A DNA stretch of 64,000 nucleotides, taken from Streptomyces venezuelae. Lineage in GTDB: Bacteria > Actinomycetota > Actinomycetes > Streptomycetales > Streptomycetaceae. The notes beneath the pieces were generated by a model. The model was not told where the DNA came from, did not search any database, and worked only from the letters and a program-made list of their open reading frames with translations. Location of the stretch: contig NZ_CP029193.1 of NCBI RefSeq assembly GCF_008642355.1, forward strand, positions 1,140,001 through 1,204,000, given 5' to 3'. Shown here one piece after another: positions 1 through 64,000 of the stretch (the stretch's first letter is position 1; every line of letters begins with the position of its first letter). A program made the position numbers and the translations under genes.

Positions 1-277
<277 letters not shown>

Positions 278-660
278 ATGTGTACCGGTAATCCGGTGAC
301 ACAGCACGAGAGCGGAACGGTCGGGAGGAATAATCCCGTCCGTTCACAGCGTCCTCGCTGTGTTTTTCAAAGGAACCTCCAACTCACCGAAGTGAGCCGG
401 GGTTATCAACATATCTGGCGTTGACTTTTGGCACGCTGTTGAGTTCTCAAGGAACGGACGCTTCCTTTGTACTCACCCTCTCGGGCTTTCCTCCGGGCGC
501 TTCCCTTCGGTGTTTCTTTTGTTCTTGCGTTTCCGACTCTACCAGACTCTTTCGTGTCCGATTTCCTCGGTGCCTTTCCGGTTCCCGCTCCGGCCTTTCG
601 GCTTTCGCGTTTCCCTTTCCGGCGGTTCCGACTTTATCAGGTCTCATTCGACTCTCTGAC
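278..660 (-). promoter_or_regulatory. rRNA operon leader and promoters
   Basis: This is the AT-richer, non-coding stretch upstream of the 16S gene, with the arrangement typical of Streptomyces rrn leaders. On the minus strand two closely similar -10 elements stand out: TAAAGT (631-636) and TAGAGT (536-541). Both lie in the same context (TGATAAAGTCGGA and TGGTAGAGTCGGA), which suggests duplicated HrdB-type promoters. No convincing TTGACA -35 accompanies them. Nearer the gene is a TTGAG/CTCAA inverted repeat (439-450), where antitermination or processing signals usually lie. A TGACC-AC-GGTCA palindrome (657-668) flanks the distal promoter. The rest of the gap to 943 must carry the crr promoter, which I could not place. 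Confidence 0.75.
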
Positions 661-943
661 CACGGTCACCGCAGACATGCGGAACCGGACCCAGGGATAG
701 GATCTGATCTGAAGGATGCCGCCGGGACCGGACGCTTGCTTGCGTCCCACAGCCCCAGGCAGGAGTACGACTGTACATCGGCCTCCGGGCGGGCGCAAAT
801 CGCTTGTGCACTGCCTCTACTCCCGCCAACCGGGACCACTCGTGCGGAACCGGGACTTCTTATGACTTACGCTTCTGAACAGTGCGTCGTCCAGGACAGG
901 TAGTGACGGCGGCTATGAATCTCCACCCCCTGGGAGGCTTGCC

Positions 944-1393
944 ATGACCAGTGTTTCGTCCCCGCTCGCAGGACGTGCCATTGGGCTCTCTGCTGTACCG
1001 GATCCCGTGTTCTCAGGCGCCATGGTCGGGCCCGGCACGGCCATCGATCCCGTACGTGAGCCCTCCGAGGCCGTCTCTCCCGTGGACGGCATCGTCGTCT
1101 CTCTTCACCCCCACGCCTTCGTGGTGGTCGACGACCAGGGTCACGGCGTGTTGACGCACCTCGGCATCGACACCGTCCAGCTCAACGGCGAGGGCTTCGA
1201 GCTCCTCGTCAACAAGGGCGACACCGTGCAGCGCGGCCAGGCCGTGGTGCGCTGGAACCCGTCGGCCGTCGAGGCCGCCGGCAAGTCCCCGGTGTGCCCC
1301 ATCGTGGCCCTCGAGGCCACCGCCGAGTCCCTCTCCGACCTCGTCGAGGACGGCGAAGTGAAGGCCGGCGACGCTCTCTTCAGCTGGAAGTGA
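944..1393 (+). CDS. crr: PTS glucose-type EIIA component (Crr)
   Basis: This 149-aa cytoplasmic phosphocarrier is of the glucose IIA (PTS_EIIA_1) family. It accepts phosphate from HPr and passes it to EIIB domains of sugar permeases; in Streptomyces it serves N-acetylglucosamine uptake. Visible family features are the SPVDGIVVSLHPHAFVV segment, the phosphorylatable histidine in VLTHLGIDTV, and a second histidine (PHAF) at the active site. The length is normal for a stand-alone EIIA. The ATG follows GGGAGG (932-937). ptsI follows after 78 nt on the same strand, so the two are probably co-transcribed. I saw no clear DasR site upstream, although DasR control of pts genes is known in streptomycetes. 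Confidence 0.95.
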   Translation: MTSVSSPLAGRAIGLSAVPDPVFSGAMVGPGTAIDPVREPSEAVSPVDGIVVSLHPHAFVVVDDQGHGVLTHLGIDTVQLNGEGFELLVNKGDTVQRGQAVVRWNPSAVEAAGKSPVCPIVALEATAESLSDLVEDGEVKAGDALFSWK

Positions 1394-1471
1394 CGTCAAC
1401 GCCGTCGTCTGACGGCACGCAGGACAACCACCGCGACGGCTGGGCCCGTCGCACTACCGGAGACGGGTGAA

Positions 1472-3142
1472 ATGGAGACAACGCTGCGAGGCGTCGGTGT
1501 CAGCCACGGAGTGGCGATCGGCGAGGTCCGGCACATGGGCACGGCGGTTCTCGAGCCGCCGGCGAAGCAGATTCCCGCGGAGGAGGCCGAGCGCGAACAG
1601 GGGCGTGCTCGCCAGGCCGTGGAAGCTGTGGCGGCCGACCTGAACGCGCGCGGCAATCTTGCCGGTGGCGAGGCCCAGGCGGTGCTCGAGGCGCAGGCCA
1701 TGATCGCTCAGGACCCGGAGCTCATGTCCGACGTCGATCGGCGCATCACCGTGGGCAGCACGGCAGAGCGCGCTGTCTACGACGCGTTCTCCCACTACCG
1801 CGAACTGCTGGCCGGCGCCGGTGAGTACATGGCCGGTCGGGTGGCGGACCTCGATGACGTGCGCAACCGCATCGTCGCCCGCCTGCTGGGCGTCCCGATG
1901 CCGGGTGTTCCGGACAGCGACCAGCCGTACGTGCTGATCGCGCGTGACCTCGCACCCGCGGACACCGCACTGCTCGACCCTGCTCTCGTGCTCGGCTTCG
2001 TCACCGAAGAGGGCGGGCCGACCAGCCACAGCGCGATCCTCGCGCGTGCGCTCGGTGTACCGGCGGTCGTCGCGCTGCCGGGCGCCGGTGAGCTCGTCGA
2101 GGGCACGGTCGTGGCCGTGGACGGCAGCACCGGTGAGATCTTCGTGGACCCGAGCGCCGAGAAGCGGGAGCAGCTCGAGGCTGCCGCCGCCGAGCGCAAG
2201 GCCGCGCTGGCCGCGTCGACCGGTCCTGGCGCGACGTCCGACGGGCACAAGGTTCCGCTGCTCGCCAACGTCGGCGGTCCCGCCGACGTGCCGGCGGCCG
2301 TGGAGGCGGGGGCCGAGGGTGTCGGCCTGTTCCGTACCGAGTTCCTGTTCCTCGACGACAGCACCAAGGCGCCGTCGGAGGAGAAGCAGGTCGAGGCGTA
2401 CCGCAAGGTGCTGGAGGCCTTCCCCGAGGGCCGCGTCGTCGTGCGTGTGCTGGACGCCGGTGCTGACAAGCCGCTGGACTTCCTGACGCCGGCCGACGAG
2501 CCGAACCCGGCACTCGGCGTGCGCGGGCTGCGATCGCTCCTCGACCACCCCGAGGTGCTGCGGACGCAGCTGACCGCGCTGGCCAAGGCCGCCGAGGGTC
2601 TGCCCGTCTACCTGGAGGTCATGGCGCCGATGGTCGCGGACCGTACCGACGCCAAGGCGTTCGCGGACGCCTGCCGTGAGGCGGGGCTGCAGGCGAAGTT
2701 CGGCGCGATGGTCGAGATCCCTTCGGCCGCGCTGCGGGCACGGTCGATCCTCCAGGAGGTCGAGTTCCTCTCGCTGGGCACCAACGACCTCGCTCAGTAC
2801 GCCTTCGCCGCCGACCGGCAGGTGGGCGCGGTGTCCCGGCTGCAGGACCCGTGGCAGCCCGCGCTGCTCGACCTGGTCGCCCTGTCCGCGGAGGCGGCGA
2901 GCGCCGAGGGCAAGAGCTGTGGCGTATGTGGCGAGGCGGCTTCGGACCCGCTGCTCGCGTGTGTGCTGACCGGTCTGGGTGTCACCTCTCTGTCGATGGG
3001 TGCGGCGTCCATTCCTTACGTGCGTGCGACGCTCGGCAAGTACACGCTGGCTCAGTGCGAGCGTGCCGCGTCGGCGGCGCGTGCCGCTGACAGTGCGGAA
3101 GAGGCCCGCAAGGCCGCGCAGGCGGTGCTGTCCGGCGAGTAG
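1472..3142 (+). CDS. ptsI: PTS enzyme I (phosphoenolpyruvate-protein phosphotransferase)
   Basis: This 556-aa cytoplasmic enzyme takes phosphate from PEP and phosphorylates HPr, the first step of the sugar PTS. The N-terminal HPr-binding and swivelling domains end in GGPTSHSAILAR, which holds the phosphorylated histidine. The C-terminal PEP-binding barrel shows GLFRTEFLF, RVLDAGADKPLDFL, a GVRGLR segment, LGTNDLAQY and the CGVCGEAASDP catalytic-cysteine loop. The length is close to the usual ~570 aa. It follows crr by 78 nt, so EIIA and EI share an operon; ptsH (HPr) is not in the window. A strong hairpin at 3161-3196 ends the unit. Confidence 0.96.
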   Translation: METTLRGVGVSHGVAIGEVRHMGTAVLEPPAKQIPAEEAEREQGRARQAVEAVAADLNARGNLAGGEAQAVLEAQAMIAQDPELMSDVDRRITVGSTAERAVYDAFSHYRELLAGAGEYMAGRVADLDDVRNRIVARLLGVPMPGVPDSDQPYVLIARDLAPADTALLDPALVLGFVTEEGGPTSHSAILARALGVPAVVALPGAGELVEGTVVAVDGSTGEIFVDPSAEKREQLEAAAAERKAALAASTGPGATSDGHKVPLLANVGGPADVPAAVEAGAEGVGLFRTEFLFLDDSTKAPSEEKQVEAYRKVLEAFPEGRVVVRVLDAGADKPLDFLTPADEPNPALGVRGLRSLLDHPEVLRTQLTALAKAAEGLPVYLEVMAPMVADRTDAKAFADACREAGLQAKFGAMVEIPSAALRARSILQEVEFLSLGTNDLAQYAFAADRQVGAVSRLQDPWQPALLDLVALSAEAASAEGKSCGVCGEAASDPLLACVLTGLGVTSLSMGAASIPYVRATLGKYTLAQCERAASAARAADSAEEARKAAQAVLSGE

Positions 3143-3160
3143 CCGACAGACGCTGGGTTT

Positions 3161-3196
3161 CGAGGGCCGCCCCGCCGTTCGGTGGGGCGGCCCTCG
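3161..3196. terminator. Hairpin terminator between ptsI and the convergent gene
   Basis: A 16-bp stem with a GTTC loop starts 18 nt after the ptsI stop. The left arm is CGAGGGCCGCCCCGCC and the right arm GGTGGGGCGGCCCTCG, with a single G-T wobble. There is no U-tract, as is usual in Streptomyces. Its position between convergent genes suggests bidirectional use. Confidence 0.75.
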
Positions 3197-3201
3197 TGTG
3201 T

Positions 3202-4095
3202 TCAGTGCGTGTGGCCCCCTTCGGGTTCGTCGGGTTCGAGGTTCGGTGCGGCGCAGTAGTCGACGTCGGACTCGGGGGCTACGAGCTCCCCGGTGATGGC
3301 ATCGGTGCAGTAGGCGTCGAAGACCTCGGCCTCGGTGAGGGGCTGGAGTCGGCCGCCGTTCATGCGCCAGCCCTGGACTCGGTCGCGGGTGCCTTCGGCG
3401 CTCGAGCGCAGCACCATGCCTGCGGCGCGGTGGGTGGCGATGCCGACGGCGAGGACCGTCGCGAATTCGAGGGCCTCGGTGTGGTCGAGCAGGGCTCGGC
3501 CTTCGGTGTCCACCTCGACGTGGAGCGCGGCGAGGAGGGTTTCGGGGTCGGAGGGCACGCTGCACACGAGGTGGCGGGTGCCGGGTTTGGTGGTGTCGAG
3601 GGCTTGGGTGATGAGTGCGGAGGCCCGGTTGAAGGCGGCTTGTCCGATGTCCTCGCCGCAGGTCGCGCAGGCGCCTGCGCGGGCGAGGACGACGGTCGCG
3701 TACTCCCAGGTGGCTCGGCGGATCGCTTCGTCGACGAGGTCGGGGAGGAGGTCGGCAAGGGGCTGTCCGTCGTACGGGACGGTGGGGCCGCCCGATGCCA
3801 GCGCCGCGGTGAAGCGGCTGCGGCTCTCGGAGGTGTCCGGGTTCAGGCCGGTCTCCGCGCAGTACGACTGGTACTCCTCGGGGTCGAAGAGCGCGATGGT
3901 CGTGTGCCGGCCCTGCGAGGCGAGAGTCCTGAGGAGGCCTTCGACCTGCTGGAGGTAGGTCTCGTGGTCGTCGAAGGTGAAGGTGCGGTAGCGGCGCATG
4001 GCCGCGAAGTCCTCCTCATCGGCCAGCAGGCCGATGGTTCCGGCGACTTCGCGGCGCAGTGCTCGTCGCATCGTGTCGTTTCGGGTGTGCGTCAT
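3202..4095 (-). CDS. Conserved hypothetical protein (297 aa)
   Basis: A soluble, acidic 297-aa protein without signal peptide or membrane segment. I do not recognise a named domain. There is one CATC motif (GACATCGED, about residue 150) that could be a redox or metal pair, and several other scattered cysteines. The start is ATG at 4095, and the upstream gap to 4185 is short. It is convergent with ptsI, separated by the hairpin at 3161-3196, and on the same strand as the acetoacetyl-CoA synthetase upstream, so read-through is possible. Codon use matches its neighbours, arguing for a resident core gene. No function is proposed. Confidence 0.8.
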   Translation of the reverse strand: MTHTRNDTMRRALRREVAGTIGLLADEEDFAAMRRYRTFTFDDHETYLQQVEGLLRTLASQGRHTTIALFDPEEYQSYCAETGLNPDTSESRSRFTAALASGGPTVPYDGQPLADLLPDLVDEAIRRATWEYATVVLARAGACATCGEDIGQAAFNRASALITQALDTTKPGTRHLVCSVPSDPETLLAALHVEVDTEGRALLDHTEALEFATVLAVGIATHRAAGMVLRSSAEGTRDRVQGWRMNGGRLQPLTEAEVFDAYCTDAITGELVAPESDVDYCAAPNLEPDEPEGGHTH

Positions 4096-4185
4096 GACTT
4101 TCCCCCTGCACTCGGTCGATCAATGCTCACTCACAGTAACGAGAGGCACTGACAATCGCCGATGAGCTGGGAGGAAGCCGGTTTG

Positions 4186-6171
4186 TCAGGCGCGTTCGCG
4201 GGCCAGGTCCGCGTAGAAGTCAAGGAGTTCGAGGCGGTCGACGGAGCCCGGATTGACCGCCTTGTCCATAGGTGTCCCCTGCAGAAGTCGCTTGACCGGG
4301 ACCTCGATGCGCTTGCCGGTGAGGGTGTGCGGGATGCCGGGGACCTCGATCACCTCGTCGGGGACGTGGCGCGGGGAGAGCTGCTCGCGAATCGTCCGCT
4401 TGATCCGGTCGCGGAGGGTGTCGTCGAGGGCGGCGCCTTCGGCGAGGTGGACGAAGAGCGGCATCCAGTAGCCGCCGTCGGGTTGTTCGACGCCGATGAC
4501 CAGGGATTCGCGGATCTCCGGGAGGCGTTCGACGGCTTCGTAGATGTCGGCGGATCCCATGCGGACGCCCTGGCGGTTGAGCGTGGAGTCTGAGCGGCCG
4601 TGGATGACGACCGAGCCTCGTGAGGTGAGGGTGATCCAGTCGCCGTGCCGCCAGACGCCGGGATAGGTGTCGAAGTAGCTCTCGTGGTAGCGGGTGCCGT
4701 CGGGGTCGTTCCAGAACTGGATGGGCATGGACGGCATGGGGTTGGTGACGACGAGCTCACCGACCTCGTCGGTGAGGGGCTTGCCATGGGGGTCCCAGGA
4801 CTGCAGGTCCGTACCGAGGCAGGGGGCCTGGAGTTCTCCGATGTGCACGGGCAGCGTCGGGACGGCTCCGGCGAAGCAGGAGCAGACGTCGGTGCCGCCG
4901 CTGACGGAGGCGGTCCACAGTCCGCCCGGGGTGTCGGCGAATTCGTCGTGCAGCCAGCGGAACCCGTCCGGGGGCAGCGGGGAGCCGGTCGTGGCGACGC
5001 AGGTGACGCGGGAGAGGTCGAAGTCGCGGGCGGGGTGGACGTCGGCCTTGCGGCATGCCATGACGTACGCGGCCGATGTGCCGAAGAGCGTGGCTCCGGT
5101 GCGTTCGGCGATGCGCCACTGGGCCGCGGTGTCGGGGTGCCCGGGGCTGCCGTCGTACAGGACGATCGTGGTGCCCGTGAGGAGGCCGGAGACGAGGAAG
5201 TTCCACATCATCCAGCCGGTCGAGGTGTACCAGAAGAAGCGGTCCTCGGGGCCGAGGTCGCAGTGCAGGCCCAGCTGCTTGAGGTGTTCGACGAGGATGC
5301 CGCCCTGGGACTGGACGATCGCTTTGGGCAGGCCGGTGGTGCCGGACGAGTAGAGCACCCACAGGGGGTGGTCGAACGGTACGGCTTCGTAGGTGGGGGC
5401 GGTGTCTCCCGAGGTGAGAGCCGACCATTCCAGGGCGCCCTCGGGGGCCTCGGTGCCGAGCAGCGGAATGTGCACGACCGCGCGGAGGCTGGGCAGTTCG
5501 GCGCGGAGTTCGGCGACGGTGTCGCGGCGGTCGTGCTCCTTGCCTCCGTAGCGGTAGCCGTCGACGGTGAACAGGACGACCGGCTCGACCTGCTGGAAGC
5601 GGTCGAGGACACTGCGGGCGCCGAAGTCGGGGGCGCAGGAGGTCCAGACGGCGCCGACGGCTGCGGTGGCCAGGAGGGCGACGACGGCCTGCGGGATGTT
5701 CGGCAGGTAGCCGCTGACGCGGTCTCCGGGGCGTACGCCGAGGGTGCGCAGTTCCGCCGTCAGGGAGCCGACTTGGCGGCGCAGCTCGTCCCAGGTGACG
5801 GATTGCGGGTCGTGGCTCTCGTCCACGTGGAGGAGAGCGGGAGTGTTCGCGCGCGTGGAGTCGTCGGCGGCGCGCAGCGCGTGTTCGGCGTAGTTGAGCG
5901 TCGCTCCGGGGAACCACTCGGCTCCGGGCATGGTGCGGTCGCCCAGTACGCGCGCGTAGGGGGTGGTGAAGCGGACGTCGAACCAGTCGGTTACGGCCTT
6001 CCAGAACGTCGCGAGTTCGGTGACCGACCAGCGGTGCAGCGCTCCGTAGCCCCCGTCGGCCGGGGCTCCGTAGTGCTCGGCGGCCCAGGCCTGGAACCGT
6101 GTGACCTGCGCTGCGGCGATCCTCTCGGGGCTCGGCTGCCAGAGCGGCGCAGGGTTCGCTGAGGACGTCAT
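4186..6171 (-). CDS. Acetoacetyl-CoA synthetase (acetoacetate-CoA ligase)
   Basis: A 661-aa ANL-superfamily adenylate-forming enzyme that converts acetoacetate, ATP and CoA to acetoacetyl-CoA, AMP and PPi, feeding ketone-body carbon into central or polyketide metabolism. An ACAS_N-like cap (PLWQPSPERIAAAQVTRFQ) opens the protein. It is followed by the P-loop-like motif YSSGTTGLPKAIV, the motif WTASVSGGTDVCSCF, GDWITLTSRGSVVIHGRSD, and the C-terminal catalytic lysine in LTGKRIEVPVKRLLQG. The length (~650 aa) and the C-terminal LDFYADLA tail are typical of acetoacetyl- rather than acetyl-CoA synthetases. It is divergent from the GH31 gene across a 205-bp region that contains an inverted repeat. 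Confidence 0.92.
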   Translation of the reverse strand: MTSSANPAPLWQPSPERIAAAQVTRFQAWAAEHYGAPADGGYGALHRWSVTELATFWKAVTDWFDVRFTTPYARVLGDRTMPGAEWFPGATLNYAEHALRAADDSTRANTPALLHVDESHDPQSVTWDELRRQVGSLTAELRTLGVRPGDRVSGYLPNIPQAVVALLATAAVGAVWTSCAPDFGARSVLDRFQQVEPVVLFTVDGYRYGGKEHDRRDTVAELRAELPSLRAVVHIPLLGTEAPEGALEWSALTSGDTAPTYEAVPFDHPLWVLYSSGTTGLPKAIVQSQGGILVEHLKQLGLHCDLGPEDRFFWYTSTGWMMWNFLVSGLLTGTTIVLYDGSPGHPDTAAQWRIAERTGATLFGTSAAYVMACRKADVHPARDFDLSRVTCVATTGSPLPPDGFRWLHDEFADTPGGLWTASVSGGTDVCSCFAGAVPTLPVHIGELQAPCLGTDLQSWDPHGKPLTDEVGELVVTNPMPSMPIQFWNDPDGTRYHESYFDTYPGVWRHGDWITLTSRGSVVIHGRSDSTLNRQGVRMGSADIYEAVERLPEIRESLVIGVEQPDGGYWMPLFVHLAEGAALDDTLRDRIKRTIREQLSPRHVPDEVIEVPGIPHTLTGKRIEVPVKRLLQGTPMDKAVNPGSVDRLELLDFYADLARERA

Positions 6172-6289
6172 GGGGCGGCTCCCGGACTGTACGCGTCGTA
6201 TGCGTGTGGAGTGCGCACGTGCTGGGTGTGCGCGTGAACACGGCTGCTAGGACGATGCCATGTGATCGACTTCCGCACCAGGGTGTGCC

Positions 6290-6317
6290 CCACACAGTCG
6301 GTTCCGTGGCTGTGTGG
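6290..6317. promoter_or_regulatory. Inverted repeat in the divergent acetoacetyl-CoA synthetase / GH31 intergenic region
   Basis: CCACACAG (6290-6297) and CTGTGTGG (6310-6317) form a perfect 8-bp inverted repeat with a 12-bp spacer. It lies 60 bp ahead of the GH31 start and 118 bp ahead of the divergent gene. This spacing suits a dimeric regulator, but no regulator gene is adjacent. Confidence 0.35.
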
Positions 6318-6376
6318 TGTCACCCCAGGTGAACGGCCAATGAACGGGGCACACATACGGCTTCGTCGGTGGCAGG

Positions 6377-8749
6377 GTGAGCAGCATGAACGGTCGTGAC
6401 CTGGTGCGTTCGGTGAAGGTGGTCGGCATGGTCGGCACGGCGCAGGGGTTGCGCACGGTGCGCTCCTCGTGGCGCAGATGGCGGGCGGACGCGGCGGCGG
6501 TCGTGCCCCCGGGCACGGAGCGCGCGCGGGTGCCGGGGCCTGTGACGGGGATGGAGCGGGAGCCGGGCGGTGGTGTGGTGCGGTTCGCCCGTGCCGAACT
6601 CCGGGTGCGGGTGACGGCGGGCGGGGCGGTCTTCCTGGGGTGGGACGGGGCGGAGCCGGAGCCGTCGTACGCGTTGGCGGGGCGGAGTCCGGAGGCGGAT
6701 CCTCGGGCCGTCCTGGAGCCCGACACGGAGGGCGGCTGGCGGGTGGTCTCGGAGCGTGTGACGGTGGTCGTCTCGCGGTACGGGGCGGTGGAACTGCGCA
6801 CGCCCGGCGGTGTGACGCTGCGGCGGGATCTGCCGCCCCGCTGGTGGGAGCGGGCCGATGGTGGCGCGGGGCGCTGGGTGCAGCGGTCGGAGGTGCCCGC
6901 GGAGGCGCGGTTCTTCGGTCTCGGCGGCCGGTCCTCGGGGCCTCGGCTGCGGAACGGGACCTACCTGCTGTGGAACACGGATCCCGGTGGATCGTTCGGG
7001 CCCGGTGACGATCCGCTGTACATCACCATGCCGGTGCAGATGGTGGTGGCCGACTCCGGCACGCATCTGGTCTTTCACGACAACACGTGGGAGGGCGCCG
7101 TCTCGGTCCACGAGGGTGCGGAGGGTGCCGGTTCCGGTCATGACAGGGCCGGTTCGTGCGAGGTGCGGATGAGCGGCGGTCCGCTGCGGTACTGGGCGAT
7201 GGTCGGCACTCCCGCGCGCGTGCTGCACTCCTGGGCATCGCTGACCGGTCCGCCGGCGCTGCCGCCCTCGTGGGCGCTCGGGCATCATCACGCGCGGTGG
7301 GGCTTCGGCAGCGAGCAGGAGGTGCGGCGGATCGTCGCCGGGTACCAGGAGCGCGGGCTGCCGTTGGATGCGGTGCACCTGGACATCGATCACTACGAAG
7401 CGCACCAGGTGTTCACCGTCGACAGGGAGCGGTTCCCGAAGCTGCCGCAGTTGGCGGACGAGTTGCGCGAGGGCGGGATCCGGCTCGTGTCGATCGTCGA
7501 CCCTGCGGTGAAGTACGAGCGGGGAGTCGAGGCGTACGACAGTGGGATGGCCGCCGATGTCTTCGTGCGGGATGCGACGGGGCGTCCGGTGCGCGGTGTC
7601 GTGTGGCCCGGGGAGGCGGTGTTTCCCGACTTCACCGATCCTCGCGCGCGTGAGTGGTGGGGCACGCTCTACAAGGAGCGTCTGGATCAGGGTTTCTCGG
7701 GTTTCTGGCACGACATGAACGAGCCGGTGTCGTTCGCCGCGTTCGGTGAGGCGACACTGCCGCGGTCGGCGCGGCACTCCTTGGAGGGGCGTGGCGGTGA
7801 CCATCGTGAGGCGCACAACGTGTACGGCCTCGCGATGGCCCGTGCCGGGTACGAGGCGGTGCGTGCTCTGCACCCGGAGGAGCGGCCCTTCTTGTTCTCG
7901 CGTTCCGGGTGGGCGGGGATGCAGCGCTATGGAGGGACGTGGTCCGGGGATGTCTCCACTGGCTGGCCGGGACTTCGGGCGTCGCTGTCGCTGGTGCTGG
8001 GGCTCGGATTGTGCGGTGTGCCGTACTCAGGGCCCGACGTGGGCGGTTTCGACGGGAGTCCGTCGCCGGAGCTGTATCTGCGGTGGTTCCAACTGGGGGC
8101 GTATCTGCCGTTGTTCCGTACGCATGCGGCGATCGGGGCGGGGCGGCGTGAGCCGTGGGAGTTCGGCGACGAGGTGCTGGGGCTCGCGCGTGGGGTGCTC
8201 GTCGAGCGCAGGCGGCTGTTGCCGTACTTCGTGACGCTCGCCCATCTCGCGCGGCGTACCGGCTCTCCCTATGTGCGGCCTTTGTGGTGGGGGAACCCGG
8301 AGGACAGGTCCCTGCGGGACTGTGAGGACGCGTTCCTGCTCGGTGATTCCTTGCTGGTGGCGCCGGTGCTGGAGAGCGGTGCGGTGCGGCGGTCGGTGCG
8401 GTTGCCGCGGGGGCGCTGGTACGACACGGCGACCGGCCGGGCGTACGAGGGGCCGGCGAAGGTCGTGGTGGACGCTCCGTTGTCGCGCATCCCGGTGTTC
8501 GCGCGTGCGGGCACGGTGTTGCCGGTGCGCGGGTGTGACGGCGGCATCGAGTTGGAGGCGTGGGCGCCCGCCCAGGGGCGTTCCGGGGGTGGGGTCGTGG
8601 TGGCCGACGCCGGTGACGGATGGGCGGAGGCTGAGCTCGAACGGTTCACGACGCGGTGGAGCGAGGGACGGGTCGTCGTCGAGCGGGAGGGGGGCGAGGA
8701 CGGGCCCGCACCGGGGCGTTCGGTGCGGGTGCGGGGTGTGGACGGGTGA
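6377..8749 (+). CDS. Glycoside hydrolase family 31 (alpha-glucosidase / alpha-xylosidase-like)
   Basis: A 790-aa retaining glycosidase, presumably cytoplasmic because the N-terminus (MSSMNGRDLVRSVKVVG) is not a signal peptide. An N-terminal galactose-mutarotase-like beta domain precedes the (beta/alpha)8 barrel. The barrel shows LPLDAVHLDIDHYEAHQVFT and the nucleophile aspartate in GFWHDMNEP. The acid/base aspartate is in GTWSGDVSTGW, followed by GVPYSGPDVGGF. A proximal beta-sandwich ends the protein. Substrate (alpha-glucoside, alpha-xyloside or sulfoquinovoside) cannot be told from sequence alone, but the DIDHYE and WHDMNEP context is of the alpha-glucosidase type. GTG at 6377 is used; ATG at 6386 is an alternative. 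A hairpin follows at 8760-8806. Confidence 0.9.
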   Translation: MSSMNGRDLVRSVKVVGMVGTAQGLRTVRSSWRRWRADAAAVVPPGTERARVPGPVTGMEREPGGGVVRFARAELRVRVTAGGAVFLGWDGAEPEPSYALAGRSPEADPRAVLEPDTEGGWRVVSERVTVVVSRYGAVELRTPGGVTLRRDLPPRWWERADGGAGRWVQRSEVPAEARFFGLGGRSSGPRLRNGTYLLWNTDPGGSFGPGDDPLYITMPVQMVVADSGTHLVFHDNTWEGAVSVHEGAEGAGSGHDRAGSCEVRMSGGPLRYWAMVGTPARVLHSWASLTGPPALPPSWALGHHHARWGFGSEQEVRRIVAGYQERGLPLDAVHLDIDHYEAHQVFTVDRERFPKLPQLADELREGGIRLVSIVDPAVKYERGVEAYDSGMAADVFVRDATGRPVRGVVWPGEAVFPDFTDPRAREWWGTLYKERLDQGFSGFWHDMNEPVSFAAFGEATLPRSARHSLEGRGGDHREAHNVYGLAMARAGYEAVRALHPEERPFLFSRSGWAGMQRYGGTWSGDVSTGWPGLRASLSLVLGLGLCGVPYSGPDVGGFDGSPSPELYLRWFQLGAYLPLFRTHAAIGAGRREPWEFGDEVLGLARGVLVERRRLLPYFVTLAHLARRTGSPYVRPLWWGNPEDRSLRDCEDAFLLGDSLLVAPVLESGAVRRSVRLPRGRWYDTATGRAYEGPAKVVVDAPLSRIPVFARAGTVLPVRGCDGGIELEAWAPAQGRSGGGVVVADAGDGWAEAELERFTTRWSEGRVVVEREGGEDGPAPGRSVRVRGVDG

Positions 8750-8759
8750 GGGTCAGTCG

Positions 8760-8806
8760 CGACGCAACGGGTGGCCGCGGCTGAGGGCCGGGCACCCGTT
8801 GTGTCG
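8760..8806. terminator. Terminator after GH31 gene
   Basis: The arms CGACGCAACGGGTG (8760-8773) and CACCCGTTGTGTCG (8793-8806) pair over 14 positions with one mismatch, enclosing a 19-nt loop. The hairpin begins 11 nt after the GH31 stop codon. Confidence 0.6.
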
Positions 8807-8892
8807 TCGGCCGAGGGCGGCCCCTGAGGCGGGGTCCGACTGCGGCCGCCGAGTGCGATGCGGTCCGCTGGGGGGCCGGTGGCGGTTGCGGG

Positions 8893-9420
8893 TCAGTAGC
8901 GGCCCTCGAACCACGCGCGTGCCGCCAGTGTGTGCAGTGGGAAGGCGAGTTCCTGGGGGCGGCGCAGCAGATGCCAGCCTTCGGTCTCGTCCGTCGGAGC
9001 GGACGGCGGCAGGTCCGCGGCGGGCCGTGCGGGGAGGAGGCCGAAGATCAGGAGGTAACCGTCCGCGCTCGCGGCGTCGGCCAGGCGCACGTCGCGGCTC
9101 TCCACTCCGATGCCGGTCTCTTCCTTGAGCTCTCGGACGACCGCGTCGCGCCAGTCCTCCCGGTGGTCGACGTACCCGCCGGGCAGTGCGATGCCTCCCC
9201 GCGCGGGAGCGATGGTGCGGGTGATGACGACCAGGCCGGTGCCCTGGGTGTCGTACACGGGCTGGAGCGCGACCGCGACGGGCAGGGGGTTGCGGTAGGC
9301 CACCGCGCCGCAGTCGGCGCAGGTGCGGGGCCAGCCCACGGGCTGGTCTTCGTAGGACGTCCCGCAGCTCGAACAGTGGGAGCCCGGAACGGAGTTGGTG
9401 GAGTGTGGGGATGCTGACAC
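8893..9420 (-). CDS. NUDIX hydrolase with N-terminal zinc ribbon
   Basis: A 175-aa pyrophosphohydrolase. An N-terminal four-cysteine zinc ribbon (CSSCGTSYED...CADCG, residues ~16-37) precedes the Nudix fold, as in NADH pyrophosphatase-like members. The Nudix box GX5EX7REUXEEXGU is clear: GGYVDHREDWRDAVVRELKE followed by ETGIG (residues ~81-105). It probably hydrolyses a nucleoside-diphosphate derivative; the substrate is not predictable. The GTG start at 9420 is preceded by a GGATACAG stretch at weak Shine-Dalgarno distance. The open frame continues far upstream, but into the neighbouring gene's antisense, so it is not used. It is divergent from the VanX-like gene across only 72 bp. Confidence 0.85.
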   Translation of the reverse strand: MSASPHSTNSVPGSHCSSCGTSYEDQPVGWPRTCADCGAVAYRNPLPVAVALQPVYDTQGTGLVVITRTIAPARGGIALPGGYVDHREDWRDAVVRELKEETGIGVESRDVRLADAASADGYLLIFGLLPARPAADLPPSAPTDETEGWHLLRRPQELAFPLHTLAARAWFEGRY

Positions 9421-9492
9421 GCCGCGGACTGTATCCGATCCCTGTCGCGCCGGTCTTTCGCGGGTGGCGGTGATCCTGATAGACGCTGGGAC

Positions 9493-10308
9493 ATGACAGG
9501 ACTTGTCCCCGCCCTGCGGAATCTTGCCCTCTGCGCCGCCGCTCTGCTCTCCGTGGCCGCCGTCCCCTCCCCCGCGTCCCCCACGCACGCGCGTGCCGAC
9601 CCGCAGGCTCCGAAGGAGTTCGTCGCGCTGCGCGACGTCGACCCGACGATCATTCAGGAGATGCGTTACTTCACGCCGCACAACTTCGTCGGCGAGCCCG
9701 TTGACGGCTACAGGAAGCCGATGTGCATCCTCACTGAGCCCGCGGCGAAAGCCCTGCACAAGGCACAGCGCAAGCTCCTGCGCAGGGGCTACTCGCTGAA
9801 GGTGTACGACTGCTACCGGCCGCAGCGGGCCGTCGACCACTTCGTGCGCTGGGCCGAGGATCTCGCCGATGAGCGCATGAAGGCGGAGTTCTATCCCCGT
9901 GTCGACAAGTCGCGGCTCTTCGCGGACGGGTACATCGCGGAGAAGTCCGGGCACAGCCGGGGCTCGACGGTGGACCTGACGGTGGTGCGGCTGCCCGCCC
10001 TGCCGACCCGGCCGTACATCCCGGGAGAGCCGCTCAAGCCCTGCTTCGGGCCGCGTGCCGAGCGCTTCCCCGACAGCTCCGCGGACATGGGGACGGGGTT
10101 CGACTGCTTCGACACCCTCTCGCACACGGACGACCCCCGGATCAAGGGGAAGCAGCGCGCCAACCGCGACCTCCTGCGTGACGCACTGGGCAGGGAGGGG
10201 TTCGTCAACCTGCCCGAGGAGTGGTGGCACTACACGTACAAGCCCGAAACGTTCCCCGACACCTACTTCGACTTCCCCGTCTCCCGAAAGTCGCTGCGGG
10301 GGAAGTGA
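9493..10308 (+). CDS. Secreted D-alanyl-D-alanine dipeptidase (VanX/DdpX-like, peptidase M15D)
   Basis: A 271-aa zinc metallopeptidase expected to cleave D-Ala-D-Ala dipeptide outside the membrane. The N-terminal ~35 residues form a signal peptide: a short positive N-region, the hydrophobic stretch NLALCAAALLSVAAV, then a SPTHARA cleavage region. The zinc and catalytic motifs of the family are present: SGHSRGSTVDLT (His and Asp ligands) and EWWHY (catalytic Glu and third ligand His). The substrate-pocket segment YDCYRPQRAVDHF is also present. No vanH/vanA genes are near, so this is cell-wall recycling or turnover rather than a glycopeptide-resistance cassette. A -10-like TAGACG lies only ~10 bp before the ATG, so the message may be nearly leaderless. 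Confidence 0.9.
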   Translation: MTGLVPALRNLALCAAALLSVAAVPSPASPTHARADPQAPKEFVALRDVDPTIIQEMRYFTPHNFVGEPVDGYRKPMCILTEPAAKALHKAQRKLLRRGYSLKVYDCYRPQRAVDHFVRWAEDLADERMKAEFYPRVDKSRLFADGYIAEKSGHSRGSTVDLTVVRLPALPTRPYIPGEPLKPCFGPRAERFPDSSADMGTGFDCFDTLSHTDDPRIKGKQRANRDLLRDALGREGFVNLPEEWWHYTYKPETFPDTYFDFPVSRKSLRGK

Positions 10309-10330
10309 GGTCACCGGCACCACAGGTGGC

Positions 10331-10377
10331 GTAGGGGGTGTCCGGGACCACCCCCGTCGGCCCCGGACACCCCCTAC
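10331..10377. terminator. Terminator after the VanX-like gene
   Basis: A perfect 16-bp stem has arms GTAGGGGGTGTCCGGG (10331-10346) and CCCGGACACCCCCTAC (10362-10377) with a 15-nt loop. It sits 22 nt after the dipeptidase stop. The remaining intergenic DNA to 10544 shows no further gene. Confidence 0.8.
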
Positions 10378-10544
10378 CGATACTCGGACGCGAAAGAAGG
10401 CCATCCGGTTCACCGCCGGCCGCCGGATTCCACTCCTTCGGCGAAAGCCCGCCACCTGATGACGTTTCCGGCACCCCCTGACGAAAGACGGTTGCCCGTG
10501 GCACACTTCTGACGTCCCGTCAGTTCTGCTGCCCTGGAGGAGTC

Positions 10545-10991
10545 TTGCCGCGAACGCGCACACCAGTGGTGGACAACTGGTTCGCCGGGGAGGGTGACGA
10601 CTTCCGTCTGCTGGGCACGCGCTGCGCCGCGTGCGCCTGTGTCTTCTTCCCGCGCGAGGACGGCTTCTGCCGCAATCCCGGCTGTGCGGGCGGCGAGCTG
10701 GCCGAGGTGCCGCTGTCACGGCGCGGGCGCGTCTGGTCGTACACCGACGGCCGCTACCGTCCCCCCGCTCCCTACGTCTCCGACCCGGAACTTCCCTGGG
10801 AGCCCTACACGTTGATCGCGGTGGAGCTGGAAGCGGAGCGGATGGTGGTGCTCGGGCAGGCCGTACCCGGGGTCGCCGTGACCGATCTGGAGGTCGGCAT
10901 GGAGGTGGAGGTCGTCCCAGGGGTCCTGAACGAGGACAACGGGACGACATGGACGACCTGGCACTGGCGGCCCGTGGAGGTGGGCGCATGA
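10545..10991 (+). CDS. DUF35 / OB-fold zinc-ribbon protein, thiolase partner
   Basis: A 148-aa protein of the DUF35 (ChsH2-C / OB-fold acyl-CoA-associated) family. The N-terminal rubredoxin-like zinc ribbon is visible as CAACACVF...CRNPGCAGG (residues ~22-45). An OB-fold follows (GRVWSYTDGRYRPPAP...PYTLIAVELE). Such proteins bind acyl-CoA chains and form complexes with thiolase-like proteins. The next gene is exactly such a thiolase and overlaps by ATGA, so the two are translationally coupled. The TTG start at 10545 is chosen because CTGGAGGAG (10534-10542) lies just upstream. Substrate unknown. Confidence 0.85.
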   Translation: MPRTRTPVVDNWFAGEGDDFRLLGTRCAACACVFFPREDGFCRNPGCAGGELAEVPLSRRGRVWSYTDGRYRPPAPYVSDPELPWEPYTLIAVELEAERMVVLGQAVPGVAVTDLEVGMEVEVVPGVLNEDNGTTWTTWHWRPVEVGA

Positions 10992-12178
10992 CCACGGAGG
11001 TGGCGGTGCTCGGCGCGGGCATGCACCCCTGGGGCAAGTGGGGGCGCGGTTTCGTCGAGTACGGCGTGGCGGCGGCACGCGCGGCGCTCGCGGACGCCGG
11101 GATCGCGTGGCGGGATGTGGGCTCGATCGTCGGGGCGGACACGGTGCGCGGCGGCTATCCGGGGTACGTCGCGGGGGCCACGTTCGCCAAGGCGCTCGGC
11201 TGGCAGGGCGCGCGCGTGGCGAGTGTGTACGCGGCCTGCGCGTCCGGCGCCCAGGCGATCGGCACGGCACGGACGCAGATCCTCGCCGGCATGGCCGATG
11301 TGGTCCTGGTGGTGGGCGCCGACGCGGCACCGAAGGGGTTCTTCCGTCCAGCGGGCGGGGACCGGCCCGACGACCCCGACTGGCTGCGGTTCCGCGTCCT
11401 CGGAGCGACCAATCCGGCCTACTTCGGCCTGTACGCGCGCCGCCGGATGGCCGTGCACGGCGACACCCTGGACGACTTCGCCCAGGTCAAGGTGAAGAAC
11501 GCCGCGGCGGGCGCACTCAACCCGAACGCGCGCTACCGCAAGCCGGTCGCCGTGGAGGAGGTCGCCGCCTCAGCCGTTGTGGCCGATCCGCTGCGGCTGC
11601 TCGACATCTGTGCCACCTCGGACGGCGCCGCGGCCCTGGTGCTGTCCAGCATGGACTTCGCCCGTCGCCACGGAGCGGCGGATCCGGTGCGCATCCGCGC
11701 GGTGTCCACCGTCACCCCGACGTATCCGACGACCGTGCTCGACCTGCCGGACATCGCGACGGACTCGGCGGCTGTCGTGGCCCCCGCCGACGGGACGTTC
11801 CGGGCGTCCATCGCGCGCGCGGCGTACGAAGAAGCAGGCATCGGCCCCGAGGACATCTCGCTGGCGGAGGTCTACGACCTCTCGACCGCGCTGGAACTCC
11901 AGTGGTACGAGGACCTGGGCCTGTGCGGCGAGGGCGAGGGGGCCAAGCTGCTGCGCGACGGGGTGACGGCGTCCGGCGGACGCGTGCCCGTGAACACCAG
12001 TGGGGGTCTCGCCTCCTTCGGGGAAGCGGTGCCCGCGCAGGCCATCGCTCAAGTCTGCGAAGTGACGTGGCAGTTGCGAGGGACGGCAGGGGCGCGTCAG
12101 ATCGAAGGGGCGCGTGTGGGAGTCACCGCGAACCAGGGGCTTTTCGGGCACGGTTCGTCGGTCGTGGCGGTGCGCTGA
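10988..12178 (+). CDS. SCP2-type thiolase / acetyl-CoA acetyltransferase-like protein
   Basis: A 396-aa thiolase-superfamily protein. The nucleophilic cysteine lies in SVYAACASGAQAIG (~residue 85), the normal thiolase context. The C-terminal part has VYDLSTALELQWYEDLGL and VNTSGGLASFGEAVPAQ, whereas the CxG motif of true biosynthetic thiolases is not evident. This is the non-specific-lipid-transfer/SCP-x-like group that pairs with DUF35 proteins in lipid or steroid side-chain degradation (known of the family). Start ATG at 10988 overlaps the DUF35 stop by four bases; the frame is open further upstream but that part is antisense-like. The pathway is not revealed by the neighbours. Confidence 0.87.
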   Translation: MTTEVAVLGAGMHPWGKWGRGFVEYGVAAARAALADAGIAWRDVGSIVGADTVRGGYPGYVAGATFAKALGWQGARVASVYAACASGAQAIGTARTQILAGMADVVLVVGADAAPKGFFRPAGGDRPDDPDWLRFRVLGATNPAYFGLYARRRMAVHGDTLDDFAQVKVKNAAAGALNPNARYRKPVAVEEVAASAVVADPLRLLDICATSDGAAALVLSSMDFARRHGAADPVRIRAVSTVTPTYPTTVLDLPDIATDSAAVVAPADGTFRASIARAAYEEAGIGPEDISLAEVYDLSTALELQWYEDLGLCGEGEGAKLLRDGVTASGGRVPVNTSGGLASFGEAVPAQAIAQVCEVTWQLRGTAGARQIEGARVGVTANQGLFGHGSSVVAVR

Positions 12179-12214
12179 GGCCCTCCGCAGGACAGTGGAG
12201 CGGCTCCGTGTGGG

Positions 12215-12250
12215 TGTCGGGCGACCCGGGCGACTCGCGGGCGCCCGACA
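12215..12250. terminator. Hairpin after thiolase gene; rest of the gap to 12618 has no gene
   Basis: The arms TGTCGGGCG (12215-12223) and CGCCCGACA (12242-12250) are perfect and enclose an 18-nt loop, 36 nt after the thiolase stop. The remaining ~370 bp up to glpF hold no supported gene. They must include the glpF promoter, for which I could not assign convincing -35/-10 boxes. Confidence 0.5.
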
Positions 12251-12618
12251 GCCCGTCACGGGCGCCGTGGAGGAAGCTCACGCGCCGGTTAACCGTTGCC
12301 GTCCGCGACCTTGACGCTCCATCACCATCGGTGAACACTTCCGGGTGTCAGTCGGCGTCGCCGCACCTCGGCTCCCCGCGCACAGAGCCTCTGCGCGCGT
12401 GCGGGGTCGGCACGAAGGGCCTGTTCAGCCTCTTCGACAGGTCATCCCCCATCGGCGATCCGACTGTGACGGCACGCTCGCCATGGGCGCCGGGCGGGGT
12501 TCGGGAGACCTCTGCCTCCGGCTGCGTCAGCCGGGCGTATCCAGGCGGTAGTCGTGGGAACGCACCCTGCACGGAGGACCGGGGCGCACTGCCCCGGGCG
12601 AGGGCCTAGGAGCCGCCC

Positions 12619-13374
12619 ATGTACTCGAACGGGGACATCTTCGTCGGTGAGGTCATCGGCACCGCGATTCTGATTCTTCTCGGCGCCGGTGTGTGCGCCG
12701 CCGTCACACTCGGCCATTCGAAGGCGAAGGCCTCCGGGTGGGTCGTCATCGCCTTCGGATGGGGCTTCGGCGTGCTCGCCGGCGCGTACACCGCGGGACC
12801 GCTCTCCGGTGGACACCTCAACCCCGCCGTCACACTCGGCATCGCGATCGACACCGGCGAGTGGGACAAGACCTGGATCTATGTCCTCGGGCAGATGGTC
12901 GGCGCGATGCTGGGCGCCGTCCTCGCCTACCTCGTCTACCTGGCGCAGTTCAATGCCAACGTCACGCGCGGCGCGAAGGGCGACTCGGAGGGCGTGCACG
13001 TGCCGACGCCGACGCTCGGGATCTTCTCCACCATCCCCGAGATCCGGAACCCGGTCGCCAACATCATCACCGAGGTCATCGCGACGATCGCCCTGGTGCT
13101 GCCCATCCTGGCCTTCGGGCTCACCAAGGGCCTCGGCGAATCCGGCACGCAGACGCTGATCGTGGCCTTCCTCGTCGTCGGTATCGGTCTCTCCCTCGGT
13201 GGTCCCACGGGGTACGCGATCAACCCCGCGCGCGACCTCGGTCCGCGCATCGTGCACACGTTCCTGCCGATCCCCAACAAGGGCACGTCCGACTGGAGCT
13301 ACGCCTGGGTTCCGGTGGCCGGGCCCCTGATCGGCGGGGCTCTCGCGGGCCTCATCTACAACGCAGCCTTCTGA
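12619..13374 (+). CDS. glpF: Glycerol uptake facilitator (aquaglyceroporin)
   Basis: A 251-aa MIP-family channel that admits glycerol by facilitated diffusion through the cytoplasmic membrane. Six hydrophobic helices and both NPA boxes are visible: [10 protein letters not shown] and [12 protein letters not shown]. The aspartate after the second box (NPARD) is the glycerol-facilitator signature, as opposed to strict water channels. The extended extracellular loop between the halves ([13 protein letters not shown]) is also glycerol-type. ATG at 12619 follows an AGGAGCC Shine-Dalgarno. glpK follows on the same strand, so imported glycerol would be trapped as glycerol-3-phosphate. Neither glpD nor a GylR-type regulator is adjacent, unlike the main glycerol operon of streptomycetes. 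Confidence 0.95.
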
Positions 13375-13409
13375 GTCTGCGCACCTTCTGAGTCTGCGCA
13401 CCTTCTGAG
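13369..13409. repeat. Short tandem repeat carrying the glpF stop codon
   Basis: The 17-bp unit CCTTCTGAGTCTGCGCA is repeated in tandem at the glpF 3' end, two full copies plus a partial third (CCTTCTGAGTCT). The first copy contains the glpF stop TGA, so the duplication extends the glpF-glpK spacer without changing the protein. Confidence 0.8.
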
Positions 13410-13440
13410 TCTTCTCATCAAGGTCATCAAGGGGTAGCTC

Positions 13441-14961
13441 ATGCCGGACAGCTCCGAGAAATTCGTCGCCGCCATCGATCAGGGCACCACCTCGAGCCGT
13501 TGCATCATCTTCGACCAGGACGGCGCGATCGTCGCCGTGGACCAGCGCGAGCACCGCCAGATCTTCCCCAAGCCGGGCTGGGTGGAGCACGACGCCACCG
13601 AGATCTGGTCCAAGGTGCAGGCGGTGGTCGCGGGGGCGATCGCCAAGGCCGGGCTGCGCGCCGACCAGCTGAGCGCACTGGGCATCACCAACCAGCGCGA
13701 GACCACCGTGCTGTGGGACCGCGCGACCGGCAAGCCCGTGCACAACGCGATCGTCTGGCAGGACACCCGCACCTCGGCGCTCTGCAACGAACTGGGCGGC
13801 GCGGACGGCCAGGACCGCTTCCGCGAACAGACGGGCCTGCCCCTGGCGAGCTACTTCTCCGGACCCAAGGCAGCCTGGCTGCTCGACAACGTGCCAGGGC
13901 TCAGGGCCCGCGCCGAGCGAGGCGAGATAGCCTTCGGCACCATCGACTCCTGGCTGATCTGGAACCTCACGGGCGGCACCGACGGTGGCAAGCACGTCAC
14001 CGATGTCACCAACGCGGGCCGCACCATGCTGATGAACCTGGAGACGCTCCAGTGGGACCAGTCGATCCTGTCGGCGATGAACGTCCCCGAAGCGGTCCTG
14101 CCGGAGATCAGGTCGTCGGCCGAGGTGTACGGGACGGCGGTGGGCCAGCTCTCCGGAGTGCCCGTCGCCTCCGCCCTGGGCGACCAGCAGGCGGCCGTCT
14201 TCGGGCAGGCCTGCTACGACACGGGGACGGCCAAGAACACGTACGGCACGGGCAGTTTCCTCCTGCTCAACACCGGCAACCGGCCGGTCCCCTCCAAGAG
14301 CGGTCTGCTCACGACCATGGGCTACAAGATCGGCTCCGAGGCGCCGGTGTACTGCCTGGAGGGGTCGATCGCGATCACCGGCGCCCTGGTGCAGTGGTTC
14401 CGGGACCAGCTCGGCATCATCCGCAACGCGGACGAGATCGAGGCCCTCGCGGCGAGCGTCGACGACAACGGCGGAGCGTACATCGTGCCCGCGTTCTCCG
14501 GCCTGTACGCGCCCTACTGGCGCTCCGACGCGCGCGGCGTCGTCACCGGCCTCACCCGGTACGTCACCAAGGCGCATCTCGCGCGTGCCGTCCTGGAGGC
14601 GACGAGCTGGCAGACGCGCGAGGTCGTGGACGCCATGTACCAGGACTCCGGAGTGCGGATCACCACTCTCAAGGTGGACGGTGGCATGACCAAGAACAAC
14701 CTCCTGATGCAGCACCAGGCGGACGTGCTGGGTGTGCCGGTGATCCGCCCCAAGGTCTCCGAGACGACGTGTCTGGGCGCGGCGTACGCGGCCGGTCTCG
14801 CGACGGGCGTGTGGAACGACCTGGACGAGCTGAAGGCGCACTGGCAGCAGGACGTCGAGTGGAGCCCGCGCATGGACGCCGCATCACGGGACCGCGAGTT
14901 CCACAACTGGCACAAGGCGGTGGAGCGGAGCTTCGGCTGGCTGGAGGAGGACGAGGGCTGA
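13441..14961 (+). CDS. glpK: Glycerol kinase
   Basis: A 506-aa FGGY-family kinase that phosphorylates glycerol with ATP to sn-glycerol-3-phosphate. The N-terminal phosphate loop [11 protein letters not shown], the [13 protein letters not shown] segment, the NAIVWQDTR substrate loop, and the C-terminal [15 protein letters not shown] adenosine motif are all present. Length equals the standard ~500 aa. ATG at 13441 follows AAGGGGTAG. It is in an operon with glpF (66-nt gap containing a tandem repeat), and a perfect hairpin follows at 14983-15014. The next enzyme, glycerol-3-phosphate dehydrogenase, must be encoded elsewhere. Confidence 0.96.
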
Positions 14962-14982
14962 CGGCCGGCCGATCGGAACTGC

Positions 14983-15014
14983 GGCCCGTACCCCGGTCGG
15001 CGGGGGTACGGGCC
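14983..15014. terminator. Terminator after glpK
   Basis: A perfect 12-bp stem has arms GGCCCGTACCCC (14983-14994) and GGGGTACGGGCC (15003-15014) with an 8-nt loop. It lies between glpK and the convergent conservon operon. Confidence 0.8.
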
Positions 15015-15042
15015 TCAGCGGCGACCGGAAAGCAACGGCGTA

Positions 15043-15648
15043 CTACGTAGTGACGGGTTCCCGAGCCGCAGCGGCGGCCGCCATCGCGTGTTCCACGACG
15101 TCGATGAGGACCTCCTTGACGGTCTCGCGGTCCCGCGCGTCGCACATCACCACGGGCACATCGGCGTCGAGATCGAGGGCCTGGCGCACGACGTCGGCCG
15201 GGTAACGATTGGCCCCGTCGAAGCAGTTGACGCCGACGACGAAGGGAATGGAGCGTCGTTCGAAATAGTCCACGGCGGCGAAGCAGTCCTCGAGGCGCCG
15301 TGTGTCGGCGAGGACGACGGCGCCCAGCGCGCCGGTCGCCAGCTCGTCCCAGAGGAACCAGAAGCGGTCCTGTCCCGGCGTGCCGAAGAGGTAGAGGACC
15401 AAGTCCTCCCGGAGGGTGATGCGGCCGAAGTCCATGGCCACGGTGGTGGTGTGCTTGCCCGCGACGCCGCTGGTGTCGTCGACGGGCCTGCCCGCCTCGC
15501 TGAGGGTCTCCTCGGTGCGCAGCGGCTTGATCTCGCTGACCGCGCCGACCAGCGTCGTCTTGCCGACGCCGAAGCCGCCGGCCACGAGGATCTTCAGCGT
15601 GACCGGCTCGACGGGGGCCTTGTCGCGCTCAGTGCGCTTGAAGATCAT
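15043..15648 (-). CDS. Conservon GTP-binding protein (CvnD-like)
   Basis: A 201-aa Ras-like/MglA-related GTPase, the last gene of a cvnA-B-C-D conservon. The P-loop is ILVAGGFGVGKTTLVGAVSEI (residues ~20-40). Switch II shows LFGTPGQDRFWF, and NxxD-type recognition appears as VGVNCFDG. By family knowledge it cycles at the membrane with the CvnB roadblock protein and the CvnA sensor-like ATPase. The ATG start at 15648 follows AGGAG with ~9-nt spacing. The N-terminus (MIFKRTERDK) is basic. It is separated from cvnC by a 104-nt gap holding a candidate 30-codon ORF. Confidence 0.9.
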   Translation of the reverse strand: MIFKRTERDKAPVEPVTLKILVAGGFGVGKTTLVGAVSEIKPLRTEETLSEAGRPVDDTSGVAGKHTTTVAMDFGRITLREDLVLYLFGTPGQDRFWFLWDELATGALGAVVLADTRRLEDCFAAVDYFERRSIPFVVGVNCFDGANRYPADVVRQALDLDADVPVVMCDARDRETVKEVLIDVVEHAMAAAAAAREPVTT

Positions 15649-15721
15649 CGCTCACTTCTCCTGCATCGGTGGTGTCGCGCGGGGCCGGTCCGTATCCGCC
15701 GCCGCCAGGGGGTTCGATCAC
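15629..15721 (-). CDS. Candidate small ORF between cvnC and cvnD
   Basis: A 30-codon frame starts with GTG at 15721, preceded by GGAG at 8-nt spacing, and ends with TGA at 15629-15631, overlapping the start of cvnD by 20 nt. The reading is a Pro/Gly-rich acidic peptide (GTG ATC GAA CCC CCT GGC...). Third codon positions are largely G/C. It fills an otherwise unusual gap inside the conservon and could couple translation of cvnD or be a short peptide. It could equally be a chance frame in GC-rich DNA. Confidence 0.25.
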   Translation of the reverse strand: MIEPPGGGGYGPAPRDTTDAGEVSDDLQAH

Positions 15722-15752
15722 GAGTACATCTCCGGGGGCACCGCCACGCCGC

Positions 15753-16196
15753 TCAGAGCGCCCGGAGGCCGCTGATCACATCGCGCAGAATGCTCTCGTC
15801 CGGCAGCTCGGCGGGGGGCACGGGACGGGTCACGTGCACCAGTTCGTCGTCGACGAGGTCCCCTATGAGGACACGGACCACGCCGATGGGCAGGTCGAGT
15901 TCGGCGGCCAGCTCGGCGACCGACTGAGGCGTGTCACGGCACAGCCCGACGATGTCCACGTGCTCCGGAGACAGCGTCCGGTCGGTCTCCGGGACGTCGT
16001 ACGCGTGGGCCTCGGTGACGACGACCGCGATCAGGTCGAGCCGGTGCTGTCCGTTGCTCGTGGTGCGGCCGCGCGTCATGGCGTATGGCCGCACCACGGG
16101 GCCTGCGTCGTCGTCGAACCAGCGGGGCGACTCCTGCGCCCGCGGTAAATTCCGCGTTCTTGTGGTTCTCTGCGTCCCTCGACCGTCTTCGCTCAT
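15753..16196 (-). CDS. Conservon DUF742 protein (CvnC-like)
   Basis: A 147-aa DUF742 protein, the third conservon member. The family signature is visible: VRPYAMTRGRT near residue 36, then LDLIAVVVT and LSPEHVDIVGLCRDTPQSVAELAAELDLPIGVVRVLIGDL cut here into family blocks (about residues 77-118), and LRDVISGLRAL at the C-terminus. The latter region resembles a winged helix-turn-helix and may bind DNA or its partner GTPase. It starts 9 nt after cvnB stops, so the two are co-transcribed. Soluble, no signal peptide. Confidence 0.9.
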   Translation of the reverse strand: MSEDGRGTQRTTRTRNLPRAQESPRWFDDDAGPVVRPYAMTRGRTTSNGQHRLDLIAVVVTEAHAYDVPETDRTLSPEHVDIVGLCRDTPQSVAELAAELDLPIGVVRVLIGDLVDDELVHVTRPVPPAELPDESILRDVISGLRAL

Positions 16197-16205
16197 GACC
16201 TCCCA

Positions 16206-16646
16206 CTACCCCCCGGCGGGCAGATCCGTGCGCGGCGCCGTACCCAGATGCACGCCGACCCGCTTGACCAGCAGCGTCATTTCGTACGCGACCAGACCCA
16301 CGTCGGAATCCGCGTCAGCGAGGACGGCTAGGCAGCTGCCGTCGCCGGCGGCCGTGACGAAGAGGAAGGCGTCGTCGAGCTCGACCACGGTCTGACGGAC
16401 CCGGCCCGCCTCGAAGTGCCGGCCCACGCCCTTGGCGAGGCTGTGGAACCCGGAGGCGACGGCGGCGAGGTGCTCGCTGTCCTCCCTGGTCAGGTTCTTC
16501 GACACGCCGGTCGGCAGGCCGTCTCCGGAGAGCACGAGTGCCTTGCGGATGCTGGCGACGCGCTGCACCAGGTCGTCGAGGAGCCAGTTCAGCTCACCCC
16601 GTCCCCCGGTCGTGGTGGTGCGTGCGTCGGCATTCGGTGCGGTCAT
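16206..16646 (-). CDS. Conservon roadblock/LC7 protein (CvnB-like)
   Basis: A 146-aa roadblock/LC7-fold protein, the presumed GTPase-activating or scaffold partner of the CvnD GTPase. The family pattern ELNWLLDDLVQRVASI, then KALVLSGDGLPTG, ASGFHSLAKG and AYEMTLLVKRVGVHLGT-type C-terminus, is clear. The ATG at 16646 overlaps the stop of cvnA (ATGA), so translation is coupled. The frame continues far upstream, but those codons are antisense-like and are excluded. The length is typical (130-150 aa). Confidence 0.92.
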   Translation of the reverse strand: MTAPNADARTTTTGGRGELNWLLDDLVQRVASIRKALVLSGDGLPTGVSKNLTREDSEHLAAVASGFHSLAKGVGRHFEAGRVRQTVVELDDAFLFVTAAGDGSCLAVLADADSDVGLVAYEMTLLVKRVGVHLGTAPRTDLPAGG

Positions 16647-19642
16647 CGACCGTCCCCCTCGGGTGTCGTTCCTGGTGCTGTGCCGTTCGTGGCGTCGTCG
16701 CCCGCGGCGTTCTCGTCGCGGCCGCGCTGCCAGCCCCGCTGGAGCGATGCCATGCGGCTGCGTACCTCTTCGGCGTCCCGCTCCTCGGGCCGGGTCTCGG
16801 CGCGCGCGGGGCGGTGGTCGGGTCCGTCCTTCAACTGCGGGGCCAGGTTGGCCTGTCGTACGCGGCGGGGCAGTCCGCCCACCGTGGTCGTGGTGGTCCG
16901 GCCCCCGGCACGGCTGTCGGTCGCGGCGCGGCGGCCGCGTGCCGGGAGGTCGGTCGGCACGTCCTCGACGGCCGTGACGTCGCGGTGCGGCGGCGAAAGG
17001 TCGGGCCAGGAGGACTGCTGCCGCGGGCCCTGCGGCGACGGGATCCCGTCCTCGGCGGCCGGGTCCAGCGGTCTGCTCTCCGAGGACCTGTCCTCCTGGA
17101 AGCGGCGCTCCGTGGGCAACCGGCCGTCGGTCGGAAAACGGCTGTCCGTCTGCGGGCGGTCGTCCGTCCGGAAGCGACTGTCCGCGGGGAATCGGGTGTC
17201 TTCGGAGGGGCGGCTTTCCTGGGCCTTTCCTCCGGAGAAGCGGCTTTCCTGCGGCCTGTCGTCGGGGAAGCGGCTGTCCTGGGGCCTGGCGTGCGTCACC
17301 GGGCGGCCGTTGGAGCGGACCAGTTTCGGGGTCCTGCGCCGCGGCAGCGGGACGGGGCCTCCGGAGTGGGCGTCCTCGGTCGCGTCGTCGTCGGTGGGCG
17401 CGGTGTCCCTGCGGGTCGGCTCGGCGCGGCCCGCCTCGCGGTCGTCGCGGGCCTGCTGGTGCTGTTCCCCGGGCGTGCCCGCCACCCGGCGGCGGGGCCG
17501 GAAGAGACCGCCGCGCTCGCTGTCCTCGTCGTCGAGGGAGCCGGGGAAGCCGTCGAGGTCCGCCATGCCGACGGGCGCTTCGAGCTCGACGGGGCCGTCG
17601 AGGACGGACGCGGGCAGGCCCGGCAGCTGTACGGGCACCTGGGCGAGGGCCGCGGCACGGTCGACGCCCTGGTCGGCACCGGACACGGCGTCCTTGGTCT
17701 GTGCCCGGTCGATCCGGAAGCCGGCGCCGTCGGTGTCCGGCACGTCGTCGGTGAGCAGGGACTCGGGGATGAACACGACGGCGGTCGTGCCGCCGTACGG
17801 CGAGGGCTGGAGGGAGACGCGGACACGCTGGCGCTGCGCGAGCCTGCTGACGACGAACAGGCCGAGCCGGTCGGTGTCGGAGAGCTCGAACTCGGGGGTC
17901 TCCGCGAGGCGCAGGTTGGCGTCCAGGAGGGCGTCTGGGGTCATGCCGAGGCCCCGGTCGTGGATCTCCAGGGTGAAGCCGTTGGCGACGTGCTCCCCGA
18001 GCACCTGGACGGCGGTGTGCGGGGGCGAGAACACCGTGGCGTTCTCCAGGAGTTCCGCCATGAGGTGTGTGAGGTCGGCGACCGCGGGTCCGGTGACCGC
18101 GATGCGGGGCAGGCGGCGCACTTCGATGCGTTCGTAGTCCTCGACCTCGGCGACGGCCGCGCGGACGACGTCCATGAGCTGGACGGGCTTGCGCCACTGA
18201 CGCGACGGGGCGGCGCCGGACAGGATGACGAGGCCCTCGGCGTGCCGCCGCATGCGGGTCGTCAGGTGGTCGAGCCGGAACAGGTCGGCGAGCTCGTCGG
18301 TGTCCTCGGTCCTGCGCTCCATGGTGTCCAGGAGCGTGAGCTGCTTGTGCAGCAGGACCTGGCTGCGGCGGGCGAGGTTGACGAAGACCTCGGAGACACC
18401 GCGGCGCAGGTCGGCCTGTTTGACGGTGGCTTCGACGGCGGCGCGCTGGAGGGTGTTGAGGGCCTGGCCGACCTGGCCGATCTCGTCCTTGCCGTACGTC
18501 AGGCGGGGCGCCTCGGTCTCCACGTCGACCTGCTCGCCGGCGGCCAGGCGGCGCAGCACGCCGGGCAGCCGGACGCCGGACGCTTCGTGGGCCTCGAGGC
18601 GCAGGCGGCGCAGGTCCCTGATGAGGCTGCGGCCGATGCGCACGGACAGGAAGAGGGAGACGAGGAGGGCGAGCAGGCCGAGCACGCCGGCCGCGATGAC
18701 GCGGACGATCACGCCGACGGCCGCGGGTTCGACGCGGTCCTGGAACCGGTCGGTCGCCTCCATGTTGCTCTCGGAGAGCTGTTTGAGGACGCGGCCCGCG
18801 GCCTGGTCCCAGTGGGACGCGGTGACCACGCGCGGGGTGCCTGCCCCGCCTTCGATGATGGCCTGTTCGGCCTTGCGCAGCTGGGTGGTCTCGGTGCCGT
18901 TCCAGTAGCGCTCGTAGCGGGCGCGGTCGTCCTCGGGGAGCTGGGCGAAGTTCACTTCGAAGAGGAGTCCGCGCTGGGCCCGCAACTCGGTGGCCTGGCG
19001 GATCTCGGCCTTGGTGATCCGGCCCGCGACGAGCGCCGAGCCGATCAGCGCGTCCTCACGGGACAGCAGCTCACGCGCGCGGGTGGCGCCGACGAGCGCA
19101 CGGCCCTGCTGGTCGTACTTCATGTCGTCGAGGCCGGAGAAGCCGTTGAGCGTGCTCAGCAGGTCGAAGTAGGGGTCGATCAGCTTGGTGTACATCTTCA
19201 GGGCGCCGGCCCGGGTGATCGTGCCCTCTTCGACGCCGCGGCGCAGCGGGTCGATGCTGTCGAAGGCCTCGACGAGTTCGTTGAGCCGCTTGCGCGATTC
19301 CCCGCTGACGCCGTCACGGACGTCCGGGTCCTGGGCGTTGGCGCGGATCTTGTCGATCATCCCGTCGGTCGCCGTGCGGCTGCGGCGCAGGGCGGACATG
19401 GCGTCCGAGGCCCGGGGGTCGGCGAGGTAGACGAGGGTCTGGCGGCGTTCCTGCTGGATCACGCGCGCCGTGTCCTCGATCGGGTAGGCGAGCTTGTCGA
19501 CGACGTTGACGGAGTCGACGAGGCTCAGTGCCTGGCGGCCCGTGATCACGGTGGCGAAGGCCCAGATCGCCGTGAGGGAGAGCAGCGGCACGAGCAGCAG
19601 CGCCACGATCTTCCTGCGGATGGACTTCCCGCGAAAGCGCAT
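16643..19642 (-). CDS. Conservon sensor-like histidine kinase (CvnA-like), NIT-HAMP-HATPase
   Basis: A 999-aa membrane protein, first gene of the conservon. Residues ~8-30 (RRKIVALLLVPLLSLTAIWAF) form the first membrane helix. A nitrate/nitrite-sensing-like (NIT) extracellular helical domain follows, then a second helix near residue 315 (VIVRVIAAGVLGLLALLVS), a HAMP region, and an H-box-like RLDHLTTRMRRHAEGLV. The ATPase N box is LMAELLENATVFSPPH with a GLGMTPDALL G box. The last ~330 residues are low-complexity, with repeated short SRF/DxR units. The start is ATG at 19642 with GGGGGAGGCC upstream, not the earlier in-frame codon at 19693. The signal sensed is unknown. Confidence 0.9.
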   Translation of the reverse strand: MRFRGKSIRRKIVALLLVPLLSLTAIWAFATVITGRQALSLVDSVNVVDKLAYPIEDTARVIQQERRQTLVYLADPRASDAMSALRRSRTATDGMIDKIRANAQDPDVRDGVSGESRKRLNELVEAFDSIDPLRRGVEEGTITRAGALKMYTKLIDPYFDLLSTLNGFSGLDDMKYDQQGRALVGATRARELLSREDALIGSALVAGRITKAEIRQATELRAQRGLLFEVNFAQLPEDDRARYERYWNGTETTQLRKAEQAIIEGGAGTPRVVTASHWDQAAGRVLKQLSESNMEATDRFQDRVEPAAVGVIVRVIAAGVLGLLALLVSLFLSVRIGRSLIRDLRRLRLEAHEASGVRLPGVLRRLAAGEQVDVETEAPRLTYGKDEIGQVGQALNTLQRAAVEATVKQADLRRGVSEVFVNLARRSQVLLHKQLTLLDTMERRTEDTDELADLFRLDHLTTRMRRHAEGLVILSGAAPSRQWRKPVQLMDVVRAAVAEVEDYERIEVRRLPRIAVTGPAVADLTHLMAELLENATVFSPPHTAVQVLGEHVANGFTLEIHDRGLGMTPDALLDANLRLAETPEFELSDTDRLGLFVVSRLAQRQRVRVSLQPSPYGGTTAVVFIPESLLTDDVPDTDGAGFRIDRAQTKDAVSGADQGVDRAAALAQVPVQLPGLPASVLDGPVELEAPVGMADLDGFPGSLDDEDSERGGLFRPRRRVAGTPGEQHQQARDDREAGRAEPTRRDTAPTDDDATEDAHSGGPVPLPRRRTPKLVRSNGRPVTHARPQDSRFPDDRPQESRFSGGKAQESRPSEDTRFPADSRFRTDDRPQTDSRFPTDGRLPTERRFQEDRSSESRPLDPAAEDGIPSPQGPRQQSSWPDLSPPHRDVTAVEDVPTDLPARGRRAATDSRAGGRTTTTTVGGLPRRVRQANLAPQLKDGPDHRPARAETRPEERDAEEVRSRMASLQRGWQRGRDENAAGDDATNGTAPGTTPEGDGR
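17085..17290. repeat. In-frame degenerate repeat in the CvnA tail (SRF units)
   Basis: About ten degenerate units of 21-36 bp, typically reading AAGCGGCT(T/G)TCC on the plus strand, encode repeated DSRF/ESRF/TRF tripeptides separated by Asp, Pro, Gln and Arg residues in the CvnA C-terminal tail. The unit spacing is always a multiple of three, so the repeat can change copy number without a frameshift. Confidence 0.7.
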
Positions 19643-20077
19643 GGCCTCCCCCAGATCGGCCCCCTGCGGCCGTTGCACGGGCCAGGGGCACACATGTGCG
19701 TCAACAAACGGCGCGAGCCTACTACTGACTCACGGGCAACTCGAAGGCGCATCCGAACGCTTTTCGGCCGTGACGCGAAAAGGACGTCCGCAGTTGTCCC
19801 TCCATTACGGGAGATTGCGTCCCAGCATGTGGCACCTCTTCCGGTGCCTCATCCGCCGCTGTACGCACGCCAGTTGGCCGGAATTCTTCGCTGCACGGAA
19901 GCGGAACGGGAATCTTTCGGATCTCTCGTTCGTCTTTGAGGAAGAGAGCCGCGGGCCGTGTTCAGGTCACCGGCACACCCCCGGGCACGTGACGGGGTGG
20001 GCGACATGAAGCGCGGCGAAACGGGCAGTCCGGAGGGTGACCCGTGAACGGCCGCGAGCATCGGGGGGAGAGACGCA
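19643..20077. other. Intergenic region between conservon and membrane-protein gene
   Basis: No gene is supported in these 435 bp. The region should hold the cvnA promoter (minus strand) and that of the downstream plus-strand gene. A short perfect inverted repeat, GGCACC-TCTTCC-GGTGCC, lies at 19831-19848. No clear -35/-10 pair was assigned. Confidence 0.5.
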
Positions 20078-20548
20078 ATGATGGGTACGGCAGAGCGCCA
20101 CAGGGAGTCCTGGGAAGAGCGGCACCAGGAACGGGAGCAGTGCGAAGCGGCGGAGCAGCGGCCGCCGTTGTGGGTGGAGGAGCCCGCGCGCAGACGACGG
20201 CTGCCCGATCCGGTGCGGACGGCCGCGGTGCGAGCGGTGATCATAGTGGCGCTCACGCTCGTGCAGGCGATGGTCGCTTTCCTCGCCGCCCTCGCGGGGT
20301 CGTGGCTCTCCTTCCCCATGGTGCTGAGCAGCGTGGCCAGCACCGTCGCGGCCACGTGGGGTGTGCTGGACGTGTGGGTGACGCGCCAGGTGTGGAACCA
20401 GCGCAACGGAGTGGTGTCGATGCCGAGCAGTACGGCGCGGCGGCTGCGGCGCGAGCGGCGCCGGGCCCGGCGCGAGGCACGCGCCGTGGCACGGGGGAAG
20501 GACCGCATACACGGGCGCAGCGGGTCGGGCCAGCTGTCGCACTCCTGA
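20078..20548 (+). CDS. Small conserved membrane protein (156 aa)
   Basis: A 156-aa protein with a charged N-terminal half (many Glu, Arg, Gln), two hydrophobic segments at about residues 52-72 (VIIVALTLVQAMVAFLAALAG) and 76-97 (SFPMVLSSVASTVAATWGVLDV), and an extremely Arg-rich C-terminus (RRLRRERRRARREAR). This implies two membrane helices with both tails in the cytoplasm, where the basic tail could contact nucleic acid or lipid. No named domain is recognised. The ATG at 20078 follows GGGGGGAGAGACGC. It stands alone between the conservon and the convergent ferredoxin-reductase operon. Confidence 0.75.
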   Translation: MMGTAERHRESWEERHQEREQCEAAEQRPPLWVEEPARRRRLPDPVRTAAVRAVIIVALTLVQAMVAFLAALAGSWLSFPMVLSSVASTVAATWGVLDVWVTRQVWNQRNGVVSMPSSTARRLRRERRRARREARAVARGKDRIHGRSGSGQLSHS

Positions 20549-20650
20549 GCGACGACGGCACGAGCCGACCCTCTGCGCAACCGAATCAGGACGTCGGCAG
20601 AGCGGCACGGGTTCGGGCCGACAATCGGACGGTGCCAGCCCAGGCGGCAA

Positions 20651-20793
20651 CCGAGCAGCGCCGGACCATGCCGATGACCGCACTGCGCCGGTCCGCACCG
20701 ACGACCGCCTGCGCGGATCCACGCCAGCGACCGAGCAGCGCCACTCCCGGCGGCAACCGAGCGGCACAGGTACAGCCCGACGTCCGAGCGGCG
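20651..20793. repeat. Dispersed CCGAGCRGCRC repeats in an intergenic region
   Basis: Four copies of CCGAGC(A/G)GC(G/A)C occur at 20651-20662, 20731-20742, 20757-20767 and 20783-20793, two of them preceded by GGCAA. The 280-bp gap 20549-20828 has no supported gene. Confidence 0.5.
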
Positions 20794-20828
20794 CGTCCAA
20801 CTGGCTTACCGGCTGGCCGCGGTCGGTC

Positions 20829-22034
20829 TCAGACTCCTGCGAGTTCCGCCGCCCGGTCGGCGGCCAGGCCCCTGCGCGCCTTCATGAAAGGACGGGCGCA
20901 GTCGATCGCGAGGGCCGCCGTGGTCCGTCCCGCGCGTTCGTAGACGGCGAGGAGCCCTCCTCCCCGTGCGCCCGCCGTCGGGTCGCCGCCCGGATCGGCC
21001 GACGAGCCCTCGACGATGCGCGCGATGTCACCGCTGGTCCTGTGGCCGGCGAACTGGATGCGGGAGCCGTACTGGTCCGACCAGAAGTAGGGCAGGGAGT
21101 GCGCCGACTCGACCGTGTGCCCGGCGAGCAAGTTGCGTACCGCCGCGCGCGGTTGCTCCGTGGCACTCGTCCAGTGCTCGGCGCGGGCTCCGCCCACCCT
21201 GGCGACATCGCCCACCGCGACGACCTGGGGCAGCGTCGTCACGCAGCCGTCGTCGCACAGAATGCCGTCGTCCACCGCGAGAGGAGAACCCGCGAGCCAC
21301 TGCGTGTTGGGGATCGCCCCGATGCCGACCACGACCACGTCGGCGGGCAGCAGACGTCCGTCGGCCAGTTCGACGGCGGTGACGGAGCGGCCGGCGGCGC
21401 CCCGAAGTCCCGCCACGCCGACGCCGGTCAGCAGGGCGACGCCGCCGCGCGCATGCAGTCCCGCACACACCGAGGCCATTTGGGGGCCGAGTTGGGCCGC
21501 GAGAGGCAGCGGCGCCGCCTCGACCACGGTGACGTCATGCCCGAGGACCGCACACGAGGACGCGGTCTCCGCGCCGATGAAGCCGCCGCCGATCACCACG
21601 ACGCGCTGCGGCCCGCGCGTCAGATCCGCGCGCAGCGCGCGGGCGTCGTCCAGCGTGCGCACGGTGTGGACGCCCGCGAGTGGCGGCCCGGGGAGGCGTC
21701 GGGCCGCCGCGCCGGTGGCGATGACGACGCCGTCGCCCGTCACGGTGCGGCCGTCGTCGAGAACGACCGTACGGCCGCGCGCGTCGAGGGCTCTGACCCG
21801 CGTGCCGAGCAGCCACTCGGCGGCGAGTTCGGCTGTTTCCTCCTCGTCGGCGAGGGCGAGTCGGTCCTCGTCCGCCGTGCCGGTGAGGAAGCTCTTGGAC
21901 AAGGGCGGCCGGTCGTACGGCGGGTGCGGTTCGGCGCCGATGACGACCAGGCGACCGTCGAACCCCTGGGCGCGCAGTTCCCTGGCCGCGTACAGACCGG
22001 CCAGTGAGGCGCCCACGACGATGACGGCCCTCAT
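20829..22034 (-). CDS. NAD(P)H:ferredoxin reductase (FAD, pyridine-nucleotide-disulfide oxidoreductase fold)
   Basis: A 401-aa flavoprotein that should pass electrons from NAD(P)H to the Rieske ferredoxin encoded immediately upstream. Its ATG overlaps that gene's stop (ATGA). The N-terminal FAD Rossmann motif is IVVGASLAGLYAARELR, the NAD(P) Rossmann motif is VVVIGGGFIGAETASSCAVLG, and the second FAD contact is VVAVGDVARV. The C-terminal reductase domain (LPYFWSDQYGSRIQFAGH) is typical of oxygenase-coupled reductases. Given the Rieske oxygenase at 28533-29654, the most economical role is electron supply to glycine-betaine demethylation. An unrelated P450 partner cannot be excluded. Confidence 0.9.
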   Translation of the reverse strand: MRAVIVVGASLAGLYAARELRAQGFDGRLVVIGAEPHPPYDRPPLSKSFLTGTADEDRLALADEEETAELAAEWLLGTRVRALDARGRTVVLDDGRTVTGDGVVIATGAAARRLPGPPLAGVHTVRTLDDARALRADLTRGPQRVVVIGGGFIGAETASSCAVLGHDVTVVEAAPLPLAAQLGPQMASVCAGLHARGGVALLTGVGVAGLRGAAGRSVTAVELADGRLLPADVVVVGIGAIPNTQWLAGSPLAVDDGILCDDGCVTTLPQVVAVGDVARVGGARAEHWTSATEQPRAAVRNLLAGHTVESAHSLPYFWSDQYGSRIQFAGHRTSGDIARIVEGSSADPGGDPTAGARGGGLLAVYERAGRTTAALAIDCARPFMKARRGLAADRAAELAGV

Positions 22035-22390
22035 GCCGCGGATCCCTTCCCGGCGGCGGACGCGTCACCGTCACCCGTGGCTCCCGTGGCGGAGGCGACG
22101 AGCACATGAATGACGCCGTCCTCCACGTACACCTGGTGGGTCCGCACGGGGCGGCGCGCGGGCAGGCACGTCGGCCTGCCGGTGCGAAGATCGAAGGACG
22201 CGGCGTGCAGGGGGCACTCGATCAGACAGCCCTCCAGCCATCCTTCCGACAGGGAAGCATCCTGGTGGCTGCATGTGTCGTCGATGGCGTAGAGCTCGCC
22301 GTCGGCGTTGAACACCGCGACGGGCGGTGTGGTGTCGAGACGGACGGAGTCGCCTGCGGGGAGGTCTTCAAGGCGGCATACGGGGATCAT
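22031..22390 (-). CDS. Rieske [2Fe-2S] ferredoxin
   Basis: A 119-aa soluble Rieske ferredoxin. The cluster ligands are visible in CSHQDASLSEG (C-x-H) and CPLHAASFD (C-x2-H), separated by the usual 15-17 residues. The C-terminal tail beyond residue ~100 is Ala/Gly-rich and probably disordered. The start is ATG at 22390 (MIPVCRLEDLP), directly after a G-rich Shine-Dalgarno-like GAGGGGGGCCC; the upstream open frame is excluded. It overlaps the reductase gene by four bases. The pair is divergent from the IclR regulator, with a near-perfect inverted repeat between them. Confidence 0.92.
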   Translation of the reverse strand: MIPVCRLEDLPAGDSVRLDTTPPVAVFNADGELYAIDDTCSHQDASLSEGWLEGCLIECPLHAASFDLRTGRPTCLPARRPVRTHQVYVEDGVIHVLVASATGATGDGDASAAGKGSAA

Positions 22391-22462
22391 GGGCCCCCCT
22401 CTGGGTGTGATTCGGCCCGGCTCCTGGCCTCTGGAGGGCCAAGACCCTTCGGTAACATGATG

Positions 22463-22496
22463 TTTCGCATGGCGCACGAGGGAGCGCTATGCGCAA
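22463..22496. promoter_or_regulatory. Inverted repeat, candidate IclR operator
   Basis: TTTCGCATGGCGC (22463-22475) and GCGCTATGCGCAA (22484-22496) are inverted copies matching at 11 of 13 positions with an 8-bp spacer. The site lies between the divergent Rieske-ferredoxin and iclR-type genes. Its core GCGCAAC recurs twice ahead of the mycothiol-dependent dehydrogenase (about 23628 and 23672), so the same regulator may act on both operons. Confidence 0.5.
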
Positions 22497-22580
22497 CAGA
22501 ATCCGGGTGGGGCGCCCATCGCGTCAAGGGCTTCCCGAAGACGCGGCTTCAACAGGCCGCCAGGTGGTGAGAGTTCAGAT

Positions 22581-23411
22581 ATGACGGGCGATCGGAAACA
22601 GGCTGATCAGGACAGGGCACCCCGCGGTGAGCCGCGGGAGAAACAGCCGAAGGGGGCGGCCGGATCCGTCCAGTCCGTGGACCGCGCGGTGAGCGTTCTC
22701 GAGATCCTCGCGCGGCACGGCGAGGCCGGGGTCACCGAGATCGCCGATGAGCTGGGTGTCCACAAGTCGACGGCGTTCCGGTTGCTCGGAGTGCTGGAGA
22801 ACCGCGGCCTCGTCGGCCAGGCCAAGGACCGCGGGAAGTACTTCCTGGGCGCGGGCATACTCCGCCTCGCGGGGGCGGCGGCAGTGCGCATGGACATCTC
22901 CCAGGAGGGCGGCCCGGTCTGCCGCGAACTCGCGGACGAGCTGGGCGAGACGGTCAACATCGCGGTCCTGGACGACGACGCGGCGGTCAACATCATGCAG
23001 GCCCGCGGTCCCGCCTCGGTGACGGCGCAGAACTGGCTGGGCCGACGCACCCCGCTGCACGCCACTTCCAGCGGAAAGGTGCTCCTCGCCCATCTGCCGA
23101 CCACCCTGCGCGAAGGCCTGATGGCCCGCACCCTGCCGCGTCTGACCGAGCACACGGTGACCGGCACGGCGGCGCTGCGCGGGGAGCTGGAGGCCGTGGT
23201 CGAGCAGGGGTTCGCCGTGGCCGTCGAGGAGTTGGAGGTGGGCCTCGCCGCCGTCGCCGCGCCGGTGCGCGCGCACGACGGCAAGGTGATCGGCGCGCTC
23301 AGCGCCTCCGGTCCCGTCTACCGGCTGACCGAGGACCGGCTCACCGAACTCGGCAAGCGCACCGTCGCCGCCGCCGTCGAGCTGTCCCGTCGGATGGGGT
23401 ACGGCTTCTGA
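22581..23411 (+). CDS. IclR-family transcriptional regulator
   Basis: A 276-aa regulator. After a ~25-residue charged leader come the winged helix-turn-helix (SVDRAVSVLEILARHGEAG, then VTEIADELGVHKSTAFRLL, residues ~34-73) and the IclR effector domain, with NIAVLDDDAAVNIMQ, PLHATSSGKVLLAHL and the C-terminal VGLAAVAAPVRAHDGKVIGALSASGP. It stands divergent from the Rieske ferredoxin/reductase pair and upstream of the mscR-dmg-sox-oxygenase operon. The likely effector is betaine or a demethylation intermediate (inference from context). A 9-bp-stem hairpin follows at 23418-23458. Confidence 0.92.
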   Translation: MTGDRKQADQDRAPRGEPREKQPKGAAGSVQSVDRAVSVLEILARHGEAGVTEIADELGVHKSTAFRLLGVLENRGLVGQAKDRGKYFLGAGILRLAGAAAVRMDISQEGGPVCRELADELGETVNIAVLDDDAAVNIMQARGPASVTAQNWLGRRTPLHATSSGKVLLAHLPTTLREGLMARTLPRLTEHTVTGTAALRGELEAVVEQGFAVAVEELEVGLAAVAAPVRAHDGKVIGALSASGPVYRLTEDRLTELGKRTVAAAVELSRRMGYGF

Positions 23412-23417
23412 CACTTC

Positions 23418-23458
23418 CCGCGCCCCTACCCGGCTTGTGGCACGGGCGGGGGGCGCGG
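23418..23458. terminator. Hairpin after iclR-type gene
   Basis: The arms CCGCGCCCC (23418-23426) and GGGGCGCGG (23450-23458) are perfect with a 23-nt loop, starting 7 nt after the stop codon. This probably separates the regulator transcript from the catabolic operon that follows. Confidence 0.45.
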
Positions 23459-23695
23459 CGGTTCGCGGGCGCGGCGTCGCAGCGTACGGACTCATGAGGG
23501 TGGAACCGGGAGTTCCCGGCTCCGCCCTCACACGTGTGTGCGCGCCCCCACGCACTCCCAGGTGCGGCGAACGGCTTGGCTCCACCCCCTTGACGGCCTC
23601 TTGATGGCGTTCTCAGTATGTCTCCCATAGCGCAACCGAACGTGCAGGACGCAACAACGCCGCCACGCCGTGCGCAACAGCAGAGGAGTCTGGCC

Positions 23696-27324
<3,629 letters not shown>

Positions 27325-27340
27325 CCGCCAGGAGGCACCG

Positions 27341-28495
27341 GTGTCCCCTACCTACGACGTGATCGTGATCGGCCTCGGCGGCATGGGCAGCGCCGCCGCG
27401 CACCATCTCTCCGCGCGCGGGTCCCGCGTCCTCGGCCTGGAGAAGTTCGGCCCGGTGCACGCCCGCGGCTCCAGCCACGGCGGTTCGCGCATCACCCGCC
27501 AGTCCTACTTCGAGGACCCCGCGTACGTACCGCTGCTGCTGCGCTCCTACGAGCTGTACGACCGCCTCGAACGCGACACGGGCCGCGACATCGCCACCCT
27601 GTGCGGCGGCGTGATGCTCGGCCGCCCCGAAAGCCGCACGGTCTCCGGATCACGGCTCTCCGCCGAACGGTGGGACCTGCCCCACGAGATGCTCGACGCC
27701 AAGGAGATCCGTCGCCGCTTCCCGACGCTCACCCCGCGCGACGACGAGGTGGCCCTGTACGAGGCACGGGCGGGCCTCGTACGCCCCGAGAACACGGTCG
27801 CCGCACACCTCCAGCTGGCCACACGCAACAGCGCCGACCTGCACTTCGAGGAGCCCATGACCCGGTGGGAGCCCTGCCGGGACGGGGTGCGCGTCCACAC
27901 CGCGGAGGACACCTACACGGCGGGACAGCTGGTGATCTGCCCGGGTGCGTGGGCGCCGGAGCTGCTGACCGACCTGGGTGTGCCGTTCACCATCGAACGG
28001 CAGGTCATGTACTGGTTCCAGCCCTCCGGCGGGGTCGGCCCCTTCCTCCCCGAGAACCATCCGATCTACATCTGGGAGGACGCGGAGAGCGTCCAGGTCT
28101 ACGGCTTCCCCGCCATCGACGGACCCGCGCTGGGGGCGAAAGTGGCCTTCTTCCGCAAGGGCACGCCCTGCACCCCGGAGACCATCGAACGGTCGGTCCA
28201 CGACGAAGAGATCGTCGCCATGGCCGAACAGGTGGGGCGGCTCATCCCGAACCTCCCCGGCGGCTTCGTCAAGGCCGCCACCTGCATGTACTCGAACACT
28301 CCCGACGAGCACTTCGTGATCGCCCGCCATCCCCGGCACCCGGGGTCGGTGACCGTCGCCGCCGGCTTCTCCGGACACGGATTCAAGTTCGTGCCGGTGG
28401 TCGGCGAGATCCTCGCCGACCTGGCCCTCGACGGCGCCACCGCGCACCCCATCGAGCTCTTCGACCCGCGCCGCCTCGCCACCACACCTGCCTGA
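27341..28495 (+). CDS. Monomeric sarcosine oxidase / N-methyl amino acid oxidase
   Basis: A 384-aa FAD enzyme that oxidises sarcosine to glycine, formaldehyde and H2O2. The N-terminal Rossmann motif is [17 protein letters not shown]. The basic loop [23 protein letters not shown] is the monomeric sarcosine-oxidase signature. The cysteine for covalent flavin attachment lies in [15 protein letters not shown], and [15 protein letters not shown] completes the C-terminal FAD contact. Length matches the family (~385 aa). The GTG start has GGAGG upstream. N-methyltryptophan oxidase is the main alternative name, but placement after dimethylglycine oxidase and before a betaine-type oxygenase favours sarcosine. 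Confidence 0.92.
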
Positions 28496-28532
28496 GAACC
28501 GCCGAGAAGCCCCGTTGAGGAGTACGAGAACC

Positions 28533-29654
28533 GTGACGACGACCCCGTTGCCGCCGAGCCTCACCGCGACCCTCCCCGGCCGCTGCTACACCGACCCGGA
28601 GATCTTCCGGCAGGAGCAGGACCGCGTCTTCGAAGCGCTCTGGTTCTGCGCCGTGCGCTCCGCCGACCTCGACCGTCCCGGCGCCTTCCGCACCGTGCAG
28701 GTGGGGCGCGAGAGCGTCCTGGTCACGCGCTCCCGCACCGGCGAGCTGCGCGCCTTCCTGAACGTCTGCCGCCACCGCGGCGCCCGTCTGTGCACCGAGG
28801 AGTCGGGGCAGGTGCGGCGCGCCCTCCAATGCCCGTACCACGCCTGGACGTACGACCTGGAGGGACGGCTCGTCGCCGCGCCCAACCTGGCGAGGATGCC
28901 GGACGTGGACCGTGCCGCCTATGGGCTGATCAAGGTGGCCCTGCGGGAGTGGCTCGGCTACGCGTGGGTGTGCCTGGCCGACGAACCACCCTCCTTCGAA
29001 GAGACCGTCATGGGCGCGGCGGTCGAACGGCTCGGCGACGCGGCGGCCATCGACCGCTACGGCACCGAGCGTCTCGCGCTCGGCAAACGCATCTCCTACG
29101 ATGTGCGCGCCAACTGGAAGCTGATCGTCGAGAACTTCATGGAGTGCTACCACTGCGCGACGATCCACCCCGAACTGACCGACGTCCTGCCGGAGTTCGC
29201 GGACGGGTTCGCGGCGCAGTACTACGTGGGGCACGGCGCCGCCTTCGGAGAGGAGGTCGGCGGGTTCACCGTCGACGGCAGCGCGGGCTTCGACCGGCTC
29301 CCCGAGGTGTCGCAGGACCAGGACCGCCGCTACTACGCGATCACCGTGAAGCCGACCGTGTTCATCAACCTCGTCCCCGACCACGTGATCCTGCACCGCA
29401 TGTTCCCGCTGGCCGAGGACCGCACGGTCGTCGAGTGCGACTGGCTGTACGCACCCGACGTCGTCGCCTCCGGTGCGGACCTCACGCACTCCGTGGAGCT
29501 CTTCCACCGCGTCAACACGCAGGACTTCGCGGCCTGCGAACGCACCCAGCCCGCGATGGCGTCACGCGCCTACCGCGAGGGCGGGGTACTGGTGCCGACG
29601 GAACACCACATCGGGCTCTTCCACGACTGGCTGACGAAACAGCTCGCTACGTAG
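28533..29654 (+). CDS. gbcA: Rieske non-heme iron oxygenase, probable glycine-betaine demethylase
   Basis: A 373-aa terminal oxygenase alpha subunit. Rieske ligands are C79-x-H81 (FLNVCRHRGARLC) and C100-x2-H103 (CPYHAWTYDLEG). The mononuclear iron site is ENFMECYHCATIHPEL, with His207 and His212. This form belongs to the GbcA/choline-monooxygenase-like group that demethylates glycine betaine to dimethylglycine with release of formaldehyde. The genes just upstream carry out the next two demethylations and formaldehyde removal. Electrons would come from the ferredoxin/reductase pair at 20.8-22.4 kb. GTG at 28533 (10 nt after GAGGAG) is preferred to TTG at 28515. The 3' end overlaps the convergent SMC-like gene by 8 bp. 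Confidence 0.85.
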   Translation: MTTTPLPPSLTATLPGRCYTDPEIFRQEQDRVFEALWFCAVRSADLDRPGAFRTVQVGRESVLVTRSRTGELRAFLNVCRHRGARLCTEESGQVRRALQCPYHAWTYDLEGRLVAAPNLARMPDVDRAAYGLIKVALREWLGYAWVCLADEPPSFEETVMGAAVERLGDAAAIDRYGTERLALGKRISYDVRANWKLIVENFMECYHCATIHPELTDVLPEFADGFAAQYYVGHGAAFGEEVGGFTVDGSAGFDRLPEVSQDQDRRYYAITVKPTVFINLVPDHVILHRMFPLAEDRTVVECDWLYAPDVVASGADLTHSVELFHRVNTQDFAACERTQPAMASRAYREGGVLVPTEHHIGLFHDWLTKQLAT

Positions 29655-32600
29655 TGGACGCCTGGACCGGGACGGGCTGTTCCTGGCCTGCGGGCCGCTT
29701 GTACATGCGTGTCGCGGTGATCTCCCCGTGCACCGTCTCGCCCTCCGGGTCCTGCTGCGGCAGGCCCGGCCGCAGGTGCTCCTCGACGCTGATGTACTTC
29801 AGGCCCGCGCGAAGGTCCGCGTCGTTCCGCAACCGGATGACCAGCGGGAACTCGGCGAGCGCGGTCGTGTCGAACAGGCCGGTCGTGTAGAGCAGCTGCA
29901 CGCCGAGCGCGTCGGATACGGCCCGCTGGAGCTCCAGGAGGTACGTCGCGTTGGCGCGGCCGATGGGGTTGTCCAGGAAGAGCGTGCCGGCGTGCCGGTG
30001 CTTGTCGCGGCCCCGGTCGTTGCTGCGCAGCGCGGCCATCGTGCAGTACAGGGCGATGGCCGCGGTGAGCAGCTGTCCGCCGGAGAACACGTCGCCCATC
30101 TGCCCGACGGGAACGCGCTCGGCACGCAGCACGGCGTCCGGCTTGAGGATCTCGACCGCGACACCGCGTGGTTCGAGGGCCGCCTGCACACCGCGCAGCA
30201 GCAGGGACATGCCGTCGCGCCGCATGTCCGAGTTCTTCTTCACCGCGGCGCGGGTCGCCTCGTCGATGACCTCGCCGAGCCGCTCCACGAGCGTGGCCTG
30301 ATCGGGTTCTTCGAAGCGGACCCGCAGGAACTCCTGCCCCGACCACTCGCCCAGGCCCTCGGGCAGGCGGGAGAGGCGCTGCGCGGACCTGAGGGTGGCG
30401 AGCGCGGACTCGACGAGGCCGCGCAGCCGGTCGACGATGCTGTCGCGGTTGCGCTCCAGCTGTTCGAGCTCGTCGGTGAGGACGCGGAGCCTGGGTGCGA
30501 ACGCGTCGGCCCACTTCTTGGCGTGCTCGGGCAGTGCGGACGCGGGCAGTTCGCGGATCTGCTGGCGGGCGGGGGTGCGCACCTGCTCGTACCGCGTCGC
30601 GTTCGCGTGCCGTACGAGGATGTCGCCGGCCTCCCGGACGGCGGACTCGGCCGTCGACAGGTCGGCGGCGCAGCCGCGCAGGGACCGGCGGGTCTCCGCG
30701 GCGGCCTGCCGGGCCTCCTCCAGGGTGCCCGGGTAGGCCTCGGGGGTCTCTTCGGTGTCGTCCTCGTGGTGTTCGCGCAGGAGGTCGCGGAGCAGGGCCG
30801 CGGTCTCGTCGAAGCCGCCGGCGGCGTCCTCGGTGACGCGGTGGGTGTGCAGCAGGGCGGCGTGCGCTTCCTTGGCGCGGCTCAGCGCCTCGGTGTGCGC
30901 GGCCAGTTCGCCGGTGGCGGTGCGCAGGAGCGCCTGGGCCTGTTCGGCGTCGGCGGGGACGAGCTCTTCGGGAAGCTCGGTGTGGGCGTCGCCGTCCTCG
31001 GGTGCGTGCCGTTCGGCCTCGCCGCGCAGGCGGCCGAGCTGTTCGCTCGCCGTGGAGGCGCGGGCCTCGATCAGCTGGACCTGGGCTTCCGCGCGGGCTG
31101 CGGCGGCCTGCCGGGAGGGGCCGTCGGAGCCGTCGGGGCCTTCGAGGAGCAGGGCGGCGCGGGTGCGGACCTTGTTGCTGAGCCGGTCGAGCTCGGCGAG
31201 CGCGGCGCTCTCGTCGCTCTCGGCGCGGGCCTGTTCGGCGCGGAGGTCGGCGCCGACGCCCACCTTCTCGTAGAGCTGGGAAGCCGCGCGGTAGGCCTCG
31301 CGCAGGGCGGGCAGCGAGGACTTGGGGGCTTCGCTGTCCTCCGGTACGTCCTCGGGGGCGCCGGCGATCTCGGCGCGCTCGGCGCGCAGCGCGCGGGCGG
31401 TGCGGCGCGCGTCGTCGGCGGCGCGCTGGGCGGCGCGGCGGTCCTCGTCGGCGGCGCGGGCCCGGTCGAGACAGGTCTGGGCGCGGGCCTCCGACTCCAC
31501 GGCGTCGTCGGCCAGTTCGCGGAGCTTGGCCTGCCAGCCGGCCCGTTCGCGGAGCCGGAAGGCGAGGCCCGCGAGGGCGTCGGCGACGCGCCTGGCGCGC
31601 TGGGCGGCCTCCTGGCGTTCGTCACGCACGCGTGCCGCCTCGCTCGCGGCCTCGTCGGCCTCGGCTCGTGCGGTGCGGGCCTCGGCGAGCTCGGCCTCGG
31701 CCTCCGTGGCGAATGCGCGCGCCTCCTCCGCGGCGGTGGCGAGTTCGGCGAGGCGGCCCCTCGGGCAGCCGGTGCGCCAGGAGGCGAGGCGGGCGGCGAG
31801 TTCGCGGTCCTTGGCGAGGCGGACGGCGAGCGCGCGGATCTCCTCGTCCCGTCGCGCGGCGCGTGCGCGCAGCGCCTGCCGCTCCTCGTCGGCGGCGTGC
31901 TCGTCGTGCATGGCCGGGTTCGGCGGTACGAGGAAGACGCCGCTGTCCGTGGACTGCTCGCCCGGCGTGGGCGCGAGGAGGGCGGCCGCGGTGCCGACGG
32001 CGACGGCGGAGCGCGGCAGGAGGGCGGCGTCGGCGAGGGCGTCGCGGGCGCGGGCGTGCGTGTCGGGGTCGGTGATGACGACGCCGTCGACGAGTTCGGG
32101 GCGGGCGGCGAGCACGCGCGCGTGGTCGGCGGGGTCGACGGCCTGGGCGAGGTAGCGCCAGCCGGGCAGGGCGGGGATGCCGTGCTCGCCGAGGAACTCG
32201 ACGGTGGCCAGGACGTCGGGGCCCGGCGGGAGGAGGCCGCCGTCGCCGAGGGCGCCGAGGATGCGGGAGTCGTCGGCGGCCGCGGTGCGCAGGTCGAAGA
32301 GCTGGCGTTCGGCGGAGGCGACGCTTTCGTCGAGCAGCTCACGCAGGTCGTCCGCGGAGCGGTCGAGCTCCTCCACGGAGAGGGCGCGTGCGGACAGGGC
32401 CTCTTCGGAGTGGGCACTTTCGGTGTGGTCGCCTCCCTGGCGGGGCAGCGGCACCCCGCCGCCCCCACCCGGCAGACTCAGGAGCTCGGCGAGCCGCTGG
32501 TTGCCCGCGATGGACTCGGCGGCGCGGCGCTCCGCGTCGTGGGCGGCTTCGGCGGCGGTCGCGGCGTCGGAGGCGCGGGCGGCGGTCAGCTCGGCGCGGG

Positions 32601-34311
32601 CCTCGGCCGCGGCCGTCTCCTTGGCGTGGTCGGCGGCGCGTCCCGCGGCCTCGCGGGCGGCGTCCCACGCGGCGACGGTGGTCTTCTCGGCGTCGCTCGC
32701 GGCGAGTGCGGCGCGGGCCGGGTCGGCGTCGGGGGCGGTGTCGTCGAGCCAGCCCGCGCGGACGGCTTCGGCGGTCTCCTGCTCGACCTCGGCGAGGCGC
32801 TGCTTGAGGTGGCCCGCCTCGCTGCGGGCGCGCTGCGCCTCGGTGGCGGCGGCCGTGGCGTCCCGGTGGGCGGTCTCGCCGGTCTCCTGGAGCGCGGCGG
32901 AACGCTCCTCCTCTTCGTTGGCGAGGTTCTCCGCGCCTTCGGCGGCGGTGTGCAGGGCGCGGACGAGGTCGGCGGCGGCCTTCGCGCGGGCCGCGAGCGC
33001 GGGTGCCGCGTCGCGCTCGGCCTCGCGGATGGCGACGGCCACGCGCGCGGAGCGGTCGGCGGCGGCGCGGTGCCTCAGGACGGCTTCCGCGGCCTGCCAG
33101 GCGGCGTGCAGGGTGCGGGCGTCGGCGAGTTCGCGGCGCTGGGCGGCGGCGGCCTTCTCGGCGACGGTGAGCGCCAGCGAGGCGTGCCGGTAGGCCAGTT
33201 CGGCGGAGATCAGGGCGCTCTTGCCGCGGGCCCGCTCGGCCTCGGTCACGGTGTGGGCGGCGGCGGTGACCTGCTCGGCCAGGTCGGCTGCGCGGCCACG
33301 CTCCTCGACGGCGCGCGCGGAGAGCCTGCGCGCCAGGGTCCGGGTGCGGCGCTCGGCGCCCGCGTGCACGTCACGCGCGCGTGCCCGGGTGTCGGCGGCG
33401 TCGACGATGCGGTTCAGGAGGTCCACGGAGCCCGCGGTGAAGTCGCGTTCGGCGATCAGCTCGGCACGGCGCCCGAGCTTGTTGCCGAAGCCGTGGACGA
33501 GGTCGGCGAGGCCGTCCGTGTCGCGCGTGTCGGTGACGGCGCGCAGCAGCAGGTCGGTGAAGTCGGAGTCCTTCTTGACGGCGAAGAGGCCCGCGGCCTC
33601 GCCCTCGTCGGCGTTCATCTCCCGCTGGTAGCGGAAGAGTTCGGGGTCGAGCCCGAGGTCGCCGAGGTGTTCGTTCCAGCGGTCGTGGATCTCTTCCCAG
33701 TGCACTTCGAGGTGCGGGTACGCCTTGACCGCCTCGGTCATGGCGTCGCGGAAGCCCTTCATGGTGCGCCGCCGCCCCTGGGCGCCGGACGCGCCCTCCG
33801 CCGAGGGACGGACGGCGGTGGACTCGGCGACGGGCAGCGAGTCCAGGCTCAGGCCGGGGCCGGGCCGGAAGGAGTACCAGGCCTCGGCGAACTTCCGCGG
33901 GTCGTTGGAGACCTGCCGGCCGCGCCACTCGCTGACCTTGCCGACGACCACGCACTCGCCCGTCAGGGTGTGCTGCCATTCCAGGGCGACGTGTCCGCAG
34001 TCGTCCGCGAGGAGGAACTTGCGCAGCACGCCGGAGCTGGCGCCGCCGAGCGTGTTGCGGTGGCCGGGCAGCATCACCGAGAAGATCAGCTTGAGCAGGA
34101 CGGACTTGCCGCCGCCGTTCTCCAGGAAGAGCACGCCTGCGGGCGCGGGGCGGCGCGGCGGGCCGACCGGCTCGTCCTCGAAGAACTCCGCCTGGGTGGG
34201 CGCGGGGTCGGGCACCTCCGCGCCGACGCCGCGCAGGTCGAGCACGGTGTCGGCGTAGCGCGCACCGGCCGGCCCGATGGAGTAGAGGCGGATCCGGGAC
34301 AGCTCGTACAT
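29647..34311 (-). CDS. Large SMC/MukB-like ATPase (1554 aa)
   Basis: A 1554-aa SMC-type ATPase, last gene of a three-gene operon. The N-terminal ATPase half holds the Walker A ENGGGKS (residues 64-70) after a RecF/MukB-like start. Long Ala/Glu/Arg-rich coiled coils span roughly 330-640 and 780-1290. A compact globular insert near 660-790 (LGEHGIPALPGWRYLAQAVD) would be the hinge. The C-terminal half has the ABC signature FSGGQLLTAA (1409-1418) and Walker B LFLDNPIG (1444-1451). Asn1448 replaces the catalytic Glu normally found after the Walker B Asp. The ATG at 34311 is chosen; the frame is open upstream but antisense-like. It resembles JetC/MksB subunits in size, order and context, but I could not place it in a named subfamily. 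Confidence 0.85.
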   Translation of the reverse strand: MYELSRIRLYSIGPAGARYADTVLDLRGVGAEVPDPAPTQAEFFEDEPVGPPRRPAPAGVLFLENGGGKSVLLKLIFSVMLPGHRNTLGGASSGVLRKFLLADDCGHVALEWQHTLTGECVVVGKVSEWRGRQVSNDPRKFAEAWYSFRPGPGLSLDSLPVAESTAVRPSAEGASGAQGRRRTMKGFRDAMTEAVKAYPHLEVHWEEIHDRWNEHLGDLGLDPELFRYQREMNADEGEAAGLFAVKKDSDFTDLLLRAVTDTRDTDGLADLVHGFGNKLGRRAELIAERDFTAGSVDLLNRIVDAADTRARARDVHAGAERRTRTLARRLSARAVEERGRAADLAEQVTAAAHTVTEAERARGKSALISAELAYRHASLALTVAEKAAAAQRRELADARTLHAAWQAAEAVLRHRAAADRSARVAVAIREAERDAAPALAARAKAAADLVRALHTAAEGAENLANEEEERSAALQETGETAHRDATAAATEAQRARSEAGHLKQRLAEVEQETAEAVRAGWLDDTAPDADPARAALAASDAEKTTVAAWDAAREAAGRAADHAKETAAAEARAELTAARASDAATAAEAAHDAERRAAESIAGNQRLAELLSLPGGGGGVPLPRQGGDHTESAHSEEALSARALSVEELDRSADDLRELLDESVASAERQLFDLRTAAADDSRILGALGDGGLLPPGPDVLATVEFLGEHGIPALPGWRYLAQAVDPADHARVLAARPELVDGVVITDPDTHARARDALADAALLPRSAVAVGTAAALLAPTPGEQSTDSGVFLVPPNPAMHDEHAADEERQALRARAARRDEEIRALAVRLAKDRELAARLASWRTGCPRGRLAELATAAEEARAFATEAEAELAEARTARAEADEAASEAARVRDERQEAAQRARRVADALAGLAFRLRERAGWQAKLRELADDAVESEARAQTCLDRARAADEDRRAAQRAADDARRTARALRAERAEIAGAPEDVPEDSEAPKSSLPALREAYRAASQLYEKVGVGADLRAEQARAESDESAALAELDRLSNKVRTRAALLLEGPDGSDGPSRQAAAARAEAQVQLIEARASTASEQLGRLRGEAERHAPEDGDAHTELPEELVPADAEQAQALLRTATGELAAHTEALSRAKEAHAALLHTHRVTEDAAGGFDETAALLRDLLREHHEDDTEETPEAYPGTLEEARQAAAETRRSLRGCAADLSTAESAVREAGDILVRHANATRYEQVRTPARQQIRELPASALPEHAKKWADAFAPRLRVLTDELEQLERNRDSIVDRLRGLVESALATLRSAQRLSRLPEGLGEWSGQEFLRVRFEEPDQATLVERLGEVIDEATRAAVKKNSDMRRDGMSLLLRGVQAALEPRGVAVEILKPDAVLRAERVPVGQMGDVFSGGQLLTAAIALYCTMAALRSNDRGRDKHRHAGTLFLDNPIGRANATYLLELQRAVSDALGVQLLYTTGLFDTTALAEFPLVIRLRNDADLRAGLKYISVEEHLRPGLPQQDPEGETVHGEITATRMYKRPAGQEQPVPVQASTT

Positions 34312-34385
34312 GGCGGCGGACTCTCGTCGTAAGTCTTGGGGGGGGCGGCAAGCAAGATGGGGGCCGGAGCCCGGGAGGGGTGGTG

Positions 34386-35279
34386 TCAGGAGTGGAACGG
34401 CAGCCCCGCGTCGGCGGCCAGCTCCAGGTCGTCGGTCTCTTCGGGGGGCAGCAGCGTCGCCGAGCCGTCCGTGACCGGGACGACGCCGAGTTCGAGGAGC
34501 TCCGCCATGGCCGCGGTGCCCGCCATGTCGCGGACCTGAAGCTGGTAGCGGGCCGTGGTGCGGTACGTCCCTCCGGAGTCGTCGCCGGTGCGCTGCAGGA
34601 ACCCGGAGTCGGTGAGGAAGGCGGCTGCCTTGCCGACGATGCCCGTGGTGGATCCCGCGAGGCGGCGGGCGTCCTTGGTGGCGCCGGTCGAGCTGCGGCG
34701 GGCCCAGATCCGCCAGGCGGCTTCGAGGCCGGGCGCGTCGGTCGCGGGGTCGGTGTTCTCGCCGTGTTCCTCGGCGCGCTCCTCCAGGCGGTGGCAGGCC
34801 TGGCGTACGAAGGCGTCCACTCCGTTGACGGTGACGCGGCCGATGTAGCCGTCGTCGGCGAGGTCCTCGGGGCGCGGGAACGCCATGGCGGCGATGGCGA
34901 GGTGGGCGAGGCCGTGCAGGAAGCGGTCGGTGGAGTCGGTGGCCGCGCGGCGGGCGTAGTCGCCCATGCGGACGGCGAAGACGGAGTCCTCCGCGGCGGT
35001 CACGGCCATGCCCGCGCGCGGGGACACCTCCAGGACGACGAGCCCGAGGCCGGTGGCGACGGCGTCGGCGAGCCGGGCGAAGGGCGGGTCCTCGCGGTAG
35101 CGGCGGAGCAGTTCCGCGTACTCCTGGTCGCGGGCGGGCTGGAGCTTGGGCTGCAGTCCGAAGGCGACGAGCCGTGCGGCGTCGGCGGCGTCGGCCGGGG
35201 TGACGGGCGCGGGGGCGGCGGGCGCTGCCGTGGGGTCCGGCTCTCCCCACGCGGCGTGCTCTGCGGGGTGGTCGGTCAC
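34386..35279 (-). CDS. SMC-complex accessory subunit candidate (297 aa, KITE-like position)
   Basis: A 297-aa soluble protein with no signal or membrane segment. It begins with a Pro/Ala-rich ~30-residue linker and continues with predicted alpha-helical and winged-helix-like segments: DQEYAELLRRYREDPPFARLADAVATGLGLVV cut here to its helical core, VTVNGVDAFVRQACHRLEE, and GIVGKAAAFLTDSGFLQR. Middle position between a ~500-aa and a >1500-aa SMC gene matches the JetB/MksE (KITE) subunits of Wadjet/MksBEF operons; this is inferred from operon layout, not a recognised domain. The GTG start at 35279 has AAGGAG at 8-nt spacing and overlaps the stop of the 33-codon ORF upstream. A 74-nt gap separates it from the SMC gene. 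Confidence 0.75.
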   Translation of the reverse strand: MTDHPAEHAAWGEPDPTAAPAAPAPVTPADAADAARLVAFGLQPKLQPARDQEYAELLRRYREDPPFARLADAVATGLGLVVLEVSPRAGMAVTAAEDSVFAVRMGDYARRAATDSTDRFLHGLAHLAIAAMAFPRPEDLADDGYIGRVTVNGVDAFVRQACHRLEERAEEHGENTDPATDAPGLEAAWRIWARRSSTGATKDARRLAGSTTGIVGKAAAFLTDSGFLQRTGDDSGGTYRTTARYQLQVRDMAGTAAMAELLELGVVPVTDGSATLLPPEETDDLELAADAGLPFHS

Positions 35280-35377
35280 GGCGTGTGCTCCTTGGGGGCT
35301 GGGGCGAGGGCGAGGTGGAGACGGGGGTCGGTCATGGCCACGCCGAATCCATACGGGTGTGGGCCGGTCATGATCAT
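35276..35377 (-). CDS. Candidate 33-codon ORF bridging the two SMC accessory genes
   Basis: This small frame starts at ATG 35377, overlapping the stop of the upstream 508-aa gene (ATGA), and ends with a TGA that overlaps the GTG start of the 297-aa gene. A very strong Shine-Dalgarno, AAGGAGG (35382-35388), lies 4 nt before the first ATG and 10 nt before a second in-frame ATG at 35371. The peptide would begin MIMTGPHPYGFGVAMTDPR and ends in KEHTP. Exact coupling on both sides makes translation likely; whether the peptide itself works or only relays ribosomes is open. No similarity is recognised. Confidence 0.5.
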   Translation of the reverse strand: MIMTGPHPYGFGVAMTDPRLHLALAPAPKEHTP

Positions 35378-36900
35378 GCCGCCTCCTTACGGTCGGCCGC
35401 CATGCCGACGGCGTCCAGGAGCGCCGTGCCGACGATGAGGTCCGCGCCGCCGAACTCCTCGTCGTCGAGTTCGGTGCCGTCGTCCACGGCGAAGAGCAGC
35501 TGCTCCTCCCCCTGGCGGTAGGCGGTGCCGACGGGCGGGCTGGCCGCGTGCACGGCCAGCAGGGCGACCAGGTAGGGCAGTTCGGGGTCGCGGCGCCGGG
35601 CGTCGGCAAGGAGGCCGGAGAGCCTGCGCGGCGCGTCGGCGGGCAGGTCGAGCAGCTCCATGGCGCTCGCGAGCTGCTCCTCGCTGAAGCGGCTGTCGTC
35701 CGGGGTGGCGATCAGGTCGGGCTCGGGCATCTCCGCGCCGAGGTGCTCGCGCTCCACGGGCGGCGTGAGCAGTATGTCGACGAGGTCGCCGACGCGGACG
35801 GAGACCGGCGTGCGCAGCCCGGTGCCGCGCGCGAAGTAGGCATCCGTCACGCGGATCGCCTGCTCGGCGGGGAGCGGCAGGAGGGGGGCCACCAGCTGGC
35901 CGTACAGGTCGAGGCCCGTGCGTGCGGTGGGGGTGGCGAAGGCCTGCCGGTCCTGCTCGGCGCGGAAGAGCGGGCCGGCCTCCAGGAGGCGGGACTGCAG
36001 CTGGGTGTGGCGGCGGATGCAGTCCTTGACGATGTCGACCAGTTCGGCGGCGCGGCGCTTCTGCTCCGGGTCCTCGGACTCGTCGCGGGCCTTGCGGATG
36101 TTGGTCAGGATGGCGTTCTCGTGGCGGTACCGGTCCGCGACGTGGTCGAGCGCTTCGGCGATCATGTCGGGGACGGCCTTGAGCCAGTCCACCGCGCGGA
36201 CGTTGCGCCGGGTCGCGTCGAGGGCCTTGCGCAGGGTTTCCGAGTACTGGACGGTGCGGTAGCGCGCCTGCTCCGCCGCCAGCTGGGCGTCGGCGAGCCT
36301 GCCGCGGCTGATCAGCACCTCCAGCTTCACCTCGGCGGCGATCTGCGCGCTGGTGACGTCGGTGTCGAGGGCGCCCACCAGGACGTTGACCGCTTCGTCG
36401 GTCGTCCGCAGGTAGACACTGCCGCCGTGGCCGGGGACCTCTTCGAGGAGCTTGAAGTCGTAGTCCCTGCGGACATACGTCCCGTCCGGGGCGAACGTGC
36501 CGTACACGGCGCGGAAGCCGCGGTCGACGCTGCCGACGTTGATCAGGTTCTCCAGGACCCAGCGGGCCACGCGCTCGTGCTCGGCGGCCGGGCGCGCGGG
36601 CGCCTGGGCGGCGACGCGCGGGAGGAGCCGGACGACGATCTGCTCGTGGTCGGCGCCGGTGTCGAAGTCCATGTTCAGGGTGACGAGGTCGATGGCGGAC
36701 AGGGCCACCTCCGCCATCGCGTACACCGAGTACTCACCCGCGAGGTTGGCCTTGCGCACGTCGAGGTCGTGCAGCGGAGCCGTGCAGGCGAGGGCGCGCA
36801 GACGGCGCGCCAGGCCCTCGTCGGCGGCCGGGCCCAGAGCGGGCCTCGGCCCCGCGCTGAGCTGGGGCGGAGCGGTGTCCGTAACGGCAGGCGAAGTCAC
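35374..36900 (-). CDS. SMC-complex accessory subunit candidate (508 aa, kleisin-like position)
   Basis: A 508-aa soluble, mainly helical protein and first gene of the SMC-like operon. The N-terminal part (LHDLDVRKANLAGEYSVYAMAEVALSAIDL cut to its core at residues ~43-72, then MDFDTGADHEQIVVRLLPRV) resembles a winged-helix module. A long helical or coiled-coil middle follows (AQLAAEQARYRTVQYSETLRKAL, HENAILTNIRKARDESEDPEQKRRAAE). The C-terminal region has LPYLVALLAVHAA. The sequence does not look like DUF2397 or DUF3375, the known Wadjet JetA families, so kleisin-like is inferred only from operon position and length. GTG at 36900 lies 8 nt after a -10-like TAGTCT, suggesting a leaderless mRNA. 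Confidence 0.75.
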   Translation of the reverse strand: MTSPAVTDTAPPQLSAGPRPALGPAADEGLARRLRALACTAPLHDLDVRKANLAGEYSVYAMAEVALSAIDLVTLNMDFDTGADHEQIVVRLLPRVAAQAPARPAAEHERVARWVLENLINVGSVDRGFRAVYGTFAPDGTYVRRDYDFKLLEEVPGHGGSVYLRTTDEAVNVLVGALDTDVTSAQIAAEVKLEVLISRGRLADAQLAAEQARYRTVQYSETLRKALDATRRNVRAVDWLKAVPDMIAEALDHVADRYRHENAILTNIRKARDESEDPEQKRRAAELVDIVKDCIRRHTQLQSRLLEAGPLFRAEQDRQAFATPTARTGLDLYGQLVAPLLPLPAEQAIRVTDAYFARGTGLRTPVSVRVGDLVDILLTPPVEREHLGAEMPEPDLIATPDDSRFSEEQLASAMELLDLPADAPRRLSGLLADARRRDPELPYLVALLAVHAASPPVGTAYRQGEEQLLFAVDDGTELDDEEFGGADLIVGTALLDAVGMAADRKEAA

Positions 36901-36938
36901 GGTGCACAGACTAGATCCTCGGTCTGACAACGGTCGAA
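36901..36938 (-). promoter_or_regulatory. Candidate promoter for the SMC-like operon, leaderless start
   Basis: On the minus strand a -10-like TAGTCT occupies 36913-36908, 8 nt before the GTG at 36900. A weak -35-like TTCGAC lies about 19 bp further upstream (36938-36933). No Shine-Dalgarno precedes the GTG. Together these fit a leaderless transcript, which is common in Streptomyces. Confidence 0.4.
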
Positions 36939-37005
36939 ACGGCGCAGATCTGGCAGCGCTCAGCCCGCGGTGCCGGGCCCGGTCCGGACGTACTGCTCGT
37001 CCGGT

Positions 37006-37719
37006 TCAGGCGCCCCGCTCGCCCGCCGCCCCGCGCGTCCCGTACGCGTCGACAACCCGTCGACGCGAGTCGTCGAGGTACTCGACGAGCAGCGCCTCCG
37101 CGTCGTCGCGCCGGCCCTTCTGGAGCGCCTCCAGGATCTGTCCGTTGCGGGCGATGTAGGGCTCGTGGAGCCGCCGGGGGTCGTCCACCACGTGGAAGGC
37201 GAGGCGCAGTTCGGCGAAGACGCTGCGCATCAGCTCGTCCGTGCGCTCGCTTCCGGCGAGGGCGACGAGTTCCCGGTGGAAGTCGATGTTGGCGGTGGAC
37301 ACACCTTTCCAGTCGCCCGCCCGCGCGGCCCGCCGCCCGTCGGAGACGGCGTCGGCCAGTCCGTCCACGGCGTACGGCGGTGCGCCGAGTCCGCGTACGA
37401 CCGCGCATTCGACGAGGGCACGGGTGCGGTAGATGTCCTCCACATCCTCATCGGTCAGCATCCGTACGAAGACGCCGCGGTTGAGCTGATGCTCCAGGAG
37501 CCGCTCGTGCGTGAGCAGCCGGAACGCCTCCCGCAGCGTGTTGCGGGAGACGCCGAGCGCGCCACCGATGCTGTCCTCGGAGAGCCGTGTGCCGGGCGGG
37601 AAGAATCCCGCCGCGATGCGGCTCCGCAGGATGTCCGAGACCCGCTCCGCCGTACTCGTGCGCCCCAGGAGTGCGCGGTCGTCGGCCAGTCCGTTCACGT
37701 CACCCGTCCCCTCCGCCAT
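37006..37719 (-). CDS. GntR-family regulator, FCD (FadR-like) subfamily
   Basis: A 237-aa regulator. The winged helix-turn-helix (TAERVSDILRSRIAAGFFPPGTRLSEDSIG cut here; family core GVSRNTLREAFRLLTHERLL) occupies residues ~22-85. The all-helical FCD ligand domain follows, with metal-binding-type residues in TANIDFHRELVALAGS and AFHVVDDPRRLHEPY. ATG at 37719 is preferred; a TTG at 37743 is the alternative. It is divergent from the MFS-DUF1445-pxpABC operon, and a perfect palindrome in the shared promoter region is the probable operator. The likely effector is 5-oxoproline or a related acid. Confidence 0.9.
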   Translation of the reverse strand: MAEGTGDVNGLADDRALLGRTSTAERVSDILRSRIAAGFFPPGTRLSEDSIGGALGVSRNTLREAFRLLTHERLLEHQLNRGVFVRMLTDEDVEDIYRTRALVECAVVRGLGAPPYAVDGLADAVSDGRRAARAGDWKGVSTANIDFHRELVALAGSERTDELMRSVFAELRLAFHVVDDPRRLHEPYIARNGQILEALQKGRRDDAEALLVEYLDDSRRRVVDAYGTRGAAGERGA

Positions 37720-37762
37720 GCCCGGATTCAATCGCAGATGCAAGAACGAGACAACAGGGGTA

Positions 37763-37792
37763 TTGAGGGATCGTTCAACGATCCTCTACGTT
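37763..37792 (+). promoter_or_regulatory. Promoter with embedded GntR-type palindrome, ahead of the pxp operon
   Basis: A perfect palindrome GGATCGTT-C-AACGATCC occupies 37768-37784. It lies within the 18-bp spacer between a -35-like TTGAGG (37763-37768) and a -10-like TACGTT (37787-37792) reading towards the MFS/pxp genes. A bound GntR dimer would therefore exclude RNA polymerase. The same element is 49 bp from the regulator's own start, so autoregulation is plausible. Confidence 0.7.
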
Positions 37793-37913
37793 GTCGGGCA
37801 CGGCTCACCGCACCATCCCTCCCCGTCCCCGATCGGTGCCCCTCCCCGTCCCCCACCGCACGACCGCACCACGCCCGCTCCAGCACCCTCCGTCCCTCAC
37901 CTGTGAGGTGCCC

Positions 37914-39218
37914 ATGAGCACGACCCCACCACCCGAGACGGCCGCCCCGGCCGGACCGCGCCCCGACCGGGGCGAACTCACCGACGACAGCGGCGCCTTC
38001 GGCTGGCTGCGCGCCCTCGGTCCGCGCGGGCGCCGCGCCTTCGCCGGCGCCTTCGGGGGCTATGCCCTCGACTCCTACGACTACTTCACGCTGCCGCTGA
38101 GCATGGTGGCGCTCGCCGCGTACTTCGGCCTCGACAGCGGCCAGACCGGCCTGTTCACCACCGTCACCCTCGTCGTCTCCGCCGTGGGCGGCGCCGTCGC
38201 GGGCGTGGTCGCCGACCGGATCGGCCGCGTCAAGGCCCTGATGATCACCGTCGTCACGTACGCGGTCTTCACTGTCGCCTGCGGTTTCGCGCCCAACTAC
38301 GAGACGCTGCTCGTCTTCCGTGCCCTCCAGGGGCTCGGGTTCGGCGGCGAGTGGGCGGTCGGCGCGATCCTCGTCGCCGAGTACGCCACCGCCAAGAACC
38401 GCGGCCGCACCCTGGGCGCGATCCAGAGCTCCTGGGCCGTGGGCTGGGGACTCGCGGTCATCGTCTACACCGTGGTGTTCCAGTTCCTGGACGACGACAT
38501 CGCCTGGCGCGTGATGTTCTGGACCGGCGCGCTGCCCGCGCTGCTCGTGATCTACGTACGGCGCAACGTGCACGACGCCCCGGAAGCCGCCGAGGAGCGG
38601 CGCAAGAGCGCCGACAAAGGCTCCTTCACGGCCATCTTCAAGCCGGGACTGCTGCGCACCACGTTCTTCGCGGTGCTCCTGTCGACCGGTGTGAAGGGCG
38701 GCTATTACACGCTGGCCACCTGGGTGCCGACGTACCTCAAGAGTGACCGCGGCCTCACCGTCGTCGGCACCGGCGGCCATCTGACCTTCCTGATCTCCGG
38801 CGCCTTCATCGGCTACCTGACCGGCGGCTACCTCACCGACAAGCTCGGCAGGAAGCGGAACATCACCCTCTTCGCGTTCCTCTCCGCGGCCAGCATCCTG
38901 GCGTACACGAACATCCCGGACGGCGCCAACGGCCTTCTCCTTGTGCTCGGTTTCCCGTTGGGCTTCTGCATGTCGGCGATTTTCAGCGGCTTCGGCTCGT
39001 TCCTCAGCGAGCTGTACCCGGCCGCCGTCCGCGGCACGGGACAGGGCTTCACGTACAACACCGGGCGCGCGGTCGGCGCGGTCTTTCCCACCATGGTCGG
39101 ATTCCTCGCCGACAGCTGGGGCGTCGGCGGAGCGCTGGTCTTCGGAGCCGTCGGTTATGGACTCGCCGTCCTGGCGCTGCTCGGTCTGCCGGAGACGCGC
39201 GGAAGGGAGCTCCTGTGA
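37914..39218 (+). CDS. Major facilitator superfamily transporter (metabolite:H+ symporter type)
   Basis: A 434-aa, 12-helix transporter of the sugar-porter/aromatic-acid:H+ symporter type. The motif between helices 2 and 3 is [13 protein letters not shown], and [18 protein letters not shown] (helix 4-5 signature) and the second-half copy [15 protein letters not shown] are present. ATG at 37914 follows GAGGTG. The DUF1445 gene overlaps its stop by GTGA, so transporter and enzymes are co-translated. It probably imports 5-oxoproline or a similar carboxylate; in Bacillus the equivalent operon also carries a transporter (ycsG). Confidence 0.9.
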
Positions 39219-40015
39219 GCCGCGAGACGCGCACCACGCCGTCGATCCGCAGCGCCAAGAAGGCGCGCGCCGCCTTCCGCGCGGGCGACACGAGTCCCAC
39301 CGCGGGCCGGGCCGAGGGCTTCACCCAGGCCAACCTCATCTCCGTGCCCGCCGACTGGGCGTACGAGATGCTCCTGTTCTGTCAGCGCAACCCCAAACCG
39401 TGCCCGGTCCTCGACGTCACGGACGCGGGTTCCTGGGGCACCCCGCTCGCCCCCGGCGCCGATCTCCGCACCGACCTGCCGCTCTACCGCGTGTGGGAGC
39501 ACGGTGAACTGACCGCCGAGCCCACGGACGTGGTCGACCACTGGCGTGACGACCTGGTGACGTTCCTCATCGGGTGCAGTTTCACCTTCGAGTGGGCGCT
39601 CGCCGACGCAGGCGTCCCGTTGCGCCACATCGAGCAGGGCCGCAACGTCCCGATGTACGTCACCGACCGCCCCTGCCGTCCCGCTGGGCGCCTGCACGGT
39701 CCGATGGTGGTGTCGATGCGCCCCGTGCCGCCGGGCCGGCTCGCCGACGCCATCAGGGAGAGCTCGCTGATGCCCGCGGTGCACGGCAGCCCGGTGCACT
39801 GCGGCGACCCCGGCGGGCTCGGCATCGAACACCTGGGCCGGCCCGACTTCGGCGACGCGGTGGCCCTCGAACCCGACGACATTCCGGTGTTCTGGGCGTG
39901 TGGAGTGACCCCGCAGGCGGCAGTAATGGCATCGCGGCCGCCTTTCGCGATCACGCACGCGCCGGGCCGGATGTTCGTCACCGACGCCCGGGACGAGCAG
40001 TACCGCGTGGTGTGA
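39215..40015 (+). CDS. DUF1445 (YcsI-like) putative hydro-lyase / D-glutamate cyclase-related protein
   Basis: A 266-aa DUF1445 family protein. Family blocks include [60 protein letters not shown] and [23 protein letters not shown] cut here into short blocks, with [13 protein letters not shown] at the C-terminus. In other bacteria it sits with pxpABC, and the domain is also part of mammalian D-glutamate cyclase, which makes 5-oxo-D-proline. A role in supplying or processing 5-oxoproline is therefore likely but not proven. GTG at 39215 overlaps the transporter stop by four bases. Confidence 0.88.
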
Positions 40016-40025
40016 CCGCCGAGAA

Positions 40026-40062
40026 CACTGGAGGCTTACGTCAAGCACTGGAGGCATACGTC
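40026..40062. repeat. Duplicated Shine-Dalgarno segment before pxpA
   Basis: Two copies of CACTGGAGGCNTACGTC lie at 40026-40042 and 40046-40062, a 20-bp period. Each contains a GGAGG; the second is correctly spaced for the pxpA ATG at 40064, and the first is a spare copy. Confidence 0.8.
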
Positions 40063-40063
40063 G

Positions 40064-40828
40064 ATGAGCGCGCCCCTGATCGATCTCAACGCCGACCTCG
40101 GCGAGGGCTTCGGCCGCTGGCATCTCACGGACGACGAGGAGCTGCTGTCCGTCGTCACGAGCGCCAACGTGGCCTGCGGTTTCCACGCCGGGGACCCGGC
40201 CACCATGCGCCGGGTGTGCGACCGCGCCGCCGAGCGCGGGGTACGGATCGGCGCGCAGGTGTCCTACCGGGACCTGGCGGGCTTCGGGCGGCGCGCCATG
40301 GACGTGCCGCCCGCGGAGCTGGCGGCCGAAGTGGCGTACCAGATCGGCGCCCTGGAGGTGTTCGCCCGCGCGGCGGGCACGCGCGTGGCGTACGTGAAGC
40401 CGCACGGCGCGCTCTACAACCGCGTCGTCCACGACGAGGAACAGGCCCGCGCGGTCGTCGAGGGCGTACTGCTCGCCGATGCCGCGCTGCCCGTCCTCGG
40501 ACTCCCGGGATCGTCCCTTCTGAAGACGGCGGACAAGGCCGGTCTGCCCGTCGTCACCGAGGCCTTCGCGGACCGCGCCTACACCGACGAGGGCACGCTG
40601 GTTCCCCGTACCCGGGAAGGAGCGGTCGTCACGGAGGCGGACGCCGTCGTCGCACGGTCCGTCGCAATGGCCCGGTCCGGTGTCGTCACCTCGCTCGGGG
40701 GCCGCGAGATCGAGGTCCGCGCGCGGTCGCTGTGCCTGCACGGCGACACTCCGGGGGCGGTGGATCTGGCCCGCCGGGTGCGGGCCGAGCTGGAGTCGGC
40801 GGGCGTGCACGTGGCGGCGTTCGCATGA
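40064..40828 (+). CDS. pxpA: 5-oxoprolinase subunit A (LamB/YcsF family)
   Basis: A 254-aa LamB/YcsF protein, one of three subunits of the ATP-dependent prokaryotic 5-oxoprolinase that opens 5-oxoproline to glutamate. The signatures IDLNADLGEGFGRW, ANVACGFHAGDPATM, GAQVSYRDLAGFGRR and YVKPHGALYN are textbook for the family. ATG at 40064 with GGAGG upstream; pxpB overlaps its end by ATGA. Subunit function is known from B. subtilis and E. coli homologues. Confidence 0.95.
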   Translation: MSAPLIDLNADLGEGFGRWHLTDDEELLSVVTSANVACGFHAGDPATMRRVCDRAAERGVRIGAQVSYRDLAGFGRRAMDVPPAELAAEVAYQIGALEVFARAAGTRVAYVKPHGALYNRVVHDEEQARAVVEGVLLADAALPVLGLPGSSLLKTADKAGLPVVTEAFADRAYTDEGTLVPRTREGAVVTEADAVVARSVAMARSGVVTSLGGREIEVRARSLCLHGDTPGAVDLARRVRAELESAGVHVAAFA

Positions 40829-41463
40829 GGGCCCTGCCGGTCGGCGAGCGGGCCCTGCTCGTCGAACTCTCCGACGGCGCCGAGGCCCAGGCCCTCCACG
40901 CCGAGCTGCTGCGCCGCCGCGCGTCGGGCGCCCTACGGGTCCGCGAGATCGTTCCCGCGGCCCGTACGGTGCTCCTCGACGGTCTCGACGAGCCCGGCCA
41001 CATCGGCGCGGAGCTGCCCGGCTGGGACATCCCACCGCTGCCCCCGCGTGCGGGAACGGTCCTGGAGGTACCGGTGCGGTACGACGGACCGGATCTCGCG
41101 GACGTGGCGGCGCACTGGGGCGTGCCCGTCGCCGAAGTGGCGCGGATCCACTCCGCCGCCGAATTCCGCGTCGCGTTCTGCGGGTTCGCCCCCGGCTTCG
41201 GCTATCTCACCGGGCTGCCCGAGCGTTACGAAGTACCGCGCCGGGCCACGCCCCGCACCAGCGTCCCCCGGGGCAGCGTCGCCCTGGCGGGCCCGTACAC
41301 GGGCGTCTACCCGCGTGCGTCGCCCGGCGGCTGGCAGCTCATCGGCTCCACGGACCTCGTGCTGTGGGACCACGCGCGCGTGCCCGCCGCACTGCTCTCC
41401 CCCGGCGTCCGCGTCCGCTTCGTGCCCCGTACGTCCCCGACGGACCCGGCAGCGGGGACGTGA
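40825..41463 (+). CDS. pxpB: 5-oxoprolinase subunit B (KipI family)
   Basis: A 212-aa KipI/allophanate hydrolase subunit 1-like protein. The motifs VPVRYDGPDLADVAAHWGV, FCGFAPGFGYLTGLPERYEVPR cut here to FAPGFGYLTGLP, and GSVALAGPYTGVYP are all present. With PxpA and PxpC it forms the 5-oxoprolinase; in Bacillus the homologue KipI also inhibits the KinA sporulation kinase. The ATG at 40825 overlaps pxpA's stop (ATGA). The frame is open further upstream but without support. Its stop overlaps the pxpC start (TGATG). Confidence 0.94.
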   Translation: MRALPVGERALLVELSDGAEAQALHAELLRRRASGALRVREIVPAARTVLLDGLDEPGHIGAELPGWDIPPLPPRAGTVLEVPVRYDGPDLADVAAHWGVPVAEVARIHSAAEFRVAFCGFAPGFGYLTGLPERYEVPRRATPRTSVPRGSVALAGPYTGVYPRASPGGWQLIGSTDLVLWDHARVPAALLSPGVRVRFVPRTSPTDPAAGT

Positions 41464-42350
41464 TGACCGACCACGCACTCGCCGTCGTGCGCCCCGGAGC
41501 CCTGACCACCGTGCAGGACCTCGGGCGCCCCGGGCACGCCCATCTCGGGGTGCCCCGCTCCGGAGCCCTCGACCCGCCGGCGGCCCGCCTGGCCAACCGC
41601 CTGGTGGGCAATCCGCCCGAGGCGGCCGTCCTGGAGACCACCCTCGACGGCTGTGCAGTACGTCCACGCAGGACCGTGACGGCCGCTGTCGGCGGCGCGC
41701 CCTGTCCCGTGACCGTGGACGGCAGGCCCGCGCCCTGGGGAGCGCCGGTGCGGGTGCCCGCGGGAGCACTTCTCGACGTCGGAACCGCTGTCTCCGGAGT
41801 ACGTTGCTATGTCGCGTTCGACGGCGGCGTGACCGTCGACCCGGTGCTCGGCAGCCGCTCCACTGACCTGCTCTCCGGACTCGGCCCGCCCCCGCTCGCG
41901 CCGGGCGCCGTCCTCCCCCTGGGACGGCCGGGCGCCGTCCACGCACGCGTGGACCTCGTTCCGCAGCCCGCGCCGCCGCGGGAGCTGGTGCTCCGGGTGA
42001 CGCTCGGGCCGCGCGCGGACTGGTTCACGGCGGCGGCGCTGGACACGTTCACCACGCGCGCGTACACGGTGTCCTCGGCGAGCAACCGCATCGGGCTGCG
42101 CACCGAGGGCCCGGCCCTGGAACGGGCCTGCGAGGGCGAGTTGCCCAGTGAGGGCATGGTGCTGGGCGCCGTGCAGGTCCCGCCGGACGGCAGACCCGTC
42201 GTCTTCCTGGCCGACCACCCGACCACCGGGGGCTACCCGGTGGTCGCCGTGGTCCGCGAGAGCGACCTGGCCGCGGCGGCCCAGGCCCGGCCGGGCACGC
42301 CCGTCCGTTTCGTCGCCGCAGGGCGGCGGCTGCCCCGGCGGGTTGCCTAG
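41463..42350 (+). CDS. pxpC: 5-oxoprolinase subunit C (KipA family)
   Basis: A 295-aa biotin-dependent-carboxyltransferase-like (allophanate hydrolase subunit 2/KipA) protein. Diagnostic segments are LTTVQDLGRPGHAHLGVPRSGALD, ANRLVGNPPEAAVLE, YVAFDGGVTVDPVLGSRSTD cut to short blocks, SNRIGLRTEGP and DHPTTGGYPVVAVV. It is the final gene of the pxp operon; its stop lies only 7 bp from that of the convergent HEAT-repeat gene, with no recognisable terminator between. ATG at 41463 is fixed by the TGATG overlap with pxpB. Confidence 0.94.
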   Translation: MTDHALAVVRPGALTTVQDLGRPGHAHLGVPRSGALDPPAARLANRLVGNPPEAAVLETTLDGCAVRPRRTVTAAVGGAPCPVTVDGRPAPWGAPVRVPAGALLDVGTAVSGVRCYVAFDGGVTVDPVLGSRSTDLLSGLGPPPLAPGAVLPLGRPGAVHARVDLVPQPAPPRELVLRVTLGPRADWFTAAALDTFTTRAYTVSSASNRIGLRTEGPALERACEGELPSEGMVLGAVQVPPDGRPVVFLADHPTTGGYPVVAVVRESDLAAAAQARPGTPVRFVAAGRRLPRRVA

Positions 42351-42357
42351 AGCGCCG

Positions 42358-43773
42358 TCACACGGCTGCGTCCGGGCCGATCCTGCTGCGCACCGCCGTC
42401 TGTACGTCGTCCTCCTCGGCGGGGTCCGCGGCGAGCCTCCTGAGGCGGTTGACGACGCGGGCGTCACCGGTCTCGGCGTGCCGTGCGGCGACTTCGCGGG
42501 TGGACTCCTCGCAGTCCCAGAGGCACTCGACGGCGAAGCCGGAGGCGAAGGAGGGGTCGGTGGCGGCGAGCGCGCGTGCGGCGCGGCCGCGGAGGTGGGA
42601 GGAGGCGGTCTCTCGGTAGACGTGCCGCAGCACGGGGGCGGCGCAGGCGATGCCGAGGCGTCCCGCGCCGTCGACGAGGGTCCACAGGGTCGGTGCGTCC
42701 GGGCCTTCGCCGCGGACGGCCTCGCGGAGCGCGGCGAGGACCGGCTTGCTGTCCTGCGCGCCGCCCCGGCAGGCGAGCACGCGTCCGGCGGCCGCGCCCA
42801 GGCCGTCGGGTCGGCAGGCCCAGCGTCGGGCGCGCTCGACGGCGGCGACGCTGCGCATTCGTTCGAACGCGTCGGTGGCGGCGTCCGCCACGACGTGTGA
42901 CGGGCCTTCCGCGGCGTACTCGATGAGGTCGAGGACGGCGGGGTCGTGGGTGTCCGCGAGGTAGCGCAGGGCGGTGCCGCGCGCCCCGTCGGAGCCGTTG
43001 CGGGCGGCTTCGAGGATCTCGGCGCGGTCCTCGGGCCCGGCGACCGCGGTCAGGCAGCGGGCCGCGGGCACGTACAGGACGGTGCCCCGCTCCAGGCCCT
43101 CCTGCGCCCAGTCGAAGACGGCCTGGACGCTCCAGCCGGGGCGCGGCCCCGAGGGCCGCATCTGGCGCTGCCACCGGTCGAAGGAGCCCTGTTCCCGCGC
43201 GGCTCGCACACGGGCACCGATGTCGGCGCGGGGATCCTCCTCCCAGAGGCGCCAGGGCCTGGGTTCGTAGGCGTCGCGGACGGCGGCGGCCAGGTCGGCC
43301 TCGCCCTCGGCGTCGGGGGCGAACCTGGCGAGCACGGGGGCCGCGAGGGCCCGCAGGCCCGCGTCGGTGTCACGCAGTGCCAGCTCGTCGAGGGCCCAGG
43401 CCCAGTTGGAGCCGAACGCCGCGTACCTCCGCAGGAGCTCGAGGGCCTCCTGCCTGCCGTACGAGGCGAGGTGCCCGAGGACGGCGAGGGCGAGTCCGGT
43501 GCGCGAGTCGTCCGTGTCCAGGACGTCCTCGGCATCGAAGAGGTGCCGCTCGATCTCTCCGAGCCCGCCGTGCAGGTCGAGGTAGAGCCGGGCGTAGTAC
43601 AGCGAACGGTTCTCCACCTGCCAGTCGTGGCGGGGATCGTTCAGCACGCAGTGGGCGAGGGCGGTGAGCGCCTCGGAGCGCGGGGCGGTGAGCGCGTGCA
43701 GGGTGCCGTCGCCGCGGCCCCGCTGCAGCAGGCCGAGCAGCGTACCGCTGGGCGCTATGACCGGATCGAACAT
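42358..43773 (-). CDS. HEAT-repeat-like protein (471 aa)
   Basis: A 471-aa soluble protein made mostly of ~30-residue helical pairs. Examples are TGLALAVLGHLASYGRQEALELL, GLRALAAPVLARFAPDAEGE, GARGTALRYLADTHDPAVLDLI and HLRGRAARALAATDPSFASGF, which is the HEAT/PBS-lyase repeat pattern. Such proteins are scaffolds; no catalytic motif is seen. ATG at 43773 is preferred because GTGAGG lies 9 nt upstream; an in-frame GTG at 43788 is the alternative. It is convergent with pxpC (7-bp gap). Confidence 0.8.
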   Translation of the reverse strand: MFDPVIAPSGTLLGLLQRGRGDGTLHALTAPRSEALTALAHCVLNDPRHDWQVENRSLYYARLYLDLHGGLGEIERHLFDAEDVLDTDDSRTGLALAVLGHLASYGRQEALELLRRYAAFGSNWAWALDELALRDTDAGLRALAAPVLARFAPDAEGEADLAAAVRDAYEPRPWRLWEEDPRADIGARVRAAREQGSFDRWQRQMRPSGPRPGWSVQAVFDWAQEGLERGTVLYVPAARCLTAVAGPEDRAEILEAARNGSDGARGTALRYLADTHDPAVLDLIEYAAEGPSHVVADAATDAFERMRSVAAVERARRWACRPDGLGAAAGRVLACRGGAQDSKPVLAALREAVRGEGPDAPTLWTLVDGAGRLGIACAAPVLRHVYRETASSHLRGRAARALAATDPSFASGFAVECLWDCEESTREVAARHAETGDARVVNRLRRLAADPAEEDDVQTAVRSRIGPDAAV

Positions 43774-43819
43774 GGGAAACAGCCTCACATCAAGCGTCGA
43801 CGCAACCGGGAATCACGCA

Positions 43820-43945
43820 TTACCTGGCCGTGCGCCAACACGTCGGGCCGCCCGCCGTCTTTTGCTTGTCGAAGACCATCTTCCTCTGCCTCTCGTCGGT
43901 GGCCCAGGGGTTCCCGGACGGGAGGTCCGGGGGCGGGCCGCTCAC
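43820..43945 (-). CDS. Candidate small protein (41 aa) in the HEAT/ankyrin gap
   Basis: In the 300-bp gap between the HEAT and ankyrin genes, one minus-strand frame from GTG 43945 to TAA 43820 has almost exclusively G/C third codon positions, as real genes here do. The product would contain the basic segment ERQRKMVFDKQKT and end in WRTAR. It has no recognisable domain and no good Shine-Dalgarno, so the true start may differ. The rest of this gap shows no other supported feature. Confidence 0.35.
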   Translation of the reverse strand: MSGPPPDLPSGNPWATDERQRKMVFDKQKTAGGPTCWRTAR

Positions 43946-44074
43946 GGTCCACGCGGTGCGGCACCATCTGCCCCACCGTCGCGTCCGTGAATCACGTCGT
44001 CATGATGACCCGGCGGTCAGGTCCGCCGCGACCACATTTCCAGCGCCCCCGTCGTTGCTGGTCAGGTACCCGGT

Positions 44075-44467
44075 TCAGGCGGCCCCGAACAGCTGCAGCA
44101 GCTCCGCCTTCCCGAACATCCGGGCCGTGTCGACCGCCGAAGGAGTTCCGGCGGCGGGATCCGCGCCACCGTCCAGGAGGGCCCGGATCACCGTGTCCTC
44201 GCCCTTGAAGACGGCTCCGGCGAGCGGGGTCTGGCCCCGGTCGTTGGCCCGGTTGACGTCCGCGCCGCGCTCCACGAGGGCGCGGACCGCGTCGGCGTGC
44301 CCGTGGTAGGCCGCCAGCATCACCAGCGAGTCGCCGCTGTCGTTCGTGAGGTTCGCGGGGACGCCCGCGTCCACGTAGGCGGCGAGGGCCGCTGCGTCGC
44401 CCTGACGTGCCAGATCGAAGATCTTGGTCGCCAGCTCCACGACCTCGGGGTCGGGGGCTTCGCTCAT
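44075..44467 (-). CDS. Ankyrin-repeat protein (130 aa)
   Basis: A 130-aa protein consisting of about three ankyrin repeats: ALAAYVDAGVPANLTNDSGDSLVMLAAYHGH, cut here to its core GDSLVMLAAYHGHADAVRAL, then VERGADVNRANDRGQTPLAGA, and RALLDGGADPAAGTPSAVDTA. It probably acts through protein binding. The ATG at 44467 is chosen; the frame extends upstream without support. A GGAAAGGCGGAACG stretch provides a loose Shine-Dalgarno. Similar short ankyrin proteins are often paired with catalases or other enzymes, but no partner is adjacent. Confidence 0.88.
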   Translation of the reverse strand: MSEAPDPEVVELATKIFDLARQGDAAALAAYVDAGVPANLTNDSGDSLVMLAAYHGHADAVRALVERGADVNRANDRGQTPLAGAVFKGEDTVIRALLDGGADPAAGTPSAVDTARMFGKAELLQLFGAA

Positions 44468-44660
44468 GGGGGCGTTCCGCCTTTCCGGCTTTTCGGGTGC
44501 GTCTGCCTGTGCAGCCGTACGAGTGAATCGACAGGGTACTGCCCCGCCGGGCACATGACCCGGGCCGACCGAGGCAAAGATCACGCGGAGGCGCGCGGAC
44601 CGCTCGGAACCGCCGCCACGGCCGGATCGGGCTCCGCCATTAGAGGGAAATCCTGAGAAA

Positions 44661-44690
44661 TTGACCCATTTGCACCTTTTATCGTATGGA
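44661..44690 (+). promoter_or_regulatory. Promoter for smeA-sffA
   Basis: TTGACC (44661-44666) and TATGGA (44685-44690) are separated by 18 bp in a locally AT-rich stretch and point to smeA, 61 bp downstream. It looks like a vegetative-type (HrdB) promoter rather than a WhiG one. Published work on smeA-sffA reports sporulation-linked expression, so other factors must act. Confidence 0.55.
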
Positions 44691-44751
44691 TACATGCTGT
44701 GAACCTGGAAGAACTCATGGTGACTGTCCCCACCAAACCAGGAGAACCGTC

Positions 44752-44946
44752 ATGGTCCTTTCCATCTCGGGCGTCGTACTGCTCGGAATCATCGTCTTCC
44801 TCTTCTTCCGCAAGGACGGACTCAAGGCGTCGCACGCGGTGGTCTGCGCCCTCTTCGGCTTCTTCATGGCGGGCACGGCGATCGCCCCGAGCATCAAGGC
44901 CGGCAGCGCGAGCCTGGCGAGCCTCCTCGGCGGGATCAAGTTCTGA
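44752..44946 (+). CDS. smeA: SmeA-like small membrane protein (64 aa)
   Basis: A 64-aa protein with two hydrophobic helices (VLSISGVVLLGIIVFLFF and SHAVVCALFGFFMAGTAIA) joined by RKDGLKA, and a short tail ending in GGIKF. Size, topology and the downstream FtsK-like gene match SmeA of Streptomyces, which targets the SffA translocase to sporulation septa. The ATG at 44752 has AGGAG at 9-nt spacing, so the in-frame upstream ATG at 44686 is rejected. sffA follows after 36 nt. Confidence 0.85.
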   Translation: MVLSISGVVLLGIIVFLFFRKDGLKASHAVVCALFGFFMAGTAIAPSIKAGSASLASLLGGIKF

Positions 44947-44982
44947 CCGTCCCGCTTTCGTACGCACCTCCAGGAGACAGAC

Positions 44983-46560
44983 GTGGCCAGGCGCCCACTC
45001 CCCCGCATTCTGAGCAACGGCACCGCATCCATCGCCCGGAGCAGGGAGCTGGCACGGTCGGCGGCCGACAGCGCCACGGACGTCCTCCATCCGCTGATCA
45101 CGATCACCCGTGGACTGCGCCGGCTGGCCGCCGCCGGGCGGCGCAGATGGGCCGACACCCCCAAGGACAAGCGGGGACCGCTGCTGTTCCTCGCGGCCTC
45201 CGTGGTCCTGGTCGTGGCGCTCGTGCCGTACGGGCCGCTGCTCGCCCTCGTCTCCCTGATGGGGGCGGCGGCCTGGACGGGCCGCGAGCGCACAGCTCCG
45301 GAGCCGACGGGACCGGACGAGGCACAGGTGCAGCGGCTGCAGTCCCTCTACGAAGCGCTCGTCCCGTACTTCTCGGTCCCCGAGGACCCCGCCCCGCTCT
45401 TCGCGCACGGCGGTGAATGGGACAAGGCGTTCGTCGAGCACGACTTCGACGACACCGGGCGCATCTCCCGGCTCGTGGTGCGCTATCCCGCGTACTTCAC
45501 GGACGGCGAGGCCGAGTCCCGCGCACGGATCGAACAGCTGCTGCACGCCAAGGCGGGGCGTGGCCGTGAGTACCACTTCCTGTGGGACGAGGAGGGCAAC
45601 CGGCTCACCGTCACGGTGCTCGCCCCGCTGCCCACCGACATCGCGGCCCAGCGCTTCGTCACCGCTCCGGGGGAGACCGTCCTCGGCTTCACCGACGAGA
45701 CCGGCGTCCAGCGCACCCTGCCGCTGTCCGACGGTGCGGAACAGCGCGACGTACCCCCCGTCGTGTGGCGCACCGGCATCCGCTCCACCGAGCCGCACCT
45801 GCTGATCGCCGGTCAGCCGGGCAGCGGCACGACGACGCTGCTGCGCTCCATCGCCCTCCAGGCGCTGCAGTACGGCGACGTGCTCATCGTCGAGGGCAGC
45901 GGCACCGGTGACTACGCCTGCCTGACCGGCCGTGACGGGGTCCTCGCCATCGAGTGCGGGCTCACCGGGGCGCTCGCCAGCCTCGAATGGGCGGCGCACG
46001 AGACCGAGCGCAGGCTCATCGCGGCGAACCGCGCGCGGCAGGCGGGCCACCCGCCGCCGGAGGACACCAAGCGCCCCCTGTGGCTCCTCCTCGACCGCCC
46101 GAGCTCGCTCGGCGACCTCGCCGCGGCCGACGGGCGCACGGACCCCCAGTCGCTGCTGCAGGTCCCGCTGCGGCACGGCAGGGCGGCCAATGTGACGGTC
46201 GTGGTCGCCGACCAGCTGGACGCTCTGGACTCGCTGAGCGAGGCCGTGCACCAGCACACCCGCGCGCGCGTGGTGCTGGGTTACGCCACCGTCGACCAGT
46301 TGGAGGACGTCCTCGGAACGCCTCCCCACACGACGCCGACGATGGACGTCCCACCCGGGCGCGGCTATGCCCGGCTCGGCGCGGGCACGGTGCACCGCCT
46401 CCAGGTGCCCGCGACACCCGATCCGTACGACGACGCGACCAGCGAGGCCCACCGCAGGGCCGTCATGGAACTGCTGCCGGAACGGAGCACCCCGCCGGAC
46501 GAGACGGAGGCCGCCACCCCCGAGGCCACGGAGGCGGAACCGGTCCCCGCCGAGAGTTAG
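44983..46560 (+). CDS. sffA: SffA-like SpoIIIE/FtsK-family membrane translocase, degenerate nucleotide site
   Basis: A 525-aa protein. After an amphipathic start come two membrane helices (residues ~66-98: LLFLAASVVLVVALV and LLALVSLMGAAAW), a beta-rich central part, and a RecA-like motor core. The Walker A position reads AGQPGSGTTTLLRS, with Thr283 replacing the essential lysine. Walker B reads RPLWLLLDRPSS, without the usual acidic pair. The C-terminal tail is Pro/Glu-rich, and no gamma (KOPS-reading) domain is seen. With smeA upstream it fits SffA, a SpoIIIE-like factor at sporulation septa. The missing Walker A lysine questions whether it hydrolyses ATP. GTG at 44983 follows GGAGACAGAC. 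Confidence 0.85.
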   Translation: MARRPLPRILSNGTASIARSRELARSAADSATDVLHPLITITRGLRRLAAAGRRRWADTPKDKRGPLLFLAASVVLVVALVPYGPLLALVSLMGAAAWTGRERTAPEPTGPDEAQVQRLQSLYEALVPYFSVPEDPAPLFAHGGEWDKAFVEHDFDDTGRISRLVVRYPAYFTDGEAESRARIEQLLHAKAGRGREYHFLWDEEGNRLTVTVLAPLPTDIAAQRFVTAPGETVLGFTDETGVQRTLPLSDGAEQRDVPPVVWRTGIRSTEPHLLIAGQPGSGTTTLLRSIALQALQYGDVLIVEGSGTGDYACLTGRDGVLAIECGLTGALASLEWAAHETERRLIAANRARQAGHPPPEDTKRPLWLLLDRPSSLGDLAAADGRTDPQSLLQVPLRHGRAANVTVVVADQLDALDSLSEAVHQHTRARVVLGYATVDQLEDVLGTPPHTTPTMDVPPGRGYARLGAGTVHRLQVPATPDPYDDATSEAHRRAVMELLPERSTPPDETEAATPEATEAEPVPAES

Positions 46561-46590
46561 GCCCTACCGCCCTCCTGCGGAAGACGCGCG

Positions 46591-48090
46591 TCAGGCGACG
46601 AACGGGTGCGTGACCTGCGCGCCCGCGCCGACGCCCGTCTCGACCAGCCGGGCCGCCGCCGCCAACCGCACCGCCGCCTCCTCGGCGACCGCGCCTCCCA
46701 CGGTGAACGGCAGCCGCACGTATCCCTCGAAGGCCCCGTCCACCCCGAAGCGCGGCCCTGAAGGCACCCGTACGCCCACCCGCTCGCCCACCTCGGCGAG
46801 CCGCGACCCGGACACGCCCCCGGTGCGCACCCACAGGGTGAGACCGCCGCGCGGCACCGCGAACTCCCAGTCGGGGAGCTCGCGGCGGACGGCGGCGACC
46901 AGTGCGTCGCGGTTGCCCCTGGCCTGCTCCCTGCGCACGTCCACGGCGGCCTGCCAGCCGCCGGTGTTCAGGAGCCAGTTCACGGCGAGCTGTTCGAGGA
47001 CCGGGGTGCCGAGGTCGGCGTACGCGCGCGCGGCGACGAGGCTGCGGATCACGTCGGGCGCGGCCCGCACCCAGCCGATGCGCATGCCGGCCCAGAAGGC
47101 CTTGCTGGCCGAGCCGACGGTGATGACGGTGGAGCCCGCGGGGTCGAAGCCGCAGACCGGGCGCGGCATGGCGAGGTCCTCGTCGAGGCCGAGCTCGCTC
47201 ATCGTCTCGTCGACGACGAGGACGGTGCCCGCGGACCGGGCCGCCTCGACGAGCTGCCTGCGCTGGTCCTCGTCCGCGAGCGCGCCCGTGGGGTTGTGGA
47301 AGTCCGCGACGACGTACGCGAGCCGGGGCGCCGCATCGCGCAGGACCTGGCGCCAGCGGTCCATGTCCCAGCCCTGAAGTCCTTCGGCCATGGCGACGGG
47401 GACGAGGCGGGCGCCCGCCTCGCGCATCAGCTGGAGGATGTTGGCGTACGACGGGGACTCCACGGCGATGCGTTCGCCGCGGCCCGCGAAGAGGTGGCAG
47501 ATGGCGTCGATGGCGCCCATCGCGCCGGTGGTCACCATGATCTGTTCGGGCATGGTGGGGATCCCGCGCGCGGTGTAGCGCTCGGCGAGCATCTCGCGCA
47601 GGGCGGGCAGGCCCGCGGGGTAGTCGCCGTGCGTGTGGGCGTACGGCGGGAGGGCTTCGAGGGCACCCTGGACCGCGCGGGTGAGCCAGGGTTCGGGCGC
47701 CGGCAGCGCGGCACAGCCGAGATCGATCATGGAACCTAGCGCCTCGGGCGGCAGCGGCTCGAGCCCGCGCGCGGGGAGGGGGTTTCCGGCGGGTACGGCG
47801 GTCCAGCTGCCCGCTCCCCTGCGGGATTCCAGGAACCCTTCGGTGCGCAGCGCTTCGTAGGCGGCTGCCACGGTGGTGCGGCTCACGGCGAGGGCGACCG
47901 CGAGTTCACGCTCGGCGGGCAGGCGCGCGGCGACCGGTACGCGCCCTTCGAGCACGAGGAGACGGATGCCGTCGGCCAGGGCCCGGTAGGCGGGCGGGCG
48001 GCGCGAACCGGTGCCCACGGGCCGGTCCTGTTGGGAGGCGAGGAGACGGGCGAGCTGCGTCGACCCCATTGCCGAAGTCCACTGAGCCAT
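46591..48090 (-). CDS. MocR-type regulator (GntR wHTH fused to aminotransferase fold), YczR-like
   Basis: A 499-aa MocR regulator. The N-terminal wHTH (ARLPAERELAVALAVSRTTVAAAYEALRTEGF cut here to ELAVALAVSRTTVAAAYEAL) lies at ~residues 60-95. The fold-type-I aminotransferase domain has GDYPAGLPALREMLAERY, VADFHNPTGALADE, and the PLP lysine in VGSASKAFWAGMRIGW. It is divergent from a YczE-like membrane protein, the arrangement described for YczR-type MocR proteins in Actinobacteria. ATG at 48090 is preferred to an in-frame codon at 48156. Likely role: PLP-responsive control of the divergent gene and itself. Confidence 0.9.
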   Translation of the reverse strand: MAQWTSAMGSTQLARLLASQQDRPVGTGSRRPPAYRALADGIRLLVLEGRVPVAARLPAERELAVALAVSRTTVAAAYEALRTEGFLESRRGAGSWTAVPAGNPLPARGLEPLPPEALGSMIDLGCAALPAPEPWLTRAVQGALEALPPYAHTHGDYPAGLPALREMLAERYTARGIPTMPEQIMVTTGAMGAIDAICHLFAGRGERIAVESPSYANILQLMREAGARLVPVAMAEGLQGWDMDRWRQVLRDAAPRLAYVVADFHNPTGALADEDQRRQLVEAARSAGTVLVVDETMSELGLDEDLAMPRPVCGFDPAGSTVITVGSASKAFWAGMRIGWVRAAPDVIRSLVAARAYADLGTPVLEQLAVNWLLNTGGWQAAVDVRREQARGNRDALVAAVRRELPDWEFAVPRGGLTLWVRTGGVSGSRLAEVGERVGVRVPSGPRFGVDGAFEGYVRLPFTVGGAVAEEAAVRLAAAARLVETGVGAGAQVTHPFVA

Positions 48091-48114
48091 GATTCCCAGT
48101 CCACCTTCCCTGAA

Positions 48115-48145
48115 TTGGCCATGGTTGGCTTCTCCGTACAAGCCA
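48115..48145. promoter_or_regulatory. Candidate MocR operator between yczR-like and yczE-like genes
   Basis: Direct repeat TTGGCC (48115-48120) and TTGGCT (48125-48130) with 10-bp period is followed by an inverted partner: TGGCTT-N8-AAGCCA (48126-48145). MocR proteins typically bind a direct plus an inverted half-site, so this 31-bp stretch in the 64-bp divergent region is the natural operator. Confidence 0.5.
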
Positions 48146-48154
48146 CAGAGTGTC

Positions 48155-48889
48155 ATGCGTCAGGCCACTACCACCACCAACAGGGGGCACTCCTTGTCCG
48201 GCACGACACCCGGCACGACACCTGGGGCATCAACCGGGGCGACGCGGCGACAGCTGCTGCGGCGACTCACGCAGCTCTACGCGGGCCTCACCCTGTACGG
48301 CGTGAGCTCCGCGCTCCTCGTGGTGTCCGGCCTCGGCCTGGAGCCGTGGAACGTGTTGCACCAGGGGCTCGCAGAGCTCACCGGCCTGTCGATCGGCGCC
48401 GTGTCCATCGTCGTGGGTGCCGCGGTCCTGCTCCTGTGGATCCCGCTGAGGCAACGTCCCGGCCTCGGTACGGTCTCCAACGTCTTCGTCGTCGGTCTCG
48501 CGATGGACGCCGCGCTGGCCCTGCTCCCGGACGCCGAGGGCTGGGCCGTGCGCGTCCCGCTGATGGTGGCCGGGATCGTCCTGAACGGCGCGGCGACCGG
48601 CCTCTACATCGCGGCCGCGTTCGGCCCCGGCCCCCGGGACGGCCTGATGACGGGCCTGCACGAGCGGACCGGGCGCTCCATCCGGTCGATGCGGACGCTC
48701 ATCGAGGTGGCGGTGGTCGTCACCGGTTTCGCGCTCGGCGGCACCGTCGGGGTCGGCACCGTCCTCTACGCGCTCGCCATCGGCCCGCTCGCCCAGTTCT
48801 TCCTGCGCCGCTTCGCCCTCCCCGCGACCGCCACGGGCGGCGTCGTGGCCGCGGGCGGTCCGCCGGAGCAGGCGATACTGCAGCCGTGA
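48155..48889 (+). CDS. YczE/YyaS/YitT-family membrane protein
   Basis: A 244-aa integral membrane protein. A ~40-residue Thr-rich N-terminus precedes about five hydrophobic helices: LYAGLTLYGVSSALLVVSGLG, GAVSIVVGAAVLLLWIPL, TVSNVFVVGLAMDAALALL, VPLMVAGIVLNGAATGLYIAA and RTLIEVAVVVTGFALGG. Family signatures are GLEPWNVLHQGLAELTG and GPRDGLMTGL. YczE proteins are membrane factors of unclear transport role; in B. subtilis YczE affects antibiotic synthesis. The start is the ATG at 48155; the upstream in-frame ATG at 48089 would overlap the divergent regulator. It overlaps the next gene by GTGA. Confidence 0.88.
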   Translation: MRQATTTTNRGHSLSGTTPGTTPGASTGATRRQLLRRLTQLYAGLTLYGVSSALLVVSGLGLEPWNVLHQGLAELTGLSIGAVSIVVGAAVLLLWIPLRQRPGLGTVSNVFVVGLAMDAALALLPDAEGWAVRVPLMVAGIVLNGAATGLYIAAAFGPGPRDGLMTGLHERTGRSIRSMRTLIEVAVVVTGFALGGTVGVGTVLYALAIGPLAQFFLRRFALPATATGGVVAAGGPPEQAILQP

Positions 48890-49653
48890 CCACGCGCGTA
48901 CGCCACCCCTACCTCGATCATCCGGGGCCGCTCGCCCTCGCCCACCGCGGCGGCGCGGCGGACGGCCTGGAGAACACCGCCGCGGCCTTCCGGCGCGCCG
49001 TCGACCTCGGCTACCGCTACATCGAGACCGATGTCCACGCGACCGCCGACGGCCGTCTCGTCGCCTTCCACGACACGACCCTGGACCGGGTGACCGACGC
49101 TGCGGGACGCATCGTCGACCTGCCGTGGAGCGAGGTGCGCCACGCGCGCGTGGCGGGCACCGAACCGGTGCCCCTCTTCGAGGAGTGCCTCGAAGCCTTC
49201 CCCGACGTGCGCTGGAACGTGGACGTGAAGGCGGAGCCCGCACTGCTGCCGCTGCTCGACCTGATCCGCCGCACCAACACCTGGGACCGGATCTGTGTCG
49301 GCTCGTTCTCCGAGGCCCGCGTGGCCAGGGCCCAGCGCGTCGGCGGCCCGCGGCTGGCCACCTCCCTGGGCACCCGGGGCGTGGCGGCGCTGCGCATGCT
49401 GTCCTACGGAGTGCCCGCCGCCCTGCGCCGTTCCGCGGTCTGCGCGCAGGTGCCCGAGACGCACGGCAGGATCCGGGTGGTGGACCACCGCTTCGTGCGC
49501 GCCGCCCACGCGCGCGGCATGCAGGTCCACGTGTGGACGGTCAATGACGCGGACCGGATGAGCGCCCTGCTCGACCTCGGGGTGGATGGCATAGTTTCCG
49601 ATCACATCGAGACGCTGCGCGGGGTGCTGAAGGACCGGGGGACCTGGGTCTGA
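48886..49653 (+). CDS. Glycerophosphodiester phosphodiesterase
   Basis: A 255-aa GDPD that hydrolyses glycerophosphodiesters to sn-glycerol-3-phosphate and an alcohol. The barrel signatures LALAHRGGAADGLENTAAAF, YIETDVHATADGRLVAFHD cut here to IETDVHATADG and FHDTTLDRVT, NVDVKAEPAL and VHVWTVNDADRMSALLDLGVDGIVSD (split: WTVNDADRM, GVDGIVSD) include the catalytic His and the Glu/Asp metal ligands. It has no signal peptide, so it is intracellular. GTG at 48886 overlaps the preceding stop. Its product could feed the same pool as glpK. Confidence 0.92.
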   Translation: MTTRVRHPYLDHPGPLALAHRGGAADGLENTAAAFRRAVDLGYRYIETDVHATADGRLVAFHDTTLDRVTDAAGRIVDLPWSEVRHARVAGTEPVPLFEECLEAFPDVRWNVDVKAEPALLPLLDLIRRTNTWDRICVGSFSEARVARAQRVGGPRLATSLGTRGVAALRMLSYGVPAALRRSAVCAQVPETHGRIRVVDHRFVRAAHARGMQVHVWTVNDADRMSALLDLGVDGIVSDHIETLRGVLKDRGTWV

Positions 49654-49699
49654 GGCTTCCGCCGCGGACGTCGCACCACGGGGAACAGCGAGGTCACGG

Positions 49700-51061
49700 G
49701 TGAGCACCGACACCGTGAAGAGAACAGCGGCCGACGGTTCCGAGGCCGCCGAACGGCGGCGCGAGCAGCGGGGCTGGTACGTCTACGACTGGGCGTGCTC
49801 GGTCTATTCGACGAGCGTCCTGACCGTGTTCCTGGGGCCCTACCTCACGGAGATCGCCAAGGCGGCCGCGGACCCCGAGGGATACGTGCATCCGCTGGGC
49901 ATCCCGGTCCGCGCGGGTTCGTTCTTCGCGTACACGGTCTCCGTGTCGGTGATCGTGTCGGTCTTCGTCATGCCGCTGGCGGCTGCGGCCGCCGACCGCA
50001 CGGGCCGCAAGAAACCCCTCCTCGCCGTCGCCGCGTACGTGGGTGCGGCCGCCACGGCGGGCATGTTCTTCCTGGAGGGGGAGCGCTATCTCCTCGGCGG
50101 TCTCCTGCTGATCGTCGCCAATGCCTCGCTGGCCGTGTCGATGGTGCTCTACAACTCCTACCTGCCGCAGATCGCGCCTCCGGAGGAGCGGGACGCGGTC
50201 TCGTCGCGCGGCTGGGCCTTCGGGTACGCGTCGGGCGCCCTGGTCCTGGTGGCGAACCTCGTCCTGTTCCTCGCCCACGACGGCTTCGGCGTCTCCGAGT
50301 CGACGGCGGTCCGCATCTGTCTGGCGTCGGCCGGTCTGTGGTGGGGCGCCTTCACCCTCGTACCCCTGAAGCGGCTGCGGGACCGGCGGACGCCCGCGCA
50401 CGAGGCCGGAGCGGCGCCCCGGGGCGGGTGGCGGCAGCTGCGGTCGACCGTGCGGGACATGCGGCGCCACCCCCACACGCTCGCGTTCCTCCTCGCCTAC
50501 CTGGTCTACAACGACGGGGTCCAGACGGTGATCTCCCAGGCGTCCGTCTACGGCTCCGAGGAGCTCGGTCTCGGTCAGTCCACGCTGATCGTCGCGGTCC
50601 TGCTGGTCCAGGTGCTCGCGGTCGCGGGGGCCCTCGCCATGGGACGACTCGCCCGGACGTACGGCGCCAAGCGGACCATCCTCGGGTCGCTCGTGGCCTG
50701 GACGGCGACGATCGGCGCCGGGTACTTCCTGCCCGCCGGCGCACCCGCGTGGTTCTTCGTCCTGGCCGCGGGGATCGGGCTGGTACTCGGCGGCACCCAG
50801 GCCCTGTCCCGTTCCCTCTTCTCGCACCTGGTGCCGCGCGGCAAGGAGGCCGAGTACTTCTCCGCGTACGAGATCAGCGACCGCGGGATGGCGTGGCTGG
50901 GACCGTTGATCTTCGGCCTCACGTATCAGCTCACGGGAAGTTACCGGGATGCCATCGTGTCGCTCGTGGCGTTCTTTTTGCTCGGTTTCGCCCTGCTCGT
51001 ACGGGTACCCGTACGGCGCGCGGTGCGCGACGCGGGCAATCCCGTACCCGACAGGATTTAG
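49700..51061 (+). CDS. UMF1-family MFS transporter
   Basis: A 453-aa, 12-helix MFS protein of the UMF1 (Atg22-like) family. The start WYVYDWACSVYSTSVLTVFLGPYL is characteristic, as is LYNSYLPQIAPPEERDAVSSRGWAFGY (split around the RDAVSSRGWAFGYASG core). The motif after helix 2 is AAADRTGRKKPLL. Substrates are unproven; related proteins export amino acids from vacuoles. The GTG at 49700 follows GAGGTCACGG. A hairpin follows 8 nt after the stop. Confidence 0.9.
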   Translation: MSTDTVKRTAADGSEAAERRREQRGWYVYDWACSVYSTSVLTVFLGPYLTEIAKAAADPEGYVHPLGIPVRAGSFFAYTVSVSVIVSVFVMPLAAAAADRTGRKKPLLAVAAYVGAAATAGMFFLEGERYLLGGLLLIVANASLAVSMVLYNSYLPQIAPPEERDAVSSRGWAFGYASGALVLVANLVLFLAHDGFGVSESTAVRICLASAGLWWGAFTLVPLKRLRDRRTPAHEAGAAPRGGWRQLRSTVRDMRRHPHTLAFLLAYLVYNDGVQTVISQASVYGSEELGLGQSTLIVAVLLVQVLAVAGALAMGRLARTYGAKRTILGSLVAWTATIGAGYFLPAGAPAWFFVLAAGIGLVLGGTQALSRSLFSHLVPRGKEAEYFSAYEISDRGMAWLGPLIFGLTYQLTGSYRDAIVSLVAFFLLGFALLVRVPVRRAVRDAGNPVPDRI

Positions 51062-51069
51062 CAACTGAA

Positions 51070-51098
51070 GCCAAAGGCCGGTAGTGTACGCCTTTGGC
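51070..51098. terminator. Hairpin after the UMF1 transporter gene
   Basis: The arms GCCAAAGGC (51070-51078) and GCCTTTGGC (51090-51098) are perfect with an 11-nt loop. The hairpin separates the transporter from the rbpA promoter region (51099-51317). Confidence 0.7.
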
Positions 51099-51230
51099 CT
51101 GCCAGGCGGACCGTTACTGCGAGCTGAAGATTCAGGAGCGCTGGGTGACATCTGCTGCCAGATGTGACAAACCGGGCACTGGTGGGTACAACAAGGGGCG
51201 GCATACGACGGCGACGCATAACCCTGAACG

Positions 51231-51256
51231 GGAATCTTTACCGCCGACCGGACGTT
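51231..51256 (+). promoter_or_regulatory. Sigma-R (SigR) promoter of rbpA
   Basis: GGGAAT (from 51230) and GTT (51254-51256) are separated by exactly 18 bp, matching the SigR consensus GGAAT-N18-GTT. It is 62 bp ahead of the rbpA ATG. rbpA is a known target of the disulphide-stress factor SigR in S. coelicolor, so the call has independent support. Confidence 0.85.
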
Positions 51257-51317
51257 GACCGGATGACGACGACAGCGACACCTGTCCTGTGGGCGACAAG
51301 CCCGGGAGGCACGATTC

Positions 51318-51692
51318 ATGAGTGAGCGAGCTCTTCGCGGCACGCGCCTCGTGGTGACAAGCTACGAGACCGACCGCGGCATCGACCTGGCACCTCGCCA
51401 GGCCGTGGAGTACGCATGCCAGAACGGACATCGTTTCGAGATGCCGTTCTCGGTCGAGGCGGAGATCCCGCCGGAGTGGGAGTGCAAGGTCTGCGGGGCC
51501 CAGGCACTCCTGGTGGACGGCGACGGACCTGAGGAGAAGAAGGGCAAGCCGGCGCGTACGCACTGGGACATGCTCATGGAGCGCCGCACCCGAGAGGAGC
51601 TCGAAGAGGTCCTCGAGGAGCGTCTCGCGGTTCTCCGGTCCGGTGCCATGAACATCGCGGTGCACCCGCGTGACAGCCGCAAGTCCGCCTGA
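51318..51692 (+). CDS. rbpA: RNA polymerase-binding protein RbpA
   Basis: A 124-aa actinobacterial transcription factor that binds the principal sigma factor and RNA polymerase, stabilising open complexes and contributing to rifampicin tolerance. The zinc-binding core is YACQNGHRFEMPF with WECKVCGAQ, and the sigma-interacting C-terminal helix is KPARTHWDMLMERRTREELEE (split core THWDMLMERRT). The N-terminal tail SERALRGTRLVVTSYE is nearly invariant. ATG at 51318 follows GGGAGGCACG. It is transcribed alone from a SigR promoter, and a strong bidirectional terminator follows. Confidence 0.98.
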   Translation: MSERALRGTRLVVTSYETDRGIDLAPRQAVEYACQNGHRFEMPFSVEAEIPPEWECKVCGAQALLVDGDGPEEKKGKPARTHWDMLMERRTREELEEVLEERLAVLRSGAMNIAVHPRDSRKSA

Positions 51693-51743
51693 CGGCGAAC
51701 GCTGCGGCACACCGCACAACGCAGTACCAGGAACACGCAGCAC

Positions 51744-51786
51744 AAAAGGGCCGGGGCCACTGCTCAGCAGTGGCCCCGGCCCTTTT
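51744..51786. terminator. Strong bidirectional terminator between rbpA and fxsA
   Basis: An uninterrupted stem starts AAAAGGGCCGGGGCC and ends GGCCCCGGCCCTTTT, continuing through CACTGCT-CAGCAGTG at the tip. It has A-tract and T-tract on the flanks, so it works for both convergent genes. Confidence 0.95.
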
Positions 51787-51798
51787 GCGTGTCATCGC

Positions 51799-52374
51799 TC
51801 AATGGGGCAGCTGCGGGTCGTCCGGACGCGGGCTCCGCATCGGCGGCTCGTCGTCCCTGATGACCTCGCCCTGCACGACCTTGCCGTCGGGCCGGTGCAT
51901 CCGCGCCTGCTGGTAGGCGTCCCCGAAGCCGCCGGGCGTCGCCTCGCGCACCTTGCGCTCGAAGGTCCGCTCCGCGTACTTCCCGAGGGCCTTCTGGACC
52001 GGCGGAATGAGCAGGATCAGCCCCAGGGCGTCCGAGATGAGGCCCGGCAGGATGATCAGCAGGCCGCCCAGCATCGTCAGGGCGCCGCCTCCCCCGGTCT
52101 CCCGGGCGGGCGTCACACCGCTCTGCTGCTGTTGCACCGCCTCGCTGAGCTTGCGGAACGCCCGGCGCCCGGCCCGCTTGATCACCGCGGAGCCGAGCAC
52201 GAGGCCGCCCACCAGGAGCAGGAAGACCACGAACCCGCTCGTGGCTCCCGCCACGAGCGTGAGCAGCCAGATCTCCAGGACCAGCCACGCGGCGATGGCG
52301 AGCGGCAGGAACCTCAGGGGCCCGGAGCGCCGGGGCCGGGCGGGTCGGATGGGAGGCGGTGCGCCAGTCGTCAT
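51799..52374 (-). CDS. FxsA-family membrane protein
   Basis: A 191-aa FxsA-like cytoplasmic-membrane protein. Two hydrophobic pairs are visible: FLPLAIAAWLVLEIWLLTLV with GFVVFLLLVGGLVLGSAVIK, and GALTMLGGLLIILPGLISDALGLILLIPPV (split). The GLLIILPGLISDALG block is the family signature. E. coli FxsA overproduction relieves phage T7 exclusion by F plasmid; the streptomycete role is unknown. The C-terminal ~60 residues are charged and cytoplasmic. The ATG is at 52374; three GGGATGATCA repeats lie just upstream. Confidence 0.88.
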   Translation of the reverse strand: MTTGAPPPIRPARPRRSGPLRFLPLAIAAWLVLEIWLLTLVAGATSGFVVFLLLVGGLVLGSAVIKRAGRRAFRKLSEAVQQQQSGVTPARETGGGGALTMLGGLLIILPGLISDALGLILLIPPVQKALGKYAERTFERKVREATPGGFGDAYQQARMHRPDGKVVQGEVIRDDEPPMRSPRPDDPQLPH

Positions 52375-52413
52375 GCTCCCAGTGTGCCTGGGCCCGCCTC
52401 AGTCCGGCATAAG

Positions 52414-52464
52414 GGGATGATCAGGCCCAGGGACAAGGGGATGATCAAACCGACGGGATGATCA
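52414..52464. repeat. Three GGGATGATCA repeats upstream of fxsA
   Basis: GGGATGATCA occurs at 52414-52423, 52438-52447 and 52455-52464, each containing the palindrome TGATCA, with spacings of 24 and 17 bp. They lie between the fxsA start and the 3' end of ppm1 on the same strand, so they could be an operator for fxsA or remnants of a duplication. Confidence 0.6.
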
Positions 52465-52478
52465 AGCCCCTCTTCACC

Positions 52479-53279
52479 TCAGTCCTGCTTGCGCCCGATC
52501 GCCTTGCCGACCTTGCCGACCCGCTCGCCCACACCCCAGGCCGTGACGCGCCAGAGCGCCTCGACGACGATGTTCTGGCTCATCTTGCTGTCGCCGAGCT
52601 CCCGCTCGACGAAGGTGATGGGCACCTCGACGACGTGGTAGCCCGCCTTGACGGCGCGGCGTGCCAGGTCGACCTGGAAGCAGTACCCCTGCGACTCGAC
52701 CTCGCCGAGTCCGAGGCCTTCGAGGGTCTCGCGGCGGAAGGCGCGGTAGCCGCCCGTCACGTCGCGGATCGGCACGTCGAGCAGGAGGCGCGAGTACGTG
52801 CTGCCGCCGCGGGAGATGAACTCGCGGTGCTTGGGCCAGTTGACGACCCGTCCGCCCGGCACCCAGCGCGAGCCGAGCACGAGGTCGGCGCCCTTGAGGG
52901 CGGTGAGCAGCCGGGGCAGTTCCTCCGGCTGGTGGGAGCCGTCCGCGTCCATCTCGACGAGCACGCCGTAGTCGTGGTCGAGGCCCCAGCGGAAGCCCGC
53001 CAGATAGGCCGCGCCGAGCCCTTCCTTGCCCTTGCGGTGCAGCACGTGGACCTGCTCGTCCTCGGCGGCGAGCTCGTCGGCGATCTTGCCTGTGCCGTCG
53101 GGGCTGTTGTCGTCGGCGACCAGGATGTGCGCGTCCGGCACGGAGGCGCGCACCCGGCCGACGATGGACTGGATGTTCTCCGCCTCGTTGTAGGTCGGAA
53201 TGATCACCAAGGCCGTGCCGAGCGGGCCGAACCGCCTCCCCTGGTCCCCTGCCTCGGAGACCCCGCCGCCGTCGTTCAC
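52479..53279 (-). CDS. ppm1: Polyprenol-phosphate mannosyltransferase (Ppm1/Dpm1-type, GT2)
   Basis: A 266-aa GT-A glycosyltransferase that makes polyprenyl-phosphate-mannose from GDP-mannose, the donor for protein O-mannosylation in Streptomyces. The motifs LVIIPTYNEAENI, VADDNSPDGTG, VEMDADGSHQPEELP (metal-binding DxD), GSRWVPGG and GYRAFRRETLEGL are all present. It has no membrane domain, as in streptomycete Ppm1, where a separate acyltransferase-type domain is encoded elsewhere. The GTG at 53279 follows GAAGGGGCATCA. The homologue is needed for glycosylation of the phiC31 receptor in S. coelicolor (family knowledge). Confidence 0.94.
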   Translation of the reverse strand: MNDGGGVSEAGDQGRRFGPLGTALVIIPTYNEAENIQSIVGRVRASVPDAHILVADDNSPDGTGKIADELAAEDEQVHVLHRKGKEGLGAAYLAGFRWGLDHDYGVLVEMDADGSHQPEELPRLLTALKGADLVLGSRWVPGGRVVNWPKHREFISRGGSTYSRLLLDVPIRDVTGGYRAFRRETLEGLGLGEVESQGYCFQVDLARRAVKAGYHVVEVPITFVERELGDSKMSQNIVVEALWRVTAWGVGERVGKVGKAIGRKQD

Positions 53280-53759
53280 TGATGCCCCTTCGTTCGTACG
53301 CAGAGGACCACCATAATGGCCGCTGCCTGCGAGGCCGCGACGGCACGGGACGTACTGCGGATCGGGGCCCGGCGCCCTTCGGGCCGGCCCGGGACCCGCT
53401 GGCTGCGGATCGACCGAAAGCCGTTGTCTACTGAGCGTCCGGGCCCCACCCGGGTCACACCTGCCGATTCGGCTGATACGTTCCCTCGCCTCCGCGTCGC
53501 GGGCGCTGGACCTGGCTCCCAGTGGTGGTGCGCCGGTGCGGCACACCACCCGTGACCCAGCGGCGTTCGACGACTGCGTGGAGGTTCGCCGGTCGGACGT
53601 CCTGTGGTGGACCCGGCCGAACCTACCCGCCCACGGCGGCTCTCTGTCAATACCCGGCTGAGCTGCGGCGACTTAACGGACCGCCAGGTCAGTGCCCAGG
53701 ATTCCCAGGTCGTACGGAGCCATGACCGGCCACGATCGGCGGCGCGCACCGCCGGGACA
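53280..53759. other. Intergenic region, no gene recognised
   Basis: These 480 bp between ppm1 and the amidohydrolase gene contain no frame with convincing codon bias on either strand. A GC-rich stretch around 53365-53395 (GGGGCCCGGCGCCC with GGGCCGGCCC) can fold. The ppm1 promoter should lie here but was not assigned. Confidence 0.5.
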
Positions 53760-55403
53760 TCACTCGTCCGGCCCCACGAACACGGGCCGTCCGCCGACCA
53801 CCGTGCGCAGGCAGACGGGGAGTTCGGCGCCCGGCGAGAGGTCCGGCAGGCCGGGCGTGCCGGAGCGCGGGTCGGTCGACCAGCGGGCCACGCGGTCGTC
53901 CGGGGCCTGCACCACCAGATCCGAGGTGCGCCACACGGCGTAGTCCGCGGGCGCGCCCGGCACCAGGATGCCCGCGTCGTCGCGGCCGATCGCGCGCCAG
54001 CCGCCGCGGGTGTGGGCGGTGAACGCCGCCCGTACGGAGACCCGGTGCTCCGGCGTGCGGTGGAACGCGGCGGCGCGGACGGTGCCCCAGGGGTCGAGCG
54101 GTGTGACGGGGCTGTCGGAGCCGAAGGCCAGCGGCACGCCGGCGCGCAGCAGGGCCGCGTACGGATTGAGGGTGCGGGCGCGTTCGGCACCGAGGCGCTC
54201 CGCGTACATGCCGTCCTCGCCGCCCCACAGCGCGTCGAAGACGGGCTGGACGGACGCGGTGAGGCCGAACTCGGCGAACGCGGCGATCGTCTCCGGAGTG
54301 AGCATCTCGGCGTGCTCGACGCGGTGCCGTGCGGCGCGTACGCGGGCCGCACCGACCTTCTCGGCGGCCCGGCGCATGCCGTCGACCACTGCGGCCACCG
54401 CGGCGTCCCCGATGGCGTGGAAGCCCGCCTGGAGGCCTTCCTCCGTGCACGCCACGACGTGGGCGGCGACGGCCGCGGCGTCCAGGTACGCGGTGCCGGT
54501 GTGGGCGGCGTCGGCGTACGGCTCATGCAGGCAGGCGGTGTGCGAGCCGAGGGCGCCGTCGACGAAGAGGTCACCGGCGGCACCGATCGCGCCGAGCTCC
54601 TTCGCGCGGCGCACGTCCTGCTCGGCCCAGTAGCCGACGACGCGGGGGCCCGGCTCGTCGGCGGCGAGCCGCAGCAGCCCGGTGAAGTCGTCCTCGTCGG
54701 AGATCTCGGGGCCCGCGCACTCGTGCACGGAGCCGATGCCGAGCGAGGCGGCACGACGGAGGGCGGCGCGCTGGGCCTCCGTGCGCTGCTGCGGGGTGAT
54801 GGCGCCGAGCGCCGCGGCGCGCACCCCGTGATGGGCGTCGGCGGTCAGCGGGGCGTCCGGGCGGTATCCGGCGCGGTCGGTGACGCCGGGCACCAGGTCG
54901 AGCAGCGCGGTCGTGACGACGGCCGAGTGGACGTCGATGCGAGAGAGGTAGAGAGGCCTGCCACCGGCCGCCTCGTCGAGTTCCGCGCGCGTGGGCGGTC
55001 GGCCGCCGGGCCAGCGGGCCGCGTCCCAGCCGTGGCCGAGCAGGACGGTGTCGTGCGGACGCGCGGCGGCGTGTTCGCGTACGAGAACGAGTGCGTCGGC
55101 CAGCGAGCGGGCCCCGGTGAGGTCCAGTCCCGTCAGGGCGAGGCCGGTGGCCGTGGTGTGCACGTGGGCGTCCGTGAACGCCGGGGTGACCAGGGCTCCT
55201 TCGAGGTCGACCACGTCGTCGACGCCGTCGGCGAACGCGTCGGCCGCCCCTTCGGAGCCGACCCAGGCGACATGTCCGCGCTCGACGACCATTGCGGTGG
55301 CGAACGGGTCGGCGGGGCTGTGGACGTCGCCGCCGCGCAGCAGCACGGTGCGGTGGTTCGATGGATCCTGGGGGTCGTTCCCGGGGGCGGTGCTCTGGCT
55401 CAT
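53760..55403 (-). CDS. YtcJ-type metal-dependent amidohydrolase
   Basis: A 547-aa amidohydrolase_3 (YtcJ/AepA-like) enzyme. The metal site starts at PAFTDAHVHTTATG (HxH), with the lysine/cysteine-bridge region around HGWDAARWPGGRPPTRAELDEAAGG (split), later HAIGDAAVAAVVDGM, HRVEHAEMLTPETI and the final metal Asp in AFGSDSPVTPLDPWGTV (split). The substrate is not predictable; relatives hydrolyse formamides or amides. The ATG at 55403 is followed by a short Gln/Ser/Pro-rich leader. An Lrp-type regulator is encoded on the same strand 42 nt upstream, so the two may be co-transcribed. Confidence 0.9.
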   Translation of the reverse strand: MSQSTAPGNDPQDPSNHRTVLLRGGDVHSPADPFATAMVVERGHVAWVGSEGAADAFADGVDDVVDLEGALVTPAFTDAHVHTTATGLALTGLDLTGARSLADALVLVREHAAARPHDTVLLGHGWDAARWPGGRPPTRAELDEAAGGRPLYLSRIDVHSAVVTTALLDLVPGVTDRAGYRPDAPLTADAHHGVRAAALGAITPQQRTEAQRAALRRAASLGIGSVHECAGPEISDEDDFTGLLRLAADEPGPRVVGYWAEQDVRRAKELGAIGAAGDLFVDGALGSHTACLHEPYADAAHTGTAYLDAAAVAAHVVACTEEGLQAGFHAIGDAAVAAVVDGMRRAAEKVGAARVRAARHRVEHAEMLTPETIAAFAEFGLTASVQPVFDALWGGEDGMYAERLGAERARTLNPYAALLRAGVPLAFGSDSPVTPLDPWGTVRAAAFHRTPEHRVSVRAAFTAHTRGGWRAIGRDDAGILVPGAPADYAVWRTSDLVVQAPDDRVARWSTDPRSGTPGLPDLSPGAELPVCLRTVVGGRPVFVGPDE

Positions 55404-55445
55404 GGGACCAGTCTCGCCCCTGCCCGCGGGCGGCCGGCGCGGGGG

Positions 55446-55886
55446 TCACACCTGGGGCGGACGCGCCTCGTACGGGGTGGAGAGGACGACGGTCGTGCGC
55501 GTGGAGACGCCGGCGAGCGCCCGCAGCCGGCTGAGCAGGTGCTCCAGCTCCAGCGGGGTGGCGACGCGGACCTTCAGGATGTAGTTCTCGTCGCCGGCGA
55601 CGCTGTGGCACGCCTCGATCTCCGGGACGCCCGCGAGCCGTTCGGCGATGTCGTCGGGGGCGCTGGGGTCGAACGGTTTCACCGAGATGAAAGCCGTGAG
55701 CGGCAGCCCGACGGCCTCGGGGTCGACGACCGCGGCATAGCCGCGGATGACACCCCGCTGCTCCAGCCTGCGCACGCGCTGGTGCACGGCCGAGGTGGAC
55801 AGGCCCGTGGCCTTGCCCAGGTCGGTGTAGCTCATCCGCCCGTCCTTGACGAGCAGCTGCACGATCTGTCGGTCCAGCTCCTCCAT
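55446..55886 (-). CDS. Lrp/AsnC-family transcriptional regulator
   Basis: A 146-aa feast/famine regulator. The helix-turn-helix MEELDRQIVQLLVKDGRMSYTDLGKATGLSTSAVHQRVRRLEQRGVI (residues 1-47, core TDLGKATGLSTSAVHQRV) is followed by the RAM effector-binding domain with AFISVKPFD, ACHSVAGDENYILKV and LLSRLRALAGVSTRTTVVLS blocks. Its ligand is probably an amino acid. It lies upstream of, and may co-transcribe with, the amidohydrolase. The region 55887-56091 is the divergent promoter shared with the plus-strand hypothetical gene. Confidence 0.92.
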   Translation of the reverse strand: MEELDRQIVQLLVKDGRMSYTDLGKATGLSTSAVHQRVRRLEQRGVIRGYAAVVDPEAVGLPLTAFISVKPFDPSAPDDIAERLAGVPEIEACHSVAGDENYILKVRVATPLELEHLLSRLRALAGVSTRTTVVLSTPYEARPPQV

Positions 55887-56091
55887 GCGCCGAACCTACA
55901 GGGCTCTTGATCCGTTCGGATAGCCGACTCGTCTCCCCGCTCGAGGGCAACTTCAATTGGCATGTGACGAACGACACACCTCTGTGGCCGTGTCCGTCGG
56001 GATGCAACGATTACGTCCACGACGGGACGGGAAGTGCTTGCTGTGGTCGAGGCCGCAGCGCCTTGTCGGCCCACCCGAGGGGGAGATTCCC

Positions 56092-56520
56092 ATGCAGAAT
56101 TTGAAGCGCCCCGGCCGGTCTGCCCGCGCCAAGCAGCAGCCGGTCGCCGAGCCCGAGCCGGAGGGCGTCGAACCGGCTGACGCCTTTCTCGACTCCTACG
56201 ACACTTTTGAGATGTACCGGGTGAACTGCCCCGACTGCGGGCAGCCCATCGCGCTCCTCGCGGACGAGGACGTGCTGCCCGAGCACGCGCTGTGCCCCAC
56301 GCCCTGGAACCCGTTCGGCCTCACGGTCTGCGCGGGCACCGGCCGGGCGGCCACCGACGCCGAGCCCAGCGACGAGTCGATGGAGGTCCAGGAGCAGGAC
56401 ACCGCCCTGCTCCTGACGCTCCCTCAGGGACTCGACTGGCGGACCCAGCCGTTCTCGCACGTGGGCGGCCCCGGCTCGCGCCCCATGCGGGTGCCGCAGC
56501 AGCACCGGCCCGCCGCCTGA
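56092..56520 (+). CDS. Conserved hypothetical protein with zinc-ribbon-like cysteines (142 aa)
   Basis: A 142-aa soluble protein. The N-terminal ~35 residues are basic then acidic (RSARAKQQPVAEPEPEG). The central part carries VNCPDCGQPIALL and, 21 residues on, ALCPTPWNPFGLTVCAG, giving a four-cysteine pattern that could bind zinc. The C-terminus is rich in Gly, Pro and Gln. ATG at 56092 follows GGGGGAGATTCC. No named family is recognised. Its stop nearly abuts the convergent phosphotransferase gene (56522). Confidence 0.75.
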   Translation: MQNLKRPGRSARAKQQPVAEPEPEGVEPADAFLDSYDTFEMYRVNCPDCGQPIALLADEDVLPEHALCPTPWNPFGLTVCAGTGRAATDAEPSDESMEVQEQDTALLLTLPQGLDWRTQPFSHVGGPGSRPMRVPQQHRPAA

Positions 56521-56521
56521 C

Positions 56522-57622
56522 TCACCAGTAGGTGCCCTGCACCATGGCGACCAGGCTGTCGTGGTGCAGGATCAGCGTGTCCGCGGCCCCGGCATCGGCC
56601 GGCGGCGGGGCCTCGCCGAAGTGGACCTGCCGGTAGGCGACGCGCAGCATGACGATCGCGTGCCGCAGGGCCGCGTAGAGCGTGTAGAAGTCCATGTCGC
56701 GCGGTGTGTGCCCGGTGAGCCGGGCGTACGCCGCCTCGACGCGGTCGCGGCGCTGGAAGTCCGGCAGCCCCCGCTGGCCGAAGCTCACCGTGAGGTCCTG
56801 GAAGAAACGGTGGAGGTAGACGGTCCAGCCGAGGTCGACCTCGCGCGGGGCGAACGCCGCCATCTCCCAGTCGAGGACGGCGGCCGGCTCGAAACCGTCG
56901 TAGACGATGTTCCCGATGCGCGCGTCGCCCCAGTTGAGCACGGCGTCACCCTCGTCCCGGGGCCACAGTTCGTCGAGGCGGTCGAAGGCGCCCTCGATGA
57001 GGGGTGAGCGGGGAAGCCCGTCCACCACCCATGCGTAGTAGGCGCGTTGGGCCGCCACGTGGCGCCGCAGCGGGCTGCCGTCGCCCGGCGGCGCGAGAAA
57101 CGAAGCCGCTTCCGGGGGCACTTGGTCGTGCAGGTGGGCGAGGACGCGGACCGAGGCCTCTTCGAGGTGCGCGCGTTCGGCGTCGGTCGCCGCGTGCAGC
57201 CAATTGCCCTCGTACGTATAGGGCATGACGTCCGGCGGGACGCGTCCCTCGACCCGCTCCATGACGAAGAACGGCGCCCCGAGCGGGCCCGGGTCCTCTT
57301 CCAGCCACAGCACCCGCGGGACCGGCACGTCGGTGTGTTCGGCGACGAGCCGCATCGTGCGGTACTGCCGCGGCATGTCGTAGACGGGGAAGATTGTGTA
57401 CGCCGCCGGGTCCGCCGCGAGACGCAACGCACAGTGTCTGAGCGGGGGTTCGGGGTGCTCGACGGTGAAGAGCAGGGTCTCGCTGGACATGCCGTTGGAC
57501 TCCGGGACGGTCACTCCGGCCGCTTTGGCGCCGGGCAGTCGCGTGTCGAGCCAGGCACTGAGGCGGCGGGCGAGGTCTTCCGGGTCGCGCGTGGTGGTAC
57601 GGGGACGGGGTGCCGTTGCCAT
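56522..57622 (-). CDS. Aminoglycoside phosphotransferase-family kinase-like protein
   Basis: A 366-aa APH-fold protein. The N-lobe has SSETLLFTV; the brace is PFFVMERVEGRVPPD. The catalytic loop is VLNWGDARIGNIVYDG (the usual HGD reads WGD, but Asp and Asn are kept), followed by VLDWEMAAFAPREVDLGW, the metal-binding DxD equivalent. The group resembles ACAD10/11-type kinases associated with acyl-CoA metabolism rather than drug resistance. Start ATG 57622; the DUF7064-like gene follows upstream on the same strand across a 41-bp gap, so they are likely one operon. Confidence 0.85.
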   Translation of the reverse strand: MATAPRPRTTTRDPEDLARRLSAWLDTRLPGAKAAGVTVPESNGMSSETLLFTVEHPEPPLRHCALRLAADPAAYTIFPVYDMPRQYRTMRLVAEHTDVPVPRVLWLEEDPGPLGAPFFVMERVEGRVPPDVMPYTYEGNWLHAATDAERAHLEEASVRVLAHLHDQVPPEAASFLAPPGDGSPLRRHVAAQRAYYAWVVDGLPRSPLIEGAFDRLDELWPRDEGDAVLNWGDARIGNIVYDGFEPAAVLDWEMAAFAPREVDLGWTVYLHRFFQDLTVSFGQRGLPDFQRRDRVEAAYARLTGHTPRDMDFYTLYAALRHAIVMLRVAYRQVHFGEAPPPADAGAADTLILHHDSLVAMVQGTYW

Positions 57623-57663
57623 GTCCGTGCTCCTTCCTCCGGGTGCGGGACCTGGCCGTGTCC

Positions 57664-58791
57664 TCAGGGCGCCACGGAGTCGAATCCGGTGAAGCCGCTC
57701 GGGTCGTGGCGGCCGAAGCTGCCGTGCTCGAAGATGCCGTGACCGATGCGGCCTTCGAGGGTGAAGCGTGCGGCGTGGTCGATGACTCCGTACGCGGCGA
57801 GGGGGTGGGCGGTGGGGTCCGACAGGTCGTAGCTGCGGCGGTCGGTCCAGTCGCGGCCGCGCCAGGTGCCGTGCTGCCAGTCGTCGGCGGGCGGATATCC
57901 GGCGCCCACGGCCAAGGGCAGCGAGGCGAGCACCTCCACGCCGACTTCCAGGGGCTTGTGGCCGTCCGGGTCGATGAGGTGGATGACGGCGCGCTCGGGG
58001 TGGCGGGTGCCGGAGCGGTAGGTGATGTCGGTACGGGGCCAGCCGAGTTGACGGTCGGGGCGGCCGGGGCGGACGAGGGTGGCGTCGTTGAGGGTGCGGT
58101 GGCCGTCGGCGTCCTCCTGGGCGATGACCATGAGGAAGCGGTCGCCGAAGTGGACCGGGCACCAGATCCAGTGGAAGCCCTCGGTGGCGAACTCCTCCTC
58201 CAGGCGCCCGCGCTCCTCCCCGGGGACGGGCCGAACGCCCCAGCTGCGGTCGCGGGTCGCGGTCCACTCCCCCGCCGCCACGGCGATCTCCTCGCCGCCC
58301 GCGCGGATCACTCCGGCGGGCCGTCCGGCCTGCACGAAGCGGCGCCCTTCGAGGGTGAGGCGGTCGCCGCGGCGCTGGACGTGGTGCGGCTCCCACAGGG
58401 CGGGGAAGTCGGCGGTCCAGGTCAGGTCGTACGAGAGGGACGCGGGGTCGTCCGGGTCGGCCGCGCACGTCAGGCGGATGCGGTGCAGGGGCTCGTCGAC
58501 GGTGATGCGGAGCGGACCGACGCGGAGGTTCATGCGGTCCTCGCCCAGTGCGTCGCTCGCGCGTACGGCGTGGAGCGTGTCCGCGATGCGCAGGGTGGCG
58601 TACGCGTCGATGACGCCGAGGTTCGGATAGACGCCGAGTCCGAGGATGAGCAGGGCGCGGCCCCGGTGGTCGAAGAGGTGGAAGATGCACCGGTCGTAGG
58701 CGTTGCGGTCGCCCGTCGCGACGTACTTCATCGAGAGGGGGACCTGGTGCACGGGGTACTCGTCGAGCGGGACCGGACGGTCGTCTGCCAC
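57664..58791 (-). CDS. Conserved hypothetical protein, CrtC/hydroxyneurosporene-synthase-like fold suspected
   Basis: A 375-aa soluble, Trp/His-rich protein. Sequence blocks such as CIFHLFDHRGRALLILGLGVYPNLGVIDAYATL (split), RDRSWGVRPVPGEERG, FHWIWCPVHFGDRF and DWQHGTWRGRDW suggest a double lipocalin-like beta fold, as in CrtC/DUF7064-7065-type proteins. This is fold resemblance by eye only. The GTG at 58791 has AGGGAGG at 6-nt spacing, which decides the start. It lies directly upstream of the APH-like gene and probably shares its lipid or xenobiotic pathway. Confidence 0.75.
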   Translation of the reverse strand: MADDRPVPLDEYPVHQVPLSMKYVATGDRNAYDRCIFHLFDHRGRALLILGLGVYPNLGVIDAYATLRIADTLHAVRASDALGEDRMNLRVGPLRITVDEPLHRIRLTCAADPDDPASLSYDLTWTADFPALWEPHHVQRRGDRLTLEGRRFVQAGRPAGVIRAGGEEIAVAAGEWTATRDRSWGVRPVPGEERGRLEEEFATEGFHWIWCPVHFGDRFLMVIAQEDADGHRTLNDATLVRPGRPDRQLGWPRTDITYRSGTRHPERAVIHLIDPDGHKPLEVGVEVLASLPLAVGAGYPPADDWQHGTWRGRDWTDRRSYDLSDPTAHPLAAYGVIDHAARFTLEGRIGHGIFEHGSFGRHDPSGFTGFDSVAP

Positions 58792-58907
58792 GGCAAACCT
58801 CCCTGGTCGCACGGCAGTTCAGAGTGGCGGGAGGCGGGCGGCCCCTCCGGCGCGGAGTTGACGGTACGTCAGTTCGCGGGGCGGAGCCAGATCCGTGCGG
58901 GGCCGGG

Positions 58908-59018
58908 CGCGTACTGAAGCGGACAGGTGCGGGTCGGGGGGCGGACGCGTACTAAACCGGACCGGTGCGGGCGGGGGGACGCTGAACCGGACAGATGCGG
59001 GGCCGGACACATGCGGGC
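58908..59018. repeat. Degenerate minisatellite upstream of the DUF7064-like operon
   Basis: Three imperfect ~34-38-bp units begin CGCGTACTGAAGC (58908), CGCGTACTAAACC (58946) and CGCTGAACC (58980). Each includes GCGGAC/CCGGAC followed by (A/C)GGTGCGGG or a close variant, and a fourth half-unit ends near 59018. No gene covers this stretch. Confidence 0.7.
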
Positions 59019-59137
59019 CCCGGTACGGCACCGAGGCACCCCCGCGGGCGGGGCGGAAACAGGCACGGGCAGCCCAGGAACAGACGCTCGATTCCCCGAG
59101 GCGGTGACTTCCGCACGGGAGCGGGCGTTGGCCTTGC

Positions 59138-59635
59138 ATGACCCCCACGGACATGGGACCGGCGCACTTCCCCACCGGACACCGGCGGCGCACCCTCGTG
59201 ACGGTGCCCGCCTCCGCAGAATCGGTTGCCCAGCGACCCCAAGGAGCTCAGGAACCCCCGCAGCACCGGGCTCCGTTCCAGTTCGTACAGCAGCTCCCGC
59301 ACCACACGCAGCACACGCAGCTCCCGCACCACACGCAGCAGCAGCACTCACACCAGCACGCGCCGCACCAGCAGCACGCGCACCATCAGCAGCAACAGCC
59401 GCACCAGGCCTACCCGCAGCAGACGTACCAGCAGCCATATCAGCAGCCCCCCGCGCCCTACCGGCAGCCCCACCTCCAGGACCCGCCGATCTACCGCGCC
59501 CTGATCCGCCACTGGGCGGACCGGGGCCGCACGCTGCCGGGGCACCACGACGCGGAGTGGGTCAGCCTCGCGGCACCGCCGGTGCGCCACGGCCAGTTCA
59601 GCGGGAGTCGGGACCCGCGAGGTGACGTGCGATGA
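59138..59635 (+). CDS. His/Gln-rich low-complexity protein (165 aa)
   Basis: A 165-aa protein. Residues ~37-110 are extraordinarily rich in His, Gln and Pro, with repeated LPHHTQ (QQLPHHTQHTQLPHHTQQQ), HQQHAHHQQQQPHQ and tail QQTYQQPYQQPP. The last ~50 residues regain normal composition (PPIYRALIRHWADRGRTLPG), which suggests a small conserved domain preceded by a flexible metal-binding or condensate-prone tail. Homologous short proteins exist in streptomycetes, without function. The gene overlaps the convergent acyl-CoA dehydrogenase by 38 bp. An alternative is that the low-complexity part is slippage-derived. Confidence 0.7.
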   Translation: MTPTDMGPAHFPTGHRRRTLVTVPASAESVAQRPQGAQEPPQHRAPFQFVQQLPHHTQHTQLPHHTQQQHSHQHAPHQQHAHHQQQQPHQAYPQQTYQQPYQQPPAPYRQPHLQDPPIYRALIRHWADRGRTLPGHHDAEWVSLAAPPVRHGQFSGSRDPRGDVR

Positions 59636-60770
59636 CCATGCGCTGGATCTGATTCGTGCCCTCGACGATCTGCAGCACCTTGGCCTCGCGCATGAGGCGC
59701 TCCACCGGGAAGTCCGCCGTGTAGCCGTACCCCCCGAGGACCTGCACGGCGTCCGTCGTCACCTTCATCGCGGCATCCGTGCACAGCAGCTTGGCCATGG
59801 CCGCCTGCTTGGCGAAGGGCCGCCCCGCGTCCCGGAGCCGGGCCGCCGAGAGGTAGAGCGCCCGGCCCGCCTCGATCTGTGTCGCCATGTCCGCGAGCAT
59901 GAACCGCAGGCCCTGGAAGTCCGCGATGGGCCTGCCGAACTGCCGGCGCTCGGTCGCGTACCGGACGGCCTCGTCGAGCGCCGCCTGGGCCACCCCGATC
60001 GCGCAGGCCGCTATGCCGAGCCGCCCGGAGTCCAGCGCGGAGAGCGCGATGGCGAAGCCCTGGCCCTCGTCACCGATGCGGCGGGAGTCGGGGATGCGTA
60101 CGCCGTCGAAGTTGATCTGAGCGGTCGGCGAACCCTTCATGCCCATCTTCTTCTCGGGCGCCGCGGCGCTCAGCCCCTCCGCGTCGCCGGGCACCAGGAA
60201 CGCCGTGATGCCGCGGGCGCCGTCCGGTCCCGTGCGGGCGAGCACGGTGTAGAAGTCGGCGACGCCGCCGTGCGTGATCCAGGCCTTGGTGCCGCTGATG
60301 ACCCAGTCGTCACCGTCCCGGACGGCCTTCGTGCGCAGGGACGCCGCGTCCGATCCGGCCGCGGGCTCGGAGAGGCAGTACGCGCCGAGGAGACCGCCTC
60401 CGAGCATGGCGGGCAGGTGGTCGTTCTGCTGCTCCTTGGTGCCGTACCCGGCCAGGGCGTGGCAGGACAGGGAGTGGACGCTGACGCCGAGACCGACGGT
60501 CAGACGCGCGGCGGCGAGCTCCTCCAGGACCTGGAGGTAGACCTCGTACGGCTGGTCGCCGCCGCCGAACGCGGAGTCGTAGGGCAGTCCGAGCAGCCCC
60601 GACTCGGAGAGCAGCGCGAAAAGCTCGCGCGGGAAGCGCCCGGCGTCCTCCTGCTCGGCGGCCTGCGGGACGATCTCGCGCTGGGCGATGTCCCGGACCA
60701 GCGAGAGCAGATCCCTGGCCTCATCCGTGGGCAGCTGACGCTCCACCGACTGCGTGATGTGGTCGGGCAT
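59598..60770 (-). CDS. Acyl-CoA dehydrogenase
   Basis: A 390-aa FAD-dependent acyl-CoA dehydrogenase catalysing alpha,beta-desaturation of acyl-CoA. The signatures LSEPAAGSDAASLRT, DDWVISGTKAWITHG, AQINFDGVRIPDSRRIG, RRQFGRPIADFQGLRFMLADMA (split) and QVLGGYGYTADFPVERLMREAKVLQIVEGTNQI (split) cover the N-, middle- and C-terminal domains; the catalytic glutamate is in IVEGTNQIQR. Substrate length unknown. Its 3' end overlaps the His/Gln-rich gene. ATG at 60770. Confidence 0.94.
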   Translation of the reverse strand: MPDHITQSVERQLPTDEARDLLSLVRDIAQREIVPQAAEQEDAGRFPRELFALLSESGLLGLPYDSAFGGGDQPYEVYLQVLEELAAARLTVGLGVSVHSLSCHALAGYGTKEQQNDHLPAMLGGGLLGAYCLSEPAAGSDAASLRTKAVRDGDDWVISGTKAWITHGGVADFYTVLARTGPDGARGITAFLVPGDAEGLSAAAPEKKMGMKGSPTAQINFDGVRIPDSRRIGDEGQGFAIALSALDSGRLGIAACAIGVAQAALDEAVRYATERRQFGRPIADFQGLRFMLADMATQIEAGRALYLSAARLRDAGRPFAKQAAMAKLLCTDAAMKVTTDAVQVLGGYGYTADFPVERLMREAKVLQIVEGTNQIQRMVIARHLAGPDSR

Positions 60771-61039
60771 GACGCTCTCCTCCCTGTGGGGCTGCGGCGG
60801 ACGCCCGCGCTGGGTAGGGGCGGCGCCGCCGGGAAACGTGCCGAGCCGTGGTGGTCTTCCGGGTCACGAAAGCAGCTGACCAGCGGCTCCGGCGCGTTGA
60901 GTATGCCCGATCAGCGGCGACCCGTCACTAGTTAACGACCGCTTACTCGAAAGATAACTGAAGATCGCTGGTGATCGGCGACGAGCGCGACCACGGGGGT
61001 GACCGCGGAGAGCCACGAGGGGGCGGCAGGGCACAGCGG

Positions 61040-61083
61040 ATTGGTACGAACCATTGACCGCACTGGTCTAGTCCTCCTACTGT
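61040..61083 (+). promoter_or_regulatory. Chitinase promoter with DasR-type/12-bp repeats
   Basis: Two TGGT-centred 12-bp elements, TGGTACGAACCA (61042-61053) and TGGTCTAGTCCT (61064-61075), lie in tandem. The second closely resembles the DasR-binding site (consensus ACTGGTCTAGACCAGT), and both match the direct-repeat architecture of Streptomyces chitinase promoters. A -35 TTGACC (61054-61059) and -10 TACTGT (61078-61083) with 18-bp spacing bracket the second repeat, so bound regulator would block RNA polymerase. The rest of the gap 60771-61176 shows no gene. Confidence 0.75.
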
Positions 61084-61176
61084 TCCCCCGAACGTCTTAA
61101 CGCGTTCATGCCAAGTCACACCCGCAGGTCCACAGCAGCACTTCCCCCTCCCGGTTTCCCCCCACGAGGAGTCACG

Positions 61177-62421
<1,245 letters not shown>

Positions 62422-62440
62422 CGTCACGTATGCGCCGGAC

Positions 62441-62469
62441 GGGGCGGGGGCCGATGCGGCTCCCGCCCC
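62441..62469. terminator. Terminator after the chitinase gene
   Basis: The arms GGGGCGGGGGCC (62441-62452) and GGCTCCCGCCCC (62458-62469) pair at 11 of 12 positions with a 5-nt loop, 19 nt after the stop and ahead of the convergent TetR gene. Confidence 0.7.
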
Positions 62470-62484
62470 TTCGCGTGCGCCCGC

Positions 62485-63108
62485 TCAGGGCCGCGCGGGC
62501 GCCGGGTACGACGGCTCGAAGTACTCGATCACCCGCAGCGTGTCCCCGAGTGTCCGCACCAGGAGCGAGCCGACCGTCTCCCGCGCGAGGCCGGGGCGGT
62601 CGATCCAGTCGAGCGTGATGCCCTCCACACCGCACAGCCAGCCGATGAGCGCCGTGCGCGCCAGCTGCGGGATGTCCTTGCGGCCGTACGCTCCCTCGGC
62701 GATGGCCCCGATCAGCGCCTCGCGCACGCCGTCCCGTATCGCGTGCACCTCGGCGTCGAACCCGACGCCACCGCTGATGATGGTGCGGTACGCCGCCTGG
62801 TGGTTTTCCGCGTAACGGAGGTAGCCGTCGACGGTGCGCCGCACCCGCTCCACGGGCGGCAGGTCGTCGTGGCGGCCCGCGCGGGCCACGAGGTCGGCGA
62901 CGGAGTCCTCGATGATCGCCAGGTAGTAGCCGCGCTTGGACTTGAAGTAGTAGTAGATCAGCCCCTTGGCGACGCCCGCGTGCCTGGCGATGTCGTCCAT
63001 CGACAGCGCGTCGTAGGACGTGTCGGCGAACAACTTCCGGCCGATGGCGATGAGTTCGGCACGGCGCGCCGCCGAGCGGTCGCTGCCGCGCTGTTGACTA
63101 TTATTCAA
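62485..63108 (-). CDS. TetR-family transcriptional regulator
   Basis: A 207-aa TetR regulator. The DNA-binding domain reads AELIAIGRKLFADTSYDALSMDDIARHAGVAKGLIYYYFKSKRGYY (residues 18-63; core SMDDIARHAGVAKGLIYYYF). The C-terminal domain is of the variable ligand-binding type (SVADLVARAGRHDDLPP, then RTIISGGVGFDAEVHAI). The start is TTG at 63108, since the ATG alternatives lie inside the helix-turn-helix. The start codon lies within a near-palindrome TTGAATAATAGTCAA (63094-63108), a possible autoregulatory site. It is divergent from the DUF6230 gene. Confidence 0.9.
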   Translation of the reverse strand: MNNSQQRGSDRSAARRAELIAIGRKLFADTSYDALSMDDIARHAGVAKGLIYYYFKSKRGYYLAIIEDSVADLVARAGRHDDLPPVERVRRTVDGYLRYAENHQAAYRTIISGGVGFDAEVHAIRDGVREALIGAIAEGAYGRKDIPQLARTALIGWLCGVEGITLDWIDRPGLARETVGSLLVRTLGDTLRVIEYFEPSYPAPARP

Positions 63109-63249
63109 TTTCGGCCCTAGTCTCCAACTGCCTCGGAATCGTCCGCAGTATGGCAGAGCGCCGCCTTCTCGCGGCCGGTTCGCGACGGCTCTTCACGCAC
63201 TCCCCTTACGCACGCTTGGCGACGCGGAACGACGTACGGGAGGAAGACA

Positions 63250-63864
63250 GTGAGCGCAGCACGCACCGCGTTACGCGAGGGCAGAACCTCTTGGAAGAAG
63301 ACGGCCGCCATGGCCCTGCCGGCCGTCCTGGCCGTCGGTGTGATGGCCTCCGTGATGGCCGAGGGCGCGCTCGCCGCGTCCTTCGCGGTCTCCGGGACCA
63401 GCTTCCAGGTGTCCTCCGGGAAACTGACCAGCCAGGGCCTCTCCTCCTACGTGCAGACGGACCGGGACATCGACGGCAAGGGGCACCCGGTGGCGCTCCT
63501 CGGGATCGGTGACGCGACCCTCTCCGACATCTGCCAGGCCGCCGAGGTCAAGACGCCGGTGGGCACCGTCGTCTTCAAGCTGACCGCGGGCGGCGACGCG
63601 GGCAACGTCACCGCGAGCAACCTCATCATCGACGGCGAGGACCTGGTGGGCGACGCCCGCTTCGGCACCGCGCAGATCGGCCGGGACGCCTCGACGCTCG
63701 ACGAGGTGCCGGGCATCAAGGGCGAGAGGGGCAAGTTCGGACTGCAGGCCGGGGACATCACGGTCTCCGGGGTGAAGTCGCACGCCTGGTCGGCGACCGG
63801 CGGCAACTTCCGGCTCAAGGGCATGCGGGTCGACGTCAGCCTGGGCGGCAAGAAGTGCTTCTGA
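63250..63864 (+). CDS. DUF6230-family exported/membrane protein
   Basis: A 204-aa actinobacterial protein of the DUF6230 type. One N-terminal hydrophobic helix (AAMALPAVLAVGVMASVMAEGALA, residues ~19-42, as signal or anchor) is followed by a beta-rich extracellular domain with repeated Gly/Ser/Thr segments (ALLGIGDATLSDICQAAEVKTPVGTVVF split around DICQAAEVKTP). A C-terminal cysteine (KKCF) pairs with the internal DICQ cysteine for a likely disulphide. The GTG at 63250 has GGGAGGAAGACA upstream. In streptomycetes it is followed by a DUF6114 gene, as here. Function unknown; it is divergent from a TetR regulator that may control it. Confidence 0.85.
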   Translation: MSAARTALREGRTSWKKTAAMALPAVLAVGVMASVMAEGALAASFAVSGTSFQVSSGKLTSQGLSSYVQTDRDIDGKGHPVALLGIGDATLSDICQAAEVKTPVGTVVFKLTAGGDAGNVTASNLIIDGEDLVGDARFGTAQIGRDASTLDEVPGIKGERGKFGLQAGDITVSGVKSHAWSATGGNFRLKGMRVDVSLGGKKCF

Positions 63865-64000
63865 CCGGCGGCGGCAGAAGCGGCGTCAGACCGTTCCGCA
63901 CGGACGGCGGCGGCCGGCTCGACCGGCGGCTGCCGTGGCCCGACCAGCGCCGCGTCGTCCGCAGGTGGCGCCGGACCCGCCCGTTCTGGGCGGGCCTGCT
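63855..64000 (+). CDS. DUF6114-family membrane protein (5' end, partial)
   Basis: The start is inferred at GTG 63855, overlapping the DUF6230 stop by 10 bp. The frame reads to the window edge and ends RRWRRTRPFWAGL, the basic-Trp entry to the first membrane helix that is typical of DUF6114. An N-terminal leader of ~37 Arg/Gly/Asp-rich residues precedes it; no ATG/GTG/TTG alternative lies nearer. The rest of the gene is outside the window, so length and membrane topology cannot be checked. Confidence 0.6.
   Translation, partial: MLLTGGGRSGVRPFRTDGGGRLDRRLPWPDQRRVVRRWRRTRPFWAGL

Follow-up and report, generated by a model that had tools for sequence, protein, structure and literature searches.

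A JetABC operon without JetD in Streptomycetaceae, probably a housekeeping SMC complex derived from type III Wadjet

What a Wadjet-like SMC operon does when no nuclease gene accompanies it is the question raised by three tandem genes on the minus strand (29647-36900) of the stretch of 64,000 nucleotides analysed here (the window), which is part of the 8.02 Mb single-contig chromosome of Streptomyces venezuelae (G000:C1:1140001-1204000). In known Wadjet systems, according to passages of PMC10586767, JetABC senses small circles and activates JetD. The original prediction for this locus had left two options, a housekeeping condensin-like complex or a defence complex with a separate effector.

Family identity of the three proteins

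The ORF list gives jetA-like, jetB-like and jetC-like genes of 508, 297 and 1554 aa, in exactly the sizes and orientation first proposed. The product of the jetA-like gene (35374..36900, minus strand) had been thought to fall outside the known JetA families; this proved incorrect, as residues 35-516 of a 518-aa ORF starting at 36930 matched the PADLOC JetA3 profile PDLC00567 (5e-186), with no family listed for JetA or JetC by Pfam and NCBIfam at E<=1. JetC (29647..34311, minus strand) matched the PADLOC profile JetC3 (PDLC00588, E=0, 1391 bits) and also PDLC00589 over residues 1-1517 (1.1e-239). For JetB (34386..35279, minus strand), Pfam, NCBIfam and PADLOC returned no JetB profile match, the Pfam/NCBIfam search giving two sub-threshold unrelated rows only; a protein search yielded 1198 homologues, and the protein was 42, 36 and 32% identical to the JetB of three JetD3-bearing operons, the closest being that of locus L109. 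Models of Muk and Mks subunits are present in the Pfam and NCBIfam libraries, and these curated models gave no match from JetA, JetB or JetC. Likewise, a sequence search of the PDB at E<=1 matched no Muk protein (JetA gave three weak rows and JetB two, all of them unrelated, and JetC gave none), and profiles for SMC_prok_B and ScpA did not place the proteins in Smc-ScpAB, JetC having no NCBIfam match.

Subsequently, the two small subunits were compared by predicted fold, with Foldseek chains read as MukF, MukE or JetB from entry titles and lengths. The AlphaFold2 model of JetA (mean pLDDT 74, moderate confidence) had MukBEF/MukEF chains in its first five rows, two of which reached E<=0.001 (the lowest being 9.6e-5), with low TM-scores, and no JetABC kleisin was among its 50 rows. 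The first 13 rows for the JetB model (mean pLDDT 68, likewise of moderate confidence) were MukEF, MukBEF, MukE and JetABC chains, including the JetABC chains 8dk1_E and 8as8_C, with a best E of 3.1e-3 at probability 1.00, none at E<=0.001 and low TM-scores. VIA-align was less discriminating than Foldseek for both models; for JetA it scored CorA helices (Z 13.0) nearly equal to MukF (Z 13.9) and thus does not discriminate. At this moderate confidence, the fold check proposed for the small subunits supports a kleisin of MukF-like fold for JetA and a KITE subunit of MukE/JetB-like fold for JetB. Together with the JetA3 and JetC3 profiles, these predicted folds uphold the description of the locus as a Wadjet-type SMC/kleisin/KITE operon without a nuclease: a KITE gene lies between jetA and jetC as in Wadjet type III, and SMC, kleisin and KITE genes occur without a nuclease gene as in condensins of MksBEF/MukBEF type.

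The ATPase motifs of JetC lie towards its two ends: the Walker A NGGGKS (residues 65-70; 34102..34119, minus strand) near the N terminus, and the ABC signature FSGGQ (residues 1409-1413; 30073..30087, minus strand) and Walker B LFLDNP (residues 1444-1449; 29965..29982, minus strand) near the C terminus. All three were found in 71 of 71 JetD-less JetC sequences, one of them from the window and the others from 70 loci in which the jetC frame is intact. A catalytic glutamate is expected in Walker B where JetC reads LDNP, and we considered whether the ATPase might be dead; this was rejected, since LDNP also occurs in all three JetD-bearing JetC sequences compared, which makes it a property of the family rather than a mark of degeneration.

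Relatives of JetA are encoded in at least 555 stretches of genome, and among the best 80 of these by JetA match (the named loci), 78 have the full set of three genes with order and strand unchanged; the exceptions, L052 and L062, show jetA only, immediately before a contig end. In 70 of the 80 loci jetC is at least 90% covered, and in eight it is cut by a contig end. An ORF of 33 aa in the gap between jetA and jetB was considered as a coupled small gene and dropped, since its peptides are not conserved in the 25 of 78 loci compared; only a short KE-type tail is kept, which fits the ribosome-binding site. A scan of the locus for promoters and terminators found nothing. As originally described, the operon is flanked by an oxygenase gene, identified by profile search as a Rieske oxygenase, and by a GntR gene. 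The latter (37006..37743, minus strand; Pfam FCD and GntR) precedes jetA in the same orientation in 73 of the 80 named loci and in none of 20 loci of other genera, and we regard it as a neighbour that is probably not part of the complex. The largest tblastx cluster of segments upstream of the operon (78 of 97) fits this gene.

Distribution of JetD around the operon and its relatives

The absence of an adjoining JetD-type nuclease, already suspected from the window, held across the named loci: seven JetD queries gave no match at E<=1e-6 in any of the 80, of which 70 have a nearly complete jetC followed by at least 2.5 kb. In total, JetD was found at none of 108 loci of this type (the 80 named, 8 further Streptomyces loci and 20 from 15 other genera), with the region after jetC visible in 98. 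The JetD3 Toprim nuclease of Wadjet type III was found neither in the operon neighbourhood nor in the whole genome of the window, where its profile PDLC00594 had no match and the same profile matched in 28 of 199 Streptomyces genomes; another PDLC00594 search of this genome, one with no control match, was likewise negative. JetD_C (PF09983) was not found in this genome either. We also considered a replacement fourth gene after jetC and rejected it, because no downstream gene is common to all loci; the largest tblastx cluster of the 1.8 kb after jetC held 56 of 90 segments. Inspected by eye, the region after jetC in L019 and L041 contained oxidoreductase-like and transporter-like genes and no recognised nuclease.

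More diverged relatives of the operon mostly carry the nuclease. JetD3 follows jetC in 20 of the 22 diverged relatives with context, four plasmids among them, and was confirmed by profile in 19 of these, L113 (in which the start of jetA and the end of jetC share one frame) being counted by BLAST only. The remaining two are L111, whose contig ends inside jetC, and L112, with a truncated jetC and no JetD found. Loci L119, L120 and L121 were chosen partly because a JetD_C match lay near, whereas the genomes of L117 and L159-L162 have no match to JetD_C; L164 (jetA only), L167 (no match at the threshold used) and the 4.4 kb loci (L081-L108, L116, L126-L154, L171-L198), which are too short to show JetD, were left out when JetD was counted.

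Moreover, JetD_C matched in 24 and JetD3 in 28 of the 199 Streptomyces genomes, 171 being without any JetD3 match. Strong JetD3 matches (E<1e-40) occurred in 14 genomes, each beside a second, diverged JetABC copy distinct from the core copy (read at the locus in 13 of the 14, and by jetC alone in G577). In all five two-copy genomes in which both loci were opened (G193, G402, G426, G484 and G541), the core copy has no JetD. The other 14 matches were weak (E 6.5e-10 to 8e-4); 12 fell in genomes that also have a JetD_C match, and those in G552 and G556 were short fragments only. A JetD acting in trans across Streptomyces was accordingly rejected, as strong JetD3 is always found beside a second JetABC and the remaining matches are of this weak kind. 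Mobile carriage of the JetD-less operon was rejected as well: no JetA relative was matched in phage records, and the four plasmid records with one (of 72,556) all show less than 60% identity and all carry JetD3 after the operon.

In a maximum-likelihood tree of 50 JetA sequences, the 17 JetD-less rows formed one clade with support of 100/100 and a single change of state, sitting among several JetD-bearing lineages. Two rows of unassigned JetD state (P0174 and P0176) fall inside this clade, and one of the 17 (L089, a 4.4 kb locus) was placed there by sequence and not by a view after jetC. With the root set at the midpoint and some rows long-branched, the topology offers a single loss of JetD, early in Streptomycetaceae, as the simplest reading and no more; it is from this placement that we infer loss in this lineage rather than gain elsewhere.

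Breadth, conservation and chromosomal place

The view that the operon lies in core DNA was borne out by a survey in which presence means a JetA match, some of them weak or partial (for example G509, and G592 at 5.4e-46), and in which the lack of JetD was read only in opened loci. By this measure JetA is present in 193 of 199 Streptomyces genomes, in 192 of the 194 of good quality, and in 148 of 150 Streptomycetaceae genomes representing 17 of 17 genera. Three of the six Streptomyces genomes without a JetA match were examined, including both good-quality ones, and each of them matched jetC in part. JetD-less copies outside Streptomycetaceae were looked for in a phylum draw only, in which 17 of 396 genomes had a JetA match; 12 of these belong to the genus of the window, and the five outside it were all opened. 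An Amycolatopsis JetA (P0175) was 64% identical.

The same genome encodes Smc (match at C1:5947111-5950659) and ScpA (C1:1652878-1653540) as separate genes, which makes JetABC a second SMC complex. Across nine genomes, identity to the window was 76-92% for JetA, 73-90% for JetB and 63-86% for JetC, compared with 65-88% for Smc, where the alignment covered no more than 84-88% of the protein in four rows, and 66-91% for ScpA, which was compared in eight genomes. JetABC thus diverges to a similar degree as Smc-ScpA; the exception is G484, where JetC stands at 63% and Smc at 79%. The median JetA identity of 91.7% over the 80 named loci is biased upward, these being the best 80 by JetA match, and the nine-genome comparison is the fairer one.

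These data bear on the idea that JetABC is a decaying relic of a Wadjet system, for which one could cite the missing JetD and a few apparently broken copies: G407 has jetC matches in two distant places and no jetB found near jetA, and the jetA of G558 runs over two frames. Such copies, if not due to assembly error, suggest that the complex is not strictly essential. Near-universal retention, a divergence much like that of Smc-ScpA and the ATPase motifs kept in every JetC compared (all from loci where the jetC frame is intact) nevertheless make decay highly implausible.

Among 33 single-contig chromosomes, the distance of the operon from an end is 5-25% of the chromosome length in 29 (median of all 33, 16%), and in 31 it is transcribed outward. 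Such a place might suit a complex that compacts or sequesters extrachromosomal circles without cleavage, silencing or segregating plasmids or foreign DNA, or one devoted to linear replicons and telomeres instead of the entire chromosome; Streptomyces carry linear chromosomes and plasmids, as parts of PMC10482375 describe. However, a place of this kind is common to many genes and nothing in the data points to extrachromosomal targets, and we consider this quite improbable.

The JetB tail and the likely role of the complex

The C terminus of JetB distinguishes the two kinds of operon. Across 98 distinct JetB sequences, the six columns of the motif AGLPFH (34392..34409, minus strand) are 98-100% identical, and in the linker that closely precedes it nine of ten columns reach at most 77%, so that the tail is otherwise more variable. 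LPFH was present in 103 of 106 JetD-less JetB tails and in none of 19 JetD-bearing ones, of which that of L156 ends in EGLFHV, a partial resemblance. From this pattern of conservation we infer a candidate docking peptide for a partner; the tail may be a new feature that marks a change of partner.

Such a peptide is also what would be expected if JetABC were still a defence sensor, one that recognises small circular DNA through total loop extrusion and then calls in a nuclease encoded elsewhere and possibly unrelated to JetD, or another host factor. The machinery is homologous to an anti-plasmid sensor, and an unlinked, unrelated nuclease would escape searches for JetD. Against this, JetD3 and JetD_C were not found in the window's own genome, most Streptomyces genomes have no JetD3 match and a fourth gene shared by all loci is missing after jetC. 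The distribution of defence genes is typically patchy, and the near-universal operon is unlike them. We therefore judge an effector in trans to be rather unlikely; of the two options first proposed, the housekeeping condensin-like complex is the better supported by these sequence comparisons, and the defence complex with a separate effector is disfavoured.

Collectively, our findings support, with a probability of roughly two in three, the idea that JetABC descends from a Wadjet complex of type III from which JetD was lost once, early in Streptomycetaceae, and now serves the whole family as a housekeeping, chromosomal loop extruder that does not cut. The ancestral system, with JetA as kleisin, JetB as KITE subunit and JetC as SMC ATPase, would have lost the nuclease, and the remaining JetABC would have been retained by purifying selection. 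By homology with Wadjet, it would most likely be an ATP-driven loop extruder that works beside Smc-ScpAB and has the linear chromosome of the host itself as its substrate, and without JetD no DNA would be cut. Conservation in itself points to no particular target DNA; its pattern fits a chromosomal role, as for MksBEF of Pseudomonas aeruginosa. A fuller version, in which JetABC is a new bacterial condensin, domesticated once in the Streptomycetaceae ancestor as a second extruder for linear chromosomes, with a new partner on AGLPFH replacing JetD, is one that we put forward tentatively, as somewhat short of an even chance.

Comparison with known systems places the operon closest to Wadjet type III (JetA3, JetB, JetC3, JetD3), with which it shares the JetA3 and JetC3 families and the order of jetA, jetB and jetC on one strand. 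It differs in having no JetD3 at the operon or in the genome, in being core and fixed in place instead of patchy, and in a JetB that is extended further at the N terminus and ends in a C-terminal motif of its own. MksBEF of P. aeruginosa is likewise JetABC-like without JetD and, according to passages of PMC10586767, contributes to chromosome organisation. The Streptomyces operon belongs to the type III families JetA3 and JetC3, which would make its loss of JetD independent. MukBEF shares a kleisin and a KITE subunit with the MukF-like and MukE-like folds predicted for JetA and JetB, whereas Streptomyces JetABC has no Muk sequence match in the PDB and co-occurs with Smc and ScpA. MksBEFG (EptABCD) of Corynebacterium and Mycobacterium is, like Streptomyces JetABC, an actinobacterial SMC complex related to JetABCD, but the parts of PMC10586767 and PMC10123090 consulted give it a nuclease, MksG/JetD, unlike the operon described here.

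A survey of actinobacterial defence reports Wadjet on Streptomyces chromosomes, and the words JetA and JetD are absent from its main text (PMC10482375). Papers on the Streptomyces chromosome discuss SMC, ParB and HupS, in passages that mention no second Streptomyces SMC complex (PMC8410768, PMC13121528). A search of open-licence literature by title and the start of the abstract found no published description of Streptomyces JetABC without JetD; an earlier description is possible. A JetABC-type complex without JetD is thus known in kind, and the lineage, its wide occurrence there and the motif of JetB appear to be new with respect to the literature searched.

If it is true that nearly every Streptomycetaceae genome encodes a second SMC complex, chromosome-folding and sporulation mutants would be read differently. 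In S. coelicolor an smc deletion is tolerated, and a table in PMC4255302 gives 7% in the column taken for anucleate cells; a second SMC complex might be one reason for this tolerance. Furthermore, the operon would represent a natural experiment in the turning of a nuclease-armed plasmid sensor into a housekeeping machine, with armed and unarmed versions found in one genus and, in 14 of 199 genomes, together in the same genome.

Gene content downstream of jetC

Between jetC and a gene for a NIT-domain sensor kinase (window positions 16643-19693) lies a set of metabolic genes (20829-29654), which includes a Rieske oxygenase that we read as betaine/sarcosine-type. Among the named loci, which are the best 80 of at least 555 genome stretches encoding a JetA relative, the Rieske gene was present in 10, and the sensor kinase was found within about 2.5 kb after jetC in 38.

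Disrupted and diverged relatives of the operon

The core operon of the JetD-less clade was apparently disrupted at two loci: jetA was split across two frames in L163 (genome G558), and jetC was found at two distant places in L164 (G407), reflecting either genuine loss or assembly error. Outside the family, two relatives appear degenerate: jetC is truncated in L112 (G279), and in L113 (G386) a single frame joins the beginning of jetA to the end of jetC.

In L160 (G480) and L161 (G538), diverged type III operons were observed close to both chromosome ends with equal JetA scores, as if each pair were located in terminal repeats; the second match to the JetD3 nuclease in G480 was the shorter one. 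Two further JetA3 relatives, P0175 from Amycolatopsis magusensis and P0176 from Streptantibioticus silvisoli, are named "DUF3375 domain-containing" at source, and a Pfam search did not find the DUF3375 domain in the JetA of the window.

Short motifs in JetB and JetC

The C-terminus of JetB carries the sequence AGLPFH (34392-34409), near-invariant in the JetD-less clade and possibly a short docking motif for a partner protein. Comparison of JetB tails revealed that some relatives of the JetB from L109, a locus with a JetD3-bearing operon, end in DLFS or ELFS.

The Walker B motif of JetC reads LDNP (29965-29982), as it does in all three JetD-bearing relatives compared (3/3). Most SMC ATPases carry DE in Walker B, and the mode of ATP hydrolysis in type III JetC may differ from that of other SMC ATPases.
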